Shown in pieces: positions 1-64,000 of a stretch of DNA of 64,000 bases; position 1 is the stretch's first letter, and the number at the start of each line of letters is the position of its first letter. The position numbers were made by a program, and so were the translations under genes. The notes below the pieces were generated by a model, which did not search any database, was not told where the DNA came from, and saw only the letters and a program-made list of their open reading frames with translations. Origin of the DNA: Yoonia sp. R2331. GTDB lineage: Bacteria > Pseudomonadota > Alphaproteobacteria > Rhodobacterales > Rhodobacteraceae. The stretch lies in assembly GCF_041103235.1 (NCBI RefSeq), contig NZ_JBGCUN010000001.1, positions 2,604,001 through 2,668,000 on the forward strand, given 5' to 3'.

Positions 1-287
1 ATGTCCTGTTGCGGCACATTGCCCGGCACTTTGCGCATGCCATCCAGATCGTCCGAAAAGCAGATCAGCTTGGTCGGAATATCCGAGATCACCTCGAACG
101 CGCGCCGGATCATGGTGGTGCGCAGCACCTCACCAAAGGTGCCGATGTGCGGCAGCCCTGACGGGCCATAGCCGGTTTCGAACAGCACATGATCCTTGCC
201 CGAGGCTTCCACACGTTTGAGCAAGCGGCGTGCTTCTTCGAAGGGCCACGCCTTGGAATTCATCGCTGCTTCGCGCAAACTGGTCAT
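1..287 (-). CDS. lysK: lysyl-tRNA synthetase, class I (N-terminal part, runs off window)
   Basis: Charges tRNA-Lys with lysine in the cytoplasm. Only the first 95 codons lie in the window; the C-terminal part is beyond base 1. The translation starts [19 protein letters not shown] and has the class I nucleotide-binding motif as [13 protein letters not shown] (HIGH-like HIGT), followed by the family pattern [13 protein letters not shown]. Class I LysRS replaces the class II enzyme in many alphaproteobacteria, which fits the rest of the window. The start is the ATG at 287-285. It is transcribed away from the TerB-like gene at 398. The identification is firm for a fragment. Confidence 0.88.
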
Positions 288-397
288 TGGAATATCTCAC
301 TTCACCTGCGGCCCCGATGGCCACATTCGCGCACTCCCTATTGCGAGCGCCCGCGCGCGTCAATAAATGGGATGCATTGGCGACGAAAGGACACCCA

Positions 398-817
398 ATG
401 ACCATAGAACACCCCATGTCAGCACAGGATGCCCTTGCAGCACTGATGTTCGCCATGTCTGCGTCTGATGCCGACATCCGCACCGCTGAGTTGGTGAAGA
501 TCAACAACGCCATCAATAACCTGCCGGTATTTGCCGATTACGACACCGACCACCTGTCGCGATTGACCCAATTGGTGTTTGACCTTTTTGAACAGGAAGA
601 CGGGCTGGAGGCGCTGTTTGGCCTTGTGCGCGAGTGCCTGCCTGAAAAGCTCTATGAAACGGCCTATGCGCTGTCGTGTGACGTGGCCGCAGCTGATGGC
701 GCCATTGGCGAGGCAGAGGCGCGGTTGCTGGAAGAAATCCGGTACGAGCTGAATATCGACCGCCTGCATGCCGCCGCGATCGAGCGAGGCGCGCGCGCGC
801 GTCATATGACCCTTTAG
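398..817 (+). CDS. TerB-like tellurite resistance family protein
   Basis: A 139-residue all-helical protein that looks like the TerB fold. It has two similar acidic halves, each with the DADIRTAEL / DGAIGEAEARLL pattern seen in TerB domains (acidic loop, then helix). TerB-like proteins are thought to bind divalent metal at such loops, but the role of this stand-alone form is unknown. The ATG at 398 was chosen because GAAAGGA lies 7 bases upstream; an in-frame ORF extends further up but has no good start there. Its stop overlaps the stop region of the convergent dacB gene by four bases. Confidence 0.75.
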   Translation: MTIEHPMSAQDALAALMFAMSASDADIRTAELVKINNAINNLPVFADYDTDHLSRLTQLVFDLFEQEDGLEALFGLVRECLPEKLYETAYALSCDVAAADGAIGEAEARLLEEIRYELNIDRLHAAAIERGARARHMTL

Positions 818-2316
818 GTTCCGCCCAGATCACCCATCAGCGCCCAGCGCTGCAAGATATCCTGCTGCAATCGCTTGGCCTTGGTGTTGAACGTGATTGA
901 CCCGGCGGGCTGTTCGTCGCCTGCGGCCTTGCCGCGCGCGCGGGCATCAAGGTCTGCTGCAAAGATCGCAAAACTTAGCGTGCGACCGCCTGACGTCGTT
1001 AAATAGCCCGCCAGCGTTGATACAAAGTTCAGCGTACCCGTCTTGGCGCGCACGTCGCCCGGCGCATCCTTGATCGGCCGCCCTTCGCTGTCGCGCATCG
1101 TGATCGACTTCAGGATCGGCGACAGCCGCCCGCGCACATCCTGCGCGTTTAGCAGCGTCACCATGTCGCTTGCCGAGATCCGCGACTGATCACCAAGGCC
1201 GGAATGATCCACAAACGCGGGCGTAATCCCTGCACGCGCCGTGGCCCAGCGCGTCATACCCAGCGCAGAAGTCCGCAAACCGCGCCGCTGCCCAGTCAAC
1301 GCAGCACTCGCCGTCATACCCGCCGCCTCTGCCGTCAGGTTGGTCGAGAACCGCAACATCGCGCGCATGACGCCGGTCAGCGAATCGCTTTCATGATCTG
1401 CCAGCACCTGCGCGTCTGGAAGTGTGGGAATCCGCGTGGCGACAGGCAGATCCAGCCCGTGATCCTTCATAAAGGTGCGAAAGACATCGCCTGCATAAAG
1501 CGCAGGGTAACGCACCGGCAACCAACGCGACCCGGCCTTACCAAGCGCGCCACGCGCGACGGTCCATTGGTCAACACCACCGCCGTCCTGATAGGCGTAA
1601 ACCGGGCTCGTCCGATCAGCGAGCCGCATCCGCGCGATACTGACTGGGGGCCGCAATGTCTCGCTTCGAGCGTCCATCGCAACGGCATAGCTTGACCCTT
1701 CGCGTTTCCACTCAAAATGGACCCGATTGAAGTTCAGGTTCAGCCCCGACACCGCAGGGTTGTAGCCCAGATGGTCCAACTGGGTGTCGTCAATCTCTTC
1801 AACCCCCGGTAGCGCACCGCCCCAGACCAGAAACTTCCCGGTGACCTCTTTCAGCCCGGTCGCCTCCAGCGTTTCGGATAGCGCATAAAGGTCATCAGTC
1901 AGCAGATTGGGGTTGCCGCCACCCGCAAGGATCAGATCGCCGTCCAGCGCGCCGTTCATAATTGGTGCAGTACCATAGACCGTTGTCTTGAAACGATAAT
2001 CGCCGCCCAAGGCTTCAATCGCATAAAGCGCGGTGACAGCTTTGGTCACGCTCGCCGGTGGCCGGGCGGTTGCGCCGTCGATGGCTTCCAGAATTTCGCC
2101 CGTCTCGGCATCAGCGATCACAAACCCAACTTGACCGTCCAATCCTGCGGCTGCGATCATGTCTGCTGTGCTCAGCCGCGCGCGCGGCCTGACACGGGGC
2201 AAATTGCTTTGCCGTGCCTGTGGGCGCAAAGATGTCAGCGGCGCATTGGCAAGTGCGGTGCTGCCAAAAAGGCTTAGCCCAGCAATCATCGCGCGGCGTG
2301 TCAGCTTGGTTGTCAT
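814..2316 (-). CDS. dacB: D-alanyl-D-alanine carboxypeptidase/endopeptidase (PBP4 type)
   Basis: A periplasmic class C low-molecular-weight penicillin-binding protein that trims or cleaves peptidoglycan peptides. The 500 residues begin with a twin-arginine-like signal (LTRRAMIAGLSLFGSTALA). The three active-site motifs are present: SxxK as SVTK near residue 90, SxN as STN in the middle, and KTG as AKTGTL near residue 425. The long insert between SVTK and STN matches the extra domains of PBP4/DacB. It lies 47 bases downstream of nadD and ends convergent with the TerB-like gene. The call is well supported. Confidence 0.92.
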   Translation of the reverse strand: MTTKLTRRAMIAGLSLFGSTALANAPLTSLRPQARQSNLPRVRPRARLSTADMIAAAGLDGQVGFVIADAETGEILEAIDGATARPPASVTKAVTALYAIEALGGDYRFKTTVYGTAPIMNGALDGDLILAGGGNPNLLTDDLYALSETLEATGLKEVTGKFLVWGGALPGVEEIDDTQLDHLGYNPAVSGLNLNFNRVHFEWKREGSSYAVAMDARSETLRPPVSIARMRLADRTSPVYAYQDGGGVDQWTVARGALGKAGSRWLPVRYPALYAGDVFRTFMKDHGLDLPVATRIPTLPDAQVLADHESDSLTGVMRAMLRFSTNLTAEAAGMTASAALTGQRRGLRTSALGMTRWATARAGITPAFVDHSGLGDQSRISASDMVTLLNAQDVRGRLSPILKSITMRDSEGRPIKDAPGDVRAKTGTLNFVSTLAGYLTTSGGRTLSFAIFAADLDARARGKAAGDEQPAGSITFNTKAKRLQQDILQRWALMGDLGGT

Positions 2317-2363
2317 GCCTGGACCCTAGCCATGCCGTGACCTGATGTTCAACCACACAACCA

Positions 2364-2984
2364 TCACGCTGACGCGACCCATTCGCCACGCCGCCGGATC
2401 GCGGTCGAGGATTGGGCGTTCATCGGTAAATTGACAAAGCACCAGGCCGGCGCGTCCGCCCGCGCCAGCAACCGTGATCCGCGTGCGGGTATCTTGGCGC
2501 AGCGATAGACGCGCGCGGCCTTGGACAAGCGCGCCGGGACCCGGTCGCCAGGACGCGCCAGCACACCAACCGGGACATTTTCCATGATCTGACGCCAGCT
2601 TTGCCAGCGATGAAACTGCACCAGATTGTCCGCACCCATCAGCCAGACAAAGCGCACACCGGGATACATCTGTTGCAAAGCGCCCAATGTCTCAGCTGTA
2701 AAACGCGTCCCGATCCGCGCCTCGATATCCGTTACCACGACATCCGGGTGCTGCATCACCGCGCGCGCGGCTTGCAGGCGGACAGGCAGTGGCGCAGGTC
2801 CATTGGTTTTCAACGGATTACCCGGCGTGACAAGCCACCAGACGCGGTTTAGCCCAAACCGCTTCAAAGCGGCCTGCGTGATCTGCACATGGCCCTGATG
2901 CGCAGGATCAAATGACCCGCCAAGCAGTCCAATCACCTGCCCCCGCCGGGCCACTGGAAAATCCTGTCTCATGCCGCGTCTCAA
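2364..2984 (-). CDS. nadD: nicotinate-nucleotide adenylyltransferase
   Basis: Converts nicotinate mononucleotide and ATP to deamido-NAD in NAD synthesis. The protein is about 206 residues. It has the nucleotidyltransferase signature [11 protein letters not shown] near residue 22 and a C-terminal SSTAIRRR (the ISSTxIR motif that binds the ATP phosphates). [14 protein letters not shown] is the conserved central stretch of NadD. The start could be the ATG at 2984 or the second ATG at 2972, since neither has a clear ribosome site. NadE, the final step of the same pathway, is also in this window at 17106-18770. Confidence 0.92.
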
Positions 2985-3095
2985 ACAACCTGCCCGTCAA
3001 TCTGTAAAGCCGAATGTGCGAGGAAACCACCACGAGTTAACCCGCAGGTAAGGGTCCCGGCGCTATGTCGGGACTTGAGATAGCCAGGAATTGCC

Positions 3096-5006
3096 ATGAC
3101 TGCATCACCCCTGATCATCGCTGCATTGCTGACCGCCTGCGCGGGTCTGCTGGTGTTTGCTTGGCGGTCACGGCAAAAGGTTACAGCCCTTGAAACGACG
3201 CTGACCAAGGTGGAATCCACCGCGGCAAAAGATCGGCGCGAGGCTTCATTTTTTCGGATCGCCTGTTCCAACACAGATGATGGCTTGGTCGTACAGGGGC
3301 TTGATGGGCGGATCCTTTGGGTCAATCCGGCCTATTGCAAGATCATGGGCTACAACGCGCACGAGGTTGTGGGGCGCAATCCGATGGAATACGCCATGCG
3401 TCCGGGCGACAAACCATCCGATGAAACGATCCGCAATTTTCGCTATCGCCGGGATGATCCCAACTGGGGTCGGCTGTCGCTTTATCGCAATGTCCGCAAG
3501 GATGGGCAGGAGTTTTGGAACCAGATCAGGGTGTCGTTTCATCAAGACGACGACGACGGCGAATACGTTATTTTGGTGTGCCGCGATGTCAGCGCAGAGG
3601 TTGACCGCGAAGAGGCGTTGCGCAAGCAATCAGCAAAGCTGGCCCATGTGGCCGCCCATGATGATCTGACCGGTGCCGCAAACCGACCCCACATGATGCA
3701 ATTTACCACCGATGCCCTGACGCAAGCCAAGGACAACGGGGCACGCATCGGGCTTTTGCAGATCGACCTTGATAAGTTCAAAGACGTCAACGACACCTAT
3801 GGGCACTCTGCCGGTGACGCCGTGTTGCGTCACATCACGGATCAGATCTCGCGTACTTTGCGCAAAACCGATCTGCTGGCGCGGATGGGCGGCGACGAAT
3901 TTGTCGCAGTCTGCACGCAACTCAGCTCAATTGAAGAGCTCCGGAAGCTGGGTGTCGCCTTGGTTGACAGCGTGCGCACGCCATTGACGTTTGAAGGGAA
4001 CACCATCGTGCCTTCGATCAGCATTGGCGCGGCCATGTCAGAACCTGACGCGTCTTCCGTTGATGATCTGCTGAAAAAAGCCGACCTTGCCCTTTATGAG
4101 GTTAAGCGCGCCGGACGCGGACATGTTGCCGTTTATGACGCCACCCTGCACAAATCCGTGCAGCGCAAGTCACGTAGGTCTGATGAATTGCAGCGTGCAA
4201 TCTTGAATGATCAAATTTCCTTTGATTTTCAGCCCACAATCGATATCGCTACTGGCCGCATCTGCTCGCTCGAGGCGTTGGCACGCTGGACAGATGAGGA
4301 CGGTGTGACCCACCTTCCCGACGATTTCCTGGGGATGGCCAAGGACATGGGCAACCTTGCCCAGATTGACGCTGCTGCCCTGACCGCCGCGGCGACAATG
4401 CAAGCGCGTCTGACGACCGAAGGATTTGAGCACATCATCACCGGCTTTAACGCATCAGAGGATTTCTTTGCCCACACCGACTTTATGGCGGATCTTGGCA
4501 CCGCCTTGCGTCGCACCGGGGCCGATCAGCAGCAATTGCGCATCGAACTGCCGCAGACGCTGGTTTTTGACGCCCTTGCTGGGGATACCGCCAAACTGTC
4601 GGTCATTGAATCCCTGCATGACAACAACTTTGCCACTATCCTCGACAGCTTCGGCGCTGGCTTTGCGGGTCTTTTGCAAATTGGCGCGCTCAACATGTCA
4701 GGGTTCAAAACGGCGCGGCAACTGACCGATGATTTGTCGCGTGACACGAATGCCCAAAAGGCGCTGCGAATGATCAATGAACTCGCTGCCGACATGTCTC
4801 TGTCCGGCATCGTCATGGGCATTGAAACGCAAGAGGGCTTTGACGCACTTGGCCGGACCGGCGCCAAATTTGCACAAGGCAACTGGATCGCGCCACCAAT
4901 TCCGGCCGCCGAGATCGTGGATTGGCTGCGCGCGCACCAAGCCGCTGATGGCGCGGCCACCATCCTGCATCGGCAATTGCCCCCGGACCAACGCATCGCT
5001 ATCTAG
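3096..5006 (+). CDS. PAS-GGDEF-EAL cyclic-di-GMP signalling protein
   Basis: A 636-residue membrane-anchored sensor. One transmembrane helix (residues 3-24) is followed by a short coiled coil, a PAS domain (about 50-165, with ILWVNPAYCKIMGY), a GGDEF domain (about 185-350) and an EAL domain (about 365-620). The GGDEF motif RMGGDEF at about 263 is intact, so cyclase activity is likely. The EAL domain keeps the Glu of EAL, the Asn of GFNAS, the Glu of RIELPQ, the Glu of GIETQ and the Gln of AQGNW. The metal-binding DDFG is DSFG and the KxD pair is KTA, so phosphodiesterase activity is doubtful. It sits 34 bases upstream of ettA. Confidence 0.93.
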   Translation: MTASPLIIAALLTACAGLLVFAWRSRQKVTALETTLTKVESTAAKDRREASFFRIACSNTDDGLVVQGLDGRILWVNPAYCKIMGYNAHEVVGRNPMEYAMRPGDKPSDETIRNFRYRRDDPNWGRLSLYRNVRKDGQEFWNQIRVSFHQDDDDGEYVILVCRDVSAEVDREEALRKQSAKLAHVAAHDDLTGAANRPHMMQFTTDALTQAKDNGARIGLLQIDLDKFKDVNDTYGHSAGDAVLRHITDQISRTLRKTDLLARMGGDEFVAVCTQLSSIEELRKLGVALVDSVRTPLTFEGNTIVPSISIGAAMSEPDASSVDDLLKKADLALYEVKRAGRGHVAVYDATLHKSVQRKSRRSDELQRAILNDQISFDFQPTIDIATGRICSLEALARWTDEDGVTHLPDDFLGMAKDMGNLAQIDAAALTAAATMQARLTTEGFEHIITGFNASEDFFAHTDFMADLGTALRRTGADQQQLRIELPQTLVFDALAGDTAKLSVIESLHDNNFATILDSFGAGFAGLLQIGALNMSGFKTARQLTDDLSRDTNAQKALRMINELAADMSLSGIVMGIETQEGFDALGRTGAKFAQGNWIAPPIPAAEIVDWLRAHQAADGAATILHRQLPPDQRIAI

Positions 5007-5039
5007 ACGCTAACATCTTTTGCAAAGTGAGCGTCGCAC

Positions 5040-6695
5040 ATGGCCAGCTATCAATTCGTCTATTTCATGGATGGCGTTTCCAAGACCTATCCTGGTGGCA
5101 AGAAAGTCTTTGAAAACATTCGCCTGAACTTTCTGCCCGGCGTCAAGATTGGCGTTGTGGGCGTGAACGGCACCGGTAAATCCACACTGATGCGGATTAT
5201 GGCCGGCCAGGATAAGGATTTCGCCGGTGAGGCATGGGCCGCCGAAGGGGCCCGTGTCGGCTATCTGCCACAGGAACCCGAACTCGACCCTGCGCTAAGC
5301 GTGCGCGAAAACGTCATGTTGGGCGTGGCCGAAAAGAAGGGCATCTTGGACCGCTACAATGAACTGGCGATGAATTACTCCGAAGAAACCGCCGACGAGA
5401 TGGCGAAGCTTCAGGATGAGATTGACGCCCAGAACCTTTGGGACCTCGACGCACAAATCGACGTCAGCATGGAGGCATTGCGCTGCCCCCCCGACGACGC
5501 GTCGGTGGACACGCTTTCGGGTGGTGAAAAGCGGCGGGTTGCCTTGTGCAAATTGTTGCTTGAAGCGCCGGACATGCTTTTGCTTGACGAACCGACCAAC
5601 CATCTGGACGCCGAAACCATCGCGTGGCTGCAACAGCACCTGATTGATTACAAAGGCACAATCCTGATCGTGACCCACGATCGCTATTTCCTGGACGCGA
5701 TCACCGGTTGGATCCTGGAACTCGACCGCGGGTCGGGCATCCCGCACGAAGGGAACTATTCCAGCTGGTTGGAGGCAAAGGCAAAGCGGCTGGAAAAAGA
5801 AGCCAAAGAGGACAAATCCAAGCAGCGCACGCTGGAACGCGAGTTGGAGTGGATGCGCCAAGGTGCCAAGGCCCGGCAGGCGAAATCGAAAGCACGGATA
5901 CAGGCCTACAACGAACTGGCCAGCCAATCCGAACGCGACAAAGTCGGTCGCGCTCAGATCATCATTCCCAACGGCCCGCGCCTTGGCTCAAAGGTGATCG
6001 AAGTCGCGAACCTGAAAAAGGCGATGGGCGATAAGTTGTTGATCGAGGATTTGACATTTGACCTGCCGCCGGGCGGTATTGTCGGTGTGATTGGGCCTAA
6101 CGGCGCAGGTAAATCTACGCTTTTCAGCATGTTAACCGGCCAAACCGAACCTGATGAGGGCACCGTTGGTTATGGTGACACGGTCAAGCTGGCCTATGTC
6201 GACCAGTCCCGCGATGCCCTGAACCCAGATGCGACCGTCTGGGAAGAGATCACCGGCGGCGCTGAGATTATCGAACTGGGCGACGCCAGCATGAACAGCC
6301 GCGCCTATTGCTCTGCCTTTAATTTCAAAGGTGGCGACCAGCAGAAAAAGGTCGGGCTTTTGTCAGGTGGCGAACGCAACCGCGTCCATATGGCAAAGTT
6401 ATTGAAATCCGGCGGCAACGTTCTGCTGCTTGACGAACCGACAAACGATCTTGACGTTGAAACGCTGCGCGCACTCGAAGACGCGTTGTCCAGCTTTGCG
6501 GGATGTGCCGTGGTCATCAGCCACGACCGCTTTTTCCTCGACCGGATCTGCACGCACATTCTTGCCTTCGAAGGCGACGCGCATGTCGAATGGTTCCAAG
6601 GCAATTTTGAGGACTACGAAGAAGACAAGAAAAGCCGCCTTGGCGCCGACGCGATGGAACCAAAGCGCATGAAACATAAAAAGTTTGTGCGATGA
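5040..6695 (+). CDS. ettA: energy-dependent translational throttle protein EttA
   Basis: An ABC-F ATPase that binds the ribosomal E site and couples translation initiation to the ATP/ADP ratio. Its 551 residues hold two ABC cassettes with no membrane part. Walker A is GVNGTGKST near residue 42 and GPNGAGKST near 351; the signatures are LSGGEKRRV and LSGGERNRV; the Walker B motifs are MLLLDEPTNHLD and VLLLDEPTNDLD. Between them lies the charged P-site linker rich in Lys, Glu and Arg, plus the arm typical of EttA. The length matches the E. coli protein. The stop overlaps the next gene by four bases. Confidence 0.96.
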   Translation: MASYQFVYFMDGVSKTYPGGKKVFENIRLNFLPGVKIGVVGVNGTGKSTLMRIMAGQDKDFAGEAWAAEGARVGYLPQEPELDPALSVRENVMLGVAEKKGILDRYNELAMNYSEETADEMAKLQDEIDAQNLWDLDAQIDVSMEALRCPPDDASVDTLSGGEKRRVALCKLLLEAPDMLLLDEPTNHLDAETIAWLQQHLIDYKGTILIVTHDRYFLDAITGWILELDRGSGIPHEGNYSSWLEAKAKRLEKEAKEDKSKQRTLERELEWMRQGAKARQAKSKARIQAYNELASQSERDKVGRAQIIIPNGPRLGSKVIEVANLKKAMGDKLLIEDLTFDLPPGGIVGVIGPNGAGKSTLFSMLTGQTEPDEGTVGYGDTVKLAYVDQSRDALNPDATVWEEITGGAEIIELGDASMNSRAYCSAFNFKGGDQQKKVGLLSGGERNRVHMAKLLKSGGNVLLLDEPTNDLDVETLRALEDALSSFAGCAVVISHDRFFLDRICTHILAFEGDAHVEWFQGNFEDYEEDKKSRLGADAMEPKRMKHKKFVR

Positions 6696-7048
6696 TCCAA
6701 GGGGTTATCGCCGGGGCCGTATTTGCGGCCATGCTGTGGCTGTTTGACTTGTCACTTGCAGCGGGCGCGCATCCGTTCTGGGCTTCCAAGGTGGTCTGGA
6801 TCGGCGCGCCCATTGGTCTTTTGGCCTTTGTGATCAGCAAATTCCTTTCGCCGATACAGCAGATCCTGATCAGCGTGGTCCTTGCCGCGCTGGCCCTTGT
6901 CGCTGCTGTACAGGGTAAGGCAATCTTTGCTGCGTCCTTTGCTGAAAACGCGCTGGCGGGTCAGGCGTGGTTCTTTGGCTGGATCGCCACATGCGCAGCC
7001 CTGACCGCCCTTGTGGCAAGCATCGCCCGGATGATGAGCGCACGCTGA
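6692..7048 (+). CDS. small integral membrane protein, unknown function
   Basis: A 118-residue hydrophobic protein with about four predicted membrane helices (residues 4-24, 32-50, 55-76 and 92-114). The ATG overlaps the ettA stop (ATGA), so it is probably translationally coupled to ettA and shares its transcript. No catalytic motif is visible. I do not recognise the family. Confidence 0.75.
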   Translation: MIQGVIAGAVFAAMLWLFDLSLAAGAHPFWASKVVWIGAPIGLLAFVISKFLSPIQQILISVVLAALALVAAVQGKAIFAASFAENALAGQAWFFGWIATCAALTALVASIARMMSAR

Positions 7049-7170
7049 TTACCACAGTTTTTCCTTATACGCTTCACCTTTTCCTCACCATTTCCTGCCA
7101 AATTCCTCGCCAACAGGTCAGGGACCGCAGTGCAGAATGCACCGCATTCCCGCAACCACGTAGGCATAAC

Positions 7171-7353
7171 ATGGGATTGGTTCTTTTCGGCGGCACAATC
7201 GGATTGTTCAGCGCTTTGTGCTGCGCTCTTTTTGGTGACATCACTTGGGGTGAGGCGGCCTTGGTTTATTGGATCACCGGCACTGCGGCACCGCTTTTGC
7301 ATGCAACATTCGGCGTCATGGCCCCGGCCGTAGCAGAACCGCCCCGATCTTGA
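7171..7353 (+). CDS. small hydrophobic protein, hypothetical
   Basis: A possible 60-residue protein starting MGLVLFGGTIGLFSALCCAL, with two hydrophobic stretches (residues 3-20 and 30-52). It lies between the ettA unit and cspA. The upstream sequence has only a weak ribosome site (TAGGCA), so the gene call rests on hydrophobicity and an open frame. It may be a real small membrane protein or noise. Confidence 0.4.
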   Translation: MGLVLFGGTIGLFSALCCALFGDITWGEAALVYWITGTAAPLLHATFGVMAPAVAEPPRS

Positions 7354-7632
7354 GCGTCTGAGCGGCCCGCCACACCTTACTTCGTGCAAAATCCACGGAT
7401 TTACAGTAGATTCGCATCCATTTTTGCAGCAAACTTGACACATAGTCTGGCGACAAACTGCTGAAAACGCAGATTATTTGCGATCGCCTTGCTTTTACCC
7501 CGCAGGAGATCATACTTAGCGGGCTACGTTACTTCTATCGACCACTGCACCTGAGAACGGCCCAGTCCTTCGATCCAGCAATGACGAGCCGTCCCGCTGC
7601 ACTCCCGCGAGCGGAAAATCAGGAGAAACGAC
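7354..7632 (+). promoter_or_regulatory. long leader region of the cold-shock gene
   Basis: 279 bases with no convincing gene. It has a TTGACA hexamer at 7435-7440, suiting a -35 box, but no clear -10 box at standard spacing. Cold-shock mRNAs usually carry long structured 5' leaders, so this stretch probably holds the cspA promoter and leader. That role is inference. Confidence 0.4.
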
Positions 7633-7842
7633 ATGGCCTCAGGCACTGTCAAGTGGTTCAACACCACAAAAGGTTACGGATTTATTGCACCCGACGGTGG
7701 CAGCAAGGACGTATTTGTTCATATTTCGGCTGTTGAGCGGTCCGGTCTGACCGGTTTGAAGGACGACCAGAAGGTCAACTTCGACATCGAAGCCGGGCGC
7801 GATGGCCGCGAAAGCGCGATCAATCTGACCCTCGCCGACTAA
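7633..7842 (+). CDS. cold-shock protein, CspA family
   Basis: A 69-residue single cold-shock domain that binds single-stranded RNA and DNA as an RNA chaperone. It has RNP1 as KGYGFIAP and RNP2 as DVFVHIS, the canonical nucleic-acid-binding strands, and starts with the usual GTVKWFN. The ribosome site AGGAGAAA is ideally placed upstream of the ATG. A strong terminator hairpin follows directly. Several csp paralogues are common in this group, so no specific symbol is given. Confidence 0.95.
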
Positions 7843-7845
7843 CGC

Positions 7846-7873
7846 AAAAGGGCGCCCCAACGGGCGCCCTTTT
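7846..7873. terminator. bidirectional rho-independent terminator between cspA-type gene and dodecin
   Basis: A perfect 12-bp inverted repeat (AAAAGGGCGCCC / GGGCGCCCTTTT) with a CAAC loop. It starts 4 bases after the csp stop and ends 4 bases before the dodecin stop. The T-run on each strand makes it work for both convergent genes. Confidence 0.93.
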
Positions 7874-7877
7874 CAAT

Positions 7878-8081
7878 TCAATCCGCAAGGACAAAGGTCA
7901 CTTTCAGCACCACTCGGTAGCTGGTGATCTTGCCGTCGTCGACGGTCACTTTCTGGTCCGCGACCCAGGCCCCCTTGATCCCCTTCAATGTCTTTGATGC
8001 GCGCTTGATGCCGTTTTCGACCGCGTCGTCAAACGACTTGCTGGATTCGCTGATGATTTCCGTGACTTTTGCGACAGACAT
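7878..8081 (-). CDS. dodecin family flavin-binding protein
   Basis: A 67-residue protein of the dodecin family. These form hollow dodecamers that store or sequester riboflavin or FMN in the cytoplasm. It begins MSVAKVTEIISESSKSFDDA and ends in the family's antiparallel strand pattern YRVVLKVTFVL. The ATG at 8081 was chosen over an upstream in-frame ATG because AAGGAAA lies just before it and homologues start MxVxKVxE. It is convergent with the csp gene and shares its terminator. Confidence 0.9.
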   Translation of the reverse strand: MSVAKVTEIISESSKSFDDAVENGIKRASKTLKGIKGAWVADQKVTVDDGKITSYRVVLKVTFVLAD

Positions 8082-8120
8082 GGCTGTTTCCTTTTTTCGT
8101 TGTCCCACCACCACCCTACC

Positions 8121-8708
8121 CTAAGGTGCGGTCCAGTCCACATCTGACGCCTCGGAAACCACCAGCCCACCATCGCGAAACGGCACCATCAGGGCTCGTG
8201 CTGGCGCCTCATCCTCGCCCAACCACGTTGAAATCTGGTCTTTTTCCAGGATCACACCCATCCGGTGATGAATGTCGCGGACATCCGCCGACGGTGCGCA
8301 AGTGACCGTCGCCACTTGCGGCAGCTGTGTGCCACCAGGGGCTGTCCAGACGTCATAGATCGCTGCAAACCAGATCAAGGCGCCGTCTGTGCGCGCAATG
8401 CGCCACGCTGTCTTGCGCCGCTTCTCGCCCGTCCATTCGTACCAACCGTCCACCGGCAAAACCGCGCGGCGCACCCCGTCAAAGGCGGATTTGTCAAACA
8501 CGGTTTCCGACCGCGCATTGATGATCGTTTCCATCACCGGACGGCCCCGCGCGTTCACGCGCCCCACCGGGATCATCCCCCAGCGCATCCGCGCAGCCCC
8601 TTGCTCTGTCAGCACCTGCAACTCTTCCCCCGGTGCCATGTTGAAGCGCGGGCCATCCGCATCCAGCCCCAATCCGGGATCAGACGACAGGAACAGCCGC
8701 CCCGGCAT
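8121..8708 (-). CDS. SRAP (YedK/HMCES) family protein lacking the catalytic Cys2
   Basis: SRAP proteins cross-link to abasic sites in single-stranded DNA through a cysteine exposed at residue 2 after Met removal. This 195-residue protein keeps the fold motifs: the Asn of INARSET, the Glu of VDGWYEW and the His of HHRMGVIL. Its N-terminus is Met-Pro-Gly-Arg rather than Met-Cys-Gly-Arg. The start is fixed, because the codon just upstream is the in-frame TGA of the preceding thioesterase gene. A thiazolidine cross-link as in YedK is therefore not possible with this N-terminus, so activity is uncertain. Confidence 0.88.
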   Translation of the reverse strand: MPGRLFLSSDPGLGLDADGPRFNMAPGEELQVLTEQGAARMRWGMIPVGRVNARGRPVMETIINARSETVFDKSAFDGVRRAVLPVDGWYEWTGEKRRKTAWRIARTDGALIWFAAIYDVWTAPGGTQLPQVATVTCAPSADVRDIHHRMGVILEKDQISTWLGEDEAPARALMVPFRDGGLVVSEASDVDWTAP

Positions 8709-9356
8709 TCACTCGATCCCTTCCGCGAAATCCAACACGGCCGGGCCCAGTGCCGCGACAATGACCGCGACCCCCTCTGCCGTAGGGTGTAGACCGTCGC
8801 CTTGCAGATAGCCCAACAAGCCCTCTTGCCCGGCCTCTTCAATCAGCGCGGCGAAAAAGGATGGCACCAAGGGTACGTCATGAGTCTTTGACAGGTCAGG
8901 GTATATTGCGTCAAATTCCGCTTTGTAATCAGCGCCATAGTTCGCACCAACGTCCAGCCCGACCAACAGTGTTGCGACACCCTTAGCCTTTGCTGCGGCC
9001 AGAATGCCATCCAGATTGTCCCGCACGAGGGTCGGCGGCAGACCCCGCAGATAGTCGTTGGCCCCCAGTGCGACGATCATGCCATCAACGTCGTCGGTCA
9101 GCGTCCAGTCAACCCGCGCGAGCCCGCCCGCCGTGGTGTCGCCCGACAGCCCTGCATTGATCACCGTGACCTCTGCGCCCTGCGCGTCCAGCCAACGCTG
9201 CAACTGCGGGACCAACCCGTCTGCGGTATCCAGTCCATAGCCCGCTGTCAGGCTATCGCCCAATGCGGCGACGACGACAGGTTCCGCCTGCGCCGAAGTT
9301 GCGGCAATTGTCATCAAACTGATGTTGAGAAATGCGCATTTGGCCCCATATCCCAA
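8709..9356 (-). CDS. tesA: GDSL-type arylesterase / thioesterase I (TesA family)
   Basis: A secreted SGNH hydrolase acting on thioesters and aryl esters in the periplasm. The conserved blocks are present: ALGDSLTAGYG (Ser), the Gly of SGDTTAGG, GANDYL (Asn) and DGLHPTAEG (Asp-His). The start is uncertain. A TTG at 9356 gives a 23-residue signal peptide ending SAQA, while the ATG at 9314 leaves almost no hydrophobic core, so I prefer the TTG. It is divergent from an ABC ATPase and permease pair, the arrangement known for tesA-ybbA-ybbP in E. coli. The stop codon abuts the next ATG in the same frame. Confidence 0.88.
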   Translation of the reverse strand: MGYGAKCAFLNISLMTIAATSAQAEPVVVAALGDSLTAGYGLDTADGLVPQLQRWLDAQGAEVTVINAGLSGDTTAGGLARVDWTLTDDVDGMIVALGANDYLRGLPPTLVRDNLDGILAAAKAKGVATLLVGLDVGANYGADYKAEFDAIYPDLSKTHDVPLVPSFFAALIEEAGQEGLLGYLQGDGLHPTAEGVAVIVAALGPAVLDFAEGIE

Positions 9357-9384
9357 GGACAGAACTCGCGCAAAGGCCCCGTAA

Positions 9385-10071
9385 ATGACTGAACCCGTCC
9401 TCTCGCTGACCGATGCCTCATTGTCCCTGATGGGCAACGCGGGTCGGGTCGACATCCTGCACGACATCTCACTGGATGTGTCCAAGGGCGAAACGCTGGG
9501 GTTGGTGGGGCCAAGTGGGTCGGGCAAATCGTCTCTCCTGATGCTGATGGGCGGTCTGGAAACTGCCACCGCGGGGGCTGTTGCCGCCCTAGGTCAGGAC
9601 CTGACCACAATGAACGAAGACCAGCTTGCCCGCTTTCGCAGGGATAATATGGGGGTGGTGTTTCAGTCTTTCCACCTGATCCCTACCATGACCGCTTTGG
9701 AAAACGTGGCAACCCCGCTTGAATTGGCCGGGCACCGCGATGCCTTTGATCGCGCGGCGGCAGAACTGGACGCCGTGGGGCTGGCAGACCGCGCCGACCA
9801 TTACCCTAGTCAAATGTCGGGGGGTGAGCAGCAGCGCGTTGCCCTCGCCCGCGCCTCTGCCCCACGCCCGAAGATTCTGTTGGCGGATGAGCCTACCGGC
9901 AATCTGGATGAAACCAACGGCCAAGCCATCATGCAGCTGTTGTTCGATCTGCGCGACCGCCATGGTGCGACGCTGGTGATGGTCACCCACAGCCGAGAGC
10001 TTGCCGCCCGTTGCGACCGCGTGATCCCGCTGCGCGATGGCCGCATCGACACCGCTCGGCAAGCGGCATGA
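9385..10071 (+). CDS. ABC transporter ATP-binding protein (YbbA/LolD type)
   Basis: A 228-residue ATPase of the MacB/LolD/YbbA group that pairs with FtsX-like permeases. Walker A is GPSGSGKSS near residue 42, the Q-loop is VFQSFHLIPTMTALENV, the signature is MSGGEQQRVALARA and Walker B is ILLADEPTGNLD. Its stop overlaps the start of the permease gene (ATGA), so the two are translated together. Divergence from tesA supports orthology to ybbA. The substrate is unknown. Confidence 0.93.
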   Translation: MTEPVLSLTDASLSLMGNAGRVDILHDISLDVSKGETLGLVGPSGSGKSSLLMLMGGLETATAGAVAALGQDLTTMNEDQLARFRRDNMGVVFQSFHLIPTMTALENVATPLELAGHRDAFDRAAAELDAVGLADRADHYPSQMSGGEQQRVALARASAPRPKILLADEPTGNLDETNGQAIMQLLFDLRDRHGATLVMVTHSRELAARCDRVIPLRDGRIDTARQAA

Positions 10072-12584
10072 GTCTGCGTCTTGCCGCCACCTTTGCACGA
10101 CGCGAATTGCGCGGCGGCCTGCGCGGCTTTCGCGTGTTTCTCGCCTGTCTGGCCCTCGGCGTCGCCGCGATTGCAGCCGTTGGGACAGTCCGCGCGGGCA
10201 TTTCTGCGGGGTTGACCGAAAAGGGGGCGGAACTGCTTGGCGGCGATGTCGAGGCGCGGTTTACCTACCGCTTTGCCAGCCCGCTCGAACGGGCGTTCTT
10301 TGAGGACATTTCCGACAACATTGCCGAAGTGGTCGACTTTCGGTCAATGGCCGTTGTCGGTGACGGCGCGGATGCCGAACGTGGCCTGACGCAAGTGATG
10401 GCCGTCGACAGCCAATACCCCTTGATCGGTCAGGTTCAACTTGACCCTGACATCCCCCTTCACGACGCCTTTGCCGACAAGGGCGGCGTTATGGAACGTG
10501 TCCTGGCTGACCGGCTTGGCCTTGCCCCGGGTGATACCTTCCGCCTTGGGTCTACCGATTTTACGTTGCGCGCGATCCTGCAACGCTACCCCGACAACGC
10601 CTCTGGCGGTTTTGGCCTTGGTCCGCGCACGATCGTGCGCACCGCTGATCTGGACGAGTCCGGCCTGATCGCCGAAGGCACCCTGTTTGAGACCCAATAC
10701 CGCCTTGATCTGCCACCCGATGCCGACCTTGACGCGATGCAGGCGCTTGCACAAGAAACCCTGCCAGATGCAGGCCTGCGCTGGCGCGACAGCAGACGCG
10801 GGGCTGGCGGGACAGAAAGGTTCATCGACCGCATCGGCGCTTTTCTGATCCTTGTGGGCCTCTCTGGTCTGGCCGTTGGCGGTGTCGGCGTGAGTGCTGC
10901 CGTACGCGCCTATCTGGCCGGTAAGACAGGTACGATTGCGACCCTGAAAACGCTGGGGGCCACCCGGCGCACGATTTTCCTGACGTACTTCCTGCAAATC
11001 GGCGCGCTCACGCTTCTTGGGATCACGATCGGCCTGCTTCTTGGTGGCGGCATCCCCGTCCTTTTGGCCCCGCTGATCGAGGCGTCGCTGCCTGTGCCTG
11101 CCAACTTTACCTTCAATCCGGCCCCCTTGGCCGAGGCCGCAATTTACGGTCTGTTAGCGGCGCTGATCTTCACCTTGTGGCCACTGGCGCGCACCGATGA
11201 CATCCGCGCCGCCACGCTTTTCCGCGACGCCTTTGCCAGTGGTGCGGCCCTGCCGCGCTGGCCATATCTGGTCGCCACGCTGGCGCTGGTGGCCGCGCTA
11301 TTGGGGCTGGCCGCATGGTTTTCCGGCACGGTCTGGCTCACGCTTTGGACCGCAGGCGGGATCACCGGCGCGCTGGCGATCCTGATCCTTGCGGCCCTTG
11401 CCATCCGCTGGCTTGCGCGCCGCAGTCGCAACTCCGCCCGCGGCCGTCCGGCCCTGCGGTTGGCCCTTGGCGCCATTGGTGCGCGCGGCGGCGAGGCGAC
11501 AAGCGTCGTCCTTTCGCTTGGCCTTGGCCTATCGGTGCTGGCAGCCGTCGGCCAGATCGACGGCAACCTGCGCAATGCCTTTAACGACGAACTGCCAGAC
11601 GTTGCGCCCAGTTACTTTTTTGTTGATATCCAGCCCAACCAGATCGAAGGCTTCCGCGACCGGCTGGACAATGACCCAGCAGTCAGCCGCGTTGACGCCG
11701 CCCCCATGCTGCGCGGCATCATCACTGCGATCAACGGCATCCCCGCGGACGAATTTGCTGACGGCCACTGGGTCGTGCAGGGCGACAGGGGTGTCACATA
11801 CGACAGCACCCTGCCCGACAACACGACGATCACCGCAGGCGAATGGTGGCCCGAGGATTACACCGGCCCGCCACTCATCAGTTTTTCAGCCGAAGAGGCC
11901 GCCGAGATTGGCCTGCAAATCGGCGATGAAATGACCGTCAACATCCTTGGCCGCAATATCACCGGCACTGTCGCCTCGTTCCGTGAAGTCACATGGGAAG
12001 ACGCGGGCATCGGCTTTGTGTTGTCGATGAACGAGGCCGCACTTGCCGGTGCGCCGCACAGCTGGATCAGCACCGTCTACGCCGAGGAAGAGGCAGAAGC
12101 GCAGATCCTGCGTGACCTTGCCACGGCCTATCCCAACATAACCGCAATCCGCATCCGCGACGCCATCGCGCAGGTGGCAACCTTGGTCGAAGGTATCTCT
12201 GCGGCAACCCGCTATGGCGCTTTGGCGACGCTTGTGACCGGCTTTCTGGTTCTGATCGGGGCCGCCGCCGCGGGCGAACGCGCCCGCACATTTGAAGCCG
12301 CCGTGCTAAAAACCATCGGGGCCACGCGGTCGCGGATCATCAGCAGTTTTGCCTTGCGCGCCGCACTTCTGGGGCTTGCAGCGGGCGTCGTGGCGCTGGC
12401 GGCTGGTATTCTAGGGGGCTGGGCGGTACAAACTTTCATCATGGAAAATGACTATACCGTTGTCTGGGGAAATGCCTTGTCGATCATCGGCGGTGGTATC
12501 CTTGTCTCGCTCCTTGCCGGGCTGGGATTTGCCGCGCGGCCACTGTCCGCCAAACCCGCGCAGGTTCTCAGAGCGCGCGAATGA
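10068..12584 (+). CDS. FtsX-like permease (YbbP type)
   Basis: An 838-residue inner-membrane protein with two FtsX-like permease domains. The first membrane helix is at about residues 20-40, followed by a large periplasmic domain. Clusters of helices lie near residues 250-390 and 400-460, then a second periplasmic domain and C-terminal helices at about 720-830. The LKTLGATRRTIFLTY and LKTIGATRSRIISS motifs are the coupling-helix signatures of this family. The ATG overlapping the ATPase stop is the start; the longer frame upstream lies inside the ATPase gene. It probably works with that ATPase in envelope transport or mechanotransmission. Confidence 0.92.
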   Translation: MSLRLAATFARRELRGGLRGFRVFLACLALGVAAIAAVGTVRAGISAGLTEKGAELLGGDVEARFTYRFASPLERAFFEDISDNIAEVVDFRSMAVVGDGADAERGLTQVMAVDSQYPLIGQVQLDPDIPLHDAFADKGGVMERVLADRLGLAPGDTFRLGSTDFTLRAILQRYPDNASGGFGLGPRTIVRTADLDESGLIAEGTLFETQYRLDLPPDADLDAMQALAQETLPDAGLRWRDSRRGAGGTERFIDRIGAFLILVGLSGLAVGGVGVSAAVRAYLAGKTGTIATLKTLGATRRTIFLTYFLQIGALTLLGITIGLLLGGGIPVLLAPLIEASLPVPANFTFNPAPLAEAAIYGLLAALIFTLWPLARTDDIRAATLFRDAFASGAALPRWPYLVATLALVAALLGLAAWFSGTVWLTLWTAGGITGALAILILAALAIRWLARRSRNSARGRPALRLALGAIGARGGEATSVVLSLGLGLSVLAAVGQIDGNLRNAFNDELPDVAPSYFFVDIQPNQIEGFRDRLDNDPAVSRVDAAPMLRGIITAINGIPADEFADGHWVVQGDRGVTYDSTLPDNTTITAGEWWPEDYTGPPLISFSAEEAAEIGLQIGDEMTVNILGRNITGTVASFREVTWEDAGIGFVLSMNEAALAGAPHSWISTVYAEEEAEAQILRDLATAYPNITAIRIRDAIAQVATLVEGISAATRYGALATLVTGFLVLIGAAAAGERARTFEAAVLKTIGATRSRIISSFALRAALLGLAAGVVALAAGILGGWAVQTFIMENDYTVVWGNALSIIGGGILVSLLAGLGFAARPLSAKPAQVLRARE

Positions 12585-13129
12585 CCGGGTCCGCATTCTT
12601 CGGTTACGGCAGTCTGGTCAACACCGCGACCCATGACTACGCCAATCCGCGACAAGCCACGCTCAAAGGGTGGCGACGGGTCTGGCAATCAACCACCCTG
12701 CGCGATACCGCGTTTTTGTCGGTCGAGCGGGCCGCCGATCAGGAAATTGACGGGCTGGTTGCAGACGTCAGCCCCGCCCAATGGACGGACCTCGACGCGC
12801 GAGAGGCCGCCTATGCCCGTGTCGACGTCACCGCAGCCCTTGGCGCGGATCAGCCGACCGTCATCTATCGGGTCAATGCCAACCTCGCCACGGCAACGGC
12901 GACCAACACGCCGATCCTGCTCAGCTATCTTGATGTGGTCGTGCAGGGGTATCTGCACACCTTTGGCCCGCAAGGCGTGGCGCGCTTCTTTGCGTCGACC
13001 CACGGCTGGGACGCCCCGATTCTGGATGACCGCGCCGCACCGCGTTATCCGCGCCGTCAAACGCTGACTGCGCAAGAAATTGCGCTGGTCGATGCTTGCT
13101 TAGCGACGCGTATGGAGGTGCCGAAATAG
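12581..13129 (+). CDS. gamma-glutamylcyclotransferase-like (GGCT) protein
   Basis: A 182-residue protein with the GGCT/AIG2 signature FFGYGSLVN at the N-terminus, forming the substrate-binding loop. A DLDAREAAYARV segment contains the likely catalytic Glu. Family members cleave gamma-glutamyl amines to 5-oxoproline, but the substrate here cannot be told. It overlaps the permease stop by four bases, so it is probably in the same operon. Its 3' end overlaps the convergent MATE gene by 30 bases. Confidence 0.8.
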   Translation: MTGSAFFGYGSLVNTATHDYANPRQATLKGWRRVWQSTTLRDTAFLSVERAADQEIDGLVADVSPAQWTDLDAREAAYARVDVTAALGADQPTVIYRVNANLATATATNTPILLSYLDVVVQGYLHTFGPQGVARFFASTHGWDAPILDDRAAPRYPRRQTLTAQEIALVDACLATRMEVPK

Positions 13130-14485
13130 CGTCAGCTGTTTCTCGAACGGCCCGCGTTTATCGTCAGCACCCATCGCGATTACGCGGTTGGCAATGAAAC
13201 CTGCGATCAGGCCAAAGACGACGCCGCCCACGGCTTGTCCGATCAACACGCCCGCCGCACCAAACCACCATGCAAACAGCATCACAAAGGGGATAGTTCC
13301 CAACGTATGTCGGCCCCAATTGACCCAGGTCGAATAGAACGGATGCCCAAGATTATTGCAGGCCGCGTTGCTGACAAAGACCATCCCATTGAAAAACCAC
13401 AAAAGCGAAAGCGGCCCGGCGAACAGGAACACCAGTTGCAGCGCGACCCCGTCCAACTGGAACAGCCAAGCCAGCGGCCCACGCAATCCGAACAAAATGG
13501 CCGACACCAACAGCACGACCGCCCCGGTAAAGATCAGCGCGTCCCGATAAGCCTCTCGCACCCGGTCCTGCTTTCCAGCCCCTGCGTTTTGCCCAATGAT
13601 CGGCCCAACCGCCCCAGAGAGGGCGAAGATGACGCCAAAGGCCACCGGGGTCAAACGCCCGATAATCGCCATGCCCGCCACGGCCTCTTCACCATAGGTC
13701 GACATCGCGCGGGTGACATAAGCCTGACCCACAGGTGTGGCGAGTTGCGTGAGCACCGCCGGGCCTGCGATTGCCATAATCGGTTTCATATCGTGCCAGA
13801 CGCTGCCAAATGTCGGCGCACCAAAGCCGCCATAGTGCTTGTGGATCGCCCAGAGCGCGGAACCGGCGATGGTGAAGCGCGCGGCAATGCTGGCCAGCGC
13901 GGCCCCGGTCAGCTCCAGATCAAGGCCAAAGATCAGGATCGGATCCAGCACCGCGTTGACGATGCCACCGTAAATCATCACCCACATCGACCGCTTCGCA
14001 TCGCCATGCGCGCGCAGCACAGCGCCGCCCACAATTCCCAAAAGCAGGATGGGCAGGCTTGGCAGGATCACCCGCATGAATTGCACCGCCAGCGTCTGCG
14101 TGTCCCCGGTGGCCCCTAGCAACCCGACCAATTGCGGCGTGAACGCCCAGACAATCGCCGCAAAAATGGCCCCGCCAATCGCACCGATGATCAACGCGTT
14201 TGTCGCGCGTTGTCGCGCCAACTCTGCCTCGCCCGCGCCAAGCGCGCGGGCCACCAACGCACCGCAGGCAATCGCGATACCAATCCCGAAAGAGCCTGTG
14301 AAAAACAGGATCGCGCCTGCATATCCGATCGCTGCTGCGAGCTCTGCCTTGCCCAGCATGGCGATGAAAATCATGTCAATGAAGTCGACCAGAAACACGG
14401 CCATCAGGCCCACTGTGCTGCTGAGCGCCATGACAGTCACGTGGCGCAGCGTGCTGCCGGTCAGAAATTTGGCGTCTTCGGCCAT
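13100..14485 (-). CDS. MATE family efflux transporter
   Basis: A 461-residue inner-membrane protein with about twelve hydrophobic helices in two similar halves, as in the NorM/DinF group of cation-coupled multidrug exporters. The N-terminal LRHVTVMALSSTVGLMAVFL and FIDMIFIAMLG segments fit helix 1-2 of the family. It may be co-transcribed with the upstream MerR-type regulator (30-base gap), which could control its expression. Export substrate unknown. Confidence 0.9.
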   Translation of the reverse strand: MAEDAKFLTGSTLRHVTVMALSSTVGLMAVFLVDFIDMIFIAMLGKAELAAAIGYAGAILFFTGSFGIGIAIACGALVARALGAGEAELARQRATNALIIGAIGGAIFAAIVWAFTPQLVGLLGATGDTQTLAVQFMRVILPSLPILLLGIVGGAVLRAHGDAKRSMWVMIYGGIVNAVLDPILIFGLDLELTGAALASIAARFTIAGSALWAIHKHYGGFGAPTFGSVWHDMKPIMAIAGPAVLTQLATPVGQAYVTRAMSTYGEEAVAGMAIIGRLTPVAFGVIFALSGAVGPIIGQNAGAGKQDRVREAYRDALIFTGAVVLLVSAILFGLRGPLAWLFQLDGVALQLVFLFAGPLSLLWFFNGMVFVSNAACNNLGHPFYSTWVNWGRHTLGTIPFVMLFAWWFGAAGVLIGQAVGGVVFGLIAGFIANRVIAMGADDKRGPFEKQLTLFRHLHTRR

Positions 14486-14514
14486 GGTGCCTCCGGGCGT
14501 TGCCTGCCCCAGAC

Positions 14515-14880
14515 CTAATCTGAATAAGGCGCCCGCGCCAGAGCATCGCGCGTCTGCATCAGCGTCGCCAAAAACCGCTTTGACCGTGCGATTCGCGCCT
14601 CCACCTCTGCAATCCGCGCATCAAGGAAAGCAAAACCGTCAAAATCCTCTCCCGCATCCGCCTCCAACTGCCCCAGCAGAACCGTCAATTCAGCAAGCGT
14701 CAGCCCCGCCGCTTGCGCCTCTGCAATCCATTCCAGCGTGATCAAGGTTTCATCGGGGTACTGCCGGTAATTGTTGGTCTTTCCCGGCTCGGGCGCAGAG
14801 CCAATCAGCCCTTGCCGCTCGTAAAACCGCAACGTGTCCCGGCTGAGCCCGGACCGCTTCGCCAATTCGCCAATTCGCAT
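14515..14880 (-). CDS. MerR family transcriptional regulator
   Basis: A 121-residue regulator starting MRIGELAKRSGLSRDTLRFY, the winged-helix signature of the family. A dimerising coiled coil follows (LDARIAEVEARIARSKRFLATL), and no metal-binding cysteines are seen. MerR proteins bend DNA at promoters with over-long spacers. The start at 14880 suits the family N-terminus better than the ATG four codons upstream. A perfect palindrome sits directly upstream, shared with the divergent zinc-ribbon gene. The effector is unknown. Confidence 0.9.
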   Translation of the reverse strand: MRIGELAKRSGLSRDTLRFYERQGLIGSAPEPGKTNNYRQYPDETLITLEWIAEAQAAGLTLAELTVLLGQLEADAGEDFDGFAFLDARIAEVEARIARSKRFLATLMQTRDALARAPYSD

Positions 14881-14891
14881 ATGCCGCTCCA

Positions 14892-14917
14892 AAACCGTTG
14901 ACTCGACTCAACGGTTT
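14892..14917. promoter_or_regulatory. MerR-type operator palindrome
   Basis: Perfect inverted repeat AAACCGTTGA / TCAACGGTTT with a 6-base spacer. It contains TTGACT (14898-14903), which fits a -35 box reading toward the zinc-ribbon gene, with a poor -10 candidate about 20 bases on. This is the layout of a MerR-controlled promoter. It lies between the regulator and the divergent gene at 14958. Confidence 0.75.
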
Positions 14918-14957
14918 GTAGCACCCTTATCGCGACCTGACCAGTAAGGAGGGCCAG

Positions 14958-15221
14958 ATGGCCAAGCGATGCGAAAGCTGCGGCATGCCGCTCAAGAACG
15001 ACCCGCAAGGCGGCGGGTCAGAGGCGGATGGCAGCAAATCCACCACCTATTGTTCGATCTGCTATGCCAATGGCACCTTTGTGCAACAGGGCGTCACAGC
15101 GGCCGAATTTCAGGCTAATTGCCTGACGGCCCTGCACGACAAGGGGATGCCAAAGATCATGGCGTGGGCCTTTACCCGCGGCATCCCGAACTTGCCACGC
15201 TGGGCCGAAGGCCGTGGTTAA
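14958..15221 (+). CDS. zinc-ribbon domain protein
   Basis: An 87-residue protein with a four-cysteine zinc ribbon, CESCGMP near residue 5 and YCSICYANG near 33. It fits the small putative zinc-ribbon family (Zn_ribbon_2 type). The C-terminal half has no recognised domain. AAGGAGG lies upstream of the ATG. It is divergent from a MerR regulator and probably controlled through the palindrome between them. It could be a metal- or stress-linked effector, but function is unknown. Confidence 0.8.
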   Translation: MAKRCESCGMPLKNDPQGGGSEADGSKSTTYCSICYANGTFVQQGVTAAEFQANCLTALHDKGMPKIMAWAFTRGIPNLPRWAEGRG

Positions 15222-16540
15222 AGCTTTGGTTTTACTTGCAAAAGAGGCATCACTTCGGCCATTTCCGGCCCGCGCTGACGACCCGTGACCGCCTGGCGCA
15301 GCGGCATGAACAGCCCCTTACCCTTGCGGCCTGTCGCCTCTTTCACGGCTGCGGTCCACGTCCCCCAGGTGTCAGCCGCATAGGGCGGATCACCCAGCAA
15401 ATCGAAGGCTTGTGCGACAAAATCCCGGTCCTCATCCGCCACTAATGGTGTCGCCCCATCGCGGAACTGCGCCCACCAGCCCGCGACGTCATCCAACGTG
15501 CTGATATTCTCGCGCACCGCTGCCCAGAACGCCTCCCGCAACGCCACCGGCACACCTGCGGCCTCTAGCGTCTCGGCCACCGCACTGGCATCCAGCGTGC
15601 CCAGATAGCGCGCCGTCATCGGGCGCAAATCTTCTACGTCAAACTTGGTTGGGGCTGACCCGAACTTGGACAAATCAAACCCGGCGACCACGCCGGCGAT
15701 GTCAGACCGTAACTCAACCGGATCGCTCGATCCCAGCCGCGCCATCAGGCTCATGATCGCCTGCGGGGCAATCCCCTGATCGCGCAGGTCTTTCAATGCC
15801 AGCGTGCCCAAACGCTTCGACAGCCCTTCGCCTTGTGGCCCCGTCAACAAAGAGTGATGCGCAAAGCGCGGCACATCGCCACCGATGGCCTCGATAATCT
15901 GGATCTGCGTGGCGGTATTGGTCACATGGTCCGACCCGCGCACCACATCGGTGATCCCCATTTCTACGTCATCTACAACGCTGGCCAAAGTATACAAAAT
16001 CTGACCATCGCCGCGGATCAGCACCGGGTCCGACACGCTGGCGGCATCAATCGAAATCTCACCCAGAATACCGTCGGTCCAATTGATCCGCTCTTGATCC
16101 AGCTTGAACCGCCAATGCCCAGTGCGCCCCTCCGCGCGATAGGCCGCCTTCTGATCCTCGGTCAGGTCCAGTGCAGCGCGGTCATAAACCGGCGGCTTGC
16201 CCATGTTCAGCTGCTTTTTGCGCTTCAGATCCAGTTCAACGGGCGTCTCAAAACACTCATAAAGCCGCCCCATTTCCACCAGCTTGTCTTTGGCGGCCAT
16301 ATAGCGGTCAAGCCGGGTCGATTGGCGTTCAACCTTATCCCAATCAAACCCAAGCCAGCCCAGGACATCGGTGATGCCGTCGACATATTCTTCCTTGGAC
16401 CGTTCCGCATCGGTGTCATCAATCCGCAGAATGAAGGTGCCGCCCTGTTGCCGCGCAATCGCATAGTTGAACAACGCCGCGCGCAGGTTGCCAATGTGCA
16501 GCCAGCCGGTGGGTGAAGGGGCAAAACGGGTGGTGGTCAT
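15218..16540 (-). CDS. gltX: glutamyl-tRNA synthetase
   Basis: Attaches glutamate to tRNA. In alphaproteobacteria with two copies, one may charge tRNA-Gln for later amidation. The 440-residue protein starts FAPSPTGWLHIGNLRAALFN with the HIGH motif as HIGN and has GLSKRLG as the KMSKS motif near residue 240. It resembles the shorter GltX type rather than the roughly 470-residue form. Its 3' end overlaps the stop of the convergent zinc-ribbon gene by four bases. A tRNA-Gln gene lies elsewhere in this window. Confidence 0.94.
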   Translation of the reverse strand: MTTTRFAPSPTGWLHIGNLRAALFNYAIARQQGGTFILRIDDTDAERSKEEYVDGITDVLGWLGFDWDKVERQSTRLDRYMAAKDKLVEMGRLYECFETPVELDLKRKKQLNMGKPPVYDRAALDLTEDQKAAYRAEGRTGHWRFKLDQERINWTDGILGEISIDAASVSDPVLIRGDGQILYTLASVVDDVEMGITDVVRGSDHVTNTATQIQIIEAIGGDVPRFAHHSLLTGPQGEGLSKRLGTLALKDLRDQGIAPQAIMSLMARLGSSDPVELRSDIAGVVAGFDLSKFGSAPTKFDVEDLRPMTARYLGTLDASAVAETLEAAGVPVALREAFWAAVRENISTLDDVAGWWAQFRDGATPLVADEDRDFVAQAFDLLGDPPYAADTWGTWTAAVKEATGRKGKGLFMPLRQAVTGRQRGPEMAEVMPLLQVKPKL

Positions 16541-16588
16541 GGGGTCTCTCCAAAGTTGCCCCCATGTGTCACGCAGCCTCTCAAATGT

Positions 16589-17017
16589 CTAGGAGGGGTG
16601 GACCGGCCAGCGTTTCCCCAGGTCATCCAATCCCGCGCGAATGATCTCTTCCAGCACATCCATATCGTTGTTCTTCAACGGCCCCAGATACAAACACGAT
16701 TTGCCGATCCGGTGTTTTCCGACCCGCGCCAGCATATCGCCCAGCTCCTGATATCCGGGCATGATGTACATCACCATATTGGCCTTGCGCGGGCTGAATC
16801 CCGTGGCCAGCATCGACCCTGACCGACCACTTTCATAAGTGTAATCATAGCTGCCATAGCCAATCAGCGACGGCCCCCACATCTTGGGGGTCCAGCCGGT
16901 CACCCGTCGGAAAAGTGCATCCAGAACGATGGCATCCTCCCGGCGCGTCTTGTGATCGACCTGCGCTATGAATTCCTCGACCGACGCTTGGGTTGCCTTG
17001 GTCTTGTTTTCTGCCAT
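16589..17017 (-). CDS. DUF1801 (YdhG-like) domain protein
   Basis: A 142-residue protein matching the DUF1801 pattern: an N-terminal helix (SVEEFIAQVDHKTRREDA), MWGPSLIGYGSYDY in the middle, and a GKSCLYLGPLKNND segment. The family folds like a small alpha-beta domain and has no proven function. It is a single gene between gltX and nadE on the same strand. Confidence 0.8.
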   Translation of the reverse strand: MAENKTKATQASVEEFIAQVDHKTRREDAIVLDALFRRVTGWTPKMWGPSLIGYGSYDYTYESGRSGSMLATGFSPRKANMVMYIMPGYQELGDMLARVGKHRIGKSCLYLGPLKNNDMDVLEEIIRAGLDDLGKRWPVHPS

Positions 17018-17105
17018 CCCAGAATCCTCCTCACCGCCACCCTATCACAAGGCTCCGGGCGGGCGGGGCACTTTTGCGCTTGCGCAAACAGGTCCGACCG
17101 ACCGG

Positions 17106-18770
17106 CTAGCTGCCATCGCGCCAGCGGTTCACAATCGGATAGCGCCGATCCAGCCAGAACGCCCGCTTACTCAAACGCGGGCCGGGGGCCGACTGGAACC
17201 GCTTGTATTCGCTGATGTAAATCAGATGCTCCACCCGTTTGACCGTCTCGCGGTCATATCCTTTGGCGACGCAATCCGCGACGCTGGCCTCATCATCCAC
17301 CAGCATCTCCAGAATGCCATCCAGCACGTCATAAGGCGGTAGGCTGTCCTCGTCCTTCTGATCAGGTCGCAATTCCGCACTGGGCGGCTTTTCGATGATC
17401 GCCACCGGAATCACCTCGCCTGCCGGGGCCTTCATCCAGGGCCGGTGATTGGCATTGCGCCAGCGGCAGGCCGCAAAAACCCGCGTTTTGTACATGTCCT
17501 TGATCGGGTTATAGCCGCCCGCCATATCGCCATAGATCGTGGCATACCCCACTGCGACCTCTGACTTGTTGCCGGTGGTCAGCAGCATCTCGCCAAACTT
17601 GTTGGACTGCGCCATCAACAACAACCCCCTGATCCGGCTTTGGATGTTTTCCTCGGTCAGGTCTTCATCGCGGCCTTCAAACAGGCCCGCCAGTGTATCT
17701 GTCACCGCATCCCGCGTCGCCTTGATCGGCACCGTGTCATAGTGACAGCCCAGCGCCTCTGCGCAGGCCGCCGCATCGTCTAGCGATCCTTGCGAAGTGT
17801 ATTCAGACGGCAGCATCAAACAGCGCACATTTTCGGGGCCCAACGCATCGGCGGCAATGGCCGCAACAATCGCAGAATCAATCCCGCCCGACAGGCCCAG
17901 CAGCACCTTTTTGAACCCGGTTTTCGCCATGTAATCGCGCAGGCTGCCAACCATCACATGGTAATCACGCTCAATCTCGTCCGGCAGATCGGACTTCGCG
18001 CCCTCGACGGCTTCCCAGCCGTCATCGGCGCGCCGGAAGTCAACATGCACCACAGCCTCTTCCATGAAAGGCAACATCACCGCCAGCTTACCGCCCCGGT
18101 TCAGCACAAAGGACCGGCCGTCAAACATCTGGTCGTCCTGCCCGCCCACCATGTTCAGGTAGACCAGCGGCACATCGTTCTCGACCACGCGGGACACCAT
18201 TTCGTTCATCCGGATCGGGAACTTACCCCGAAAATAGGGTGATCCATTGGGCACCATCAGCACCTCAGCCCCGCTTTCCACCATCGCCTCGCAGACATCC
18301 GGGTACCAGGCGTCCTCGCAGATCGGGCAACCAAGGCGCGGGGCTTCGTTTGTGGGGGCAAAGGGGCTCTTGATCTCGCCGCGGTTAAACAGGCGCACCT
18401 CATCGAAGACATTGAAATTGGGCAGGAAATGCTTGTCAAACCGGGTGCGCACAGCACCTCCCTCCAGCACGAAATAGCAATTGTGCAGCCGGTCGCCGTC
18501 CAGAAAAGGCGCGCCGATCGCCAGCAATGGTCCATCTGCGCAGTCCTGCGCCAGCGCCTGCAAATGCGTCCAGACATCGGCCAGAAACGCAGGCCGGCGC
18601 ACCAGATCCTGCGTCTGATATCCGGTCACGAACATCTCTGGCAGGGCCACCATATCCGCGCCCGCCGCCTTGCCCTCGGCCCAGGCCGCGCGGGCCTTGG
18701 CGCAGTTCCCGGCAAGATCGCCCACCGTGGGGTTCAACTGGGCCATCGTCAGGCGAAATTGATCACGCAT
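17106..18770 (-). CDS. nadE: glutamine-dependent NAD+ synthetase
   Basis: Final step of NAD synthesis: deamido-NAD, ATP and glutamine give NAD. The 554-residue protein has an N-terminal nitrilase-type glutaminase with the triad Glu (ALPEMFVTGY), Lys and Cys (GCPICEDAWYPD). A C-terminal ATP-pyrophosphatase domain carries LLGLSGGIDSAIVAAIA. The ATG at 18770 is preceded by a purine-rich GAGGAA and starts with the typical MRDQFRLTMAQLNPTVGDL. The frame stays open far upstream, antisense to the MORN gene, but that part is not homologous. Confidence 0.94.
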   Translation of the reverse strand: MRDQFRLTMAQLNPTVGDLAGNCAKARAAWAEGKAAGADMVALPEMFVTGYQTQDLVRRPAFLADVWTHLQALAQDCADGPLLAIGAPFLDGDRLHNCYFVLEGGAVRTRFDKHFLPNFNVFDEVRLFNRGEIKSPFAPTNEAPRLGCPICEDAWYPDVCEAMVESGAEVLMVPNGSPYFRGKFPIRMNEMVSRVVENDVPLVYLNMVGGQDDQMFDGRSFVLNRGGKLAVMLPFMEEAVVHVDFRRADDGWEAVEGAKSDLPDEIERDYHVMVGSLRDYMAKTGFKKVLLGLSGGIDSAIVAAIAADALGPENVRCLMLPSEYTSQGSLDDAAACAEALGCHYDTVPIKATRDAVTDTLAGLFEGRDEDLTEENIQSRIRGLLLMAQSNKFGEMLLTTGNKSEVAVGYATIYGDMAGGYNPIKDMYKTRVFAACRWRNANHRPWMKAPAGEVIPVAIIEKPPSAELRPDQKDEDSLPPYDVLDGILEMLVDDEASVADCVAKGYDRETVKRVEHLIYISEYKRFQSAPGPRLSKRAFWLDRRYPIVNRWRDGS

Positions 18771-18905
18771 CGTCACATTCCTCTTACACCTGCCATGATC
18801 TAGCAGATCGACCGGCAAGGGAAAGCCAATTGCCCCTTCCGCCCCGTTGTCACCCTGCCCCACATCTCCTAGTCTGCGGGTCGAGCGGAACGGGAGACAC
18901 GCAAA

Positions 18906-20315
18906 ATGCGGCTTGCACTGGCACTGGCCCTTGGATTGGCGACACCCGCCATCGGGCAAACCATTGAAACCAAGCAATACGACGACGGCGGCGTCTATGA
19001 GGGCGCGTTCCTGAACGGCAAACAGCACGGCCAAGGCACCTACCGCTTGCCCAATGGCTATGAATACACCGGTGAATGGGTCGCCGGAGAGATCAAGGGC
19101 ATGGGCACCGCCACCTTCCCCAACGGCTCGATCTACGAAGGGTCTTTTGATGCGGGCAAACCCGATGGCACCGGCAAGATCACCTTTGCCGACGGCGGCA
19201 CCTACGAAGGCGACTGGGCCGCAGGCCAGATCACCGGACGCGGCATCGCTAACTATGCCAATGGCGTCACTTACGAGGGCGAGTTTCGCAACGCCATGCA
19301 CCACGGCACCGGCACCATGCGCAGCCCTGGCGGCTACGAATACGCCGGCCCCTGGATCAATGGCGTCAAAGAAGGCACCGGCCGCATTACCTACCCCGAT
19401 GGCTCGGTTTATGAAGGCGAGCTTGTGGCGGGCGAACGCGCCGGCACCGGCACCCTGACCATGAAAGACGGGCTGATCTACACCGGCACATGGGTCGATG
19501 GTCAGATCGAAGGCAGCGGGCGGCTGGAACAGCCCAATGGCGACGTTTATCAGGGTGATCTTGTGGCCGGTCGCCGCGAAGGCACGGGTCAGGTCACCTA
19601 TGCCAACGGCGACACCTACAATGGCGGTTTCAAGGACGACAAACGCCACGGCCAAGGTACCTTTGTCGGCACCGATGGCTATCGTTACGTGGGCAGCTGG
19701 GCCAACGGCCAGATCGACGGTCAGGGCGAAGTGACCTATCCCGACGGCTCGGTCTATGTCGGCAGCTTCAAGGCCGATCTGGCCGATGGCACGGGCAAGA
19801 TCACCTACCCCGATGGGTCGTCCTATGACGGCGCGTGGGAGGCGGGCGTCATCAACGGACGCGGCATCGCCACCTATGCCAACGGGCTGGTCTACGAAGG
19901 CGAATTCCTCAACGCCAAGAACCACGGCCAAGGCACCATGACCTATGCCGATGGCTACACCTATGTGGGTCAATGGGCCGATGGACAGCGCAATGGCGAA
20001 GGCACGGCGACCTATGCCGATGGAACCGTCTATCAGGGTGGCTTTCTGAACGGTCAGCGCCACGGCACTGGCACAATCACCCTGCCCGATGGCTTTGTCT
20101 ATGCAGGCGCCTGGTCCGAGGGCGAAATGTCAGGCGTTGGTGTCGCCACCTATGCCAATGGCGACGTCTACGAAGGGTCATTCGTGCGTGGCCGCCGCCA
20201 AGGCCCCGGCACCATGCGCTATGCCACTGGCGAAGTTGAAGAAGGCGAATGGGCAGACGGCGCGATTCTATCGACCTCTGCCACGGGCACCGACGACAAC
20301 GCCGCGACCGAATGA
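18906..20315 (+). CDS. secreted MORN-repeat protein (18 repeats)
   Basis: A 469-residue protein with an N-terminal signal peptide (LALALALGLATPAIGQ) followed by eighteen consecutive 23-residue MORN repeats (consensus YEGxFxxGxxxGxGTxxxxxG) and a partial nineteenth. MORN arrays form elongated beta sheets that bind lipid or protein partners. Repeats alternate Trp and Phe at position 8, and repeats 1-9 align one by one with 10-18. It probably lies in the periplasm or outer surface. No enzymatic domain is present. It is divergent from nadE. Confidence 0.9.
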   Translation: MRLALALALGLATPAIGQTIETKQYDDGGVYEGAFLNGKQHGQGTYRLPNGYEYTGEWVAGEIKGMGTATFPNGSIYEGSFDAGKPDGTGKITFADGGTYEGDWAAGQITGRGIANYANGVTYEGEFRNAMHHGTGTMRSPGGYEYAGPWINGVKEGTGRITYPDGSVYEGELVAGERAGTGTLTMKDGLIYTGTWVDGQIEGSGRLEQPNGDVYQGDLVAGRREGTGQVTYANGDTYNGGFKDDKRHGQGTFVGTDGYRYVGSWANGQIDGQGEVTYPDGSVYVGSFKADLADGTGKITYPDGSSYDGAWEAGVINGRGIATYANGLVYEGEFLNAKNHGQGTMTYADGYTYVGQWADGQRNGEGTATYADGTVYQGGFLNGQRHGTGTITLPDGFVYAGAWSEGEMSGVGVATYANGDVYEGSFVRGRRQGPGTMRYATGEVEEGEWADGAILSTSATGTDDNAATE

Positions 20316-20361
20316 CCCCGCAACTCATGGGTAGGCCGGGGTTCACCCCGGCACATCAGCC

Positions 20362-20820
20362 ATGATCCCAGATCTGCCGGCCGGCCTTTCGCCGCAAGAC
20401 CTGCCGCCGCATCAACGCGGCCCTTGGGTGCAGGACTTTCACGCCATATCCCCAGACGGGCACCACACCGTGATCCTTTACGGCGTCGATGAGCACCGCA
20501 TGGGCCACTTTCACGGCTACGCGATCTGGTCAAAGGCCCAAACGCCGTGGGCCGCCATTGGTGGCATCCCGCGTTTGCCGCTTGCGCAATTCGTCCATTG
20601 GATCGACAGCAGCCGCTTTGCATTGAAACTCAACGCCTTCCACGGTGCGCCCGTGCGCCCAATGATCGTGATCGACCTTGATGGCACGTTCGCCGTTTTG
20701 CCCAACAGCTCTGGCGCGACCCCTGATCCGACATTGCTGTCAGAACCCATCACCGCCCTGTTCCAACCTTTCACCCCACAAGCACTCGCCGTGGCGGTCG
20801 ACCTGATCCATCTGTCCTGA
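20362..20820 (+). CDS. hypothetical protein
   Basis: A 152-residue soluble protein beginning MIPDLPAGLSPQDLPPHQRG. Its HTVILYGVDEHRMGHFHGYA stretch is His-rich. No signal peptide, membrane segment or known motif is seen. It starts 46 bases after the MORN gene and may share its transcript. I do not recognise the family. Confidence 0.7.
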   Translation: MIPDLPAGLSPQDLPPHQRGPWVQDFHAISPDGHHTVILYGVDEHRMGHFHGYAIWSKAQTPWAAIGGIPRLPLAQFVHWIDSSRFALKLNAFHGAPVRPMIVIDLDGTFAVLPNSSGATPDPTLLSEPITALFQPFTPQALAVAVDLIHLS

Positions 20821-20836
20821 GGGGCTGCTGGCCCCT
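20820..20836 (+). terminator. short hairpin after hypothetical gene
   Basis: AGGGGC / GCCCCT stem with a 5-base loop directly at the stop codon, followed by an AT-rich TTCTCTGATTTT tract. It is a plausible weak terminator. A second palindrome, CTTAACG / CGTTAAG at 20871-20886, lies further on before the convergent photolyase gene ends. Confidence 0.45.
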
Positions 20837-20946
20837 ATTCTCTGATTTTCAGCGCGGGACATTTACTTAACTTAACGCCCGTTAAGACGTCGACCTGCAT
20901 GATATGTGTATGGGTTGTGCATCATCAGTGCATCCCGAACGGCGTA

Positions 20947-22470
20947 TTAAATCCCCTCTCCCGCATCCATCCGGTCAAGCAGCTTACCCGCCTCTCTTAA
21001 CACTTGATCCTTGCGATCATCGGCCATCCGATCCCATGTGCGATACATGTTCCCCATACGCGGATTGTCAGAATACCGGTCGCGATGACGGATCAGAAAA
21101 TCCCAGTACAACAGATTGAAAGGACACGCTTTTTCGCCTATTTTGGCGGTCACAGAATAGTGGCAAGATTTGCAGTAATCGCTCATCTTGTTGATGTAGT
21201 TGCCGCTCGACACATAGGGTTTGCTGGCGATGATCCCGCCATCGGCAAATTGGCTCATCCCGATGGTGTTGGGTGCCTCGACCCATTCATAGGCATCGGC
21301 ATAGACCGCCAAATACCATTCATGCACCTCTTGCGGCGAAACACCTGATAACAAAGCAAAATTACCAGTCACCATCAGCCGCTGGATGTGGTGGGCATAG
21401 GCCTCATCCCGGGTCTGCGCCACGGCACTTTCCATGCAACGCATCCGGGTTTCGCCACCCCAATAGACGGCGGGCAATTTACGCTTGTGTTCCAAGACGT
21501 TCCGCCCCGTGTACCCTGGCCCTTCCAGAAAATAGATGCCCCGCACATATTCGCGCCAGCCAATGATCTGCCGGATGAACCCCTCTGCCGCGTTGATCGG
21601 CACATCCCCGTCTTTCCATGCTTTTTCAACGGCCTGACAAACCTCAAACGGGTCCAACAGGCCTGCATTCAGGTAAAGCCCGACCAGCCCGTGATACAAA
21701 AACGGCTCGTCCCGCAGCATCGCATCTTGATAGTCACCAAAATGCGGGGCGGCATATTTCACCCAATGCGCCAGATGCTGGCGCGCCTGCCCGTTGTCCG
21801 TGGCAAACCAGAAGTCATCCAACCGTCCGAAATTGCGGGAAAATTTGTCTGCGACGAGGTCCAGAACCTCTTGCACAGTTTCATCGGGCGTAAACCGCAT
21901 CGGCCCTGCATAGTTGATCGCATCGGGCGCTGGCTTGCGGTTGTCATGGTCAAAATTCCACTGCCCGCCCGCTGGTTGGTCGCCCTCCATCATCAAGCCG
22001 GTCTTGCGTCGCATTTCACGGTAGAAATACTCCATCCGCAGCGCCTTTCGGCCTTCGGCCCAGCGCTCGAAATCGGCGTGGGAGGCGATGAACCGGTCGT
22101 CCTGCAAAATCTTTACCTTCAAGGGGCATGATTGCAGCGCTTCAATCAGGCGCCACTCCCCCGGCTCGGTCGCCCATACTTCTTTTGCCCCGGTTGCCTC
22201 TGCATATCTGAGGATTTCGCCGCAGATGCTCTCTGACCGCTCTGAATCGTCAAATTTCGTGTAGTAAACCCGCCAGCCGTTAACCTTTAGGGCCTCTGCA
22301 AACTTGCGCATCGCGGCAAAGATAAATGCGATCTTCTTTGGGTGGTGCGCCACATAGCTGGCCTCGTCCCCGACCTCGGCCATGACCACCACATCTGACG
22401 CTTTGTCGGTCGCCTTGAGCGCGGCCACATCCATGCTCAACTGGTCACCCAGCACCAGAACCAGCTTCAC
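20947..22470 (-). CDS. iron-sulfur cryptochrome/(6-4) photolyase (PhrB/FeS-BCP type)
   Basis: A light-driven DNA repair flavoprotein of 507 residues. It belongs to the bacterial cryptochrome-photolyases that carry a 4Fe-4S cluster. The four candidate cluster cysteines are in RMRCMES, DYCKSCHY and KACPFN. LVLGDQLSMD opens the N-terminal antenna domain, and the FAD region includes IIGWREYVRGIYF and VTGNFALLSGV. The length matches PhrB of Agrobacterium. It overlaps the upstream SDR gene by four bases, so the two are likely co-transcribed. Confidence 0.93.
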   Translation of the reverse strand: MKLVLVLGDQLSMDVAALKATDKASDVVVMAEVGDEASYVAHHPKKIAFIFAAMRKFAEALKVNGWRVYYTKFDDSERSESICGEILRYAEATGAKEVWATEPGEWRLIEALQSCPLKVKILQDDRFIASHADFERWAEGRKALRMEYFYREMRRKTGLMMEGDQPAGGQWNFDHDNRKPAPDAINYAGPMRFTPDETVQEVLDLVADKFSRNFGRLDDFWFATDNGQARQHLAHWVKYAAPHFGDYQDAMLRDEPFLYHGLVGLYLNAGLLDPFEVCQAVEKAWKDGDVPINAAEGFIRQIIGWREYVRGIYFLEGPGYTGRNVLEHKRKLPAVYWGGETRMRCMESAVAQTRDEAYAHHIQRLMVTGNFALLSGVSPQEVHEWYLAVYADAYEWVEAPNTIGMSQFADGGIIASKPYVSSGNYINKMSDYCKSCHYSVTAKIGEKACPFNLLYWDFLIRHRDRYSDNPRMGNMYRTWDRMADDRKDQVLREAGKLLDRMDAGEGI

Positions 22471-23111
22471 CAGATGACCTCTTTTCCTGCGTAGTCAAAG
22501 AACCCACCGCTTTGACGAGGTTCCAAATTTTCAATGACTGACAACAGGTTATCCGCTGCCTCATCCACCGGGACCGTCTTGTGACGCCCTGCGTATTGCG
22601 CCGTAAAGGAGGTTTCGACCGTGCCGGGATGCAGCGCCACCACCACAGCGCCCTTGTGGCTGCGCCCCATCTCGATCGCGGCCCCTTTGACGATCTGGTT
22701 CAGCGCGGCCTTGCTCGCGCGGTAGCTGTGCCATCCGCCGATTTGATTGTCACCTATCGACCCAACCCGCGCCGACAAAATTGCGCAACGCCCTGCTTTT
22801 GAAAGCAATTTCGGCACATGTCGCAGCACCAGCGCGACCCCGAATGTGTTGACTGCAAAGACACGCTGCATCTCTTCGGCTGTGATCGCCGCCAAGGATT
22901 TTTCAGGCGTGCCCAGCATCCCGATTGCCACAAAGATCAGGTCAAACGGCCCGTCCAGGTCGCCCAAGACCCGGTCCACCGCATCCGAATTGGTCACATC
23001 CAACCCATCGCGCCGCGATAGGCCAGTGACGTCAAACTCCTTTGCAGCCAATGCCTTGCACACCGCGGATCCGATCCCGCCAGTGGCGCCTATTACCAAT
23101 GCCCTGCTCAT
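22467..23111 (-). CDS. short-chain dehydrogenase/reductase (C-factor-like)
   Basis: A 214-residue SDR with the NAD(P)-binding GATGGIGSA motif at residue 8, the AVNTFGV strand and a YRASK active site (Tyr-x-x-x-Lys), with Ser in LSARVGS. The short length resembles the CsgA/C-factor subgroup. The start at 23111 (MSRALVIGATGG) is preferred to a longer frame because it gives the standard N-terminus. It lies in an operon with the photolyase gene, and the substrate is unknown. Confidence 0.88.
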   Translation of the reverse strand: MSRALVIGATGGIGSAVCKALAAKEFDVTGLSRRDGLDVTNSDAVDRVLGDLDGPFDLIFVAIGMLGTPEKSLAAITAEEMQRVFAVNTFGVALVLRHVPKLLSKAGRCAILSARVGSIGDNQIGGWHSYRASKAALNQIVKGAAIEMGRSHKGAVVVALHPGTVETSFTAQYAGRHKTVPVDEAADNLLSVIENLEPRQSGGFFDYAGKEVIW

Positions 23112-23174
23112 CGTCAGGGACCTAGACCTTGATTCAGGCTTTTCAAACGAAATCGCCGCAGTATAGTGCGCATC

Positions 23175-23249
23175 ATGTTGAAGCGCGCTCATATCACCAT
23201 TTCGGGGTCGATTGACCTGCGCGCTCTGCTGCTCCTAAGCCGCCTCTGA
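23175..23249 (+). CDS. leucine-rich leader peptide of leuA (attenuator)
   Basis: A 24-codon open frame, MLKRAHITISGSIDLRALLL followed by LSRL, has four consecutive Leu codons (CTG CTG CTC CTA) and ends 68 bases before leuA. CTA is rare in such GC-rich genomes. This is the classic form of a transcription attenuation leader for leucine synthesis. The start context is weak, so it rests on codon content and position. Confidence 0.7.
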   Translation: MLKRAHITISGSIDLRALLLLSRL

Positions 23250-23290
23250 GCGTGCCATCCGGCGCGACCGCTCAGAGGGGATAGCGCGCC
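23243..23290 (+). promoter_or_regulatory. leu attenuator hairpins
   Basis: Two competing stems follow the leader peptide. CCTCTGAGCG (23243-23252) pairs with CGCTCAGAGG (23269-23278) and includes the leader stop codon. GGCGCG (23261-23266) pairs with CGCGCC (23285-23290). Both cannot form fully together with a ribosome on the Leu codons. There is no long T-run, so the termination mode is unclear. Confidence 0.55.
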
Positions 23291-23316
23291 AGGACACTTC
23301 TTTCAGGATAGCAGAC

Positions 23317-24876
23317 ATGACCGACCACGTATTGATTTTTGACACCACCTTGCGCGATGGCGAACAGTCGCCCGGCGCGACGATGACCCATGCCGAAAAG
23401 CTCGAAATCGCAGAGCTTTTGGACGAGATGGGCGTCGACATTATCGAAGCAGGCTTTCCAATCGCGTCAGAGGGCGACTTTAACGCCGTCTCGGAGATCG
23501 CGAAAAATGCCAAGCAATCAACGATTTGCGGGCTGAGCCGGGCGAACTTCAAGGATATCGACCGCTGTTGGGAAGCGGTGAAACATGCGAAGTCCCCGCG
23601 TATTCACACCTTCATCGGCACGTCGCCCCTGCATCGGGCGATTCCGAACCTGACAATGGATGAAATGGCAGAGCGTATCCACGACTGCGTCACCCACGCC
23701 CGCAACCTCTGCGACAACGTGCAATGGTCCTCGATGGATGCCACCCGTACGGAAGAGGATTATCTGTGCCGCACCGTTGAAATCGCGATCAAGGCCGGTG
23801 CCACTACGATCAACATCCCCGACACGGTTGGCTACACCGCCCCGCGCGAATCCGCTGACTTGATCAAGATGCTGATCGAACGGGTTCCGGGCGCGGATGA
23901 GGTGATTTTTGCCACCCACTGCCACAACGACCTTGGCATGGCGACCGCCAATAGCCTTGCTGCCGTCGAAGGTGGTGCGCGGCAGATCGAGTGCACGATC
24001 AACGGCTTGGGCGAACGCGCCGGCAACACCGCGCTGGAAGAGGTCGTGATGGCCCTGAAAGTACGGAATGACATCATGCCGTTCGATACCCAGATCGACA
24101 CCACCAAGATCATGAACATCTCGCGCCGCGTTGCGACCGTCTCGGGCTTTCCGGTGCAATTCAACAAGGCCATCGTCGGCAAGAATGCCTTTGCCCACGA
24201 AAGCGGCATTCACCAGGACGGGATGCTCAAGAACGCCGAGACGTTCGAGATCATGCGCCCTGCCGACGTGGGCTTGTCCGAAACCTCATTGGTCATGGGC
24301 AAACATTCAGGCCGCGCCGCATTGCGGTCCAAGCTGGAAGAGTTGGGGTACACCCTTGGCGACAATGAATTGATGGACGTCTTTGTGAGGTTCAAGGAAT
24401 TGGCCGACCGCAAGAAAGAAGTGTTCGAGGATGACTTGATCGCCCTGATGCGCACCAATGACGCCGAAGACGATCACTTGCGGCTGAAGTCGCTTAAGGT
24501 GGTCTGCGGCACCGATGGCCCCCAAACAGCGGAAATGACCCTGACTGTTGGTGGTGAAGATATGTCAATCGAAACCACCGGCGATGGCCCCGTCGATGCC
24601 GCCTTTAGCGCGGTCAAGGCACTTTACCCACATGGTGCGCGGCTGCAGCTTTATCAGGTGCACGCTGTGACCGAAGGCACCGATGCGCAAGCCACCGTCA
24701 GCGTCAGGATGGAGGAAGAAGGCCGCATCGCCACCGGTCAGTCAGCTGATACCGACACGGTCGTTGCCTCGGCCAAGGCATATATCAATGCGCTCAACCG
24801 TCTGATCGTGCGCCGCACGAAATCCGCACCCGGCGCGGATGTGAAAGGCGTCAGCTACAAGGACGCGGGCGAGTAA
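23317..24876 (+). CDS. leuA: 2-isopropylmalate synthase
   Basis: First committed step of leucine synthesis: acetyl-CoA plus 2-ketoisovalerate gives 2-isopropylmalate. The 519 residues start with the HMGL-like barrel motif DTTLRDGEQSPGATM. The metal-binding HCHNDLGMA lies near residue 203 and the HESGIHQDGML motif near 293. The C-terminal third (from about 390) is the regulatory domain that binds leucine. It is preceded by a leucine-rich leader peptide and stem-loops, so expression probably responds to charged tRNA-Leu. Confidence 0.96.
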   Translation: MTDHVLIFDTTLRDGEQSPGATMTHAEKLEIAELLDEMGVDIIEAGFPIASEGDFNAVSEIAKNAKQSTICGLSRANFKDIDRCWEAVKHAKSPRIHTFIGTSPLHRAIPNLTMDEMAERIHDCVTHARNLCDNVQWSSMDATRTEEDYLCRTVEIAIKAGATTINIPDTVGYTAPRESADLIKMLIERVPGADEVIFATHCHNDLGMATANSLAAVEGGARQIECTINGLGERAGNTALEEVVMALKVRNDIMPFDTQIDTTKIMNISRRVATVSGFPVQFNKAIVGKNAFAHESGIHQDGMLKNAETFEIMRPADVGLSETSLVMGKHSGRAALRSKLEELGYTLGDNELMDVFVRFKELADRKKEVFEDDLIALMRTNDAEDDHLRLKSLKVVCGTDGPQTAEMTLTVGGEDMSIETTGDGPVDAAFSAVKALYPHGARLQLYQVHAVTEGTDAQATVSVRMEEEGRIATGQSADTDTVVASAKAYINALNRLIVRRTKSAPGADVKGVSYKDAGE

Positions 24877-24890
24877 CGCGACATTTGTGG

Positions 24891-24912
24891 CGGTCCGGCA
24901 AGTGTCGGGCCG
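24891..24912 (+). terminator. possible leuA terminator hairpin
   Basis: A 9-bp GC-rich stem (two G-T pairs) with an AAGT loop starts 15 bases after the leuA stop. No T-run follows, so it could be a weak or Rho-aided stop. The 200 bases that follow hold the mreB promoter and leader with no other gene seen. Confidence 0.4.
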
Positions 24913-25004
24913 TCATGATGTTCGATCACGGCAAAATCGGCGACCAAACACCTGCTAAGTCGCCCTTAAATGTTCGATAAGTATAAGCGGCAGAATTGCG
25001 CTGA

Positions 25005-26153
<1,149 letters not shown>

Positions 26154-26178
26154 ACCCCATCGAAAGGGTGTGTGACCC

Positions 26179-27087
26179 TTGGCCAGGAACCGCGACAGCG
26201 AAGATTTCGTCGGCCCGATCCGCAGATTGCTGGTCGGGCTTTGCGTGTTTTTGCTGTTGGGCACATTTCTGGTCTGGCGCATCGACAGCCCCCGCGTGGA
26301 ACGCTTTCGTCTGGCTGTAATTGACCGTGTCGTGCCATCGTTTGACTGGGCGATGGCGCCGGTCACCGGGATCGCCAATATCTTCAGCGATTTCCGCAGC
26401 TATCAGGCGCTGGCCGCCCAAAACGCCGACTTACGCCGTGAGTTGCAGCAGATGAAGGGCTGGAAAGAGGCCGCCCTGCAGCTGGAACAGGAAAACGCCC
26501 GCCTGTTGGACCTGAACAACGTGCGACTTGATCCAAAACTGACCTATGTGACGGGCGTCGTGATCACCGACAGCGGGTCGCCTTTTCGGCAATCGGTGCT
26601 GCTGAATGTCGGCGCGCGTGACGGCATCATTGATGGCTGGCCGACGATGGATGGTATTGGCCTTGTGGGGCGGATCAGCGGCGTGGGACAGGACACCAGC
26701 CGGGTCATCCTGCTGACGGATACGTCCTCTCGCATTCCAGTGACAATCCAGCCGTCAGGGCAAAAGGCCATTTTGGCAGGCGACAACACGCTAAACCCGC
26801 CGATTGAGTTTCTCGAAGACCCCGATCAGGTCCGCCCCGGCGACCGGGTTGAAACCTCTGGCGATGGCGGGGTTTTCCCGGCCGATCTGCTGGTGGGTCA
26901 GGTGGCATTGGGGTCCGACCGCCGTTTGCGGGTGCGGCTTTCGGCGGACTATGGGCGGCTCGAGTTTCTGCGGGTGCTGCGCGCGCGCCCGCACGAAGAC
27001 ATCACAGACCCCGGCAGCCTGTTGTCGCCCGACACAGATACCGCCGCCGAAACCGCCGAGATTGCGTCAGAGGACACAGATGGCTGA
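26179..27087 (+). CDS. mreC: rod shape-determining protein MreC
   Basis: A periplasmic scaffold of the elongasome, linking MreB to PBP2. It has one N-terminal membrane helix (about residues 15-33), a coiled coil (FRSYQALAAQNADLRRELQQ) and the beta-barrel domain with GLVGRISGVGQDTSRVILLTD. The likely start is the TTG at 26179, because the only nearby in-frame GTG is followed at once by a stop. It lies 25 bases after mreB, and its stop overlaps mreD by eight bases. Confidence 0.94.
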   Translation: MARNRDSEDFVGPIRRLLVGLCVFLLLGTFLVWRIDSPRVERFRLAVIDRVVPSFDWAMAPVTGIANIFSDFRSYQALAAQNADLRRELQQMKGWKEAALQLEQENARLLDLNNVRLDPKLTYVTGVVITDSGSPFRQSVLLNVGARDGIIDGWPTMDGIGLVGRISGVGQDTSRVILLTDTSSRIPVTIQPSGQKAILAGDNTLNPPIEFLEDPDQVRPGDRVETSGDGGVFPADLLVGQVALGSDRRLRVRLSADYGRLEFLRVLRARPHEDITDPGSLLSPDTDTAAETAEIASEDTDG

Positions 27088-27619
27088 AACCCCGACAACC
27101 ACATTGTGGCTGGGCCGGGCAATGTTTCTTGGCCTTGCACTGGTGCTAATGTTCTTGCAACTGGTCCCGCTCAACATGGAACCCGGAGGATTGGTGGCCC
27201 CTGATCTGTTGCTGGCCGTGACTGTGGCCTGGATCGCCCGCCGCCCCGATTATGCGCCGTTTTATGTGATAGCGGCGATCTATCTGTTGTCTGACCTGCT
27301 GTTCCAGCGCCCCCCGGGGCTATGGGCTGCATTGGTGTTGATCATGACAGAGATGCTGCGCGCCCGGACCAAACGCATTCGCGATATGCCGATCCTGCTG
27401 GAATGGGGCAGCGTTGCGGTAGGCATCGCGGCGATCACGCTGGCCAACCGCATCGTGCTCGCGATTGTGATGATGCCGCAGGCCCCTCTGGGCTTGACCC
27501 TGATACTGATGCTGACGACCATTGCGGTTTATCCCGTGGTCGTGCTGGTGGCGCATTTCCTGTTTGGCGTTACGCGCACGGCACCCGGTGCGGTGGACAG
27601 CTTGGGGCACAGGCTATGA
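27080..27619 (+). CDS. mreD: rod shape-determining protein MreD
   Basis: A 179-residue inner-membrane protein with about five helices that joins MreC in the elongasome. The start ATG lies inside the 3' end of mreC; the open frame further upstream is a shadow of mreC. MreD is poorly conserved in sequence, so the call rests on its length, hydrophobicity and place between mreC and mrdA. The stop overlaps the mrdA start (ATGA). Confidence 0.9.
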   Translation: MAETPTTTLWLGRAMFLGLALVLMFLQLVPLNMEPGGLVAPDLLLAVTVAWIARRPDYAPFYVIAAIYLLSDLLFQRPPGLWAALVLIMTEMLRARTKRIRDMPILLEWGSVAVGIAAITLANRIVLAIVMMPQAPLGLTLILMLTTIAVYPVVVLVAHFLFGVTRTAPGAVDSLGHRL

Positions 27620-29556
27620 AGAAACAGCAACGCGATACCGGCGAAAGCGCCCGTCGCATGTCGCGCCGGGCCTTGCTTTTGGGCTCTGTCCAATTGGGCA
27701 TCGTTGGCGTTTTGGGCTGGCGAATGCAGTCGATGCAAGTCGAACAAGCGGATCAGTTTCGCTTGTTGGCCGAGGAAAACCGCATCAACATCCGCCTGAT
27801 CCCACCAGCACGCGGGCTGATCTTTGACCGCAATGGCATGCCGCTTGCCGACAACGAACAGAATTACCGCGTCGTGATGGTCCGTGAAGACGCGGGCGAC
27901 GTGGAAGAAACGCTCGCCCGTTTGACCAAGCTGGTTGATATCCCACAAGAAACGCTCGATCGCGCGCTGGAGGAAATGTACCGCCGCTCGCCCTTTGTGC
28001 CCGTGACAATCGCGGACCGGCTCAAATGGGAAGACGTTGCCAAGATCAATATCAACGCCCCCGCCCTGCCCGGCATCACCGCAGAGGTCGGGCTGTCGCG
28101 CCACTATGCGCTAGGCGCGGATATCGCCCATGTCGTGGGCTACGTTGGCCCGGTCAGCGACTATGACCTCAGCCGGATCGACGATCAGGACCCGCTGCTG
28201 CAGATCCCGAAATTCCAGATTGGTAAGACCGGGGTCGAGAATAAGCTGGAACACACCCTGCGCGGTTCTGCCGGCACCAAGCGGATCGAAGTGAACGCCT
28301 TGGGCCGCGTGATGCGCGAACTTGACCGGCAAGAGGGCATTCCCGGCAAGGACATTCAGCTGACCCTTGATGCGCGGTTGCAGGCCTACGCGCAGGCGCG
28401 CATGGACGGCGAGAGCGCAGGCGCCGTTGTGATCGACCTTGAAGATGGTGATTTGCGCGCCATCGCCTCTGCCCCTGCGTTTGACCCAAACCTTTTTGTG
28501 CGCGGCATCTCGGTCAAGGATTGGACTGACCTGAACGAAAACAAATATCGTCCGTTGGCCGCCAAGGCCGCCCAAGGGACCTATCCGCCCGGCTCGACCT
28601 TCAAGATGGTGACTGCACTGGCCGCGCTGGAAGATGGGGTGATCAGCCCCGAGGAAACGGTCTATTGCCCCGGCCATACCGATGTCGCAGGCCTGCGATT
28701 CCACTGCTGGAAGCGCGCAGGCCACGGCAACATTAACTTCCACGAAAGCCTCAAGCAGTCCTGCGACTGCTATTATTACGATATTTCCCAAAGGGTTGGG
28801 ATCGACAAGATGGCCGAAATGGCGCGCAAGCTGGGGTTGGGGACCAAGCACGATCTGCCGATCTCTGCCGTGGCGCAAGGTCTTGCCCCTGACAAAGCGT
28901 GGAAGCGCGACGTGCGCAATGAGGATTGGCGCATCGGCGACACGGTCAACGCCTCGATCGGTCAGGGCTACGTGCTTAGCTCGCCTTTGCAATTGGCGGT
29001 GATGACCGCGCGACTTGCGACCGGGCGCAGTGTCACGCCGCGTTTGATCAAATCTGTTGATGGCGTCGAAGCCCCCAGCGGTCGCGGGGAAAGCCTCGGC
29101 CTGAATGAAAACAACCTGCGCCGGATGCGGCAGTCGATGAATGATGTGTCCAACCACCGGCGCGGCACCGCTTACCGGTCCCGGATCATTGCCGATGGGA
29201 TGCGCATGGCGGGCAAAACCGGCACCAGTCAGGTGCGACGCATCACGGCGGAGGAACGCGCGCGCGGTGTGACCCGCAACGAGGACCTGCCTTGGGAACG
29301 CCGGGATCATGCGCTTTATGTGTCATTTGCGCCGGTCGAAAACCCACGCTTTGCCATCGCCGTTGTCGTTGAACATGGTGGCGGCGGATCCAAGGCCGCG
29401 GCCCCCATTGCGCGCGATATCATGTTGCAGGCGCTCTATGATGGAGAGCCCCCGCTGGATGCTTACCCCAGCGCCGACCGCGCCCGCATTGCCGAGCAAC
29501 AGGAACGCATCCGCGCCCGGATTGCTGCTGCCAATGAAGGTAGCGACCGGGCATGA
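27616..29556 (+). CDS. mrdA: penicillin-binding protein 2
   Basis: A class B transpeptidase that cross-links peptidoglycan during elongation. The protein has 646 residues with one membrane anchor near residues 20-36, the dimerisation domain (PPARGLIFDRNGMPLADNEQ) and the transpeptidase motifs YPPGSTFKM (SxxK), QSCDCYYYD (SxN position) and AGKTGTSQ (KTG). The ATG at 27616 overlaps the mreD stop; the longer frame starts inside mreD. It acts with RodA, encoded next. Confidence 0.96.
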   Translation: MKKQQRDTGESARRMSRRALLLGSVQLGIVGVLGWRMQSMQVEQADQFRLLAEENRINIRLIPPARGLIFDRNGMPLADNEQNYRVVMVREDAGDVEETLARLTKLVDIPQETLDRALEEMYRRSPFVPVTIADRLKWEDVAKININAPALPGITAEVGLSRHYALGADIAHVVGYVGPVSDYDLSRIDDQDPLLQIPKFQIGKTGVENKLEHTLRGSAGTKRIEVNALGRVMRELDRQEGIPGKDIQLTLDARLQAYAQARMDGESAGAVVIDLEDGDLRAIASAPAFDPNLFVRGISVKDWTDLNENKYRPLAAKAAQGTYPPGSTFKMVTALAALEDGVISPEETVYCPGHTDVAGLRFHCWKRAGHGNINFHESLKQSCDCYYYDISQRVGIDKMAEMARKLGLGTKHDLPISAVAQGLAPDKAWKRDVRNEDWRIGDTVNASIGQGYVLSSPLQLAVMTARLATGRSVTPRLIKSVDGVEAPSGRGESLGLNENNLRRMRQSMNDVSNHRRGTAYRSRIIADGMRMAGKTGTSQVRRITAEERARGVTRNEDLPWERRDHALYVSFAPVENPRFAIAVVVEHGGGGSKAAAPIARDIMLQALYDGEPPLDAYPSADRARIAEQQERIRARIAAANEGSDRA

Positions 29557-30692
29557 GCTATCTTGAGTATAACACCAAATATGTGCCCACCGGCTTTCGC
29601 AAACTGGCCTATCTGAACTGGCCCGTGATCCTGCTTTTGACGGCTGTCGCCTGCTTTGGTTTTCTGATGCTGTATTCCGTGGCAGGCGGGTCTGTGACCC
29701 CGTGGATGGAACCGCAGGTCAAACGCTTTGGCCTTGGCATGGCACTGATGCTCTTTGTGGCGATGGTGCCGATCTGGTTCTGGCGCAATATGGCCGTGCT
29801 GGCCTATTTGGTATCACTTCTGTTGTTGATCGCGGTGGAATTTGTCGGGGTTGAACGCAACGGGTCGCAACGCTGGATCGATCTGGGACCGATGGATTTG
29901 CAGCCGTCGGAATTGGCCAAGATCACATTAGTCATGCTGCTGGCGGCCTACTACGACTGGCTGCCATTGAACCGCACATCACGGCCCTTCTGGGTGTTTC
30001 TGCCGGTCTGCCTAATCCTGATCCCGACCTATCTGGTGCTAAGCCAGCCGGACCTTGGCACCTCTTTGCTTTTGCTGATGGGTGGCGGTGCGATGATGTT
30101 TTTTGCCGGTGTTCATTGGGCCTATTTCGCCACCGTGATCACGGCGGGCGTCTCTGGGATTGTGGCTGTGTTCCAGTCACGCGGCACCACGTGGCAATTG
30201 CTGAAGGACTACCAATTCCGCCGCATCGACACCTTTATTGACCCCGCAAACGACCCACTTGGGGCGGGCTATCACATCACGCAGGCCAAGATCGCCCTTG
30301 GCTCTGGTGGATTGACGGGGCGTGGGTTCATGCAAGGCACGCAAAGCCGGTTGAACTTTCTGCCTGAAAAACACACCGACTTCATCTTCACGACATTGGC
30401 CGAGGAATTCGGATTTGTCGGGGCCGCCGCCCTACTGGCGCTTTATCTGCTGATCATCCTGTTTTGCGTGGTCAGTGCGATCACAAATCGCGACCGGTTT
30501 TCGGCTCTGTTGACGCTTGGCGTTGCGACGACCTTTTTCCTGTTCTTCTCGGTCAACATGGCGATGGTCACAGGCTTGGCACCTGTAGTAGGTGTGCCCT
30601 TGCCACTGGTCAGCTACGGCGGATCAGCAATGTTGGTGCTGATGGTCGCATTTGGCCTTGTGCAATCCGCTCACGTCCATAAACCACGCTGA
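29553..30692 (+). CDS. rodA: peptidoglycan glycosyltransferase RodA
   Basis: A SEDS-family polymerase of glycan strands in the inner membrane, partner of PBP2. The 379 residues contain about ten membrane helices and the family segments RNGSQRWIDLGPMDLQPSE and LPEKHTDFIFTTLAEEFGFV. The catalytic-region Asp is within EKHTDFIF. The ATG overlaps the mrdA stop, and the stop overlaps the next gene by one base. Confidence 0.96.
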   Translation: MSYLEYNTKYVPTGFRKLAYLNWPVILLLTAVACFGFLMLYSVAGGSVTPWMEPQVKRFGLGMALMLFVAMVPIWFWRNMAVLAYLVSLLLLIAVEFVGVERNGSQRWIDLGPMDLQPSELAKITLVMLLAAYYDWLPLNRTSRPFWVFLPVCLILIPTYLVLSQPDLGTSLLLLMGGGAMMFFAGVHWAYFATVITAGVSGIVAVFQSRGTTWQLLKDYQFRRIDTFIDPANDPLGAGYHITQAKIALGSGGLTGRGFMQGTQSRLNFLPEKHTDFIFTTLAEEFGFVGAAALLALYLLIILFCVVSAITNRDRFSALLTLGVATTFFLFFSVNMAMVTGLAPVVGVPLPLVSYGGSAMLVLMVAFGLVQSAHVHKPR

Positions 30693-31621
30693 TGATCAAC
30701 GTACTTTTCTCTGCCCCCGATGATGATTGGGTGATGTATCAGGACGCGCTGGAAACGGCCTTTGACACGGCTGGTCTTGACGTGACGCTCAGCCGCGATC
30801 ACGCGCCGGACCAGACCGACTATATCATCTTCACACCCACCGGCCCGATGTCCGATTTCACGCCCTTCACGCGGTGCAAGGCGGTGCTGGGCCTTTGGGC
30901 CGGTGTGGAAAGCATCGTCACAAACGAGACACTGACCCAGCCTCTTGCCCGCATGGTTGATGACAGCCTGACCCAAGGCATGGTCGAATGGGTTGTGGGC
31001 CACACGCTGCGGCATCATCTGGGACTGGATCGCCACATCACCGCGCCAGAGCCTGACTGGGACCCCGCGTTCCCGCCCCTGTCAAAAGATCGTCCCGTCA
31101 CCATTCTGGGCCTCGGCGCGCTTGGTGCGGCTTGTGGTCAGGCCTTGGCGCAGCTTGGCTTTCCGGTCACCGGGTGGTCACGGTCACCCAAGACAGTTGA
31201 CGGCGTTAGCTGCCTGTCCGGCCCTGATGTTCTGCTGGGCGCGCTTGGCACCGCACAGATCGTGGTGCTTTTGCTGCCGCTCACGGACGCGACCGAGAAT
31301 ATCATCAACGCCGAAACTCTCGCGGTTCTGCCCAAAGGTGCCGTGATCCTGAACCCTGGGCGCGGCGCACTGATTGATGACGATGCCCTGCTTGAAGCGC
31401 TGGACACCGGCCAGATCGGACACGCGACGCTTGATGTGTTCCGGACAGAGCCGTTGCCCCCCGAAAACCCCTTTTGGCATGACCCCAAAGTCACAGTGAC
31501 GCCGCACATCGCCTCTGTCACGCGGCCTGCGTCGGCTGCCAATGTGATCGCCGAAAACATCCGGCGCAGCGAAGCGGGTGAACCGTTGCTTAATCTGGTG
31601 GATCGCGCGGCGGGCTACTAA
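30692..31621 (+). CDS. glyoxylate/hydroxypyruvate reductase A-like D-2-hydroxyacid dehydrogenase
   Basis: Reduces 2-oxoacids such as glyoxylate or hydroxypyruvate with NAD(P)H. The 309 residues show the Rossmann motif LGLGALGAACGQAL near residue 140, LNPGRGALIDDDALLEAL, DVFRTEPLPPENPFW with the Glu, and TPHIASVT with the active-site His. It follows GhrA rather than the longer GhrB family. It overlaps rodA by one base, yet has no clear link to shape genes, so co-transcription may be accidental. Its stop overlaps the convergent SseB gene. Confidence 0.88.
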   Translation: MINVLFSAPDDDWVMYQDALETAFDTAGLDVTLSRDHAPDQTDYIIFTPTGPMSDFTPFTRCKAVLGLWAGVESIVTNETLTQPLARMVDDSLTQGMVEWVVGHTLRHHLGLDRHITAPEPDWDPAFPPLSKDRPVTILGLGALGAACGQALAQLGFPVTGWSRSPKTVDGVSCLSGPDVLLGALGTAQIVVLLLPLTDATENIINAETLAVLPKGAVILNPGRGALIDDDALLEALDTGQIGHATLDVFRTEPLPPENPFWHDPKVTVTPHIASVTRPASAANVIAENIRRSEAGEPLLNLVDRAAGY

Positions 31622-32400
31622 CGCAGCTTTGGCGGCTTTGCGGGGTCGGTCCCGGGGGCCACAGGTGCCAGCCGTTCGGCAGGCATCGGCAGATCGAACC
31701 GCAAACCGACCCGTCCCAACCGTGCGGCCATTTCGTCGGCAGCGCCGACGAACATCACATCCATCACCCCCGCTTCGATGCCCGAAAACCGCAGCGCCTC
31801 TCCGGCGGCGTTAGCAAGAGCCTGTTCTGCGCCCGCCTTGGCATCCACAAAGGCCAGAACGTGGCCCTTGCCGCCGTCCTCATAGGTGGCCGCAGCCAGA
31901 AAGGCATGACTTGCCAGTCCTGCTGCAATGGCAAGTTTCCGATCCAACCCAGTCACAACCTCTTCGGGCAGGCCACGCGGGACGTCGATGGCGACCAGAC
32001 GCGCCTCTTGTTCCTCGGGGGCGTGTTCCAACGTCTCAACCAGCCAATCCACCGCTTCGGCAGAGATCAGCATCGCAGAGGGTGCCACTTGCACATTCAG
32101 CGCCAGCCCAATCCCCTGCCCGGCCAACATCCCTGCCAGCGCGCGGCCCGGCAGACCGGCATAGGGCACAACGCGACCTGTGAAATCGGACAGGCGTTCC
32201 TCGCGGTCAAAGACCAGCGCATAGGAATTGCCCTCGATCTCAAAAAGTTCCGGCTCGATCTGATCGCCTTCAGGCTCTCCGGCCAGCAACAGAAACAACT
32301 CAGTATCGGCCAATCGTTCATGAAACCGCAGACGCGCGGCGTCATCATCGGGTGCGGATTGCATGGCGGCATGGGCCTGATCAAGATCGGTCAATGTCAT
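31618..32400 (-). CDS. SseB family protein
   Basis: A 260-residue protein with an N-terminal SseB domain (LDQAHAAMQSAPDDDAARLR, then GNSYALVFDREERLSDF) and a C-terminal region like SseB_C. In enteric bacteria SseB is linked to sulfurtransferase function and to serine sensitivity, but the activity is not established. Its start overlaps the end of the UDG-family gene by four bases. Confidence 0.85.
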   Translation of the reverse strand: MTLTDLDQAHAAMQSAPDDDAARLRFHERLADTELFLLLAGEPEGDQIEPELFEIEGNSYALVFDREERLSDFTGRVVPYAGLPGRALAGMLAGQGIGLALNVQVAPSAMLISAEAVDWLVETLEHAPEEQEARLVAIDVPRGLPEEVVTGLDRKLAIAAGLASHAFLAAATYEDGGKGHVLAFVDAKAGAEQALANAAGEALRFSGIEAGVMDVMFVGAADEMAARLGRVGLRFDLPMPAERLAPVAPGTDPAKPPKLR

Positions 32401-32978
32401 GTCAGCACCTCTTTTACCCGCGCGCGCAACACCGGCAACAGCTCATCTGAGAACCACGGATTGCGTTTGATCCACCCGGTATTGCGCCACGACGGATGAG
32501 GCAAGGGAAAGACGCGCGGCGCGTGATCACGCCACCCTTTCACCCGATCTGTCACACCCATCCGTGCGCCGAAATGCCAGTTCTGCGCATAGCCTCCGAT
32601 CAACAGGGTCATCGATGGGTCCGCGATCTGCGCCATCGCCTTGGCGCGCCATGTTGTGGCGCAAATCCTGGGCGGCGGAAGGTCCGACCCTTTGGCATCA
32701 TAGCCCGGAAAACAAAACGCCATCGGCAAAATTGCAATGCGGCTGCGGTCATAGAAGGTGTCACTGTCCAATCCCAACCAGTCCCGCAAACGGTCGCCCG
32801 AGGGGTCGTGAAAGGGGATACCCGCCTCGTGCACCCGCGCACCTGGGGCCTGCCCGGCGATCAAAATCCGGGCCGGACCTTCGAACCAGACGACCGGGCG
32901 CGGTGCATGCGCGGTTTGCGTCGCTGCGAAGCGATCTGCACACAATCGGCAGGCAGCGATGTCCTTGGTCAACGTCAT
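32397..32978 (-). CDS. uracil-DNA glycosylase family protein
   Basis: A 193-residue member of the uracil-DNA glycosylase superfamily. Motif 1 is AGQAPGARVHEAGIPF near residue 45 and motif 2 the HPSWRN near residue 165. CRLCADRF at the N-terminus may hold two of the cysteines that bind an Fe-S cluster in related enzymes. The likely start is the ATG at 32978 (MTLTKDIAACRLC). An upstream in-frame ATG at 33095 would add 39 residues without homology. It is coupled to the SseB gene. Confidence 0.85.
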   Translation of the reverse strand: MTLTKDIAACRLCADRFAATQTAHAPRPVVWFEGPARILIAGQAPGARVHEAGIPFHDPSGDRLRDWLGLDSDTFYDRSRIAILPMAFCFPGYDAKGSDLPPPRICATTWRAKAMAQIADPSMTLLIGGYAQNWHFGARMGVTDRVKGWRDHAPRVFPLPHPSWRNTGWIKRNPWFSDELLPVLRARVKEVLT

Positions 32979-33175
32979 ACCCGTCACTTTAAGCGCCGCA
33001 TAACCAAAGCAAAACCCACAGCACAACTTCGCTACAGGTTCCGAAATCGCAAGAATTGCCTGTTTTTGGACACACTCCTTTGGCATACTGCGCACAAAGG
33101 CACCCGGTTAGAGGCGCCCTTAACCAATTGTCGTGATAACAACCCGGCGACAGTCAGAGCGGATGAACAGGCCCG

Positions 33176-33835
33176 ATGTTGGAATTCCTCAACGTCTCAA
33201 AGTCCTTTTGGACCGGCACCCAGCGCAAGGTGATCCTTGACCGCGTGTCGTTTCGCGTGGAACTGGGCAATTCGCTGGGCATTCTGGCCCCCAATGGCAC
33301 TGGCAAGACGACGCTGATCAACATGATGGCCGGACTTGAAAAACCGGACGAAGGCACGATCACCCGGGGCTGCCGCATCTCTTTCCCGCTGGGCTTCATG
33401 GGCGGTGTCGTAAATCGCCACACGGGCCGCGAAAACGCGCGCTATATTGCGCAGCTTTATGGTCTGGATGCCGACTATGTCGAGGCGTTCAGCCGCTGGA
33501 TGAGCGGGATCGCCGAATACTTTGACATGCCCATCGGCACCTATAGCCAGGGTATGCGCGCGCGATTTACCTTTTCGCTGATGCTGGCGCTTGATTTCGA
33601 CATCTACCTGATTGACGAAGGCATGCCAGCCACAACAGACGTCGAATTCAACCGCAAGGCAGGCGAAGTTCTGCGCGAAAGACTGGAAACCACAACGGTG
33701 ATCATTGTGTCCCATCAGGCCGAGACGTTAGAACGGTTCGCACGGTCTGCGGCGGTGCTGAAAGATGGGCGCCTGACAATGTTTGACACCTTGGAAGAGG
33801 CAAAGCAGCTTTATGACTACCAAACCCAAGGCTAA
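33176..33835 (+). CDS. kpsT: capsular polysaccharide export ATPase (KpsT-like)
   Basis: An ABC ATPase that powers export of capsule polysaccharide. Its 219 residues include Walker A as APNGTGKTT near residue 38, YSQGMRARFTFSLMLALDFD (signature SQGMRAR) and YLIDEGMPATTD as Walker B with the Glu. This is the short KpsT/Wzt/CtrD type. The KpsE-like gene overlaps by 23 bases, followed by kdsA for Kdo synthesis. No KpsM permease is beside it. Confidence 0.9.
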   Translation: MLEFLNVSKSFWTGTQRKVILDRVSFRVELGNSLGILAPNGTGKTTLINMMAGLEKPDEGTITRGCRISFPLGFMGGVVNRHTGRENARYIAQLYGLDADYVEAFSRWMSGIAEYFDMPIGTYSQGMRARFTFSLMLALDFDIYLIDEGMPATTDVEFNRKAGEVLRERLETTTVIIVSHQAETLERFARSAAVLKDGRLTMFDTLEEAKQLYDYQTQG

Positions 33836-35390
33836 GAAATTCCGCATTCGCCGCGGCGAAGGTCCGGGCGCTGGCAACGCCGCCACCCCGAAGGCATCAG
33901 CGGCGGATGGGCCATCGCCTGCGGCTGAAAAGGCCCAGTCGATTGACGCGATCCGGCAAGAGGGTCTGACAGGTCGGCAACTGCGCATGGCCCGCCGGGT
34001 GGCGCAAAAGAACGGCATCGCTGCTACGTCCGACTTTGACGCCGTGCGTCAGTTGCGCGCGGCAGGTGTTGATCCATTCCAGCAATCCACAATCCTTGAA
34101 CTTGTGGCCCCAAAGGGCGGCACTGATGCGCCCGGCGCAGCCAAGGGCAATGTGCCGTCCAAGTCCCGTGTGCAATTGCCGCAAACAGTGCCGCAAAAAC
34201 CTGACAATCTGCCCTCGACCGAACGCGCCGCACCGGCAGACAATCGCGCGGCAGAGATCCTTGCGATCCAGCGCGACATCGCCAAACGCCGCCGTCGCAA
34301 GCTGGCGCTTTTGGGGATGCGGCTATCGATCTTTGTGTTGCTTCCAACGTTCCTTGTTGGCTGGTACTACATGCTGATCGCGACGCCGATGTATGCCACC
34401 AATTCGGAGTTCGTGATCCAGCAAGCTGAATCCGGGCAAGCACCCGGCGGGCTGGGCGGTCTGTTTCAAGGCACATCAATGGCCACCCAGCAGGACAGCA
34501 TCGCGGTGCAATCCTATCTGGAAAGCCGTGCTGCCATGGTCCGGTTGGACGAAGAACACGGGTTCAAAGCGCATTTCAGCAACCCCGACATCGATCCCAT
34601 TCAACGGCTTGACGCGGACGCCACCAATGAGGCGGCGTTCAAGGTGTATTCTGACCGCGTCAACATCAGCTATGACCCGACCGAAGGTATCGTGCGGATG
34701 GAAGTCGTGGCCGCTGACCCCGAAACCAGCCAGACCTATTCCAACGCGCTGATCAGCTACGCCGAAGAACAGGTCGACCAGCTAACTCAGCGGCCCCGTG
34801 ATGCCGCAATGGCTGGCGCGCGGGAGAATTATCAAAACGCCGAAGACCGTCGCACAGCCGCACTTGAAGAGCTGTTGCGCATTCAGGAAGAGTTTTCCGT
34901 GATCGACGTCACCGGGGAAACTGGCGCTTTAACGGCACAGATTTCGGCATTGGAACAGCAGCGCCAGCAGTTGCAACTGACATTGTCCGAACGGCTGAAC
35001 GTCGCGCGGCCCAATCAGGCGCAGGTTGACGCGCTCCGCGGCCAGATCGCCAATATCGAAACGCTGATTGACGATCTGCGCAATCAGATGACCGCATCTG
35101 GCGAAGGCACGTCGCTGGCCGTCCGCAACACAGAGTTGCGGCTGGCCGAAGAAAACTACCAGTTTCAGACCTTGCAGGTGCAGGCCGCCCTGACCCAGAT
35201 GGAGGCCGCCCAGATTGAGGCGAACCGTCAGGTGCGCTATCTGTCGCTGGGTGTTGAACCTGTCGCCCCGGATGAGGCGACTTACCCGCGCGCGTTTGAA
35301 AACACGATCCTTGCCTTCCTGATCTTTGCAGGTGCCTATCTGATGCTCTCCATCACGTCCTCCATCCTGCGCGAACAGGTCACATCATGA
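33813..35390 (+). CDS. capsule polysaccharide export inner-membrane protein (KpsE/CtrB-like)
   Basis: A 525-residue Wzz/GumC-fold protein. Two membrane helices (about residues 165-187 and 495-515) flank a periplasmic region rich in coiled coil, e.g. LEQQRQQLQLTLSERL. That is the shape of KpsE and CtrB, which bridge the inner-membrane exporter to the outer-membrane channel. The cytoplasmic N-terminus is about 160 residues and Lys/Arg/Ala/Pro-rich, much longer than in KpsE. The start is the ATG inside the kpsT end. Its stop overlaps kdsA. Confidence 0.85.
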   Translation: MTTKPKAKKFRIRRGEGPGAGNAATPKASAADGPSPAAEKAQSIDAIRQEGLTGRQLRMARRVAQKNGIAATSDFDAVRQLRAAGVDPFQQSTILELVAPKGGTDAPGAAKGNVPSKSRVQLPQTVPQKPDNLPSTERAAPADNRAAEILAIQRDIAKRRRRKLALLGMRLSIFVLLPTFLVGWYYMLIATPMYATNSEFVIQQAESGQAPGGLGGLFQGTSMATQQDSIAVQSYLESRAAMVRLDEEHGFKAHFSNPDIDPIQRLDADATNEAAFKVYSDRVNISYDPTEGIVRMEVVAADPETSQTYSNALISYAEEQVDQLTQRPRDAAMAGARENYQNAEDRRTAALEELLRIQEEFSVIDVTGETGALTAQISALEQQRQQLQLTLSERLNVARPNQAQVDALRGQIANIETLIDDLRNQMTASGEGTSLAVRNTELRLAEENYQFQTLQVQAALTQMEAAQIEANRQVRYLSLGVEPVAPDEATYPRAFENTILAFLIFAGAYLMLSITSSILREQVTS

Positions 35391-36220
35391 TCGACGTCAA
35401 TATCGGTGACCTGACGGTCAGCAACGACCGCCCGCTTTTGGTCATCGCGGGTCCCTGCCAGCTTGAAAGCACCGATCACGCGCTGATGATTGCCTCTGAA
35501 ATGGCGCAGGTTTGCGCGGATGCGGGCGCACAGTTCGTCTTCAAGGGAAGCTATGACAAGGCAAACCGCACATCGCTTTCGGGCAAACGCGGCCTTGGCA
35601 TGGATGAAGGCCTGAAGGTCATGCAGACCGTGAAAGATCAGATTGGTTGTCCAACGCTGACCGATGTTCATGCCCCAGACCATTGCGCCACCGTGGCCGA
35701 GGTTGTGGACGTCATGCAAATTCCGGCATTCCTGTGCCGCCAGACCGATCTGTTGCTGGCCGCAGGCGAAACCGGTGCTGTGATCAATGTCAAAAAGGGT
35801 CAGTTTCTCGCCCCTTGGGAATTCCTGAACGTGATCCCAAAAGTCGAAAGCACCGGCAATAAGCGTATCTTGCTGACCGAACGCGGCGTATCCTTTGGTT
35901 ACAACACGCTGGTGGCCGATATGCGCAGTTTGCCAACAATGGCAACCTCCGGTTATCCGGTGGTGATGGACGCCACCCATTCGGTGCAACAACCCGGCGG
36001 CCAAGGCGGCAGTTCCGGCGGCCAGCGCGAATTTGCACCCGTCATGGCCCGTGCGGCGGTGTCACTTGGTATCGCGGCGGTCTTCATCGAAACCCACGAA
36101 GACCCCGACAATGCCCCCTCTGACGGGCCCAACATGATCCCCCTGCCGCAGATGCGCGCCCTTGTGCACAGCCTGATGGGCTTTGACGCGCTGGCCAAGG
36201 CGGACCCGCTGCGCGTCTGA
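35387..36220 (+). CDS. kdsA: 3-deoxy-8-phosphooctulonate synthase
   Basis: Makes Kdo-8-phosphate from arabinose-5-phosphate and PEP, for lipopolysaccharide core and possibly a Kdo-linked capsule anchor. The 277-residue barrel has GPCQLES near residue 22, GSYDKANRTS near 58 and MDATHSVQQPGG in the middle, all standard KdsA motifs. It is coupled to the KpsE-like gene by a four-base overlap. The shared operon supports a role in capsule assembly. Confidence 0.95.
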   Translation: MIDVNIGDLTVSNDRPLLVIAGPCQLESTDHALMIASEMAQVCADAGAQFVFKGSYDKANRTSLSGKRGLGMDEGLKVMQTVKDQIGCPTLTDVHAPDHCATVAEVVDVMQIPAFLCRQTDLLLAAGETGAVINVKKGQFLAPWEFLNVIPKVESTGNKRILLTERGVSFGYNTLVADMRSLPTMATSGYPVVMDATHSVQQPGGQGGSSGGQREFAPVMARAAVSLGIAAVFIETHEDPDNAPSDGPNMIPLPQMRALVHSLMGFDALAKADPLRV

Positions 36221-36280
36221 CAGGGCTTTCCCAAATTGCACAATCGCCCTAGTCTGCGTCAAAATTGACCGGGACGATTG

Positions 36281-37588
36281 ATGCGTATTCTGACCCTTTT
36301 GGCCGTGTTGCTGGCCCTTGCCCTACCCCTTTCCGCACAAGAGGCGACCGGCACGATCACCGCTGTCAGTTCCGATCAGCAAGACGCCGACATGGCCGTC
36401 CGCATTCGCGAAATCCTCGACGCGCTAGGCAACTATGACGATGTGACGGTCGTGGTCGACGAAGGCGTGGTCACCCTGCGCGGCACCGCGACCTCCTTGG
36501 CAGAGGCAGAGGCGCTGGACCCACTGGTCAACCGGATCGAAGGCGTGGTGGCAGTGCGCAACACCGTTGTTGAAACCACCGATGTGGCCGCGCGCCTGAA
36601 CCCCGCGGTCGAACGGTTCCGCGCCCGCTTTGACCAGACGGTCACGCTCTTGCCGCTCTTGCTGATCGCCCTTACCGCTTTCGCCGCGATTGTCTTTCTG
36701 GGCTTCCTGATCGCGCGCCAAAAAGGGCCGTTCAAACGGCTGGCCCCCAATGATTTCATCGCCGACATCTATCGCCAGCTAATCCGGTTGGCGTTTCTGG
36801 TCTTTGGCCTGATTGTGGCGCTCGACATCCTGAACGCCACCGCCCTTCTGACCCCGATCCTTGGTGCTGCAGGTATCGTAGGCCTTGCGATCGGTTTTGC
36901 GGTCAAGGACACGGTTGAAAACTTCATTGCCTCGATCATGCTTTCGATCCGGCAACCCTTCCGCCCCAATGACGCGATTGAGATCAACGGCGACGAGGGC
37001 AAGGTCATCCGCCTGACCAGCCGGGCCACCATCCTGCTGAGTTACGATGGTAACCACATCCGCATCCCTAATAGCACCGTCTTCAAAAGCCGGATCGTCA
37101 ATTTTACCCGCAACGCCGAACGTCGGTTTCAGTTTGAAATCGGCGTTGCATCTGATGCAGACCTGACCGTCGTGCGCGATCTGGCCGAAAACACCATCAC
37201 GCAATTGCCTTTTGTTTTGGGCGAACCGGCCCCGTTGGTCTGGATCGACCGGATCGGGGACGGCGCGGTTTTTCTTGTAGTCACTGGCTGGATCGACCAG
37301 ACCGAAACCTCGCTTGTCCGGGCCAAAGGCGAAGCGTTGCGACAGGTCAAAAACGCGATCGAGGTCTCAGGCGTCGAAGTGCCGGATACCACCTATCGCA
37401 TTCAGATGCTCGGCGCGGTGGACTCGGACGAACGCACCGTTTCGGCCCCTGCGTCTCCACCTGTCCGACACCCGGAAATCAGCGATGTCGCCGCCTCAAA
37501 CGACGAGGCGCTGGAACGGATTATTGACGCCGAACGGGCCGAGACAGAGCGCGATGACCTCCTCGATCAGGACGGCCAATCAGAATAA
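36281..37588 (+). CDS. BON-domain mechanosensitive ion channel (MscS family)
   Basis: A 435-residue envelope channel. A signal peptide (RILTLLAVLLALALPLSAQ) leads into a BON domain (about residues 37-95, with VTLRGTATSLAEAEAL). Three membrane helices follow at about 120-145, 170-190 and 195-215, then the MscS beta and C-terminal domains. The pore-lining helix contains GAAGIVGLAIGFAVKD. The BON domain may bind lipid or peptidoglycan. The ATG at 36281 directly follows an in-frame TTG. A C-terminal acidic tail ends the protein. Confidence 0.9.
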   Translation: MRILTLLAVLLALALPLSAQEATGTITAVSSDQQDADMAVRIREILDALGNYDDVTVVVDEGVVTLRGTATSLAEAEALDPLVNRIEGVVAVRNTVVETTDVAARLNPAVERFRARFDQTVTLLPLLLIALTAFAAIVFLGFLIARQKGPFKRLAPNDFIADIYRQLIRLAFLVFGLIVALDILNATALLTPILGAAGIVGLAIGFAVKDTVENFIASIMLSIRQPFRPNDAIEINGDEGKVIRLTSRATILLSYDGNHIRIPNSTVFKSRIVNFTRNAERRFQFEIGVASDADLTVVRDLAENTITQLPFVLGEPAPLVWIDRIGDGAVFLVVTGWIDQTETSLVRAKGEALRQVKNAIEVSGVEVPDTTYRIQMLGAVDSDERTVSAPASPPVRHPEISDVAASNDEALERIIDAERAETERDDLLDQDGQSE

Positions 37589-37651
37589 GCATTTTTCGCA
37601 TCTGAGGGGCTTGAACCGGCCAAACCTCTGGCGTATCTAGCGCCACGCTGT

Positions 37652-37726
37652 TGGGGTGTAGCCAAGCGGTAAGGCATCGGTTTTTGGTACCGTGTATCGT
37701 AGGTTCGAATCCTACCACCCCAGCCA
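37652..37726 (+). tRNA. tRNA-Gln (anticodon TTG)
   Basis: A complete cloverleaf: acceptor stem TGGGGTG / CACCCCA, T-arm GTAGG-TTCGAAT-CCTAC and encoded CCA end. The anticodon loop TTTTGGT carries TTG. The mature body is 37652-37723 plus G discriminator and CCA. The serine recombinase of a probable island begins 168 bases downstream. Confidence 0.97.
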
Positions 37727-37893
37727 GCGTTTACACCTAAACCGCTGATACATGTGTCTCCGGCAATTAGTGCCGTTGTTTCCGTGGCTTGCGCGGGTGT
37801 GCTTTTGCGGCAGACAGTCTACGGCCAGTAATATCTGGCAATCAACCGCATCAGTCTGCGTTTGCCATTTCCGCGATACACTTTGGGGGCGTT

Positions 37894-39495
37894 TTAGAGG
37901 TTTGCGATGCGCTTGCGCTGCGCATCCCAGTCGGCGGGCAGATCGTGTCGGAGGAGCCAGTCCGAGGTCAAGCCAATCGGCTGTTTGCCTTGCGTAATCT
38001 GACGGACAACGTCCGGTGCAAGGAATGCGAGAGCGATCATCTGCTGGATGCGGCGCTTTGATGTTCCGGTCTCAGATGAGATATCGTCAAACGTCGCGCC
38101 TTCTTTGATCCGTTTATACCAGTGATTGGCATTGGCAATGTTGCGCATCAGCCGTTCATCAACCGTGTTATCGCCTTCAACGACAAGCTTCATCTCTGCG
38201 CCCCGGCGACGCGCGGTGAACGGCAGGAAGAGTTGTAGCTCATTCAATTCTAGAGCTGTCGACGTTTCGAGAAGAGTTAGAATCTGTTTCGGTTCGAGCT
38301 GGATTGTCAGCCCGCCGGGTTTGATCTGTACGGTCTTGACTGTCTTGAATGCGCAAATGCGATCAATGACCATGGCATTGCTGGCCACAATCGTTTGTCC
38401 CGCACTACGGATGCAAAGATCGCGAATGTGTTTCTGCACCGCCTCGGCAATGGGGTCTTCCAATTGAGCCGCAGGGATCCGCCATGTCCGCTGCTTGTCA
38501 TCCGCACGGGTCACACCCGTCACCAACTTCTGCGAGATGTAGTAACGGTACCGTCGGTCACCCTTCTTGGTATGGCTGGGCGTCAGCTTCTGGCCGGTTT
38601 CATCCACGATCTTCCCTGCCAATGGAGATGGATCACGGTGCTGTTTGGTATGCCGTCTCTTTGCGCTCTTGCCCGATAGTTGCCGTTGAAGGCGGTCCCA
38701 CCTGTCAGGATCAATGATCGCCGGGTGCTGCCCCTCAAAGACCTGTCGTTTATGCCGGATGCGTCCGGCATAGATCGGGTTGGTCAGGATGTGATGCAGC
38801 TGCCCGCGCGAAATCAATTGCCCACCGCGCAGTCTGCCATCAGCAAGCTGGCATTGCTTTGATCGCAAGCCGAGCTGCTCCGTCTTCTCCCGCACTTTGT
38901 TTATGGCGCCGCAGTCGTCGTAGAGATCGTAGATCGTATTGACCGTTCGTGCCTCCTTCGGGTTGATCGTGAGTGTTCTGCCTGCTGGGTCGTAACCCAG
39001 TGGCACGTTGCCACCCATCCAGAGCCCTTTGCGTTTAGAAGCCGCAATCTTGTCGCGGATGCGTTCTGCGGTGACTTCTCGTTCAAACTGGGCAAAGCTG
39101 AGCAGGACGTTGAGTGTCAGCCGTCCCATGCTGGTGGACGTATTGAAGCTCTGTGTGACAGAGACAAACGACGCACCTGCCTCATCCAGACGATCCACGA
39201 GCTTGGCAAAGTCAGCAAGCGATCTGGTCAGGCGGTCGATCTTGTAGACAACGATCTGGTCAACCTGCTTGGTATCAACCTCATTCATCAGACGTTGCAG
39301 TGCCGGACGTTCAAGATGGCCGCCTGATATCCCACCGTCATCATAGTGGTCAGGCAACAGCTCCCATCCCTCATGACGCTGGCTGGCGATGTAAGCTTCG
39401 CAGGCCTCGCGTTGGGCATCCAGAGAGTTAAAGTCTTGCTCCAATCCGTCTTCAGAGCTCTTGCGGGTATAGATGGCGCAACGAACGCGGTTCAT
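37894..39495 (-). CDS. large serine recombinase (site-specific integrase)
   Basis: A 533-residue resolvase-type integrase that likely mobilises the island. The N-terminal catalytic domain (about 1-150) has the active Ser in IYTRKSSEDGLEQDFNSLDA and the YKIDRLTRS motif. A recombinase domain follows, then a zinc-ribbon-like and coiled-coil region. The ATG at 39495 overlaps the stop of the DUF2924 gene, so the two are coupled. The upstream extra residues in the open frame lie inside that gene. It sits near tRNA-Gln, though serine integrases do not usually use tRNA genes. Confidence 0.93.
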   Translation of the reverse strand: MNRVRCAIYTRKSSEDGLEQDFNSLDAQREACEAYIASQRHEGWELLPDHYDDGGISGGHLERPALQRLMNEVDTKQVDQIVVYKIDRLTRSLADFAKLVDRLDEAGASFVSVTQSFNTSTSMGRLTLNVLLSFAQFEREVTAERIRDKIAASKRKGLWMGGNVPLGYDPAGRTLTINPKEARTVNTIYDLYDDCGAINKVREKTEQLGLRSKQCQLADGRLRGGQLISRGQLHHILTNPIYAGRIRHKRQVFEGQHPAIIDPDRWDRLQRQLSGKSAKRRHTKQHRDPSPLAGKIVDETGQKLTPSHTKKGDRRYRYYISQKLVTGVTRADDKQRTWRIPAAQLEDPIAEAVQKHIRDLCIRSAGQTIVASNAMVIDRICAFKTVKTVQIKPGGLTIQLEPKQILTLLETSTALELNELQLFLPFTARRRGAEMKLVVEGDNTVDERLMRNIANANHWYKRIKEGATFDDISSETGTSKRRIQQMIALAFLAPDVVRQITQGKQPIGLTSDWLLRHDLPADWDAQRKRIANL

Positions 39496-39923
39496 TGGGC
39501 TTTGTTCAGGCCAAAGAAACGCGGGCCGCTCCATCCTGCCCCAGTAATCCGCTTCGCGATCGCACTGAGCGACTGATAGGGCTGACCTTCCATCTCAAAC
39601 CCATCAAACGTGACATCGACGCGATAGATCCGACCATTCCACTCGCGGACAAGCTGCGTTCCAGGTGTCAGGATCGGTCTGGCCGCGCTAGCTGCACCGT
39701 TGCGAGCACCACCCGCTATCTGCCGGCGCAACTGCCGCTTCACACCAGCGCTTTGGCCGCCCATCACGCTACACTGCCACTCGAAAGCGATCGCTTTGCG
39801 CAGAAACGTCGCCGAGAGGTGCCGACCTGGAGCCGCTCCTGTCAGCTTCAACCACTCCGCAGCACAACGCGCTTTGTCCCACATGACCACGTCCGAAAGT
39901 TCTTGCGGATTGTCACCTCTCAT
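39492..39923 (-). CDS. DUF2924 domain protein
   Basis: A 143-residue protein of the DUF2924 family, regularly found just upstream of alphaproteobacterial serine recombinases. The C-terminal part has the family core GTQLVREWNGRIYRVDVTF and ITGAGWSGPRFFGL. It overlaps the recombinase gene by four bases and the DUF3489 gene by four bases. It might assist DNA binding by the recombinase, as inferred only from its linkage. Confidence 0.88.
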   Translation of the reverse strand: MRGDNPQELSDVVMWDKARCAAEWLKLTGAAPGRHLSATFLRKAIAFEWQCSVMGGQSAGVKRQLRRQIAGGARNGAASAARPILTPGTQLVREWNGRIYRVDVTFDGFEMEGQPYQSLSAIAKRITGAGWSGPRFFGLNKAQ

Positions 39924-40135
39924 GTCGTTTGCTCAGCTGATACGGCTTGATAGAGCGCGCCTTTAGCTGAAGTGCTGCAGCGGACAAACATCCCCCTTTT
40001 GCGCAGCCGTGAGATCTCCGCGCGGATTGTGTGTGGCTGCCAGTCAAGTTGCTCTTGCAGCGTTGCGACTGTTGCGCCTGACTTCCGGCTGATCAATTTG
40101 GCCAGCTGTGCGCGTTTGGTGATGGATTGCGTCAT
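39920..40135 (-). CDS. DUF3489 domain (small winged-helix) protein
   Basis: A 71-residue protein with the DUF3489 pattern: SKRKAQLxxLI-type helix (AQLAKLISRKSGATVATL), WQPHTIRAEISRLRKRG, then a short wing ALYQAV. It is a likely DNA-binding partner or regulator of the recombinase unit. The ATG at 40135 is preceded by AGGAGA, which decides against the upstream in-frame start. Confidence 0.85.
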   Translation of the reverse strand: MTQSITKRAQLAKLISRKSGATVATLQEQLDWQPHTIRAEISRLRKRGMFVRCSTSAKGALYQAVSAEQTT

Positions 40136-40225
40136 GATTGTCTCCTGCTTGGACCATAGAAAATCTAGGTCCTTGTACTGAGACAAACCCGGGCTTGCCG
40201 GGTGAGGTTGAATTTGTGACTGTGA

Positions 40226-40429
40226 CTATCTGTTCAGCGCGTCAGATAACCCCACTAGCAGGTCACTCGCCTGCTGGTGCAAGACATTAAGTTCGGCTGC
40301 GAGCTCCTTATTGCGCGAGACCGATAGCCCGGCGGTCTGCCCTGCCGTCGCAACGCCTGCCCCGTCTTCAAACACACAGGTCAGTCGCGCAAATACCGCC
40401 GCAAAGTCAAACAAGCCGCTCTCTTCCAT
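40226..40429 (-). CDS. hypothetical protein of the recombinase cassette
   Basis: A possible 67-residue acidic protein (MEESGLFDFAAVFARL start) with a helical, coiled-coil-like C-terminus (KELAAELNVLHQQASDLL). It is first in the run of four minus-strand genes ending in the recombinase. The start at 40429 is preferred to a longer frame that reads into untypical sequence. Family unknown. Confidence 0.55.
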   Translation of the reverse strand: MEESGLFDFAAVFARLTCVFEDGAGVATAGQTAGLSVSRNKELAAELNVLHQQASDLLVGLSDALNR

Positions 40430-40694
40430 GGCTCCACACGTGCTTGCAGCGGCGGCGAAGTCCAGTGGTTTGTGAAAAGAGATTGGCAATAGTGGGCGGA
40501 AAGGAGACCTTCGCTGCGCAAGGCATGAGGCTTGGCCCAGACAGAGTAAGCGGACTTTCAACCCCGTGGGGCTCGCCTTCCGAACTCAAGGTGAGGTATC
40601 ATTCTCCAATACAACCGATCTATCAGATATTTATGTACCCAATCCTCACAAATTTGAGGTGGCGAAGGTCGCTAGGTGAATTGGAGCGAGAGAA
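40430..40694. other. 265-base spacer between recombinase cassette and SIR2 operon
   Basis: No convincing gene. It must hold the promoters of the divergent recombinase cassette and SIR2 operon. Its 3' half is AT-rich (TATCAGATATTTATGTACCC at about 40620-40640), unlike the host average, and fits a promoter toward the SIR2 gene. Confidence 0.4.
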
Positions 40695-41984
40695 TTGATC
40701 AATTTTAGAAAGGGTAGCAAAAACGAGTTCGCCAAACTCCCGCCCGAGGCTGAATTCGATGATCGGACTGAAATCATCAGGCGACACTTGGCTGAAGTCT
40801 TTGGCTCCAAAAATCTGTCGTTTCTCATTGGGTCAGGGTGTTCCTCCTTCAAGCAAGTGGAAGAAGAGTTCGGCATCCCCACAATGGGGCCTTTGGCGCA
40901 GGAGTTTCAAAACACTTTCCAGACATTGCCCGGTCTGCCGCCTGCGAGCAGTTATGTGACGAGCGCGCAGAAAACTGCGCTTCTCGACAAGCTTGGCATC
41001 GACCTTGCCCATCAAGACTTCCATTGGAACCTTGAGCGTATGATGGAAGTCCTGATGACGGCGCATCAATTTTGCAAAACAAGCAGTAGGGACGATTTGC
41101 AGGACGCCCTAACTACCGTTGAGGAGGTGATTGCAGGGGTTAAAAAATTCATCCTACAGAAATGCACGGAAGGTCGGTTCGCTCAGGGCGACGATAGCGT
41201 CGTGTCACTTTACCGCCGTTTCTATCAGTCGCTTTCGACGCGTTCTCGCGGGCTCGCGCCACCTTGGGTGTTCACCACCAATTACGACCTATTCAATGAG
41301 CGGGCGATGGACCGATCAGGAATTCCCTATTCTAACGGGTTTGCAGGCACGGTCGAGCGTCGCTTCAATCCCGCCACCTATCGTCGAGCTTTGGCCGAGC
41401 AACTCGATATTTCATCGAAGAGGTGGGCTGCCGTTGATGGGTATGTCCATTTCTGCAAGCTCCACGGTTCCGTCAACTGGACGGAAGAGGAGGCTGGCCT
41501 TTTCCCGATCCGTGAGTCGGCCGACAAACTTGACCCTGCGCAGGATCGCGTCATGATTTATCCGACGCCTTCGAAACAGACGGCGAGCTTTGGCTCGCCA
41601 TACTCGGATATGTTCCGCGAGTTTCAGCGACAAATTGTTCAAGATCAGAGCGTCCTGTTTGTAATGGGGTTCAGCTTTGGCGACGAGCACATCAACAACA
41701 TAATTTTTCAGGGACTTACTCTCCCTGGTTTTAGGCTTATTGCCTTCCTCAACCCCGACGACGCGAATAACCCTGTGACGCAGGAGCTCGCAGCGCTAGG
41801 CGATCCTCGGATTTGGTTCATCTGGGGCACTGACGAAGAAAGTCAAAAGAAGGCGCACTACTTCGATACCATTGTGCAGGACTTAATGCCGTCGAGTGCT
41901 GATCAGAAAGAAGACCAAGCCATCGAAAAGGTGCTCAAGAAACTTCTTTCTAAACAGCAAGGTGGTGAAGATGGCGAAGGATGA
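40695..41984 (+). CDS. SIR2-domain protein (defence-type NADase candidate)
   Basis: A 429-residue protein with a SIR2-like NAD-binding fold. The NAD loop is FLIGSGCSS near residue 45, the Asn is in VFTTNYDLF near 195, and the catalytic-type His is in FCKLHGSVNW near 255. LFVMGFSFGDEHI is the later family motif. In SIR2-HerA anti-phage systems such domains deplete NAD on infection. The start is a TTG at 40695 with a weak ribosome site; no better upstream start is seen. It overlaps the herA gene by 14 bases, showing tight coupling. Confidence 0.88.
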   Translation: MINFRKGSKNEFAKLPPEAEFDDRTEIIRRHLAEVFGSKNLSFLIGSGCSSFKQVEEEFGIPTMGPLAQEFQNTFQTLPGLPPASSYVTSAQKTALLDKLGIDLAHQDFHWNLERMMEVLMTAHQFCKTSSRDDLQDALTTVEEVIAGVKKFILQKCTEGRFAQGDDSVVSLYRRFYQSLSTRSRGLAPPWVFTTNYDLFNERAMDRSGIPYSNGFAGTVERRFNPATYRRALAEQLDISSKRWAAVDGYVHFCKLHGSVNWTEEEAGLFPIRESADKLDPAQDRVMIYPTPSKQTASFGSPYSDMFREFQRQIVQDQSVLFVMGFSFGDEHINNIIFQGLTLPGFRLIAFLNPDDANNPVTQELAALGDPRIWFIWGTDEESQKKAHYFDTIVQDLMPSSADQKEDQAIEKVLKKLLSKQQGGEDGEG

Positions 41985-44022
41985 CGTAAGCCGTGCCATC
42001 GGCAAGATTGTCAGTGTTTCTGCCGATCGCTTGGTTGTAGAGCTCCATAGGGGCAGCGATAATTTCACAGTCGTTGGCTTCGACGATGTCCACTACGTCG
42101 CGACCCTTGGGTCATATTTAATGGTGCCGACACAATCCGAATATGTCGTTCTAGAAGTTATCGGTCTTCGCGAGAAGGATTTTTCTCCCGCTTTCGGAGA
42201 CGGAGCCGAAATGGACAAGGCAACGGCAGCCAAGTTTCTCGATGTTGTACCGGTTGGTTCTATGCCCGTTCAAGGGGGCTCGTTCAAATTCGGGGTTTCA
42301 ACTTATCCCCCTCTCTACGCAGATGCGCTCTACGCCCGCGATGAAGACCTAGATCGCATCTTCAACGTGGAACAACCGCCCGACGAGGTGACAAAGACCG
42401 ATGCCGATGGCGCAGCAAAACAGGGAACAGTGCCCCATACAATCGAGATCGGCACGTCGGCGGTTTTCAAGGACTATCCTGTTAAGGCGCAGCTCGACGC
42501 CCTCTTCGGCGGACACGTCGCCGTTCTTGGCAACACGGGAAGTGGCAAGTCCTGCACCGTCGCGTCTATAATTCAGTCGGTGTTTGATCGCACGGAAGAA
42601 TTTTGGGCTATTGGGGCTTCGTTTGTGCTCTTCGATGTCAACGGAGAGTATCGACAGGCATTTGAAGATATGCCTTGGCAGATTCAGGCAAGCTACTTCA
42701 AAGCAACCAATTCAGATGTTGAAGCCGAACGATTAGATGAGGGTTTCCTGGGTGCCGATCTAGTTGACCGTTTCCGCCTTCCTCATTGGTTCATGACCGT
42801 TGAAGAGTGGGCTCTTTTGCTACGGGCGAGCGAGAAAACGCAACTCCCAGTTTTGCGTACGGCTCTCGGACTCACAACGCTATTTCAGGAAACTCCCGGA
42901 GATGATGTTGTGGACGATCCTGGTAACAAGGATGAGTTAATCGAAATCCAGAACCACGTTCTGGCAAAGATCATCTATTCCATCCTGCATGGCGACGCCA
43001 GTTCGCCAAGCAAGGTAGATCGCATCTTGGCAGTCCTCGGCACCTATTCGACTAATGAGATAAACAAGACCACGGTATCATCAGGTCTGACTATCGACTT
43101 TGGGCAGTTTAAGGATGGCCCTAAGCAAGAAACATCAAAAAAGTACGATGCACTTCTGGAGCTCTTGCAAAATCATCAAAGGGACGAACCTATTCTCCCA
43201 AGCTATGAGAATAATCCATTCTCATTTGAGCGGCTTCAGACCGCATAGAACCTTGCACTCTTCTATGAAGAGGCTAATGGAAACAAGCAGATAAGAGAGT
43301 ATTGCTCACAGCTTGTCACACGGTTGAAATCCGTCTCTGACAATCCTGATTTTGAGTTCCTGCGCGCCTCTGTCGAAGACTTGCAGGACCATGACAGAGA
43401 GCCGACAGTTTTCGTGGATCGGCTCCTCGGTATCGCAAGGAATGGCACAAGTTACCGCAAAGATCGCCAAATCTGTATCATCGACCTGAATGACGCTTCC
43501 GACGAAATCGTCGAACTCGCGTCAGCGGTGGTCGCCAGGCTAATCTTTGATCGCATGCGCCGCGCGGACCCCCGAAACCAAATGCCCGTCCATCTGATCC
43601 TGGAAGAGGCGCATCGCTATATTTCGGAGCGTCCAAGCCGATTTGCCATTGACGCCGGGATCACATTTCAGAGAATTGCGAAAGAGGGGCGGAAATATGG
43701 AGCTTTCCTGATGGTCGCATCTCAGAGACCGAGCGAGCTTTCGAAGACAGTGCTTTCGCAGTGTAACAATTTCATCATTCACCGCATCCAGAACCCCGAT
43801 GATCTTTCGCAGATCAAGCAGATGACGCCGTTCATCTCGGAAACAGTTCTGAAACGCCTCCCATCTCTACCGAAGCAGCACGCGCTAATTTTCGGGAGTG
43901 CTGTGAAAATTCCGACCACTTTCCGTGTTCGGGACGCTAATCCCACCCCAAACAGCGGCGACACACAGGTTCGCGACCTTTGGTTTGTCCCCCAGAATCC
44001 GATTTTATATTGGGACGTTTAG
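41971..44022 (+). pseudogene. HerA-type ATPase with in-frame amber stop
   Basis: A 683-residue-equivalent FtsK/HerA hexameric ATPase, partner of SIR2 proteins in defence islands. The N-terminal HAS-barrel region is followed by Walker A, LGNTGSGKSCT near residue 187. A TAG at 43246-43248 (codon 426) interrupts the frame. The same frame continues with no other stop to Walker B (HLILEEAHRYI, about 540) and the late motif SQRPSELSKTVLSQCNNFI. Stopped at the TAG, the product lacks Walker B and would not hydrolyse ATP. It is either a recent mutation, suppression, or a sequencing error. Confidence 0.85.
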
Positions 44023-44061
44023 CTTCTATACATTCCGTGATTTCGAATTGGTAGCACGAGA

Positions 44062-44886
44062 ATGACAACCATTGCTGCATGGCTCTCAGTATCGGCTACG
44101 GGCCCCAGGACTTTCTACTTAGGGGCTGATAGTCAAGGTATATCGCTTCAGACCGGTCAGGCCGTGTCGTTGCGCGAAAAGAAAGTTTTTGACAGTGCTT
44201 CCACGCCTGAAATTTTTACCCTCTCAGGCGACCTCATGTGGGGGAGCTCTTTCCTGCGCCGGCTACTGATAGAAATTGACCGAGGTTCAGTTAGTTCATC
44301 GCTAGGTACCAGAATGCGAGCTGAAGAGTTTTGTAGATTATCTTGTGCCCGCCCGCCGTTAGCCCCGATTTGCGAACTCGAAATTCTGTATGGTGTGCGG
44401 AGCAATGCAAAAATTTCCGCGGATTTTCAGATGTATCGACTGCACCATGCTGGAAGTGCGAGTTCTACTTGGCAAGTGGACCAAGTCGGTGTGAAAGAGT
44501 TGGGCAGCGATGTTTCGGCGCTTGTCTACAGCTCGGGTCTAGGTGGTCGCCCAAACAAGAAGCGGCAAAAGTGGATTTCCGAGGGCGATCAGGGCAATGT
44601 AGCACGGATTTGTTTTTGGTCACTCTGCGATCTGATCGACGGGATACCTTCTAACTCCTTCATGACTGGAGGTCATCCACAACTCGTAAAACTAGACCAA
44701 GACGGCTGCGGCAACGTCGTCGGCGTGAAGTTCAATGGCGTCCCCACAGTCTACGGAAGGCGCACCACTGCACCCCAGAGTTTTGCGCACCACTGGGTTG
44801 ATGAGAATTTCACCCAGTTGGACCCAAAAACCTTGGAGAAATACAAACATGGACAGAGATACGGTCGAGGTGTTCAAGGGCGATGA
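44062..44886 (+). CDS. Ntn-hydrolase-like (proteasome/HslV-like) protein
   Basis: A 274-residue protein starting M-TTIAAWLSVSATGPRTFYL. Removal of Met would expose Thr1. An Asp follows in GADSQGIS (about 22), a Lys in REKKVF (39-40) and a Gly-rich turn in TLSGDLMWGSS, the spacing of the proteasome/HslV catalytic set (Thr1, Asp17, Lys33). The rest diverges. It is 40 bases after the herA frame on the same strand, so it probably belongs to that operon. It could be a protease that processes a partner or attacks phage proteins; that is inference. Confidence 0.6.
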   Translation: MTTIAAWLSVSATGPRTFYLGADSQGISLQTGQAVSLREKKVFDSASTPEIFTLSGDLMWGSSFLRRLLIEIDRGSVSSSLGTRMRAEEFCRLSCARPPLAPICELEILYGVRSNAKISADFQMYRLHHAGSASSTWQVDQVGVKELGSDVSALVYSSGLGGRPNKKRQKWISEGDQGNVARICFWSLCDLIDGIPSNSFMTGGHPQLVKLDQDGCGNVVGVKFNGVPTVYGRRTTAPQSFAHHWVDENFTQLDPKTLEKYKHGQRYGRGVQGR

Positions 44887-44979
44887 CGGCTAGTCAGTAA
44901 CTGGCAACGTCCGCATCGACGAAGCTGCACCGCAGCGCCGCTCCATTCGGCGAACGGCAGGAATGGGCCGGTTTCTGTT

Positions 44980-45897
44980 CTAAGGTGCGGTGATGGGCGG
45001 TGGTTTTCTTCGCTTGCCCGACAGCGCATTGCCCGCGATCGCCGCAAGCAGAACAGCACCTCCTATCAGGGTATTTGCAGTCGCGGTTTCCCCTAGAAAC
45101 AGCCAGACCCAGAGTGGGCCGAGTAGCACCTCGGCTAATGACAGCAGAGCGAGCTCCGCCGCAGGAAGGCTGCGCGACCCCAGCGTGTAGAGGATCAGTC
45201 CAGCGCCGACCTGAAACACGCCCATGCCCATGGCGATCCCGCCGTCATTGGGGCTCAGAACTAGCGAGAGATCGAGGCCAAAGCAGATCGCCAAGGTGAT
45301 GACGATGGCGAAGATGCCCGACAGGAACACTGCTGGCAGCATTTCCCCTGTTCGCCCCCATCGCAGCGCCACGGTGAAGACCGCAAACCCGAATGCTGAT
45401 CCAAGCGCGGCGAGGCTGCCTTTCAGAGCGACGCCTCCGGATTTATCGGCAACCATGATCCCGATTCCGCCGATTGCAACGGCGATCGCTATCCACGTTG
45501 CAGCACGGACAGGTTCCTGCAACACTATCCATCCGAGAACTGCAGCCATAAACGGTGCTGTCGCAAACAGAAGCATCGCATTCGCGACCGAGGTGTTTTG
45601 AATCGCGTAGATGCCCCCGGAGTAGGCCGCAACCAACGAAAGCCCTGCGATGATCGCAGGGGCACCATTGCGGCGGATCTGAACAAAGGGGCTTTCGCCA
45701 GACCGCACACGGATAAGCACATACAAGAAGAGCGACATGCTGATCGAACGATAGAGCAGTATCTGCCATACGACAGCATCTTCGATCAGGCGAATGCCAA
45801 GGCCGACAGTTGACCACAGCATACCCGCAGCAAATACGAAGAGCACACCGTACTTGTGGGCACCCGCGTTGGGAGATGTTGGCGCTAAGGATGTCAT
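44980..45897 (-). CDS. EamA/DMT family transporter
   Basis: A 305-residue inner-membrane protein with ten hydrophobic helices in two EamA repeats. The first repeat has GMLWSTVGLGIRLI, and the second the ALGSAFGFAVFTVALRWG segment. Family members export or import metabolites such as amino acids. Substrate unknown. It lies between the defence operon and the methyltransferase region and may be island cargo. Confidence 0.88.
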   Translation of the reverse strand: MTSLAPTSPNAGAHKYGVLFVFAAGMLWSTVGLGIRLIEDAVVWQILLYRSISMSLFLYVLIRVRSGESPFVQIRRNGAPAIIAGLSLVAAYSGGIYAIQNTSVANAMLLFATAPFMAAVLGWIVLQEPVRAATWIAIAVAIGGIGIMVADKSGGVALKGSLAALGSAFGFAVFTVALRWGRTGEMLPAVFLSGIFAIVITLAICFGLDLSLVLSPNDGGIAMGMGVFQVGAGLILYTLGSRSLPAAELALLSLAEVLLGPLWVWLFLGETATANTLIGGAVLLAAIAGNALSGKRRKPPPITAP

Positions 45898-46188
45898 GTT
45901 CGGCCGATCAATAAAGTCATATCGTTGAGGCTAGCGAGTTGGTGAGTGCATCAACCATCAATTTGCGACATTCACGCGGCTGGTCTATCGCGGCCTTTGA
46001 CACCCTGGGCTGCCAGGTGACTTACGAATGGCCGCTTTGGTGAATGCGCCGCCGCATTAGGTAACAACGGCAAAGTCCGGTTCGGGCCGTCATTTGGCTC
46101 CAGATTGGTCCCACCTGCTAATCACCGCATAGGCCGGCTCATCTGCGGGCGCAGCCAAAGCAAGAGCTCTAGGCTACGCCCTATGTAG
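45898..46188. other. 291-base intergenic stretch
   Basis: No gene, RNA or strong repeat found. It contains the EamA promoter region and separates it from the DUF5681 gene that ends at 46189. Short frames here look random. Confidence 0.4.
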
Positions 46189-46578
46189 TTAGCTATCCGA
46201 ATACGTATCTGGATCGAAACCTGCCATTTCCAAAAAACGACGTTTCGCCCCTGCGTATTCATCAGCGTGTTCTTTCTCGGCCTTGTCGCCATCAGGCACG
46301 ACGACAAGTATAGCATTCACGATGCTGAACAAGGCCGCTTTGTCACCCTTAAGGGCCTTGCGGCATTGCTGAAGATAGGCCGCCTCAAGTGAACCAAGCC
46401 TCTCCGTCCTACCATTACTGGTTTTTGCGTTCACCGGCTCTGACAAGATTTCGGAGTACCGTTCGAAGTTTTCTTGCTTCGATTTTGGACGACCGCGTGG
46501 GTTGCCGCTTTGTCCCTTTTTCCACCGCGCAGAATTTGGGGGCTTGCAGTACCCGACCTCCTTCTCACTTTCCGCCAT
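46189..46578 (-). CDS. DUF5681 domain protein (copy 2)
   Basis: A 129-residue protein with the DUF5681 core RWKKGQSGNPRGRPKSKQ at residues 18-35. Such proteins commonly accompany ParB-like methyltransferases and terminases in prophage-like regions. The charged helical C-terminus ends FDPDTYSDS. The start overlaps the stop of a second DUF5681 gene by 14 bases; the two paralogues differ outside the KGQSGNP-GRP core. Confidence 0.82.
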   Translation of the reverse strand: MAESEKEVGYCKPPNSARWKKGQSGNPRGRPKSKQENFERYSEILSEPVNAKTSNGRTERLGSLEAAYLQQCRKALKGDKAALFSIVNAILVVVPDGDKAEKEHADEYAGAKRRFLEMAGFDPDTYSDS

Positions 46579-46927
46579 CTTTGTGTTCCCCCTCTTGTTT
46601 CGCGGCAGCAACTTTCTGCATCTCTGCGAACCGCTCTTTGACCTCGAGAATGTCCACCAAATAATCCACGTCGCTGCTAGCTGGACGACCGATGTCATAA
46701 GAGCGTTGCTGCAACGCGATGGCGCGGCGATCCCCCGTTAAGGCAACTGCCCGCAAGCGCTGCATAAGCGCCTCGCCCATTGGCACCTTTCGATTTTCGC
46801 TGGCGATCGATACCTTGCGCTTCAGCACCCTCTGCAAGACCTTGTATGGCGTCTGAGGCTGCTTTGGGCGACCGTTTGGGTTGCCGGATTGGCCTTTCTT
46901 AAATTGACCTGATATCGGCGGTTTCAT
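46565..46927 (-). CDS. DUF5681 domain protein (copy 1)
   Basis: A 120-residue protein with GQFKKGQSGNPNGRPKQPQT at the N-terminus, the DUF5681 motif. The rest is helical and charged. It overlaps the methyltransferase gene by four bases and the next DUF5681 gene by 14 bases, forming a three-gene operon. Function unknown, but likely DNA-binding by its basic motif. Confidence 0.82.
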   Translation of the reverse strand: MKPPISGQFKKGQSGNPNGRPKQPQTPYKVLQRVLKRKVSIASENRKVPMGEALMQRLRAVALTGDRRAIALQQRSYDIGRPASSDVDYLVDILEVKERFAEMQKVAAAKQEGEHKDGGK

Positions 46928-48333
46928 ATAGCCACTTGTATAGGGTTCGAGATCGTTCGTGCTGCCGGCTCCGTATCTGTGAGATCTGCCTGTGCCGCGC
47001 GCGCGGCTGCGACCTCGTCATATGATTCGCCTGTCTCCGCCAAGCGAGCCGTCATACCCGTCAGAGCTGCAAACCTGCGACAAATGACATCACAATAGTG
47101 CGCATCAAGCTCGACTAAGCGTGCAATCCGACCTGCCCGATGGGCAGCCATAAGCGTTGTGCCAGAGCCGCCAAAACCATCGAGCACGATGTCACCGCGC
47201 TTGCTGACGTCTTTGATAGCGTCAGCCACCATGGCAACGGGCTTCACCGTTGGATGAAGCTGGAGGTCTTTTTGATTTGAACCGAAGCTGTTCACGCCCG
47301 GGTATTCCCAAACATTTGTACGATAGCGACCATGTTCACCCAAACCAAAATTATTGACATGCGCCGCGTCACCTACCTTGTAGGTAAAAATCAACTCGTG
47401 TTGAGAGCGGTAAAACGTGCCCATACCGCCGTTGCTCTTCTTCCAAACGATCAAATTTTTGAGCTCAGCGTAGACTTCATCGCCCGCGCGCTGCAGCTCT
47501 GGTATGTGGCGCCAGTCCATACAGACAAAGTGAATAGCGCCGTCGACACTGGCACCCGCCATCGCGCCAAGAGCCCTTTGCAGGAACTCCGCAAATGCGG
47601 TCTCAGTCATTTCACCTGACGCCATCGCAAATTCACGATGCTGCACCTTGCCAGAGCCACAAACATGGCCAGAGATCTTGACGTTGTAGGGCGGATCAGT
47701 GAACACCGTACGGGCACGTTCACCCTGCATAAGCTTGTTATACGTCTCTGCGTTTTGTGCATCACCACAAATCAACTTGTGATCGCCTAGCAGCCAAACA
47801 TCACCCGGCTGTGTGACCGCAACACCTGCGACAGCCTCAGGCAGATCGTCATCGTCGTCGGCATGTTCATTGGCACTGCCATCCAGCAAAAGATCGAGTT
47901 CCGCCGTTTCAAAGCCAGTGATTTCAAGATCGAAATCAAGATCAAGCTCTTCGAGCGCTTGAAACTCAATGGCAAGAATATCGCGATCCCACCCCGCCAA
48001 CTCTGCAAGCCGATTGTCCGCGATCACATACGCGCGACGTTCAGCCTCATTGAGATGTCCAAGCACAATTGTCGGAACGGCATCGAGACCAAGTTGTCGG
48101 GCAGCCAAAACACGTCCGTGTCCCGCAATGATGACGCCATTGTCATCGACCAGTACAGGGTTCACAAAACCAAACTTTGTGATCGAAGCGGCAATCTGCG
48201 CGATTTGCTTGTCGGAATGCGTGCGTGCATTCCGGTCGTAGCTTTGCAGCTTTTTGGGATCGCGAGGTGCAATCTTGAGCTTCGTAGACGCCGGCAAGTC
48301 TGGAACACGCGTTCCACTCTTTAATTTTGACAT
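46924..48333 (-). CDS. ParB-domain DNA methyltransferase
   Basis: A 469-residue fusion. The N-terminal ParB/Srx-like nuclease or DNA-binding domain (about 20-125) has HSDKQIAQIAASITKFGF, VDDNGVIIAGHGR and the RLAELAGWD tail. The C-terminal part is an N4/N6-type methyltransferase with TDPPYNVKISG (motif IV, near residue 210) before DGFGGSGTT (motif I, near 400), the beta-class order. Phage-related regions often carry such solitary enzymes. The start at 48333 is chosen over 48351 because GGAAGGA lies 6-12 bases before it. Confidence 0.88.
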   Translation of the reverse strand: MSKLKSGTRVPDLPASTKLKIAPRDPKKLQSYDRNARTHSDKQIAQIAASITKFGFVNPVLVDDNGVIIAGHGRVLAARQLGLDAVPTIVLGHLNEAERRAYVIADNRLAELAGWDRDILAIEFQALEELDLDFDLEITGFETAELDLLLDGSANEHADDDDDLPEAVAGVAVTQPGDVWLLGDHKLICGDAQNAETYNKLMQGERARTVFTDPPYNVKISGHVCGSGKVQHREFAMASGEMTETAFAEFLQRALGAMAGASVDGAIHFVCMDWRHIPELQRAGDEVYAELKNLIVWKKSNGGMGTFYRSQHELIFTYKVGDAAHVNNFGLGEHGRYRTNVWEYPGVNSFGSNQKDLQLHPTVKPVAMVADAIKDVSKRGDIVLDGFGGSGTTLMAAHRAGRIARLVELDAHYCDVICRRFAALTGMTARLAETGESYDEVAAARAAQADLTDTEPAARTISNPIQVAI

Positions 48334-48783
48334 GAGGAAATCCTTCCACATTATGTGCGGTGCAAAATTATGCGACCGTCACGAGCCACACTCCCCTTCA
48401 AAAGATCGAGTGCAGCAGATTTCATAAAGTTTGAAGGCCGAGCCTGTCGGGGCTCTGTGGAAGGGCCAGATCGCTCCGGCACAAGATCGGCAGGCCCTCC
48501 CACCGATCACTTCGCAATTGTTGATCTCAGAATTGCGTTCTCGCGTTCAAACGCGTCGCCGCTCTTCTAGGTGCAAGGTGGCGTTGGACGCCCGACTTGC
48601 AAGGCCATGGCTACTGCGCAGGATCTCGATATGGCAAGGACGAAATTTACTAATCCGGGCAAAAATATAAATGGCTTATATAAAAAGTGACATCTCTCGT
48701 CACCACGACGCTATTTTACAGCAATTATTCAGGACATCAGCGCCGCAACTTCCGGATCAGCGCTTGGCCGATTCGACGCAGTC
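48334..48783. other. 450-base intergenic stretch upstream of methyltransferase operon
   Basis: No supported gene. It includes an AT-rich segment (about 48660-48710, with TATAAATGGC and TATATAAAAAG) unlike the host composition, likely the promoter zone of the methyltransferase operon. The short frames here look random. Confidence 0.4.
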
Positions 48784-48993
48784 TCAATCAAGTAGATCAC
48801 CACAAGACACCGTCATTGCCCGTGCAAGTCGGTCGATCACTTCGATCGTCGGATTGCGCGCGGCACGTTCCAGATCACTAATGTAGGTGCGATGAATCCC
48901 GGCGTGATGCGCGAGTTCTTCCTGGGACCAACCGCGAGACCGGCGCAATTTGCGCATATTTGTACTGAGGCGGTTCCGGATTTCCATGGCCAC
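48784..48993 (-). CDS. XRE-family helix-turn-helix regulator
   Basis: A 69-residue single-domain Cro/CI-type repressor. The helix-turn-helix spans SQEELAHHAGIHRTYISDLE, followed by the typical PTIEVIDRLARAM helix. Such small regulators often control restriction-modification or phage genes. The start may be 48993 or the third-codon ATG at 48987. It is divergent from the gene at 49107 and upstream of the methyltransferase operon, which it may control. Confidence 0.9.
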   Translation of the reverse strand: MAMEIRNRLSTNMRKLRRSRGWSQEELAHHAGIHRTYISDLERAARNPTIEVIDRLARAMTVSCGDLLD

Positions 48994-49106
48994 AATGGGG
49001 CGCAGTGTCGCCGATCCGTCTACAGACGATCAGTGACAATAGTTGTTGACTTTGATTGGAATGGAAGCACTTTTCGGTGTCACTTATCGACGACACTGGA
49101 GGTAAC

Positions 49107-49871
49107 ATGAAAGCAAACCAAAGCCCTCACCAAGCAATAGGTAGTGTTCCTGACAACGCTGCAGAGCGTCTTGCTGATTACATACTTCGGACCGGACTGA
49201 AGCCGCTGCCGTTGCCAAAAGAGTTCTACTACGCCTCTCTTCCGATCTGCGTCATCGACGCGGTTTATTCGATCGGCGTCAGTTACAGTTCTACGCGCAA
49301 CACCGTTGCGCGATTTTGTGACCGCCAAAATTGGACGATGTCACTGCCGCCAGGCGCAGAGCGGCTGAACGGCGAGCATCGAATCTCCGGCTTCCTGAAG
49401 TTGATAGATGGTGCCACCGCTGACCAACTTGCGGACGATCTCTTCGGGAATAGGCAACGGACGTCGAGCCGGTCGGGAATCTTGAAGGCAGAAGCAGTGC
49501 GGAGATTTGCATCGGCGCTATTCGCAGAAGGCATCGATGACTTCGGGGACCTTAGCATGGAAAGGCTCGCCCCAGCTGAGCGCACGGTCCGGCAAATACC
49601 GGGTCAGAGAAGCGGGATATCTTTCGATTATTTTCGGATGCTTGCCGGTGACGATCAACTGATCAAACCAGATCGCATGGTGCAGCGCTACGTTGCGCGG
49701 GCCATTGGTGGGTCCTCAACTCAAATCACTCCAGATCAAGTTCGGGACACCGTGCAACAGGCCGTCACGCATTTGTCGCCACAGGGCCCAAGCTGGACAC
49801 CTCGTGTTTTGGATTTTGCGATCTGGGAAGCGGAGCGAGCCAATCGATATCAACCAGCAGATTGGCGATGA
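49107..49871 (+). CDS. divergent HhH-GPD DNA-glycosylase-like protein
   Basis: A 254-residue protein. The region 165-205 matches the helix-hairpin-helix plus Asp pattern of endonuclease III/MutY: VRQIPGQRSGISFDYFRML, then KPDRMVQRYVARAIG with the catalytic-type Asp. No Lys is seen at the AP-lyase site, so a monofunctional enzyme is likely if active. The earlier part has AVYSIGVSYSSTRNTV. GGAGGT before the ATG decides the start. Its XRE neighbour and low-GC context suggest a mobile-island origin. The family assignment is tentative. Confidence 0.5.
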   Translation: MKANQSPHQAIGSVPDNAAERLADYILRTGLKPLPLPKEFYYASLPICVIDAVYSIGVSYSSTRNTVARFCDRQNWTMSLPPGAERLNGEHRISGFLKLIDGATADQLADDLFGNRQRTSSRSGILKAEAVRRFASALFAEGIDDFGDLSMERLAPAERTVRQIPGQRSGISFDYFRMLAGDDQLIKPDRMVQRYVARAIGGSSTQITPDQVRDTVQQAVTHLSPQGPSWTPRVLDFAIWEAERANRYQPADWR

Positions 49872-50014
49872 GTCGACGCGAAGGCTCCATGTCGATCCTT
49901 AGTCGTGATGACGGTCGTTCACTCCGTTGATTGTGGAGGTCAACTATGCGGACTGAACGAACCTTCGCTGCGAGTTCTCAAATGACTGCTATTTGCACAT
50001 TGCGTCCGACATGA

Positions 50015-50056
50015 AACCTGGCATCTGCAGTAGACAATTTTCGCAGATGCCAGGTT
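50015..50056. terminator. long hairpin after the thiolase operon
   Basis: Perfect 14-bp inverted repeat AACCTGGCATCTGC / GCAGATGCCAGGTT with a 14-base loop, about 50 bases past the thiolase stop. Following bases read TTTC on the minus strand, so it may end the catabolic operon. It also marks the probable edge of the island. Confidence 0.6.
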
Positions 50057-50105
50057 GCCAGTGTCTCAGCCAGATTGCACTTTTTTTGAACTCATGTCAG
50101 CAGGG

Positions 50106-51290
50106 TCAGGCGACTTCGAACAGTGCTGCAGCCCCCATGCCTCCGCCGACACACATGGAGGTCACCACGTATTTCACGCCACGACGCCTCCCCTCAATTA
50201 GAGCATGCCCGACTTGTCTCGCACCTGTCATGCCGTAGGGGTGGCCAATCGATATTGCACCGCCGTTCACATTGTAGATTTCGGGATCGATCCCAAGATG
50301 GTCACGGCAATACAGAACCTGGCAGGCAAAGGCTTCGTTAAGCTCCCAAAGGCCGATGTCTTCGATGCGAAGACCTGCATTCTTCAGCAGCTTTGGAATT
50401 GCAAAGATCGGGCCGAACCCCATCTCTTCCGGTGCATTTCCTGCAACAGTCATGCCGCGATAAATACCCAGCGGTGTGAGGCCCCGCTGCTCAGCCATTT
50501 TGCCTTCCATGAGAACACAAGCCGAGGCCCCGTCAGAAAGCTGGCTTGCGTTTCCGGCAGTGATCACGCCGCCTTCGACAACCGGGTTCAACTGGCCAAG
50601 AGTTTCGGCCGTCGTGCCCGGCCGGTTGCCTTCGTCTTTTGACAAGGTCACCTCTTCCAGGGTTTCCTCTCCGGTTTCGCGGTTCTTGACGCGTTTGATC
50701 GCCGTGATCGGGACGATCTCGTCATCAAAAGCGCCAGTGGCCTGAGCCTGGGCCGTCCGGGCTTGGGAAAGTGCGGCGTACTCATCCTGCACCTCGCGGC
50801 TGATCCCATAGGTCCGGGCCACATTTTCCGCTGTCATCAGCATCGGCATATAGGCATGTTCAGATTGGTCGATAACGTTTGGATCTTTCTCATCGCCCGC
50901 CCATTTCAGATAGGCATTCTGCAGGGTGGAGATATTTTCCTGCCCGCCAGCCACGGCAACGTTCTGACCATCCACAATGACCTGCTTTGCAGCCGTCGCA
51001 ATGGCCATCAACCCGGAGGAGCATTGCCTGTCGATCGTCTGTCCTGCCACCGTATTGGGAAAGCCCGCAGCCAGCGCCGACAAACGAGCGACATTCATGC
51101 CTGCTGTTCCCGCAGTCAGGACCGATCCGATGACAACATCTTCGATCAAACCGGGGTCCACGCCTGCACGTTCAACCGCGTGCTGCATGGCGTGCCCCAT
51201 CATGGTAGGGGACTTGATGTTGTTCAGCGCACCTTTGAAGGCAACCCCAATGGGGGTTCGTGCGGTTGAGACGATAACGGCTTCTCTCAT
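50106..51290 (-). CDS. acetyl-CoA C-acyltransferase (thiolase)
   Basis: Cleaves 3-ketoacyl-CoA with CoA to release acetyl-CoA, the last beta-oxidation step. The 394-residue protein has the active Cys in DRQCSSGLMAIATA near residue 87, the GHPYGMTGARQ His near 350 and CVGGGMGAA with the second Cys. Its start overlaps the end of the FadB-like gene by four bases; the operon runs CoA ligase, cupin, FadB, thiolase. Confidence 0.94.
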   Translation of the reverse strand: MREAVIVSTARTPIGVAFKGALNNIKSPTMMGHAMQHAVERAGVDPGLIEDVVIGSVLTAGTAGMNVARLSALAAGFPNTVAGQTIDRQCSSGLMAIATAAKQVIVDGQNVAVAGGQENISTLQNAYLKWAGDEKDPNVIDQSEHAYMPMLMTAENVARTYGISREVQDEYAALSQARTAQAQATGAFDDEIVPITAIKRVKNRETGEETLEEVTLSKDEGNRPGTTAETLGQLNPVVEGGVITAGNASQLSDGASACVLMEGKMAEQRGLTPLGIYRGMTVAGNAPEEMGFGPIFAIPKLLKNAGLRIEDIGLWELNEAFACQVLYCRDHLGIDPEIYNVNGGAISIGHPYGMTGARQVGHALIEGRRRGVKYVVTSMCVGGGMGAAALFEVA

Positions 51291-53407
51291 GATTTTTCCT
51301 TTTTGGCATCAAAATGTGCGTCAAGTGTCACGCCCGAGGTTGCAAGTTGTTCCAGCAAAGGCGCAGGCGTGAACCACATCTCACCATAGGCACCTAGCGA
51401 CTGCCGATAGTGGGTCATGCGTTCCATAATCTGACTTAATCCAATCTCGCCAGCATAGTGCATTGGGCCGCCGCGCCAGTTTGGGAAGCCATAGCCATTG
51501 ACCCAGATCAGGTCGCAATCACCCGGGCGCGTTGCAATTCCCTCTTCAAGGATCAAGAAGCCCTCGTTGATCAGGGGGAACAGACAACGCTCAAGGATTT
51601 CCTGATCGTCGATGTCCCTGCGCTTCACGCCATGCAGGTCCGCCAGCTCGGAACTGATTTGAACCATCTCTGGGTCTTCGACCCGTGTCCGCCCCTCGTA
51701 GACATAGCTTCCTCGCCCGGTTTTCTGACCCAGTCGGCCTAGTTCAAACAACCTGTCCTGCACAGCCTGGTATGTCGGGTCATGCGCGATTTCACTACGC
51801 CGTTCCTGACGCACGCGTGCGCCCACATCGACTCCGGCCAGATCTGCCATCGCATGAATACCCATGGCCATGCCGAAGCCTTCAAGGACGTCATCCACCT
51901 GTTTCGGCGTCGCCCCCTCTAGAAGCAGACGGGATCCTTCTCGGAAGTATGGTTCCAGCATCCGGTTTCCAACAAAGCCGTAGCACACGCCAACCGTGAC
52001 AGGGAGCTTTCGGATCTTCTTTGCGACCGTGCTTGCCGTTGCAATGACATCGGGAGCGGTCTTGGCGCCCCGCACCACCTCTAGCAAGCGCATGACGTTC
52101 GCCGGGCTAAAGAAATGGAGACCAATCACATCCTCCGGGCGGGAGGTGACCGTGGCTATTTCATCAAGATCCAACGTCGATGTGTTTGAAGCCAGTATTG
52201 CGCCAGGTTTGGCGTGTAGGTCTAACGCTTCGAAAATCTGGCGTTTGACATTCATGCTTTCAAACGCCGCTTCAATGATCAGGTCAGCCTTCGCAAGGCC
52301 TGCATAGCTGAGCGTCCCGGTGGCGTTGGCGGAGATTGCCTCTGCCCGATCGGCACTGAGCCGCCCTTTTTGAGCCGCACGCTGGAAATGCTCTCGGACC
52401 TTTTCCAGCCCCTGTTCGAGCGCGCCTTGCGTAGTTTCAAGAAGCGTGACCGGATACCCCGCCTGCAGAAAGGCGATAGCAATGCCGCGCCCCATTGTTC
52501 CCGCGCCGATCACGGCGACCGATGCAATGTCACGTGGTCGGTCCGCACGGGTAGCGCCCGGAACCTTGGTGCATTCACGTTCTGCAAAGAACAGATGCCG
52601 CCCGGCGCGCGATTGAGGTGTGTCTAGCAGTTCGGCGAAACCTGCCTTCTCTTGTGCCAACCCCTCGGACAGCGGCAATTCGCATGCGGCCTCGATGGAT
52701 ACCAAGCATCGTTCAGGGGCGACATGGTTTTTGGACCTGTGCGCTATCTGATCTCGGAAACCCGTCAGATATCCCTTCGGATCAGGGTGTGTGACGGTCA
52801 TATCCGCACAACTGCGTTTTGGATCGCCCTCATGGCTGACACGGGTGGCAAAACCCAAAACATGCGCGCGAAAATCCTGGTTGTTCTCAAACAGTGCGTC
52901 GACCAGCCCGCAAGACAGGGCATATTCACCCTTAACAGGATCACCCGACAGGATCATCTGCGTTGCCGCTTCCAGCCCGGCAATCCGGGGTAGTCGCTGG
53001 GTGCCGCCGGCACCGGGCAGCAGCCCCAGATTGATCTCAGGTAGGCCCATCACGGCATCCGGCGTGGCGACACGGTAATCACAGGCAAATGCAATCTCCA
53101 GCGCACCTCCCATCGCGGGACCTGCTATCGCGGCGATAATAGGTTTCTTGCTGGTTTCAATCGTTACACACAGGTCTGGCAGGTCCGGCTTGTCCCAGAC
53201 TGCCCCTGTACGAAACTCAGCGATGTCAGCGCCGCCGCAAAAGAGCGGCAGAGCCGAGCATAGAACGATAGCTTTGACCTGTTCATCGGCGTCCAACTCG
53301 TGGATGGCCGAGGAAAGCGCCTGCCGCATCTTCAGGCCAAGAGCGTTCACTGGCGGGGCATTCAGCTCAATGAAAGCGACACCCTCGGCGTGTTTAATGG
53401 AAATCAT
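51287..53407 (-). CDS. FadB-like enoyl-CoA hydratase / 3-hydroxyacyl-CoA dehydrogenase
   Basis: A bifunctional beta-oxidation enzyme of 706 residues. The crotonase part (1-180) has CGGADIAEF and GAGGTQRLPR with the catalytic-type Glu nearby (LPEINLGLLPG). The dehydrogenase part starts at VIGAGTMGRGIA (about 300), with LIIEAAFESMNVK and VIGLHFFSPANVM and the catalytic His. The C-terminal HCDH domain follows. The ATG at 53407 gives MISIKHAEGVAFIELN, preceded by GAGG. It likely acts with the thiolase on the product of the upstream CoA ligase. Confidence 0.93.
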   Translation of the reverse strand: MISIKHAEGVAFIELNAPPVNALGLKMRQALSSAIHELDADEQVKAIVLCSALPLFCGGADIAEFRTGAVWDKPDLPDLCVTIETSKKPIIAAIAGPAMGGALEIAFACDYRVATPDAVMGLPEINLGLLPGAGGTQRLPRIAGLEAATQMILSGDPVKGEYALSCGLVDALFENNQDFRAHVLGFATRVSHEGDPKRSCADMTVTHPDPKGYLTGFRDQIAHRSKNHVAPERCLVSIEAACELPLSEGLAQEKAGFAELLDTPQSRAGRHLFFAERECTKVPGATRADRPRDIASVAVIGAGTMGRGIAIAFLQAGYPVTLLETTQGALEQGLEKVREHFQRAAQKGRLSADRAEAISANATGTLSYAGLAKADLIIEAAFESMNVKRQIFEALDLHAKPGAILASNTSTLDLDEIATVTSRPEDVIGLHFFSPANVMRLLEVVRGAKTAPDVIATASTVAKKIRKLPVTVGVCYGFVGNRMLEPYFREGSRLLLEGATPKQVDDVLEGFGMAMGIHAMADLAGVDVGARVRQERRSEIAHDPTYQAVQDRLFELGRLGQKTGRGSYVYEGRTRVEDPEMVQISSELADLHGVKRRDIDDQEILERCLFPLINEGFLILEEGIATRPGDCDLIWVNGYGFPNWRGGPMHYAGEIGLSQIMERMTHYRQSLGAYGEMWFTPAPLLEQLATSGVTLDAHFDAKKEKS

Positions 53408-53418
53408 GTTTGGAAACC

Positions 53419-54105
53419 TCAATTGGACTGTTTGGTAAGATCTTGTTCGATCTCTGCCCAATCGTCGAAGTGGATTACGTTGCAGGGTGAATTCACGTTC
53501 TCGAGCCAGACAAAGACGGAGATGAATGGCTGGTCATAGACCCGGGTGGCGTGGGGATCGCCCGCCGCGTTCCAGATAAGTGATCCAGCCGGATAATCCT
53601 GCCAGTCACGGGTGCCAAACCGCCAACCAGATTTCTCGGACAGGTTCAGGTACAGCTCTGGCGCGTCGTGGTTGTGGTCGCGATACAGCGTTCTTGGACC
53701 CAGCATGAAAATGCCAAGGTTGAAATCGGGATGGTGATGTCCACATGCGTCTGGCCCAATCAGCAGAGTATGTAGGTTACACTTTGTGTATCCCTCGCCC
53801 AATTCGGCACCAGGGGGATAGAATTGGGCGTTGTCTTCGCGCCAGATCAGATCATCCTTGGCCGCTATCAGACAACGTGCGATTTCTTGCAATTCGGGGG
53901 CGACAATCCCGGCGATGGCGTTCTTCAGAACCTCATCGTGCCGGGTTCCTTGGGGAGGTAAATCAAAGAGCCTCTCACCCTTCAGGTCCATGGCTGCCAG
54001 CTTGTCCAACGTCAGATCAACGCCGCGCGTGGCAGCTCTGTGAGCCTGCAGATAGGTGACAATGGATTGAATAAGCGCCTGAATGCGACGTTGTTTGTCT
54101 GTCAT
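53419..54105 (-). CDS. DMSP-lyase-family cupin protein (DddQ/DddL-like)
   Basis: A 228-residue single-cupin protein with the metal-binding pattern LYRDHNHDAPELYLNL (HxHxxxExY) and a second His in GDPHATRV. This is the layout of the DddQ/L/W/K group of dimethylsulfoniopropionate lyases, which release dimethyl sulfide and acrylate. The preceding NLHTLLIGPDACGHHHPDF and FMLGPRTLY fit that family too. It sits in a CoA-dependent operon next to a betaine-type importer, so it may act on DMSP or a related betaine. Substrate not proven. Confidence 0.72.
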   Translation of the reverse strand: MTDKQRRIQALIQSIVTYLQAHRAATRGVDLTLDKLAAMDLKGERLFDLPPQGTRHDEVLKNAIAGIVAPELQEIARCLIAAKDDLIWREDNAQFYPPGAELGEGYTKCNLHTLLIGPDACGHHHPDFNLGIFMLGPRTLYRDHNHDAPELYLNLSEKSGWRFGTRDWQDYPAGSLIWNAAGDPHATRVYDQPFISVFVWLENVNSPCNVIHFDDWAEIEQDLTKQSN

Positions 54106-55706
54106 GATTTTAAGTCCGAGCGCGTCGAAATATCTTGCCGCACGAGTTTCTTATCGAGTTTGCCGACGCTGGTTTTTGGAAGGCGGTCGACAAAGATTAA
54201 TTCGTCCGGAACTGCCCATTTTGATATCTCACCTGCGTCGACACGCGACTGGATTTCTTTCATAGCGCTCTGGCGTACAAGATCCGGGTCGGCATCCTTT
54301 GCGACTTGAGCGACCAACACTGGCCTTTCGCCCCACTTCGCGTGTGGCAGCCCGATCGCGGCGACGTCCTCGATGCCATCACAAGACGATGCTATGTTTT
54401 CCAGTGCCAGTGAGGATATCCATTCGCCGCCGGTCTTGATCACATCCTTGAGGCGATCCGTGATCTGCAACGATCCATTCTCGCGGATATACCCAACATC
54501 CCCGGTATGCAGATACCCACCGTCCCAAAGCGCGTCCGAGGCTTGCGCATTGTCCAGATAGCCTTGTGTCAACCAGGGAGCCCGAGCAACAACTTCGCCG
54601 GTTGTTTCACCGTCATGCGGAACGTCCTGCATATCCGGTGTCACAACACGAAGGTCAACAAGCGGGCCGGGAAAGCCGGTTTGCGCCTGCACCCCTGGGT
54701 CGTCGCTGGACAAATCGGCCACTGTCAAAAACGGACAGGTTTCGGACATCCCATAGGCCGCATGCAAGGATATGCCTGCCGCCGCCGCCCGGTCCTGCAG
54801 GCCTCGCGGCAAGGCGGCCCCCCCAATGATGACCTTCCATTGGCTTAGGTCAGTTTGCGGGCAGTTGGGATGGTCGAGCACCATTGACAGAACCGTGGGA
54901 ACGCAATGGGAAAAGGTGACGCCTTCGGCTGCTATCAATCCCAAGATTGTGTCAGGGTCATATCGACCGGGATAGACCTGACGCAGCCCCAGCATCGTTG
55001 CGGCATATGGAAATCCCCAGCCGTGGACATGAAACAAGGGTGTCAGCGGCATGTAGACGTCGCCACGATGAAATCCGGCATTCCCGGGCCATGCGCCGAA
55101 ACCTGCGATCAAGCCCAATGTGTGAAGGACCAACTGCCGATGTGAATAGCTCACCCCCTTGGGATTGCCGGTGGTCCCGGTTGTGTAAAACAGGGTTGCG
55201 GTTTGGTTTTCATCGAAGTCCGGGAAGTCAAAGCTGCCTGGGGCCTCACCTATCCACTCTTCATACCCTTCACCGTCTCCAATCGGTACGACGATGATGT
55301 CCCGATCAAAGCCCGATTTGATATCATCAATGAGCGGCATGAAGTCCTGATGCACGATGATCAGGTCCGGTTTGCCGTGGTTGATCGTATAAAGAACCTG
55401 GGCAGGAGACAGACGGACGTTGATCGTGAAAAGGGTCGCGCCCATCATCGGGACCGCAAAAAAACATTCAAGATAGCGGTGTGTGTCCCAATCCATGACG
55501 CCGACGCGCATGCACTCACGTATCCCGCTGACCTTTAAAGAATTGGCAAGTTGGCGCACGCGTTTGCCCAAGTCCGCGTAGCTCAGCCGCATTTCGGTGC
55601 CGCTGACGATCTCTTGGCAGGCGGACGCAATGTTCGATCTGGTTAACAAGTGCTTGATCAGCAACGGATAGCCATATGCATTAGACGAAGGTGACAATGG
55701 TGGCAT
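54102..55706 (-). CDS. AMP-binding acyl-CoA synthetase
   Basis: Activates a carboxylic acid to its CoA thioester through an acyl-adenylate. The 534 residues hold the P-loop motif FYTTGTTGNPKGVSYSH near residue 180, the YGMSETCP motif near 325, LHTGDVGYI and the C-terminal GKLDKK Lys. The ATG at 55706 has AAGGA upstream; an in-frame GTG at 55733 would add nine residues. It heads an operon with the cupin, FadB-like and thiolase genes. The acid could be the cupin product. Substrate unknown. Confidence 0.92.
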   Translation of the reverse strand: MPPLSPSSNAYGYPLLIKHLLTRSNIASACQEIVSGTEMRLSYADLGKRVRQLANSLKVSGIRECMRVGVMDWDTHRYLECFFAVPMMGATLFTINVRLSPAQVLYTINHGKPDLIIVHQDFMPLIDDIKSGFDRDIIVVPIGDGEGYEEWIGEAPGSFDFPDFDENQTATLFYTTGTTGNPKGVSYSHRQLVLHTLGLIAGFGAWPGNAGFHRGDVYMPLTPLFHVHGWGFPYAATMLGLRQVYPGRYDPDTILGLIAAEGVTFSHCVPTVLSMVLDHPNCPQTDLSQWKVIIGGAALPRGLQDRAAAAGISLHAAYGMSETCPFLTVADLSSDDPGVQAQTGFPGPLVDLRVVTPDMQDVPHDGETTGEVVARAPWLTQGYLDNAQASDALWDGGYLHTGDVGYIRENGSLQITDRLKDVIKTGGEWISSLALENIASSCDGIEDVAAIGLPHAKWGERPVLVAQVAKDADPDLVRQSAMKEIQSRVDAGEISKWAVPDELIFVDRLPKTSVGKLDKKLVRQDISTRSDLKS

Positions 55707-55768
55707 GAAGGTGGAATCCTTGAGCTTCTTCACCTGCTAATCTGGCATTTCTCGTCCAGTTGAAGAAT

Positions 55769-55787
55769 TGAAAGGAATTTCCTTTCA
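55769..55787. promoter_or_regulatory. LysR-type operator candidate (palindrome 1)
   Basis: TGAAAGGAA-T-TTCCTTTCA, a perfect 9-bp inverted repeat with one central base, between the CoA ligase operon and its divergent LysR regulator. The location and symmetry fit a regulator binding site. Confidence 0.6.
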
Positions 55788-55894
55788 TCAAGAAATTCTA
55801 ACCGATCATATCGCACCGCGAATTGTGTTTTACCCCCTGACAGGCTATGAAAAAGAGTATCAAAACCCTGCTGCATTCGCGCCAGTCGTCGGAT

Positions 55895-55920
55895 AACTCT
55901 GCTTGATGGTAAGCAGAGTT
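55895..55920. promoter_or_regulatory. palindrome 2 before the LysR gene
   Basis: AACTCTGCTT / AAGCAGAGTT, a perfect 10-bp repeat with a 6-base spacer, ending 11 bases before the AAGGAG ribosome site. It could be an autoregulatory operator or an mRNA hairpin. Confidence 0.5.
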
Positions 55921-55943
55921 TGTTTCATCAAGGAGATGCAGCA

Positions 55944-56867
55944 ATGACCACTCACATGCCCACGCTGGTTTCACTGCGCGCTTTTGAGGCGGTGGCGCGT
56001 CACAAGAGTTTCCGAAAGGCCGCTGACGAGATTTGTGTGACGCATGCGGCAGTCAGCCACCAGGTCAAAGCATTGGAAACAACAATCGGCGTTAAACTAC
56101 TGGAACGCACAAGCCGTTCGGTCGAACTGACACCGGCTGGCGAGCAGTATTACCCGCCAATACGCGAACACATTCAGGGAATCATCAAAGCCACTCGGCG
56201 CATCCAGACACCTGAGGAACCGGACGTGTTGCTCGTTCAGTCCTACGCAAGTTTCAATACAATGTGGTTACAGCCCAGATTGGCAGACTTTCTTCAGGAT
56301 AATCCGGACACACGCGTGCGCATCGTCTCTACCTTTGAAGACGGTGATTATGACATGCACCGGTTCGATGTGGGCGTGTTCAATGCACCACCATTTGACA
56401 AACGGTTTGACTATAGCCCGTTGTTCGAAACCGATATCTACCCGGTATGTGCGCCGGAGGCCTTGAAAACCGCAAGCGGTGGAATGCCGCTGGAAGAGCT
56501 AAAAAATTTCCTGTTGCTGAGTATCCCGAACACATGGAACGAGCCGGATGATTGGGATTGTTGGCTGGAGGCAGCGGGCTTAGATCGCGGCACTATGAAA
56601 ACTGGCTCGGTCTTTGATAACTACCCACTTGTCCGGGAAGCTGTTTTGAAAAACCGCGGTATCGCCATCGCACGGGCACCGTTTTGCACGCGTGATCTTG
56701 AAAGGGGGCGCTTGGTCAGACCGTTCGACATTTCGGTGCCAGAGCCAGGCCGCTGGTATTTGGCGACGCAAAAAGAACGTGCACCCAACCCAAAGCTCGA
56801 AACGTTTATGGACTGGCTGTTTGAACAGATCGAGGCCGACCCAGCCATGCGGTTCTTCCGGGCCTGA
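55944..56867 (+). CDS. LysR-type transcriptional regulator (GcvA-like)
   Basis: A 307-residue regulator. The winged helix-turn-helix (about 1-60) has LRAFEAVARHKSFRKAADEI and AVSHQVKALE. The effector domain is of the GcvA/periplasmic-binding type, with DVGVFNAPPF. The ATG at 55944 is preceded by AAGGAG. It is divergent from the CoA ligase operon and convergent with the proXWV operon. It probably senses a pathway intermediate and controls the divergent operon. Ligand unknown. Confidence 0.92.
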   Translation: MTTHMPTLVSLRAFEAVARHKSFRKAADEICVTHAAVSHQVKALETTIGVKLLERTSRSVELTPAGEQYYPPIREHIQGIIKATRRIQTPEEPDVLLVQSYASFNTMWLQPRLADFLQDNPDTRVRIVSTFEDGDYDMHRFDVGVFNAPPFDKRFDYSPLFETDIYPVCAPEALKTASGGMPLEELKNFLLLSIPNTWNEPDDWDCWLEAAGLDRGTMKTGSVFDNYPLVREAVLKNRGIAIARAPFCTRDLERGRLVRPFDISVPEPGRWYLATQKERAPNPKLETFMDWLFEQIEADPAMRFFRA

Positions 56868-56895
56868 TCTGTTGGATTCCAGCTCTGCCGTCAGC

Positions 56896-56915
56896 GCGCG
56901 TCAGGACTGACGCGC
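56896..56915. terminator. hairpin between LysR and proV-type genes
   Basis: Perfect 8-bp stem GCGCGTCA / TGACGCGC with a GGAC loop; it covers the stop codon of the ABC ATPase gene on the minus strand. No T-run is seen, so it is a possible shared terminator for the convergent genes. Confidence 0.4.
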
Positions 56916-57959
56916 ACCGGCCTTGGATGCGACGCGAGGGACAAGAGCGCGAACCAGTTCGGTCATATCCAGTGTGCCGACCGTCTGCTCCCCATCTTTG
57001 ACGATATAAGCGTGTGACGTATCCCCGCCGGACCGCGCGATCATGCTTTCGAGCGTGTCGTTCACGTCCACTTCGCCATGGGCATCTGCGGGCACTTTGT
57101 CACCCCCAAGTGGGGTCATAACCGAGCGAACCCGCAGAACCCGTGCGCGGTTGATGTCGCTCACGAAGTCTTCGATGTAGGGATCACTCGGGTTCAGCAG
57201 GATGTGCTGCGGCTCGCCCTGTTGCACGACAAAACCGTCCTTCAGGATCACAAGGTGATCGGCCAGCTTCAGCGCCTCATCAAGATCGTGAGTGATGAAA
57301 ATGATGGTTTTGTGCAGCTCTTTTTGCAACTCGAGCAGCAGGTCCTGCATGTCGGTCCGGATCAGCGGGTCAAGGGCCGAGAACGCCTCGTCCATCAGCA
57401 TGATCGGTGTGTTTGCACTCAGCGCCCGGGCAATGCCCACCCGCTGCTGCATCCCACCAGACAACTGCGCTGGATAATGGTTCTCAAACCCGCTCAGACC
57501 GACGCGGTCCAGCCATTTCGCGGCTTCGCGGTCGCAGGTGGCCTCGTCTTCGCCACGCACCGACAAGGGCATGCCTGCATTCTTCAGCACGGTCTTGTGC
57601 GGCAATAACGCGAACTTCTGGAAAACCATCGACATCTTTTCTTGACGGGCATGACGCAGCCCGTCCTCGGACAGTTGCATCACATCTTCGCCCTGCACGA
57701 TGATCTCGCCCGCAGTGGGTTCGATCAACCGGTTCAGGTGGCGGATCAGCGTAGATTTACCCGAGCCTGACAGGCCCATGACCACTGTGATTTCCCCCGC
57801 CTGCATATCGACGTTGATGTTGTTGAGGCCCAACACGTGCCCGTGCTGCGCCAGCAATTCTTCTTTGCCCATGCCATCCCGGACATGGTGCAACACGTCC
57901 TTGTCGCGGGCGCCAAAGATTTTATAGAGCCCGGACAGGCGGACCATTGGTTGTGTCAT
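56901..57959 (-). CDS. proV: glycine betaine/proline-type ABC transporter ATPase (ProV family)
   Basis: A 352-residue ATPase for a quaternary-amine or betaine importer. Walker A is GLSGSGKST near residue 62, the signature is QLSGGMQQRVGIARAL, Walker B is MLMDEAFSALDPL and the switch is ITHDLDEAL. A C-terminal region resembles a CBS-type domain (VDVNDTLESMIARSGG, then HAYIVKDGEQ), which in OpuA senses ionic strength. It is last in the operon proX-proW-proV. Its substrate may be glycine betaine, carnitine or DMSP. Confidence 0.93.
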   Translation of the reverse strand: MTQPMVRLSGLYKIFGARDKDVLHHVRDGMGKEELLAQHGHVLGLNNINVDMQAGEITVVMGLSGSGKSTLIRHLNRLIEPTAGEIIVQGEDVMQLSEDGLRHARQEKMSMVFQKFALLPHKTVLKNAGMPLSVRGEDEATCDREAAKWLDRVGLSGFENHYPAQLSGGMQQRVGIARALSANTPIMLMDEAFSALDPLIRTDMQDLLLELQKELHKTIIFITHDLDEALKLADHLVILKDGFVVQQGEPQHILLNPSDPYIEDFVSDINRARVLRVRSVMTPLGGDKVPADAHGEVDVNDTLESMIARSGGDTSHAYIVKDGEQTVGTLDMTELVRALVPRVASKAGARQS

Positions 57960-57971
57960 TGAACCGGCTCC

Positions 57972-59000
57972 TTAGTGTTTGACTTGGGTCTTATCGACCC
58001 GTGTGAGAGCTGCCTTGGACACGCGGTCAAGGATCACTGCCAGCAGAACAATGCCGATACCCGCAACGATGCCCACACCCAGTTCAAGGTTTCGGATACC
58101 GCGCAACACGTTCACGCCAAGGCCAGGGGCCGAAACAAGAGAGGCGATCACGACCATGGCAAGGCTCATCATGATGGTCTGGTTGATCCCGGCCATGATG
58201 TTCGGCAGCGCCAGCGGCAATTGTACTCGCATCAGTTTCTGGCGGTCATTCATGCCAAAGGCATTGGCCGCTTCGATCACGTCCTGATCTACAAGGCGGA
58301 TGCCCAGATCGGTCAGGCGGATCACCGGGACAATCGCATAAAGGATGATCGCGATCCCATAAAGTTTCGATTCCGTGACCGAGAACAAGAAGATTAGAGG
58401 GATCAGGTACACGAAGGTCGGCAGGGTCTGCAGCAGGTCGAGTAACGGAACCACGCTTTTTTGCAATCGGTCGGATTTCGACATGGCAATGCCAATGGGC
58501 ACACCGAACAGCACCGATATCGTCGTACATACAAAGATGATCGACAGAGTCTGCATCGCCACATCGTAGTGGTCTACGACAGCCAGCAGCATAATCGAGA
58601 CGGCGACAAAGATCGTCACAGGGCGCGAACGCGAGGCGTACCAGGAAATCGCCACCAGAAGCGGGACCATGATGAACCACGGCATCGCTTCAAACAGCCA
58701 AAGTGCGCCATCCAACATCCAGCTCAGTGGTTGTGTGATCGGGTCCAGAACAGTTTTCAGGACCGGTTTGGCTGCCAGAAACCCTTCTTCGATCCCGTTG
58801 GTTACATCGCGCGACTGCCATATGCGGTTGCAGCTTTCATGCAGATTATCAAACGAGGGAATTGGCATGAGCGGTCCAGAGGCCTCTTCTCCTCCTGCTT
58901 GCGCCGCAAGGTCCGCCAGCGAAAGAGACGCTTTATCGTCTGACGTGCCACACCATTCGCTCAAACCCAATGCGCTGAATAACTTGTCATAGAAGGCCAT
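57972..59000 (-). CDS. proW: glycine betaine/proline-type ABC transporter permease (ProW family)
   Basis: A 342-residue inner-membrane protein with an N-terminal cytoplasmic section and about seven helices from residue 105. The permease loop is VIEAANAFGMNDRQKLMRVQLPLALPNI (the EAA motif, given here over two parts: EAANAFGMN and LPLALPNIMAG), as in ProW and OpuAB. Its start lies 68 bases after proX and its stop 12 bases before proV. It forms the pore with the ProV ATPase. Confidence 0.93.
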   Translation of the reverse strand: MAFYDKLFSALGLSEWCGTSDDKASLSLADLAAQAGGEEASGPLMPIPSFDNLHESCNRIWQSRDVTNGIEEGFLAAKPVLKTVLDPITQPLSWMLDGALWLFEAMPWFIMVPLLVAISWYASRSRPVTIFVAVSIMLLAVVDHYDVAMQTLSIIFVCTTISVLFGVPIGIAMSKSDRLQKSVVPLLDLLQTLPTFVYLIPLIFLFSVTESKLYGIAIILYAIVPVIRLTDLGIRLVDQDVIEAANAFGMNDRQKLMRVQLPLALPNIMAGINQTIMMSLAMVVIASLVSAPGLGVNVLRGIRNLELGVGIVAGIGIVLLAVILDRVSKAALTRVDKTQVKH

Positions 59001-59032
59001 TTATCCCACTTTCCGATCTACTTCAGTGCGTT

Positions 59033-59056
59033 AGGGGCATCGCTGAGGATGCCCCT
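59033..59056 (-). terminator. intra-operon hairpin between proX and proW
   Basis: AGGGGCAT / ATGCCCCT, a perfect 8-bp stem with an 8-base loop in the 68-base gap. Such stems after binding-protein genes often protect the upstream mRNA or reduce readthrough, giving more binding protein than membrane parts. Confidence 0.55.
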
Positions 59057-59067
59057 GTCCGTGCAGT

Positions 59068-60039
59068 TTACTGCAGCAATGCGGAAAGTTTGTCGCGCGC
59101 AGCATCGTTAAGCCACGCCCCCCAGACATCCTTGTAGGTCGTCAGAAAGTGCACAGCACCTTCATCGTAGGAGGCATTGTTGTCCTCGACCCATGCCAGC
59201 GTTTCGCCCATCTGTGCGTTGGTGAAGGACAGATTTGTCATCAGCTCAGAGATTTCTGCGTTTTCAGCCATGAATTCCTTGGAAAGAACTGTAACCACTT
59301 CACTGCGAGGGAAGGCGCTCATTGCTGGCGTGTCGCATTCCGCTGTGATGTTGCAGGCGTGCTTTTCAGGGTCATGGGGGCCCATATCGACCAGGGTCAT
59401 CGGGTATTTGCCCAGTACCGATGTCGGTGCCCAATAAAAGCCGAACCACGGCTCTTTGTTTTCGTAGGCGGCAGCGATCGAAGCCGCAAGGGTTTCGCCT
59501 GATCCATGCACGAAGTTTTCAATGCCTGCATCAATCAACCCGCCTGCCTTCATCAGGTTGGTGCTGACATTCAGACAAGTCCATCCCTCGGGGCAATTGT
59601 GAAAGCGATTTCCGACGAGTTCGGGATTGGCTGCGATGCCTTCAATTGTTGCCAGTTCCGGATGCTCCTCCACAAGGTAGTTCGGAACAAAGAACCCTTC
59701 GACACCGCCATCTGATAGAACTTCGGTCACAGGAATGATTGCACCTGAGTCAACCAGCCCTTGGTAAGCCGGCGCGCCGTTTGTCCAGATTTCAGTCAGA
59801 ATATCAGGCTCTCCAGTCTCGGATACGGATGCCAGCGCGGGGTTGCTCGAGAGCGGAACCGTCGTCACTTCGCAACCATAGCCTTGCTCCATCAGGAACT
59901 TCGAGACCGCGGTCACAATTTGCGCCGACCCCCAATCGGCCTGCATCAGTGATACTTCACCGCAGTCGTCTGCCTGGGCCGCCGAGGCGGTGATTGCCGC
60001 AGCAAATAAGCACCCGAGTCCCGTTGAAATCTTGAACAT
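59068..60039 (-). CDS. proX: betaine-type ABC transporter substrate-binding protein (ProX family)
   Basis: A 323-residue periplasmic protein. The signal peptide (FKISTGLGCLFAAAITASAAQA) is followed by a type II binding fold with aromatic-rich segments (QADWGSAQIV, EIWTNGAPAY, PWFGFYWAP) suited to cation-pi binding of a quaternary amine or sulfonium. AAGGAGG precedes the ATG at 60039, which decides against the upstream in-frame start. It is first in proX-proW-proV. The near neighbour cupin suggests DMSP as a possible ligand. Confidence 0.92.
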   Translation of the reverse strand: MFKISTGLGCLFAAAITASAAQADDCGEVSLMQADWGSAQIVTAVSKFLMEQGYGCEVTTVPLSSNPALASVSETGEPDILTEIWTNGAPAYQGLVDSGAIIPVTEVLSDGGVEGFFVPNYLVEEHPELATIEGIAANPELVGNRFHNCPEGWTCLNVSTNLMKAGGLIDAGIENFVHGSGETLAASIAAAYENKEPWFGFYWAPTSVLGKYPMTLVDMGPHDPEKHACNITAECDTPAMSAFPRSEVVTVLSKEFMAENAEISELMTNLSFTNAQMGETLAWVEDNNASYDEGAVHFLTTYKDVWGAWLNDAARDKLSALLQ

Positions 60040-61426
60040 TTCTTTCCTCCTTGTTATCGGCGAAACAGGGACGGAGAAACGCTCCAAGCCAAAATTCGCC
60101 TTGTTTGTAGCGATGATTTGTACCGACAGGCCTATGAGCAAAAAACTGAAAAGAATTTTGAATCATGTACAATTGTTTACAGGTGGAGAGGTGAAGGCAG
60201 GCTCGAATTTGGTGACCTTCGTTCCAACGAAGCTCCTTAGATGTAAATCCATAGGTGGCTTATGCGTGTGTATAATTGCCTCTTCTCAAGAGACGGCAGG
60301 AGGAGTGATCACACCCGGGAACGTCCGTTCTGTGTTCATCACGCCCATTCGAACTGGCTGCAGCATCAGTAGATTTGGGCTCAATTCTGACGATCGCTGC
60401 GTTGTTCACGAACGACGGCTTCAGCGCTTTTAGCCGGTCAGTCAGACTGCCGTTAGTCCAATGCGGACAACCTCTTCCCTGTTCGATTACGGAAATTCAC
60501 TGATGTTGTTTGAAGTTTTCCCTGTTTATGCGCTTAGGGAAATCGCATGTAGCGGCCTGTTCTCTAAAGAAAATTGGAGACGAAGTGACAGAAAACCCCT
60601 CAAAATGGCAATTTTTCCCTGTAATTTCCCTGTTAGCAGGGAAATTTGGCGCAGACTGGATAGCTCGAGACTGTGCGCACAGCCAGCGTTTTATCCATGT
60701 GTGACATCCGGCGAGACTCGGTACTTTTCCGGGGGAGGCCGCAACTTTCGTTTTCTCGCGCGTTTTGAAGTCTTCTGTTTACAGAACAGGCTTTTTTCGT
60801 TTCCAAAGACAGCCCCCGACAAGTGCGCTTGCTGTCCTGGTTTCAGCACGCGGGGCGCAAAGCTGACCTTCTCTGCAAACGCGCGCCAACGATGGCGTCG
60901 AATCTAAACGGACGCATATCAGAGGCGACATCCATGTCGGACCACCTCAGGACACTGGCAGCAGCATGGACCGAGTGTGGCCGCTCTCGCGGCATTTTTT
61001 GCTCAAGTCGCGCCCCCTAGAGACTTGGCACCAATCCGGCGGATCGGACGAGCAATTTTGGTGGAATGTAGGCTGGGTGATGAGTTCGTTGGTTTTCCTC
61101 AGGTGATCAGCGGTGCATCCCAACGCCACTGGATACAGTTCGGCACCTTTGAGCGTCTAACCAAATCCACGAACCTCTCGAACAGGATCGCGCGCGCCCA
61201 ATGCGAGATCCCATCAATTGTGGCGTCAAACAGCATGATGCGCGGAATGCCGACGTTCGCAGCAGCTTACATCAAGGTCTGTCAAATTGAACAAATTGGC
61301 TATTCTGATGATCCTTCGCTCTGCTTCTTTTCTTTGATTTCGTTCTCACGGTGATCCGGCTTGGTCCAAGCAACAAGCATGCTTTTGGCTTCAGTGACGC
61401 GGCCGGTGCCTTTGCGAGACCCTCAC
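60040..61426. other. 1.4 kb gene-poor stretch
   Basis: No gene is supported. The first 130 bases are AT-rich and likely hold the proX promoter (TTTGAATCATGTACAATTGT near 60157-60176). The middle has a cluster of TTTCCCTG motifs and their inverse (60517-60646), including a 10-bp palindrome. The frames of 60-148 codons on either strand look random and overlap this repeat-rich sequence. The rest may be decayed mobile DNA. Confidence 0.5.
60623..60646. repeat. TTTCCCTG inverted-repeat cluster
   Basis: AATTTCCCTG / CAGGGAAATT, perfect 10-bp arms around TTAG. Related TTTCCCTG copies lie at 60517-60524 and about 60614-60621, with an AGGGAAA copy at 60536-60542. Nothing else explains them. They may be a noncoding repeat or mobile-element end. 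Confidence 0.5.
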
Positions 61427-61609
61427 TTATTTTGCTGCTTCAAGGGCCTCTCTCAGCATTTCCCGCGAACCGATGTGGTTTGCGAGCACCAGGATCAAAC
61501 GCGCGTTGAATGCAGTGCTTTCGGCCTCAGACAACTTTGCATGGGCCGCCAACAACTCGTCATAGAACCCGTCAGGGTCCGGCAAATTAGGTTTCAATAT
61601 CAGGGACAT
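61427..61609 (-). CDS. DUF2783 domain protein
   Basis: A 60-residue protein matching DUF2783 almost end to end: PNLPDPDGFYDELLAAHAKL, then NARLILVLANHIG and REMLREAL. The family regularly lies next to FAD-dependent hydroxylase genes of aromatic degradation, as here (3 bases from the hydroxylase stop). It may be a small subunit or stabiliser of that enzyme, inferred from linkage. Confidence 0.85.
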   Translation of the reverse strand: MSLILKPNLPDPDGFYDELLAAHAKLSEAESTAFNARLILVLANHIGSREMLREALEAAK

Positions 61610-61612
61610 GCG

Positions 61613-63235
61613 TTACTCCTTTCCAAGCGTGCGGGTCAGCGCCCTTTGGACCGCCTGCGCGTCAAAAGAAGGCCAACGCGCGACGATATGCTGATCTGGG
61701 CGGATCAGATAAATGGCCTGCAAAGCGTCTCCCAAAAACCGGGCGCGCAATGCGTCTGACGGATCTGCTAAATGAAGTACATCAATGGGCGCCCCATCTA
61801 CCAGCAATCCATCCGGTGCATCCCCACCAATTGCCAAGATCTGGAACTTGCCGGTCAGCCTATCCAGTAGAAAACGATCTTTGTCGGGTGCGTCCGTGCA
61901 GGCCGCACCCGGTCGCGTGACGGTCGGGCCATTCAGCAGATCGGGCCCGATGCAGGACAGATCGTCATAGACACACGGCACAGACAGCCTGCCGGAATTG
62001 ACCAGAGGGCGTGCGAAACTGTGTTTCCCGGCCAAGTCCAATACGGCGTTGCGGAAGGTTTTTGACATGTCGGATTTGGGTGTCATGAAATCTGTCGCGC
62101 GCGACGAGTTCAGGATGTTTTCGTCAGCGGCATATCCCCGCTCTTCGCCGTAACTGTCGAGTAGGGTATCCGGGGCCAGCCCCTTGATCACCAGATCCAG
62201 TTTCCACGCAATATTTTCAGCATCTTGCATGCCTGAGTTCGCGCCACGTGCACCAAATGGCGACACTTGATGCGCACTATCACCGGCAAAGAAAACGCGA
62301 CCATGGCGAAAATCCTTCATGCGGCGACACTGGAAGGTGTAGATCGACGTCCAGACCAGTTCGTAGTCTGGCACCTGTCCTGTTTGGCTCGACAGCATCG
62401 CATCCACACGGGCGCGGATTCGGTCTTCGTCCAGTTCCCTATCGCGGTCAATATCCCAGCCAAGCTGGAAATCAATGCGCCAGACATCATCAGGCTGTTT
62501 GTGCAGCAAAGCCGACTGACCGCTGTCTTTGAACGGCGGTTCAAACCAAAACCAGCGCTCTGTCGGGAAATCTGCGGTCATGCGAACGTCCGCGATCAAG
62601 AAATTATCTTCGAACACGCGGCCGTCGAAATCGAGCCCCAACATGCTGCGTGTCGGAGACCGTGCCCCATCACATGCGATCAACCAATCCGCTTCAAGGG
62701 TGTAAGGTCCGTCGGGGGTATCCACCTCTACGCGGACATGATCACTCTGCGACCGCACTGACGTGACGGCATTGCGCCCGCGCACCTCAATCGGGGCACC
62801 ATTCCGCTGCGCGGCTTTTATTCCGTCGAACAAAAATTTTTCGAAATAGGGTTGCTGAAGGTTGATGAAGGCCGGGTTACGGTGGCCATCTTCTGGCAGC
62901 AGGTCGAACGCGAACAACTGGGTGTCGTTGTGAAATACCTTGCCGACGTTCCAGACAACGCCTTTGTCCAGCATTTGCGCGCCCACGCCAAGGCGATGGG
63001 CGATTTCGAGTGTTCGCTTGGCAAAACAGATGGCCTTGGACCCGTTGCCAACCCCGTCGTGGTCATCCAGCACCAGAACCGGGGTGCCGCGTTGCCCAAG
63101 GTCCAGCGCAATTCCAAGGCCAACGGGACCACCGCCGACAATGACAACGGGATGGCGGCGCGGCGCTGCATCCTGATCTGGCACTTTGGCGTAGGGGTAA
63201 AGCTTGAAGACGGTCTCGTAGCGTTGGGCGACCAT
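61613..63235 (-). CDS. FAD-dependent aromatic-ring hydroxylase (MhpA/UbiH type)
   Basis: A 540-residue flavoprotein monooxygenase. The FAD-binding GGGPVGLGIALDLGQRG near residue 35, a DG motif (ACDGARSPTRSMLG) and the GDSAHQVSPFGARGANSG motif are class A signatures. The C-terminal thioredoxin-like part lies beyond residue 400. The ATG at 63235 starts MVAQRYETVFKLYPY. DUF2783 follows and an MBL hydrolase precedes, a cluster seen with hydroxylated aromatic acids. Substrate unknown. Confidence 0.9.
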   Translation of the reverse strand: MVAQRYETVFKLYPYAKVPDQDAAPRRHPVVIVGGGPVGLGIALDLGQRGTPVLVLDDHDGVGNGSKAICFAKRTLEIAHRLGVGAQMLDKGVVWNVGKVFHNDTQLFAFDLLPEDGHRNPAFINLQQPYFEKFLFDGIKAAQRNGAPIEVRGRNAVTSVRSQSDHVRVEVDTPDGPYTLEADWLIACDGARSPTRSMLGLDFDGRVFEDNFLIADVRMTADFPTERWFWFEPPFKDSGQSALLHKQPDDVWRIDFQLGWDIDRDRELDEDRIRARVDAMLSSQTGQVPDYELVWTSIYTFQCRRMKDFRHGRVFFAGDSAHQVSPFGARGANSGMQDAENIAWKLDLVIKGLAPDTLLDSYGEERGYAADENILNSSRATDFMTPKSDMSKTFRNAVLDLAGKHSFARPLVNSGRLSVPCVYDDLSCIGPDLLNGPTVTRPGAACTDAPDKDRFLLDRLTGKFQILAIGGDAPDGLLVDGAPIDVLHLADPSDALRARFLGDALQAIYLIRPDQHIVARWPSFDAQAVQRALTRTLGKE

Positions 63236-63258
63236 ATCCGATCCTCCGTCTGCTGCGG

Positions 63259-64000
63259 TTACCCTTGCAGGGCTTCCCACATTTCAATGTCGCGTTTGTC
63301 CGTCCAGATGCGCGGGTGGGCGATCCCGCGCGCCTCGTCGTAGGCACGGGACACGTTGAATGGCAGGCAATGTTCATAGATCGCGTAATCTTTGAACTTC
63401 GGGTCACATTCGGCCCGCACCGCTTCCCACGCCTCCTTAAGAGAGCCGCCCGCCACCGCGACCTTTGCGGCAGGCCGATAGGTGCTGTCGACAAAATCAC
63501 GTGTGGATTCAATGGCCCGCTCGCAGGCATCTTTGCCAATCAGTGCGCCGCCGCGCCCCGGCGCGATGGCATCTGCATCATAGGCTTTGATTTTGTCGAG
63601 CGTATTGCCCCAATCCGCAAAATGGCCGTCGCCGCAATAACAAGCCGAATGGTCTTCGACGATGTCGCCGGTGAAAAGCACGTTCTGATCCGGAACATGG
63701 ATCACCGCGTCTCCGGCGGTATGCGCACGCCCGATCTGTTTTATATCTACGCGGCGATTGCCCAGATAGACTGTCATGCTGTCGTTGAACGTGGTCGTCG
63801 GATAGGTCAGGCCGGGGATGCTCTCATGACCCTCGAACAGGCGCGGGAAGCGTTGGAACTCGCTGTCCCAATCCTCTTGGCCCCGCTCCATCACCATAGA
63901 GCGCGCCGCATCGGACATGATGATCTGGCTTGCACCAAAGGCCGATGCGCCCAGCACGCGGACGGCGTGGTAGTGGGTAAGCACCACATGGGTGATGGGT
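63259..64000 (-). CDS. MBL-fold metallo-hydrolase (partial, runs off window)
   Basis: A metallo-beta-lactamase-fold protein missing its N-terminus beyond base 64000; 247 codons are seen. The core pattern is THYHAVR, where most enzymes have HxHxDH, then GRAHTAGDAVIH with a later His, and FTGDIVEDHSACY with Asp. The altered first motif recurs in a subfamily linked to aromatic degradation as far as I know, so it may be a divergent hydrolase with fewer metals. It is 23 bases upstream of the hydroxylase gene. Confidence 0.85.
   Translation of the reverse strand, partial: PITHVVLTHYHAVRVLGASAFGASQIIMSDAARSMVMERGQEDWDSEFQRFPRLFEGHESIPGLTYPTTTFNDSMTVYLGNRRVDIKQIGRAHTAGDAVIHVPDQNVLFTGDIVEDHSACYCGDGHFADWGNTLDKIKAYDADAIAPGRGGALIGKDACERAIESTRDFVDSTYRPAAKVAVAGGSLKEAWEAVRAECDPKFKDYAIYEHCLPFNVSRAYDEARGIAHPRIWTDKRDIEMWEALQG

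Follow-up and report, generated by a model that had tools for sequence, protein, structure and literature searches.

Does the gene that directly follows a SIR2-HerA pair in Yoonia sp. R2331 belong to that defence pair, and what might it encode? In families and gene order the pair matches the SIR2-HerA anti-phage system (PDLC04084, PDLC04102), and the original prediction placed a proteasome/HslV-type Ntn hydrolase gene 40 bases behind it. In the 64,000-nucleotide stretch of DNA analysed here (the window), the coordinates of three close genes were confirmed, all on the plus strand, with a gap of 39 bp. The features of the locus are as follows.

37894 to 39534, minus strand: serine recombinase (Pfam Resolvase and Recombinase), also present in the same-species genome G388.
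39492 to 39923, minus strand: DUF2924 gene adjoining the recombinase (Pfam PF11149, E 8.6e-34).
39920 to 40186, minus strand: DUF3489 gene adjoining the recombinase (Pfam PF11994, E 3.5e-14).
40533 to 44926, no strand: variable cassette; G388 has instead about 1.85 kb carrying one PDC-S25 SIR2 gene.
40695 to 41984, plus strand: SIR2-family gene with a TTG start, 429 aa (PADLOC PDLC04084, E 7.5e-179; Pfam SIR2_2).
41971 to 44022, plus strand: herA frame, interrupted; first part 41971-43248 (P-loop), second part 43249-44022.
43246 to 43248, plus strand: in-frame TAG stop codon within herA, seen in the sequence and its translation.
44023 to 44061, plus strand: 39-bp gap from the herA stop to the third gene start, without a promoter-like site.
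44062 to 44886, plus strand: third gene, 274 aa, for a protein with a proteasome-like N-terminal-threonine (Ntn) fold by predicted structure.

The PDLC04084 match of the PADLOC search covered residues 2-424 of the 429 in the SIR2 protein, and PDLC04102 was the best PADLOC match of both herA parts (E 2.5e-146 and 7.9e-133). The two frames adjoin on the same strand, overlapping by 14 nt. The TTNYD and KLHGS motifs of the SIR2 protein would supply the N-Y-D and His catalytic residues, mapped by motif, with roles taken from the accessible part of the DSR2 literature. Both families of the predicted pair were recovered, but herA does not form a single open gene, being divided by the in-frame TAG. 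Against the NCBIfam SIR2 and HerA equivalogs the scores fell far short: SIR2 reached 127.6 of the 500 bits required, and HerA matched as two halves only. According to the accessible text of two reports (PMC11263360, PMC12198126), SIR2-HerA is a complex of dodecameric SIR2 and hexameric HerA with NADase activity; compared with the system as described there, the cassette adds an optional proteasome-like gene 39 bp downstream. No trio of SIR2, HerA and a proteasome-like protein was described in the open-access literature, as judged from titles and the beginnings of abstracts among the matches listed.

For the third gene, sequence libraries and predicted structure gave different answers. The protein had no family match in Pfam, PADLOC or NCBIfam and no sequence match in the PDB. 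Only one of nine members of the third-gene family matched the PHROG 'peptidase HslV family' (E 0.039), and hhalign against a narrow HslV alignment gave a probability of 0.2%, within the range of 20 column-shuffled controls; two of these beat the real comparison by P-value. In contrast, the AF2 model (pLDDT 84.2, pTM 0.87) obtained 452 PDB matches in Foldseek at E <= 0.001 (best E 3.6e-8), and all of those listed, the best 50 of 452, were proteasome or Anbu. In VIA, the model matched a proteasome beta chain with Z 17.8 and rmsd 3.5 over 202 residues. The third protein is thus predicted, from the model, to have the proteasome beta fold, and this model supports the proposed Ntn hydrolase assignment. 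The modelled fold class is the same as that of HslV and Anbu, and the Thr-Thr start is the same as that of HslV, but the profile match to HslV was not significant and the window genome encodes a separate HslV. Six viral proteins, unnamed or uncharacterised, also matched the fold at E <= 0.001. The ratio dN/dS was 0.16-0.25 in 9 of 10 pairs of third genes, the tenth giving 0.56 with a dS of only 0.06; these substitution rates show that purifying selection acts on the third gene. It evolves faster than SIR2 and HerA.

We found that the trio is recurrent. The three genes, their order and the 39-bp gap occurred in 5 of 5 complete cassettes, the window copy among them, so recurrence by chance is excluded. 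The other four genomes carried close relatives of the third gene 39 bp behind SIR2-HerA (SIR2 83-93% identical to that of the window), and their flanks were unrelated. Intact versions of the trio include those of Ruegeria, Sinirhodobacter and Paracoccus. Homology between the window and these cassettes began at most 139 bp from the SIR2 start and stopped at most 61 bp from the third-gene stop, with no further match to the window in the flanking DNA examined. Because the recurrent block has unrelated flanks, the trio moves as a unit. A contig scan with the third-gene alignment A3, made without regard to SIR2-HerA, yielded 22 loci. Four were close homologues: three lay behind SIR2-HerA and one (L026, Oceanibium) behind the last 12 herA codons (remnant match E 0.005), which are all of herA that its 3.5-kb contig holds, and this locus was kept outside the cassette count. 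In this locus the third-gene reading frame is cut short by a stop after residue 217. Searching plasmids added one close homologue, behind SIR2-HerA. The expectation that homologues would be found beside SIR2-HerA elsewhere was therefore borne out, with 4 of 5 directly behind the pair and 1 of 5 behind the 12-codon remnant; none of the five outside the window lay away from herA (one by the remnant only). These counts are lower bounds, since the search patterns miss homologues without their motifs. The contig scan gave no loci when the single third protein was the query. Close homologues were not found on viral contigs, nor did the third gene and two relatives find any in phage records, absences that are not informative in these sets.

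The third gene is not a constant companion of the pair. Among nine close SIR2-HerA pairs it was present in five and absent, in the DNA examined, from four, all four with an open herA; therefore, the pair does not require it. This count excludes L082 and L083 (SIR2 26-28%) and L056 (34%) as too distant and leaves L081 (SIR2 54%) unscored, its contig ending within herA; L092 and L027 are one contig. In L080, which has no third gene, homology to three trio cassettes stops one base before the third-gene start codon, and in L062, also without it, a similar leader is kept to roughly that start. A sister clade on the same branch (Niveispirillum, Novosphingobium, Haematobacter and G345; SIR2 47-50% identical) has a same-strand third gene that overlaps herA in its four loci and encodes an exonuclease, not an Ntn hydrolase (PADLOC DEDDh, E 1.4e-33, for the Haematobacter copy only, the other three being called by near-identical translations). 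A third slot behind SIR2-HerA thus recurs.

Covariation of HerA with the third gene was also considered and then demoted to a lead. HerA columns 201-411 fall into two types, 48-53% identical to each other, while columns 1-200 and 501-683 are 86-98% identical; SIR2 and the HerA ends follow a tree that differs from these types, with 100% support. In a first set, 41 HerA columns separated five cassettes with the third gene from two without it, whereas any other 5:2 split of these cassettes was matched by at most 2. After two pairs were added, the third gene was present in 5 of the 6 pairs with type A and in none of the 3 with type B (Fisher p 0.048 when kinship is disregarded). The fit is imperfect, L091 being type A without the third gene, and the same region is variable in the exonuclease clade too, where the third gene is constant.

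The neighbouring recombinase and the low G+C had been read as signs of transfer. Both are present. Large serine recombinases accompanied by genes of the DUF2924 and DUF3489 families presumably mark an island, and that combination is found here. The flanks of the variable cassette are 99.2% and 99.4% identical between the window and G388, and the recombinase is common to both strains at 99% DNA identity. At this same chromosomal site G388 carries a different cassette, a single SIR2 gene of another SIR2 family, the PADLOC defence candidate type PDC-S25, without HerA or a third gene; no third-gene family member was found in G388. Since G388 has the recombinase beside another cassette, this enzyme is only a possible mover of the trio, and the DNA examined around the four other trio cassettes contained no match to it. 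A shared repeat at the cassette junctions was dropped: its 5 window matches were equalled in 3 of 100 shuffles, and its 4 genome-wide matches against 1 for the reversed control were weak. G+C was 0.51-0.54 over 40-45 kb, compared with 0.55-0.65 over 1-37 kb of the window, but it was mostly 0.50-0.58 over 45-63 kb too; lower G+C is therefore not peculiar to the trio. As to a separate transcript, the promoter scan found no site in the gap before the third gene, yet herA itself contains one promoter-like site (43649-43676), and with 5 sites against 2.8 (sd 1.7) in shuffles the region shows no clear excess. We favour, at a probability of roughly 0.5, a mobile defence cassette in which a SIR2-HerA pair is joined by an accessory gene that is optional and encodes a proteasome-like protein. 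The third gene would be co-transcribed with the pair and work with it.

The active-site positions separate the cassette copies from their distant relatives. T2, D23, K41 and G56 of the third protein were kept in 24 of 24 aligned rows as the equivalents of Thr1, Asp17, Lys33 and the oxyanion Gly47, the last three being assigned by motif rather than by superposed coordinates; many of the listed VIA alignments pair model residue 2 with chain residue 1 at their start. All 6 cassette copies carry Leu and Ser at the equivalents of Ser129 and Asp166, also matched by motif; in the other rows these positions are Ser/Thr and Asp/Glu (20 of 20). The alignment used, A6, contains 20 distant proteins and leaves out L014, L015, L016, L018, L019, L031 and L043; in it L013 represents L029, L034 represents L017, and L030 stands alone for the protein that is identical in L030 and L031, from two genera. 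According to the accessible part of PMC4792962, Ser129 and Asp166 of proteasomes form the proton shuttle of Thr1. The cassette copies would, by alignment, be without this standard shuttle of proteasome peptidases, and ordinary bulk proteolysis by the third protein is unlikely because both positions are altered in the cassette clade.

In the strongest alternative, the third gene would be self-sufficient, an accessory gene that may itself be anti-phage and that became fixed behind one SIR2-HerA lineage without being functionally linked to it. At 27 of 27 distant loci, in flanks of about 0 to 10 kb per side beyond which a SIR2-HerA pair could still lie, neither SIR2 nor HerA was near the third-gene homologue, and no neighbour family occurred within 5 kb in more than two of these loci; the gene could therefore be a passenger with a job of its own. 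The 27 loci count duplicates once: L002, L017 (= L034), L003 (= L018), L004 (= L019) and L020 (= L012), as well as L013 and L029, which share one protein. Some are on viral contigs or plasmids. Close counterparts among known proteins are the proteasome homologues catalogued in 2021 by Fuchs, Alva and Lupas (PMC8665760): the third protein shares, by its model and alignment, their fold and their Thr1, Asp17, Lys33 and Gly47 equivalents, as far as the accessible text describes them. The homology end in L080 and the leader in L062 would also fit a simple join or loss at the third-gene start. Nevertheless, the cassette-linked clade always sat behind herA in the five cases outside the window (one by the remnant), and its own active-site changes are expected of a changed role. 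We consider an unlinked accessory gene possible, though on balance doubtful.

A second alternative concerns the window strain and is compatible with any of the other readings for intact cassettes, namely that its entire locus is a decaying, functionless remnant. The TAG at 43246-43248 parts the P-loop half of HerA from the other half, while the four other trio cassettes all have an unbroken herA. On sequence grounds the cassette type is a member of the SIR2-HerA system and the window copy a broken member, in which the pair is probably inactive owing to this stop. However, the window SIR2 and third gene are open and constrained, and beyond the TAG herA has a dN of 0.039-0.041 to the four intact copies, compared with 0.042 between two intact copies. 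Because post-stop dN equals that between intact copies, the break looks recent, and at most one window gene has recently failed. Decay of the whole locus is thus an unlikely account.

The two altered residues may instead signal a dead enzyme: a proteasome-like protein without catalysis that would serve as a scaffold or sensor by binding HerA or a protein of the phage, a role that may overlap with the accessory cassette gene we favour or with an unlinked gene. In an archaeal proteasome, Ala at position 166 blocked both autolysis and catalysis, as stated in the accessible part of PMC4792962, and the corresponding position is changed, though to Ser, in every cassette copy. But purifying selection keeps Met-Thr, Asp17, Lys33 and the oxyanion Gly in place, and a pure scaffold would have no need of them, which makes complete loss of catalysis a rather improbable explanation. 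An antitoxin-like inhibitor holding SIR2-HerA silent might be placed at the end of a toxic-effector operon, but four close relatives have SIR2 and an open herA without the third gene, and we regard this role as very improbable.

Returning to the accessory gene of a mobile defence cassette, a mechanism can be proposed. Met1 of the third protein would be removed, so that Thr2 becomes the N-terminal nucleophile with the Thr1-Asp17-Lys33 triad kept. The product might be a narrow, slow or altered hydrolase acting on one target, for which a phage protein, a host protein or SIR2-HerA itself are candidates, and it would be active when SIR2-HerA is engaged. SIR2 would stay the NAD-consuming effector and HerA its hexameric ATPase partner. 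In the most specific form, which we advance tentatively and think unlikely to hold in full, a SIR2-HerA variant would have the third protein as a genuine third component. This proteasome-like enzyme, with an N-terminal threonine and a retuned active site, would dock on the hexameric HerA ring or be gated by it, and would add a protein-directed activity to an NAD-depleting defence.

The accessible part of PMC8665760 catalogues 22 subfamilies of proteasome-like homologues and gives for them neither genomic contexts that suggest function nor co-occurring AAA+ interactors. If the proposed role is true, the cassette would be, as far as the searches made here go, the first functional context for an orphan proteasome homologue and the first defence system joining a proteasome-like protein to an FtsK/HerA-type ATPase. 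Nature provides a series of pairs that carry the gene, lack it or have an exonuclease in its place; together with a stand-alone sister family whose active-site positions are unaltered, this series makes the question directly testable. A recurrent, selection-maintained tie to a known defence pair offers a testable role for one branch of the orphan proteasome homologues.

We found that the SIR2, herA and third genes of the window all lie on the same strand, as the original prediction stated, but herA is not a single open frame.

40695-41984, + strand: SIR2 gene (PADLOC PDLC04084, E 7.5e-179)
41971-44022, + strand: HerA frame, two parts of which match PADLOC PDLC04102 (E 2.5e-146 and 7.9e-133)
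43246-43248, + strand: in-frame TAG interrupting the HerA frame (from sequence and translation)
44062-44886, + strand: third open reading frame, no family match, predicted proteasome-like fold

The linkage of the third gene to the pair was examined by two third-gene searches without any SIR2 or HerA sequence, which yielded four genome-contig loci and one plasmid locus (Paracoccus versutus). These five close homologues were 74-82% identical, and SIR2 and HerA lay immediately upstream in four of them, so the co-occurrence with SIR2-HerA elsewhere that the original prediction asked about was borne out. The remaining homologue, from a 3.5-kb Oceanibium sediminis contig, was preceded by the last 12 herA codons alone (E 0.005) and had a stop after residue 217 of the third gene. 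The gap between herA and the third gene was 39 bp in all five complete cassettes, the window counted, close to the 40 bases first estimated. DNA homology between the window and the other four cassettes started no more than 139 bp upstream of SIR2 and ended within 61 bp past the third gene; no other match to the window was found in the flanks compared, which reached 9 kb at most and, for two of the cassettes, only about 2 kb on one side. The third gene was under constraint, with dN/dS of 0.16-0.25 for nine pairs out of ten and 0.56 for the remaining one, whose dS was just 0.06, and evolved faster than SIR2 and HerA. Searched for by itself, it was rare, with any match in 4 of 398 genomes of the phylum and 2 of 394 of the family, its own genome included.

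In the window, the P-loop GNTGSGKS belongs to the first HerA part and the LILEEAH stretch to the second. Since they lie on opposite sides of the TAG, neither part alone makes a complete ATPase. In the other four trio cassettes herA was unbroken. Beyond the TAG, dN between the window and these intact copies was 0.039-0.041, compared with 0.042 between two intact copies (dS 0.95-1.95, partly saturated), which suggests a recent break. The TAG may instead be a sequencing error, or be suppressed.

The same-species genome G388 matched the window at 99.2% over 35920-40532 and 99.4% over 44927-49964. Between these shared flanks it carried, in place of the trio, a single gene whose SIR2 product matched PADLOC type PDC-S25 (E 3.8e-177).

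L052 (G388 locus) 13440-15285: stretch with the PDC-S25-type SIR2 gene, equivalent to window 40533-44926

The recombinase at 37894-39534 is common to both strains, so defence genes have been swapped at this site inside a shared island, and window 40533-44926 is, on this comparison, a defence-cassette exchange site. The neighbouring recombinase, which the original prediction took as a sign of transfer, is at most a candidate for the agent that moved the cassette. Among six same-genus genomes searched, its own included, only the window strain and G388 had the right flank. Just right of the cassette, 46189-48351 holds phage-like genes also present in G388: one encodes a small protein that by eye is of GNPRGRP type, another a DNA methylase carrying ParB and N6_N4_Mtase domains. 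A second stretch, 49965-60374, to the right of the block common to both strains, was unmatched in the 39.8 kb of G388 compared and contains metabolic and transporter-like genes by eye.

SIR2-led searches matched 2 of 394 family genomes (E <= 1e-30), 6 of 385 order genomes (E <= 1e-100) and one viral contig (83%). These gave four further close pairs (L062, L080, L090 and L091; SIR2 83-85%), which had no third gene in the DNA fetched, nor, for L062, in the whole genome. The third gene is therefore optional, being present in 5 of 9 close SIR2-HerA pairs. Homology of L080 to three trio cassettes stops one base before the third gene's start codon, and L062 has a leader similar to the trio's that diverges at about that start, so the third gene was either added or lost there; for L090 and L091, the match to L027 stops within the final herA codons. 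That the third gene is a passenger is a possibility to be taken seriously, if a doubtful one. Its position, co-transfer, clade restriction and selection lead us to infer that the third protein acts with SIR2-HerA.

Among farther relatives (L006-L011, L054, L055 and L093; SIR2 45-52%), an Ntn gene was found in 0 of 9 in the DNA fetched. In a sister SIR2-HerA clade (L007, L008, L009 and L055), the herA 3' end is overlapped by a gene termed exonuclease from a DEDDh match of the Haematobacter copy. Directly behind herA, L006, L010 and L054 had no same-strand gene of that size, and herA of L011 was truncated. Across the nine close cassettes, HerA columns 201-411 fall into two types about 50% identical, while the ends are at least 86% identical and follow another tree; the third gene accompanies one type in 5 of 6 cases and the other in 0 of 3.

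The third protein had no Pfam match above threshold, none in PADLOC or NCBIfam and none among PDB sequences, even with a nine-row profile; one of nine relatives weakly matched the PHROG 'peptidase HslV family' (E 0.039). A model from 24 aligned sequences (pLDDT 84.2, pTM 0.87) matched 452 PDB chains and 6 viral proteins in Foldseek at E <= 0.001, the 50 PDB chains listed being proteasome or Anbu subunits. VIA-align to a proteasome beta chain gave Z 17.8 and rmsd 3.5 over 202 residues, and model residue 2 was paired with chain residue 1 at the start of many listed alignments. Met1-Thr2, Asp23, Lys41 and Gly56 were kept in 24 of 24 aligned rows; by motif, Thr2 and the latter three correspond to Thr1, Asp17, Lys33 and Gly47, described in PMC8665760 as the active site common to proteasome homologues. 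Comparing profiles with HslV gave no significant match, so the predicted Ntn-hydrolase identity rests on modelled fold and active-site pattern; the expected proteasome-like character was recovered there, but not by the HslV profile or the sequence libraries.

Distant homologues (about 18-31% identical) occupied 27 distinct loci in Alpha- and Gammaproteobacteria and Bacteroidota, in a MAG of the Phycisphaeraceae, and on plasmids and viral contigs. SIR2 or HerA accompanied 0 of 27 in the DNA examined, and no neighbour family within the surrounding 5 kb was shared by more than two. On an Agrobacterium plasmid (L014 8001-16801), about 5.5 kb separates a stand-alone homologue from genes for multiubiquitin, ThiF (adenylyltransferase) and DUF6527. 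At the proteasome Ser129 and Asp166 positions, all 20 aligned distant proteins have Ser/Thr and Asp/Glu, and all six cassette copies Leu and Ser. According to PMC4792962, Ser129 and Asp166 form a proposed proton shuttle to the Thr1 amine; D166N costs about 60% of the activity, and replacing Asp166 by Ala blocks autolysis and catalysis. Judged from the alignment, the cassette copies retain the nucleophilic triad and have an altered second one, so their hydrolysis is predicted to be slow, altered or absent. A dead scaffold, a reading that partly overlaps with the passenger, is improbable without being negligible. An antitoxin for SIR2-HerA is unlikely, given that the third gene is missing from four close pairs whose herA is open.

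The SIR2-HerA pair and the proteasome fold are already known; no description of their linkage was found among the papers listed in the literature searched, and the proteasome-homologue catalogue reports no genomic context suggestive of function (PMC8665760). In the known system, a SIR2 dodecamer and a HerA hexamer have NADase activity (PMC11263360, PMC12198126). We propose that SIR2 and HerA would act likewise here, and that the third protein would lose Met1, expose Thr as nucleophile and act on a narrow target once the pair is engaged.
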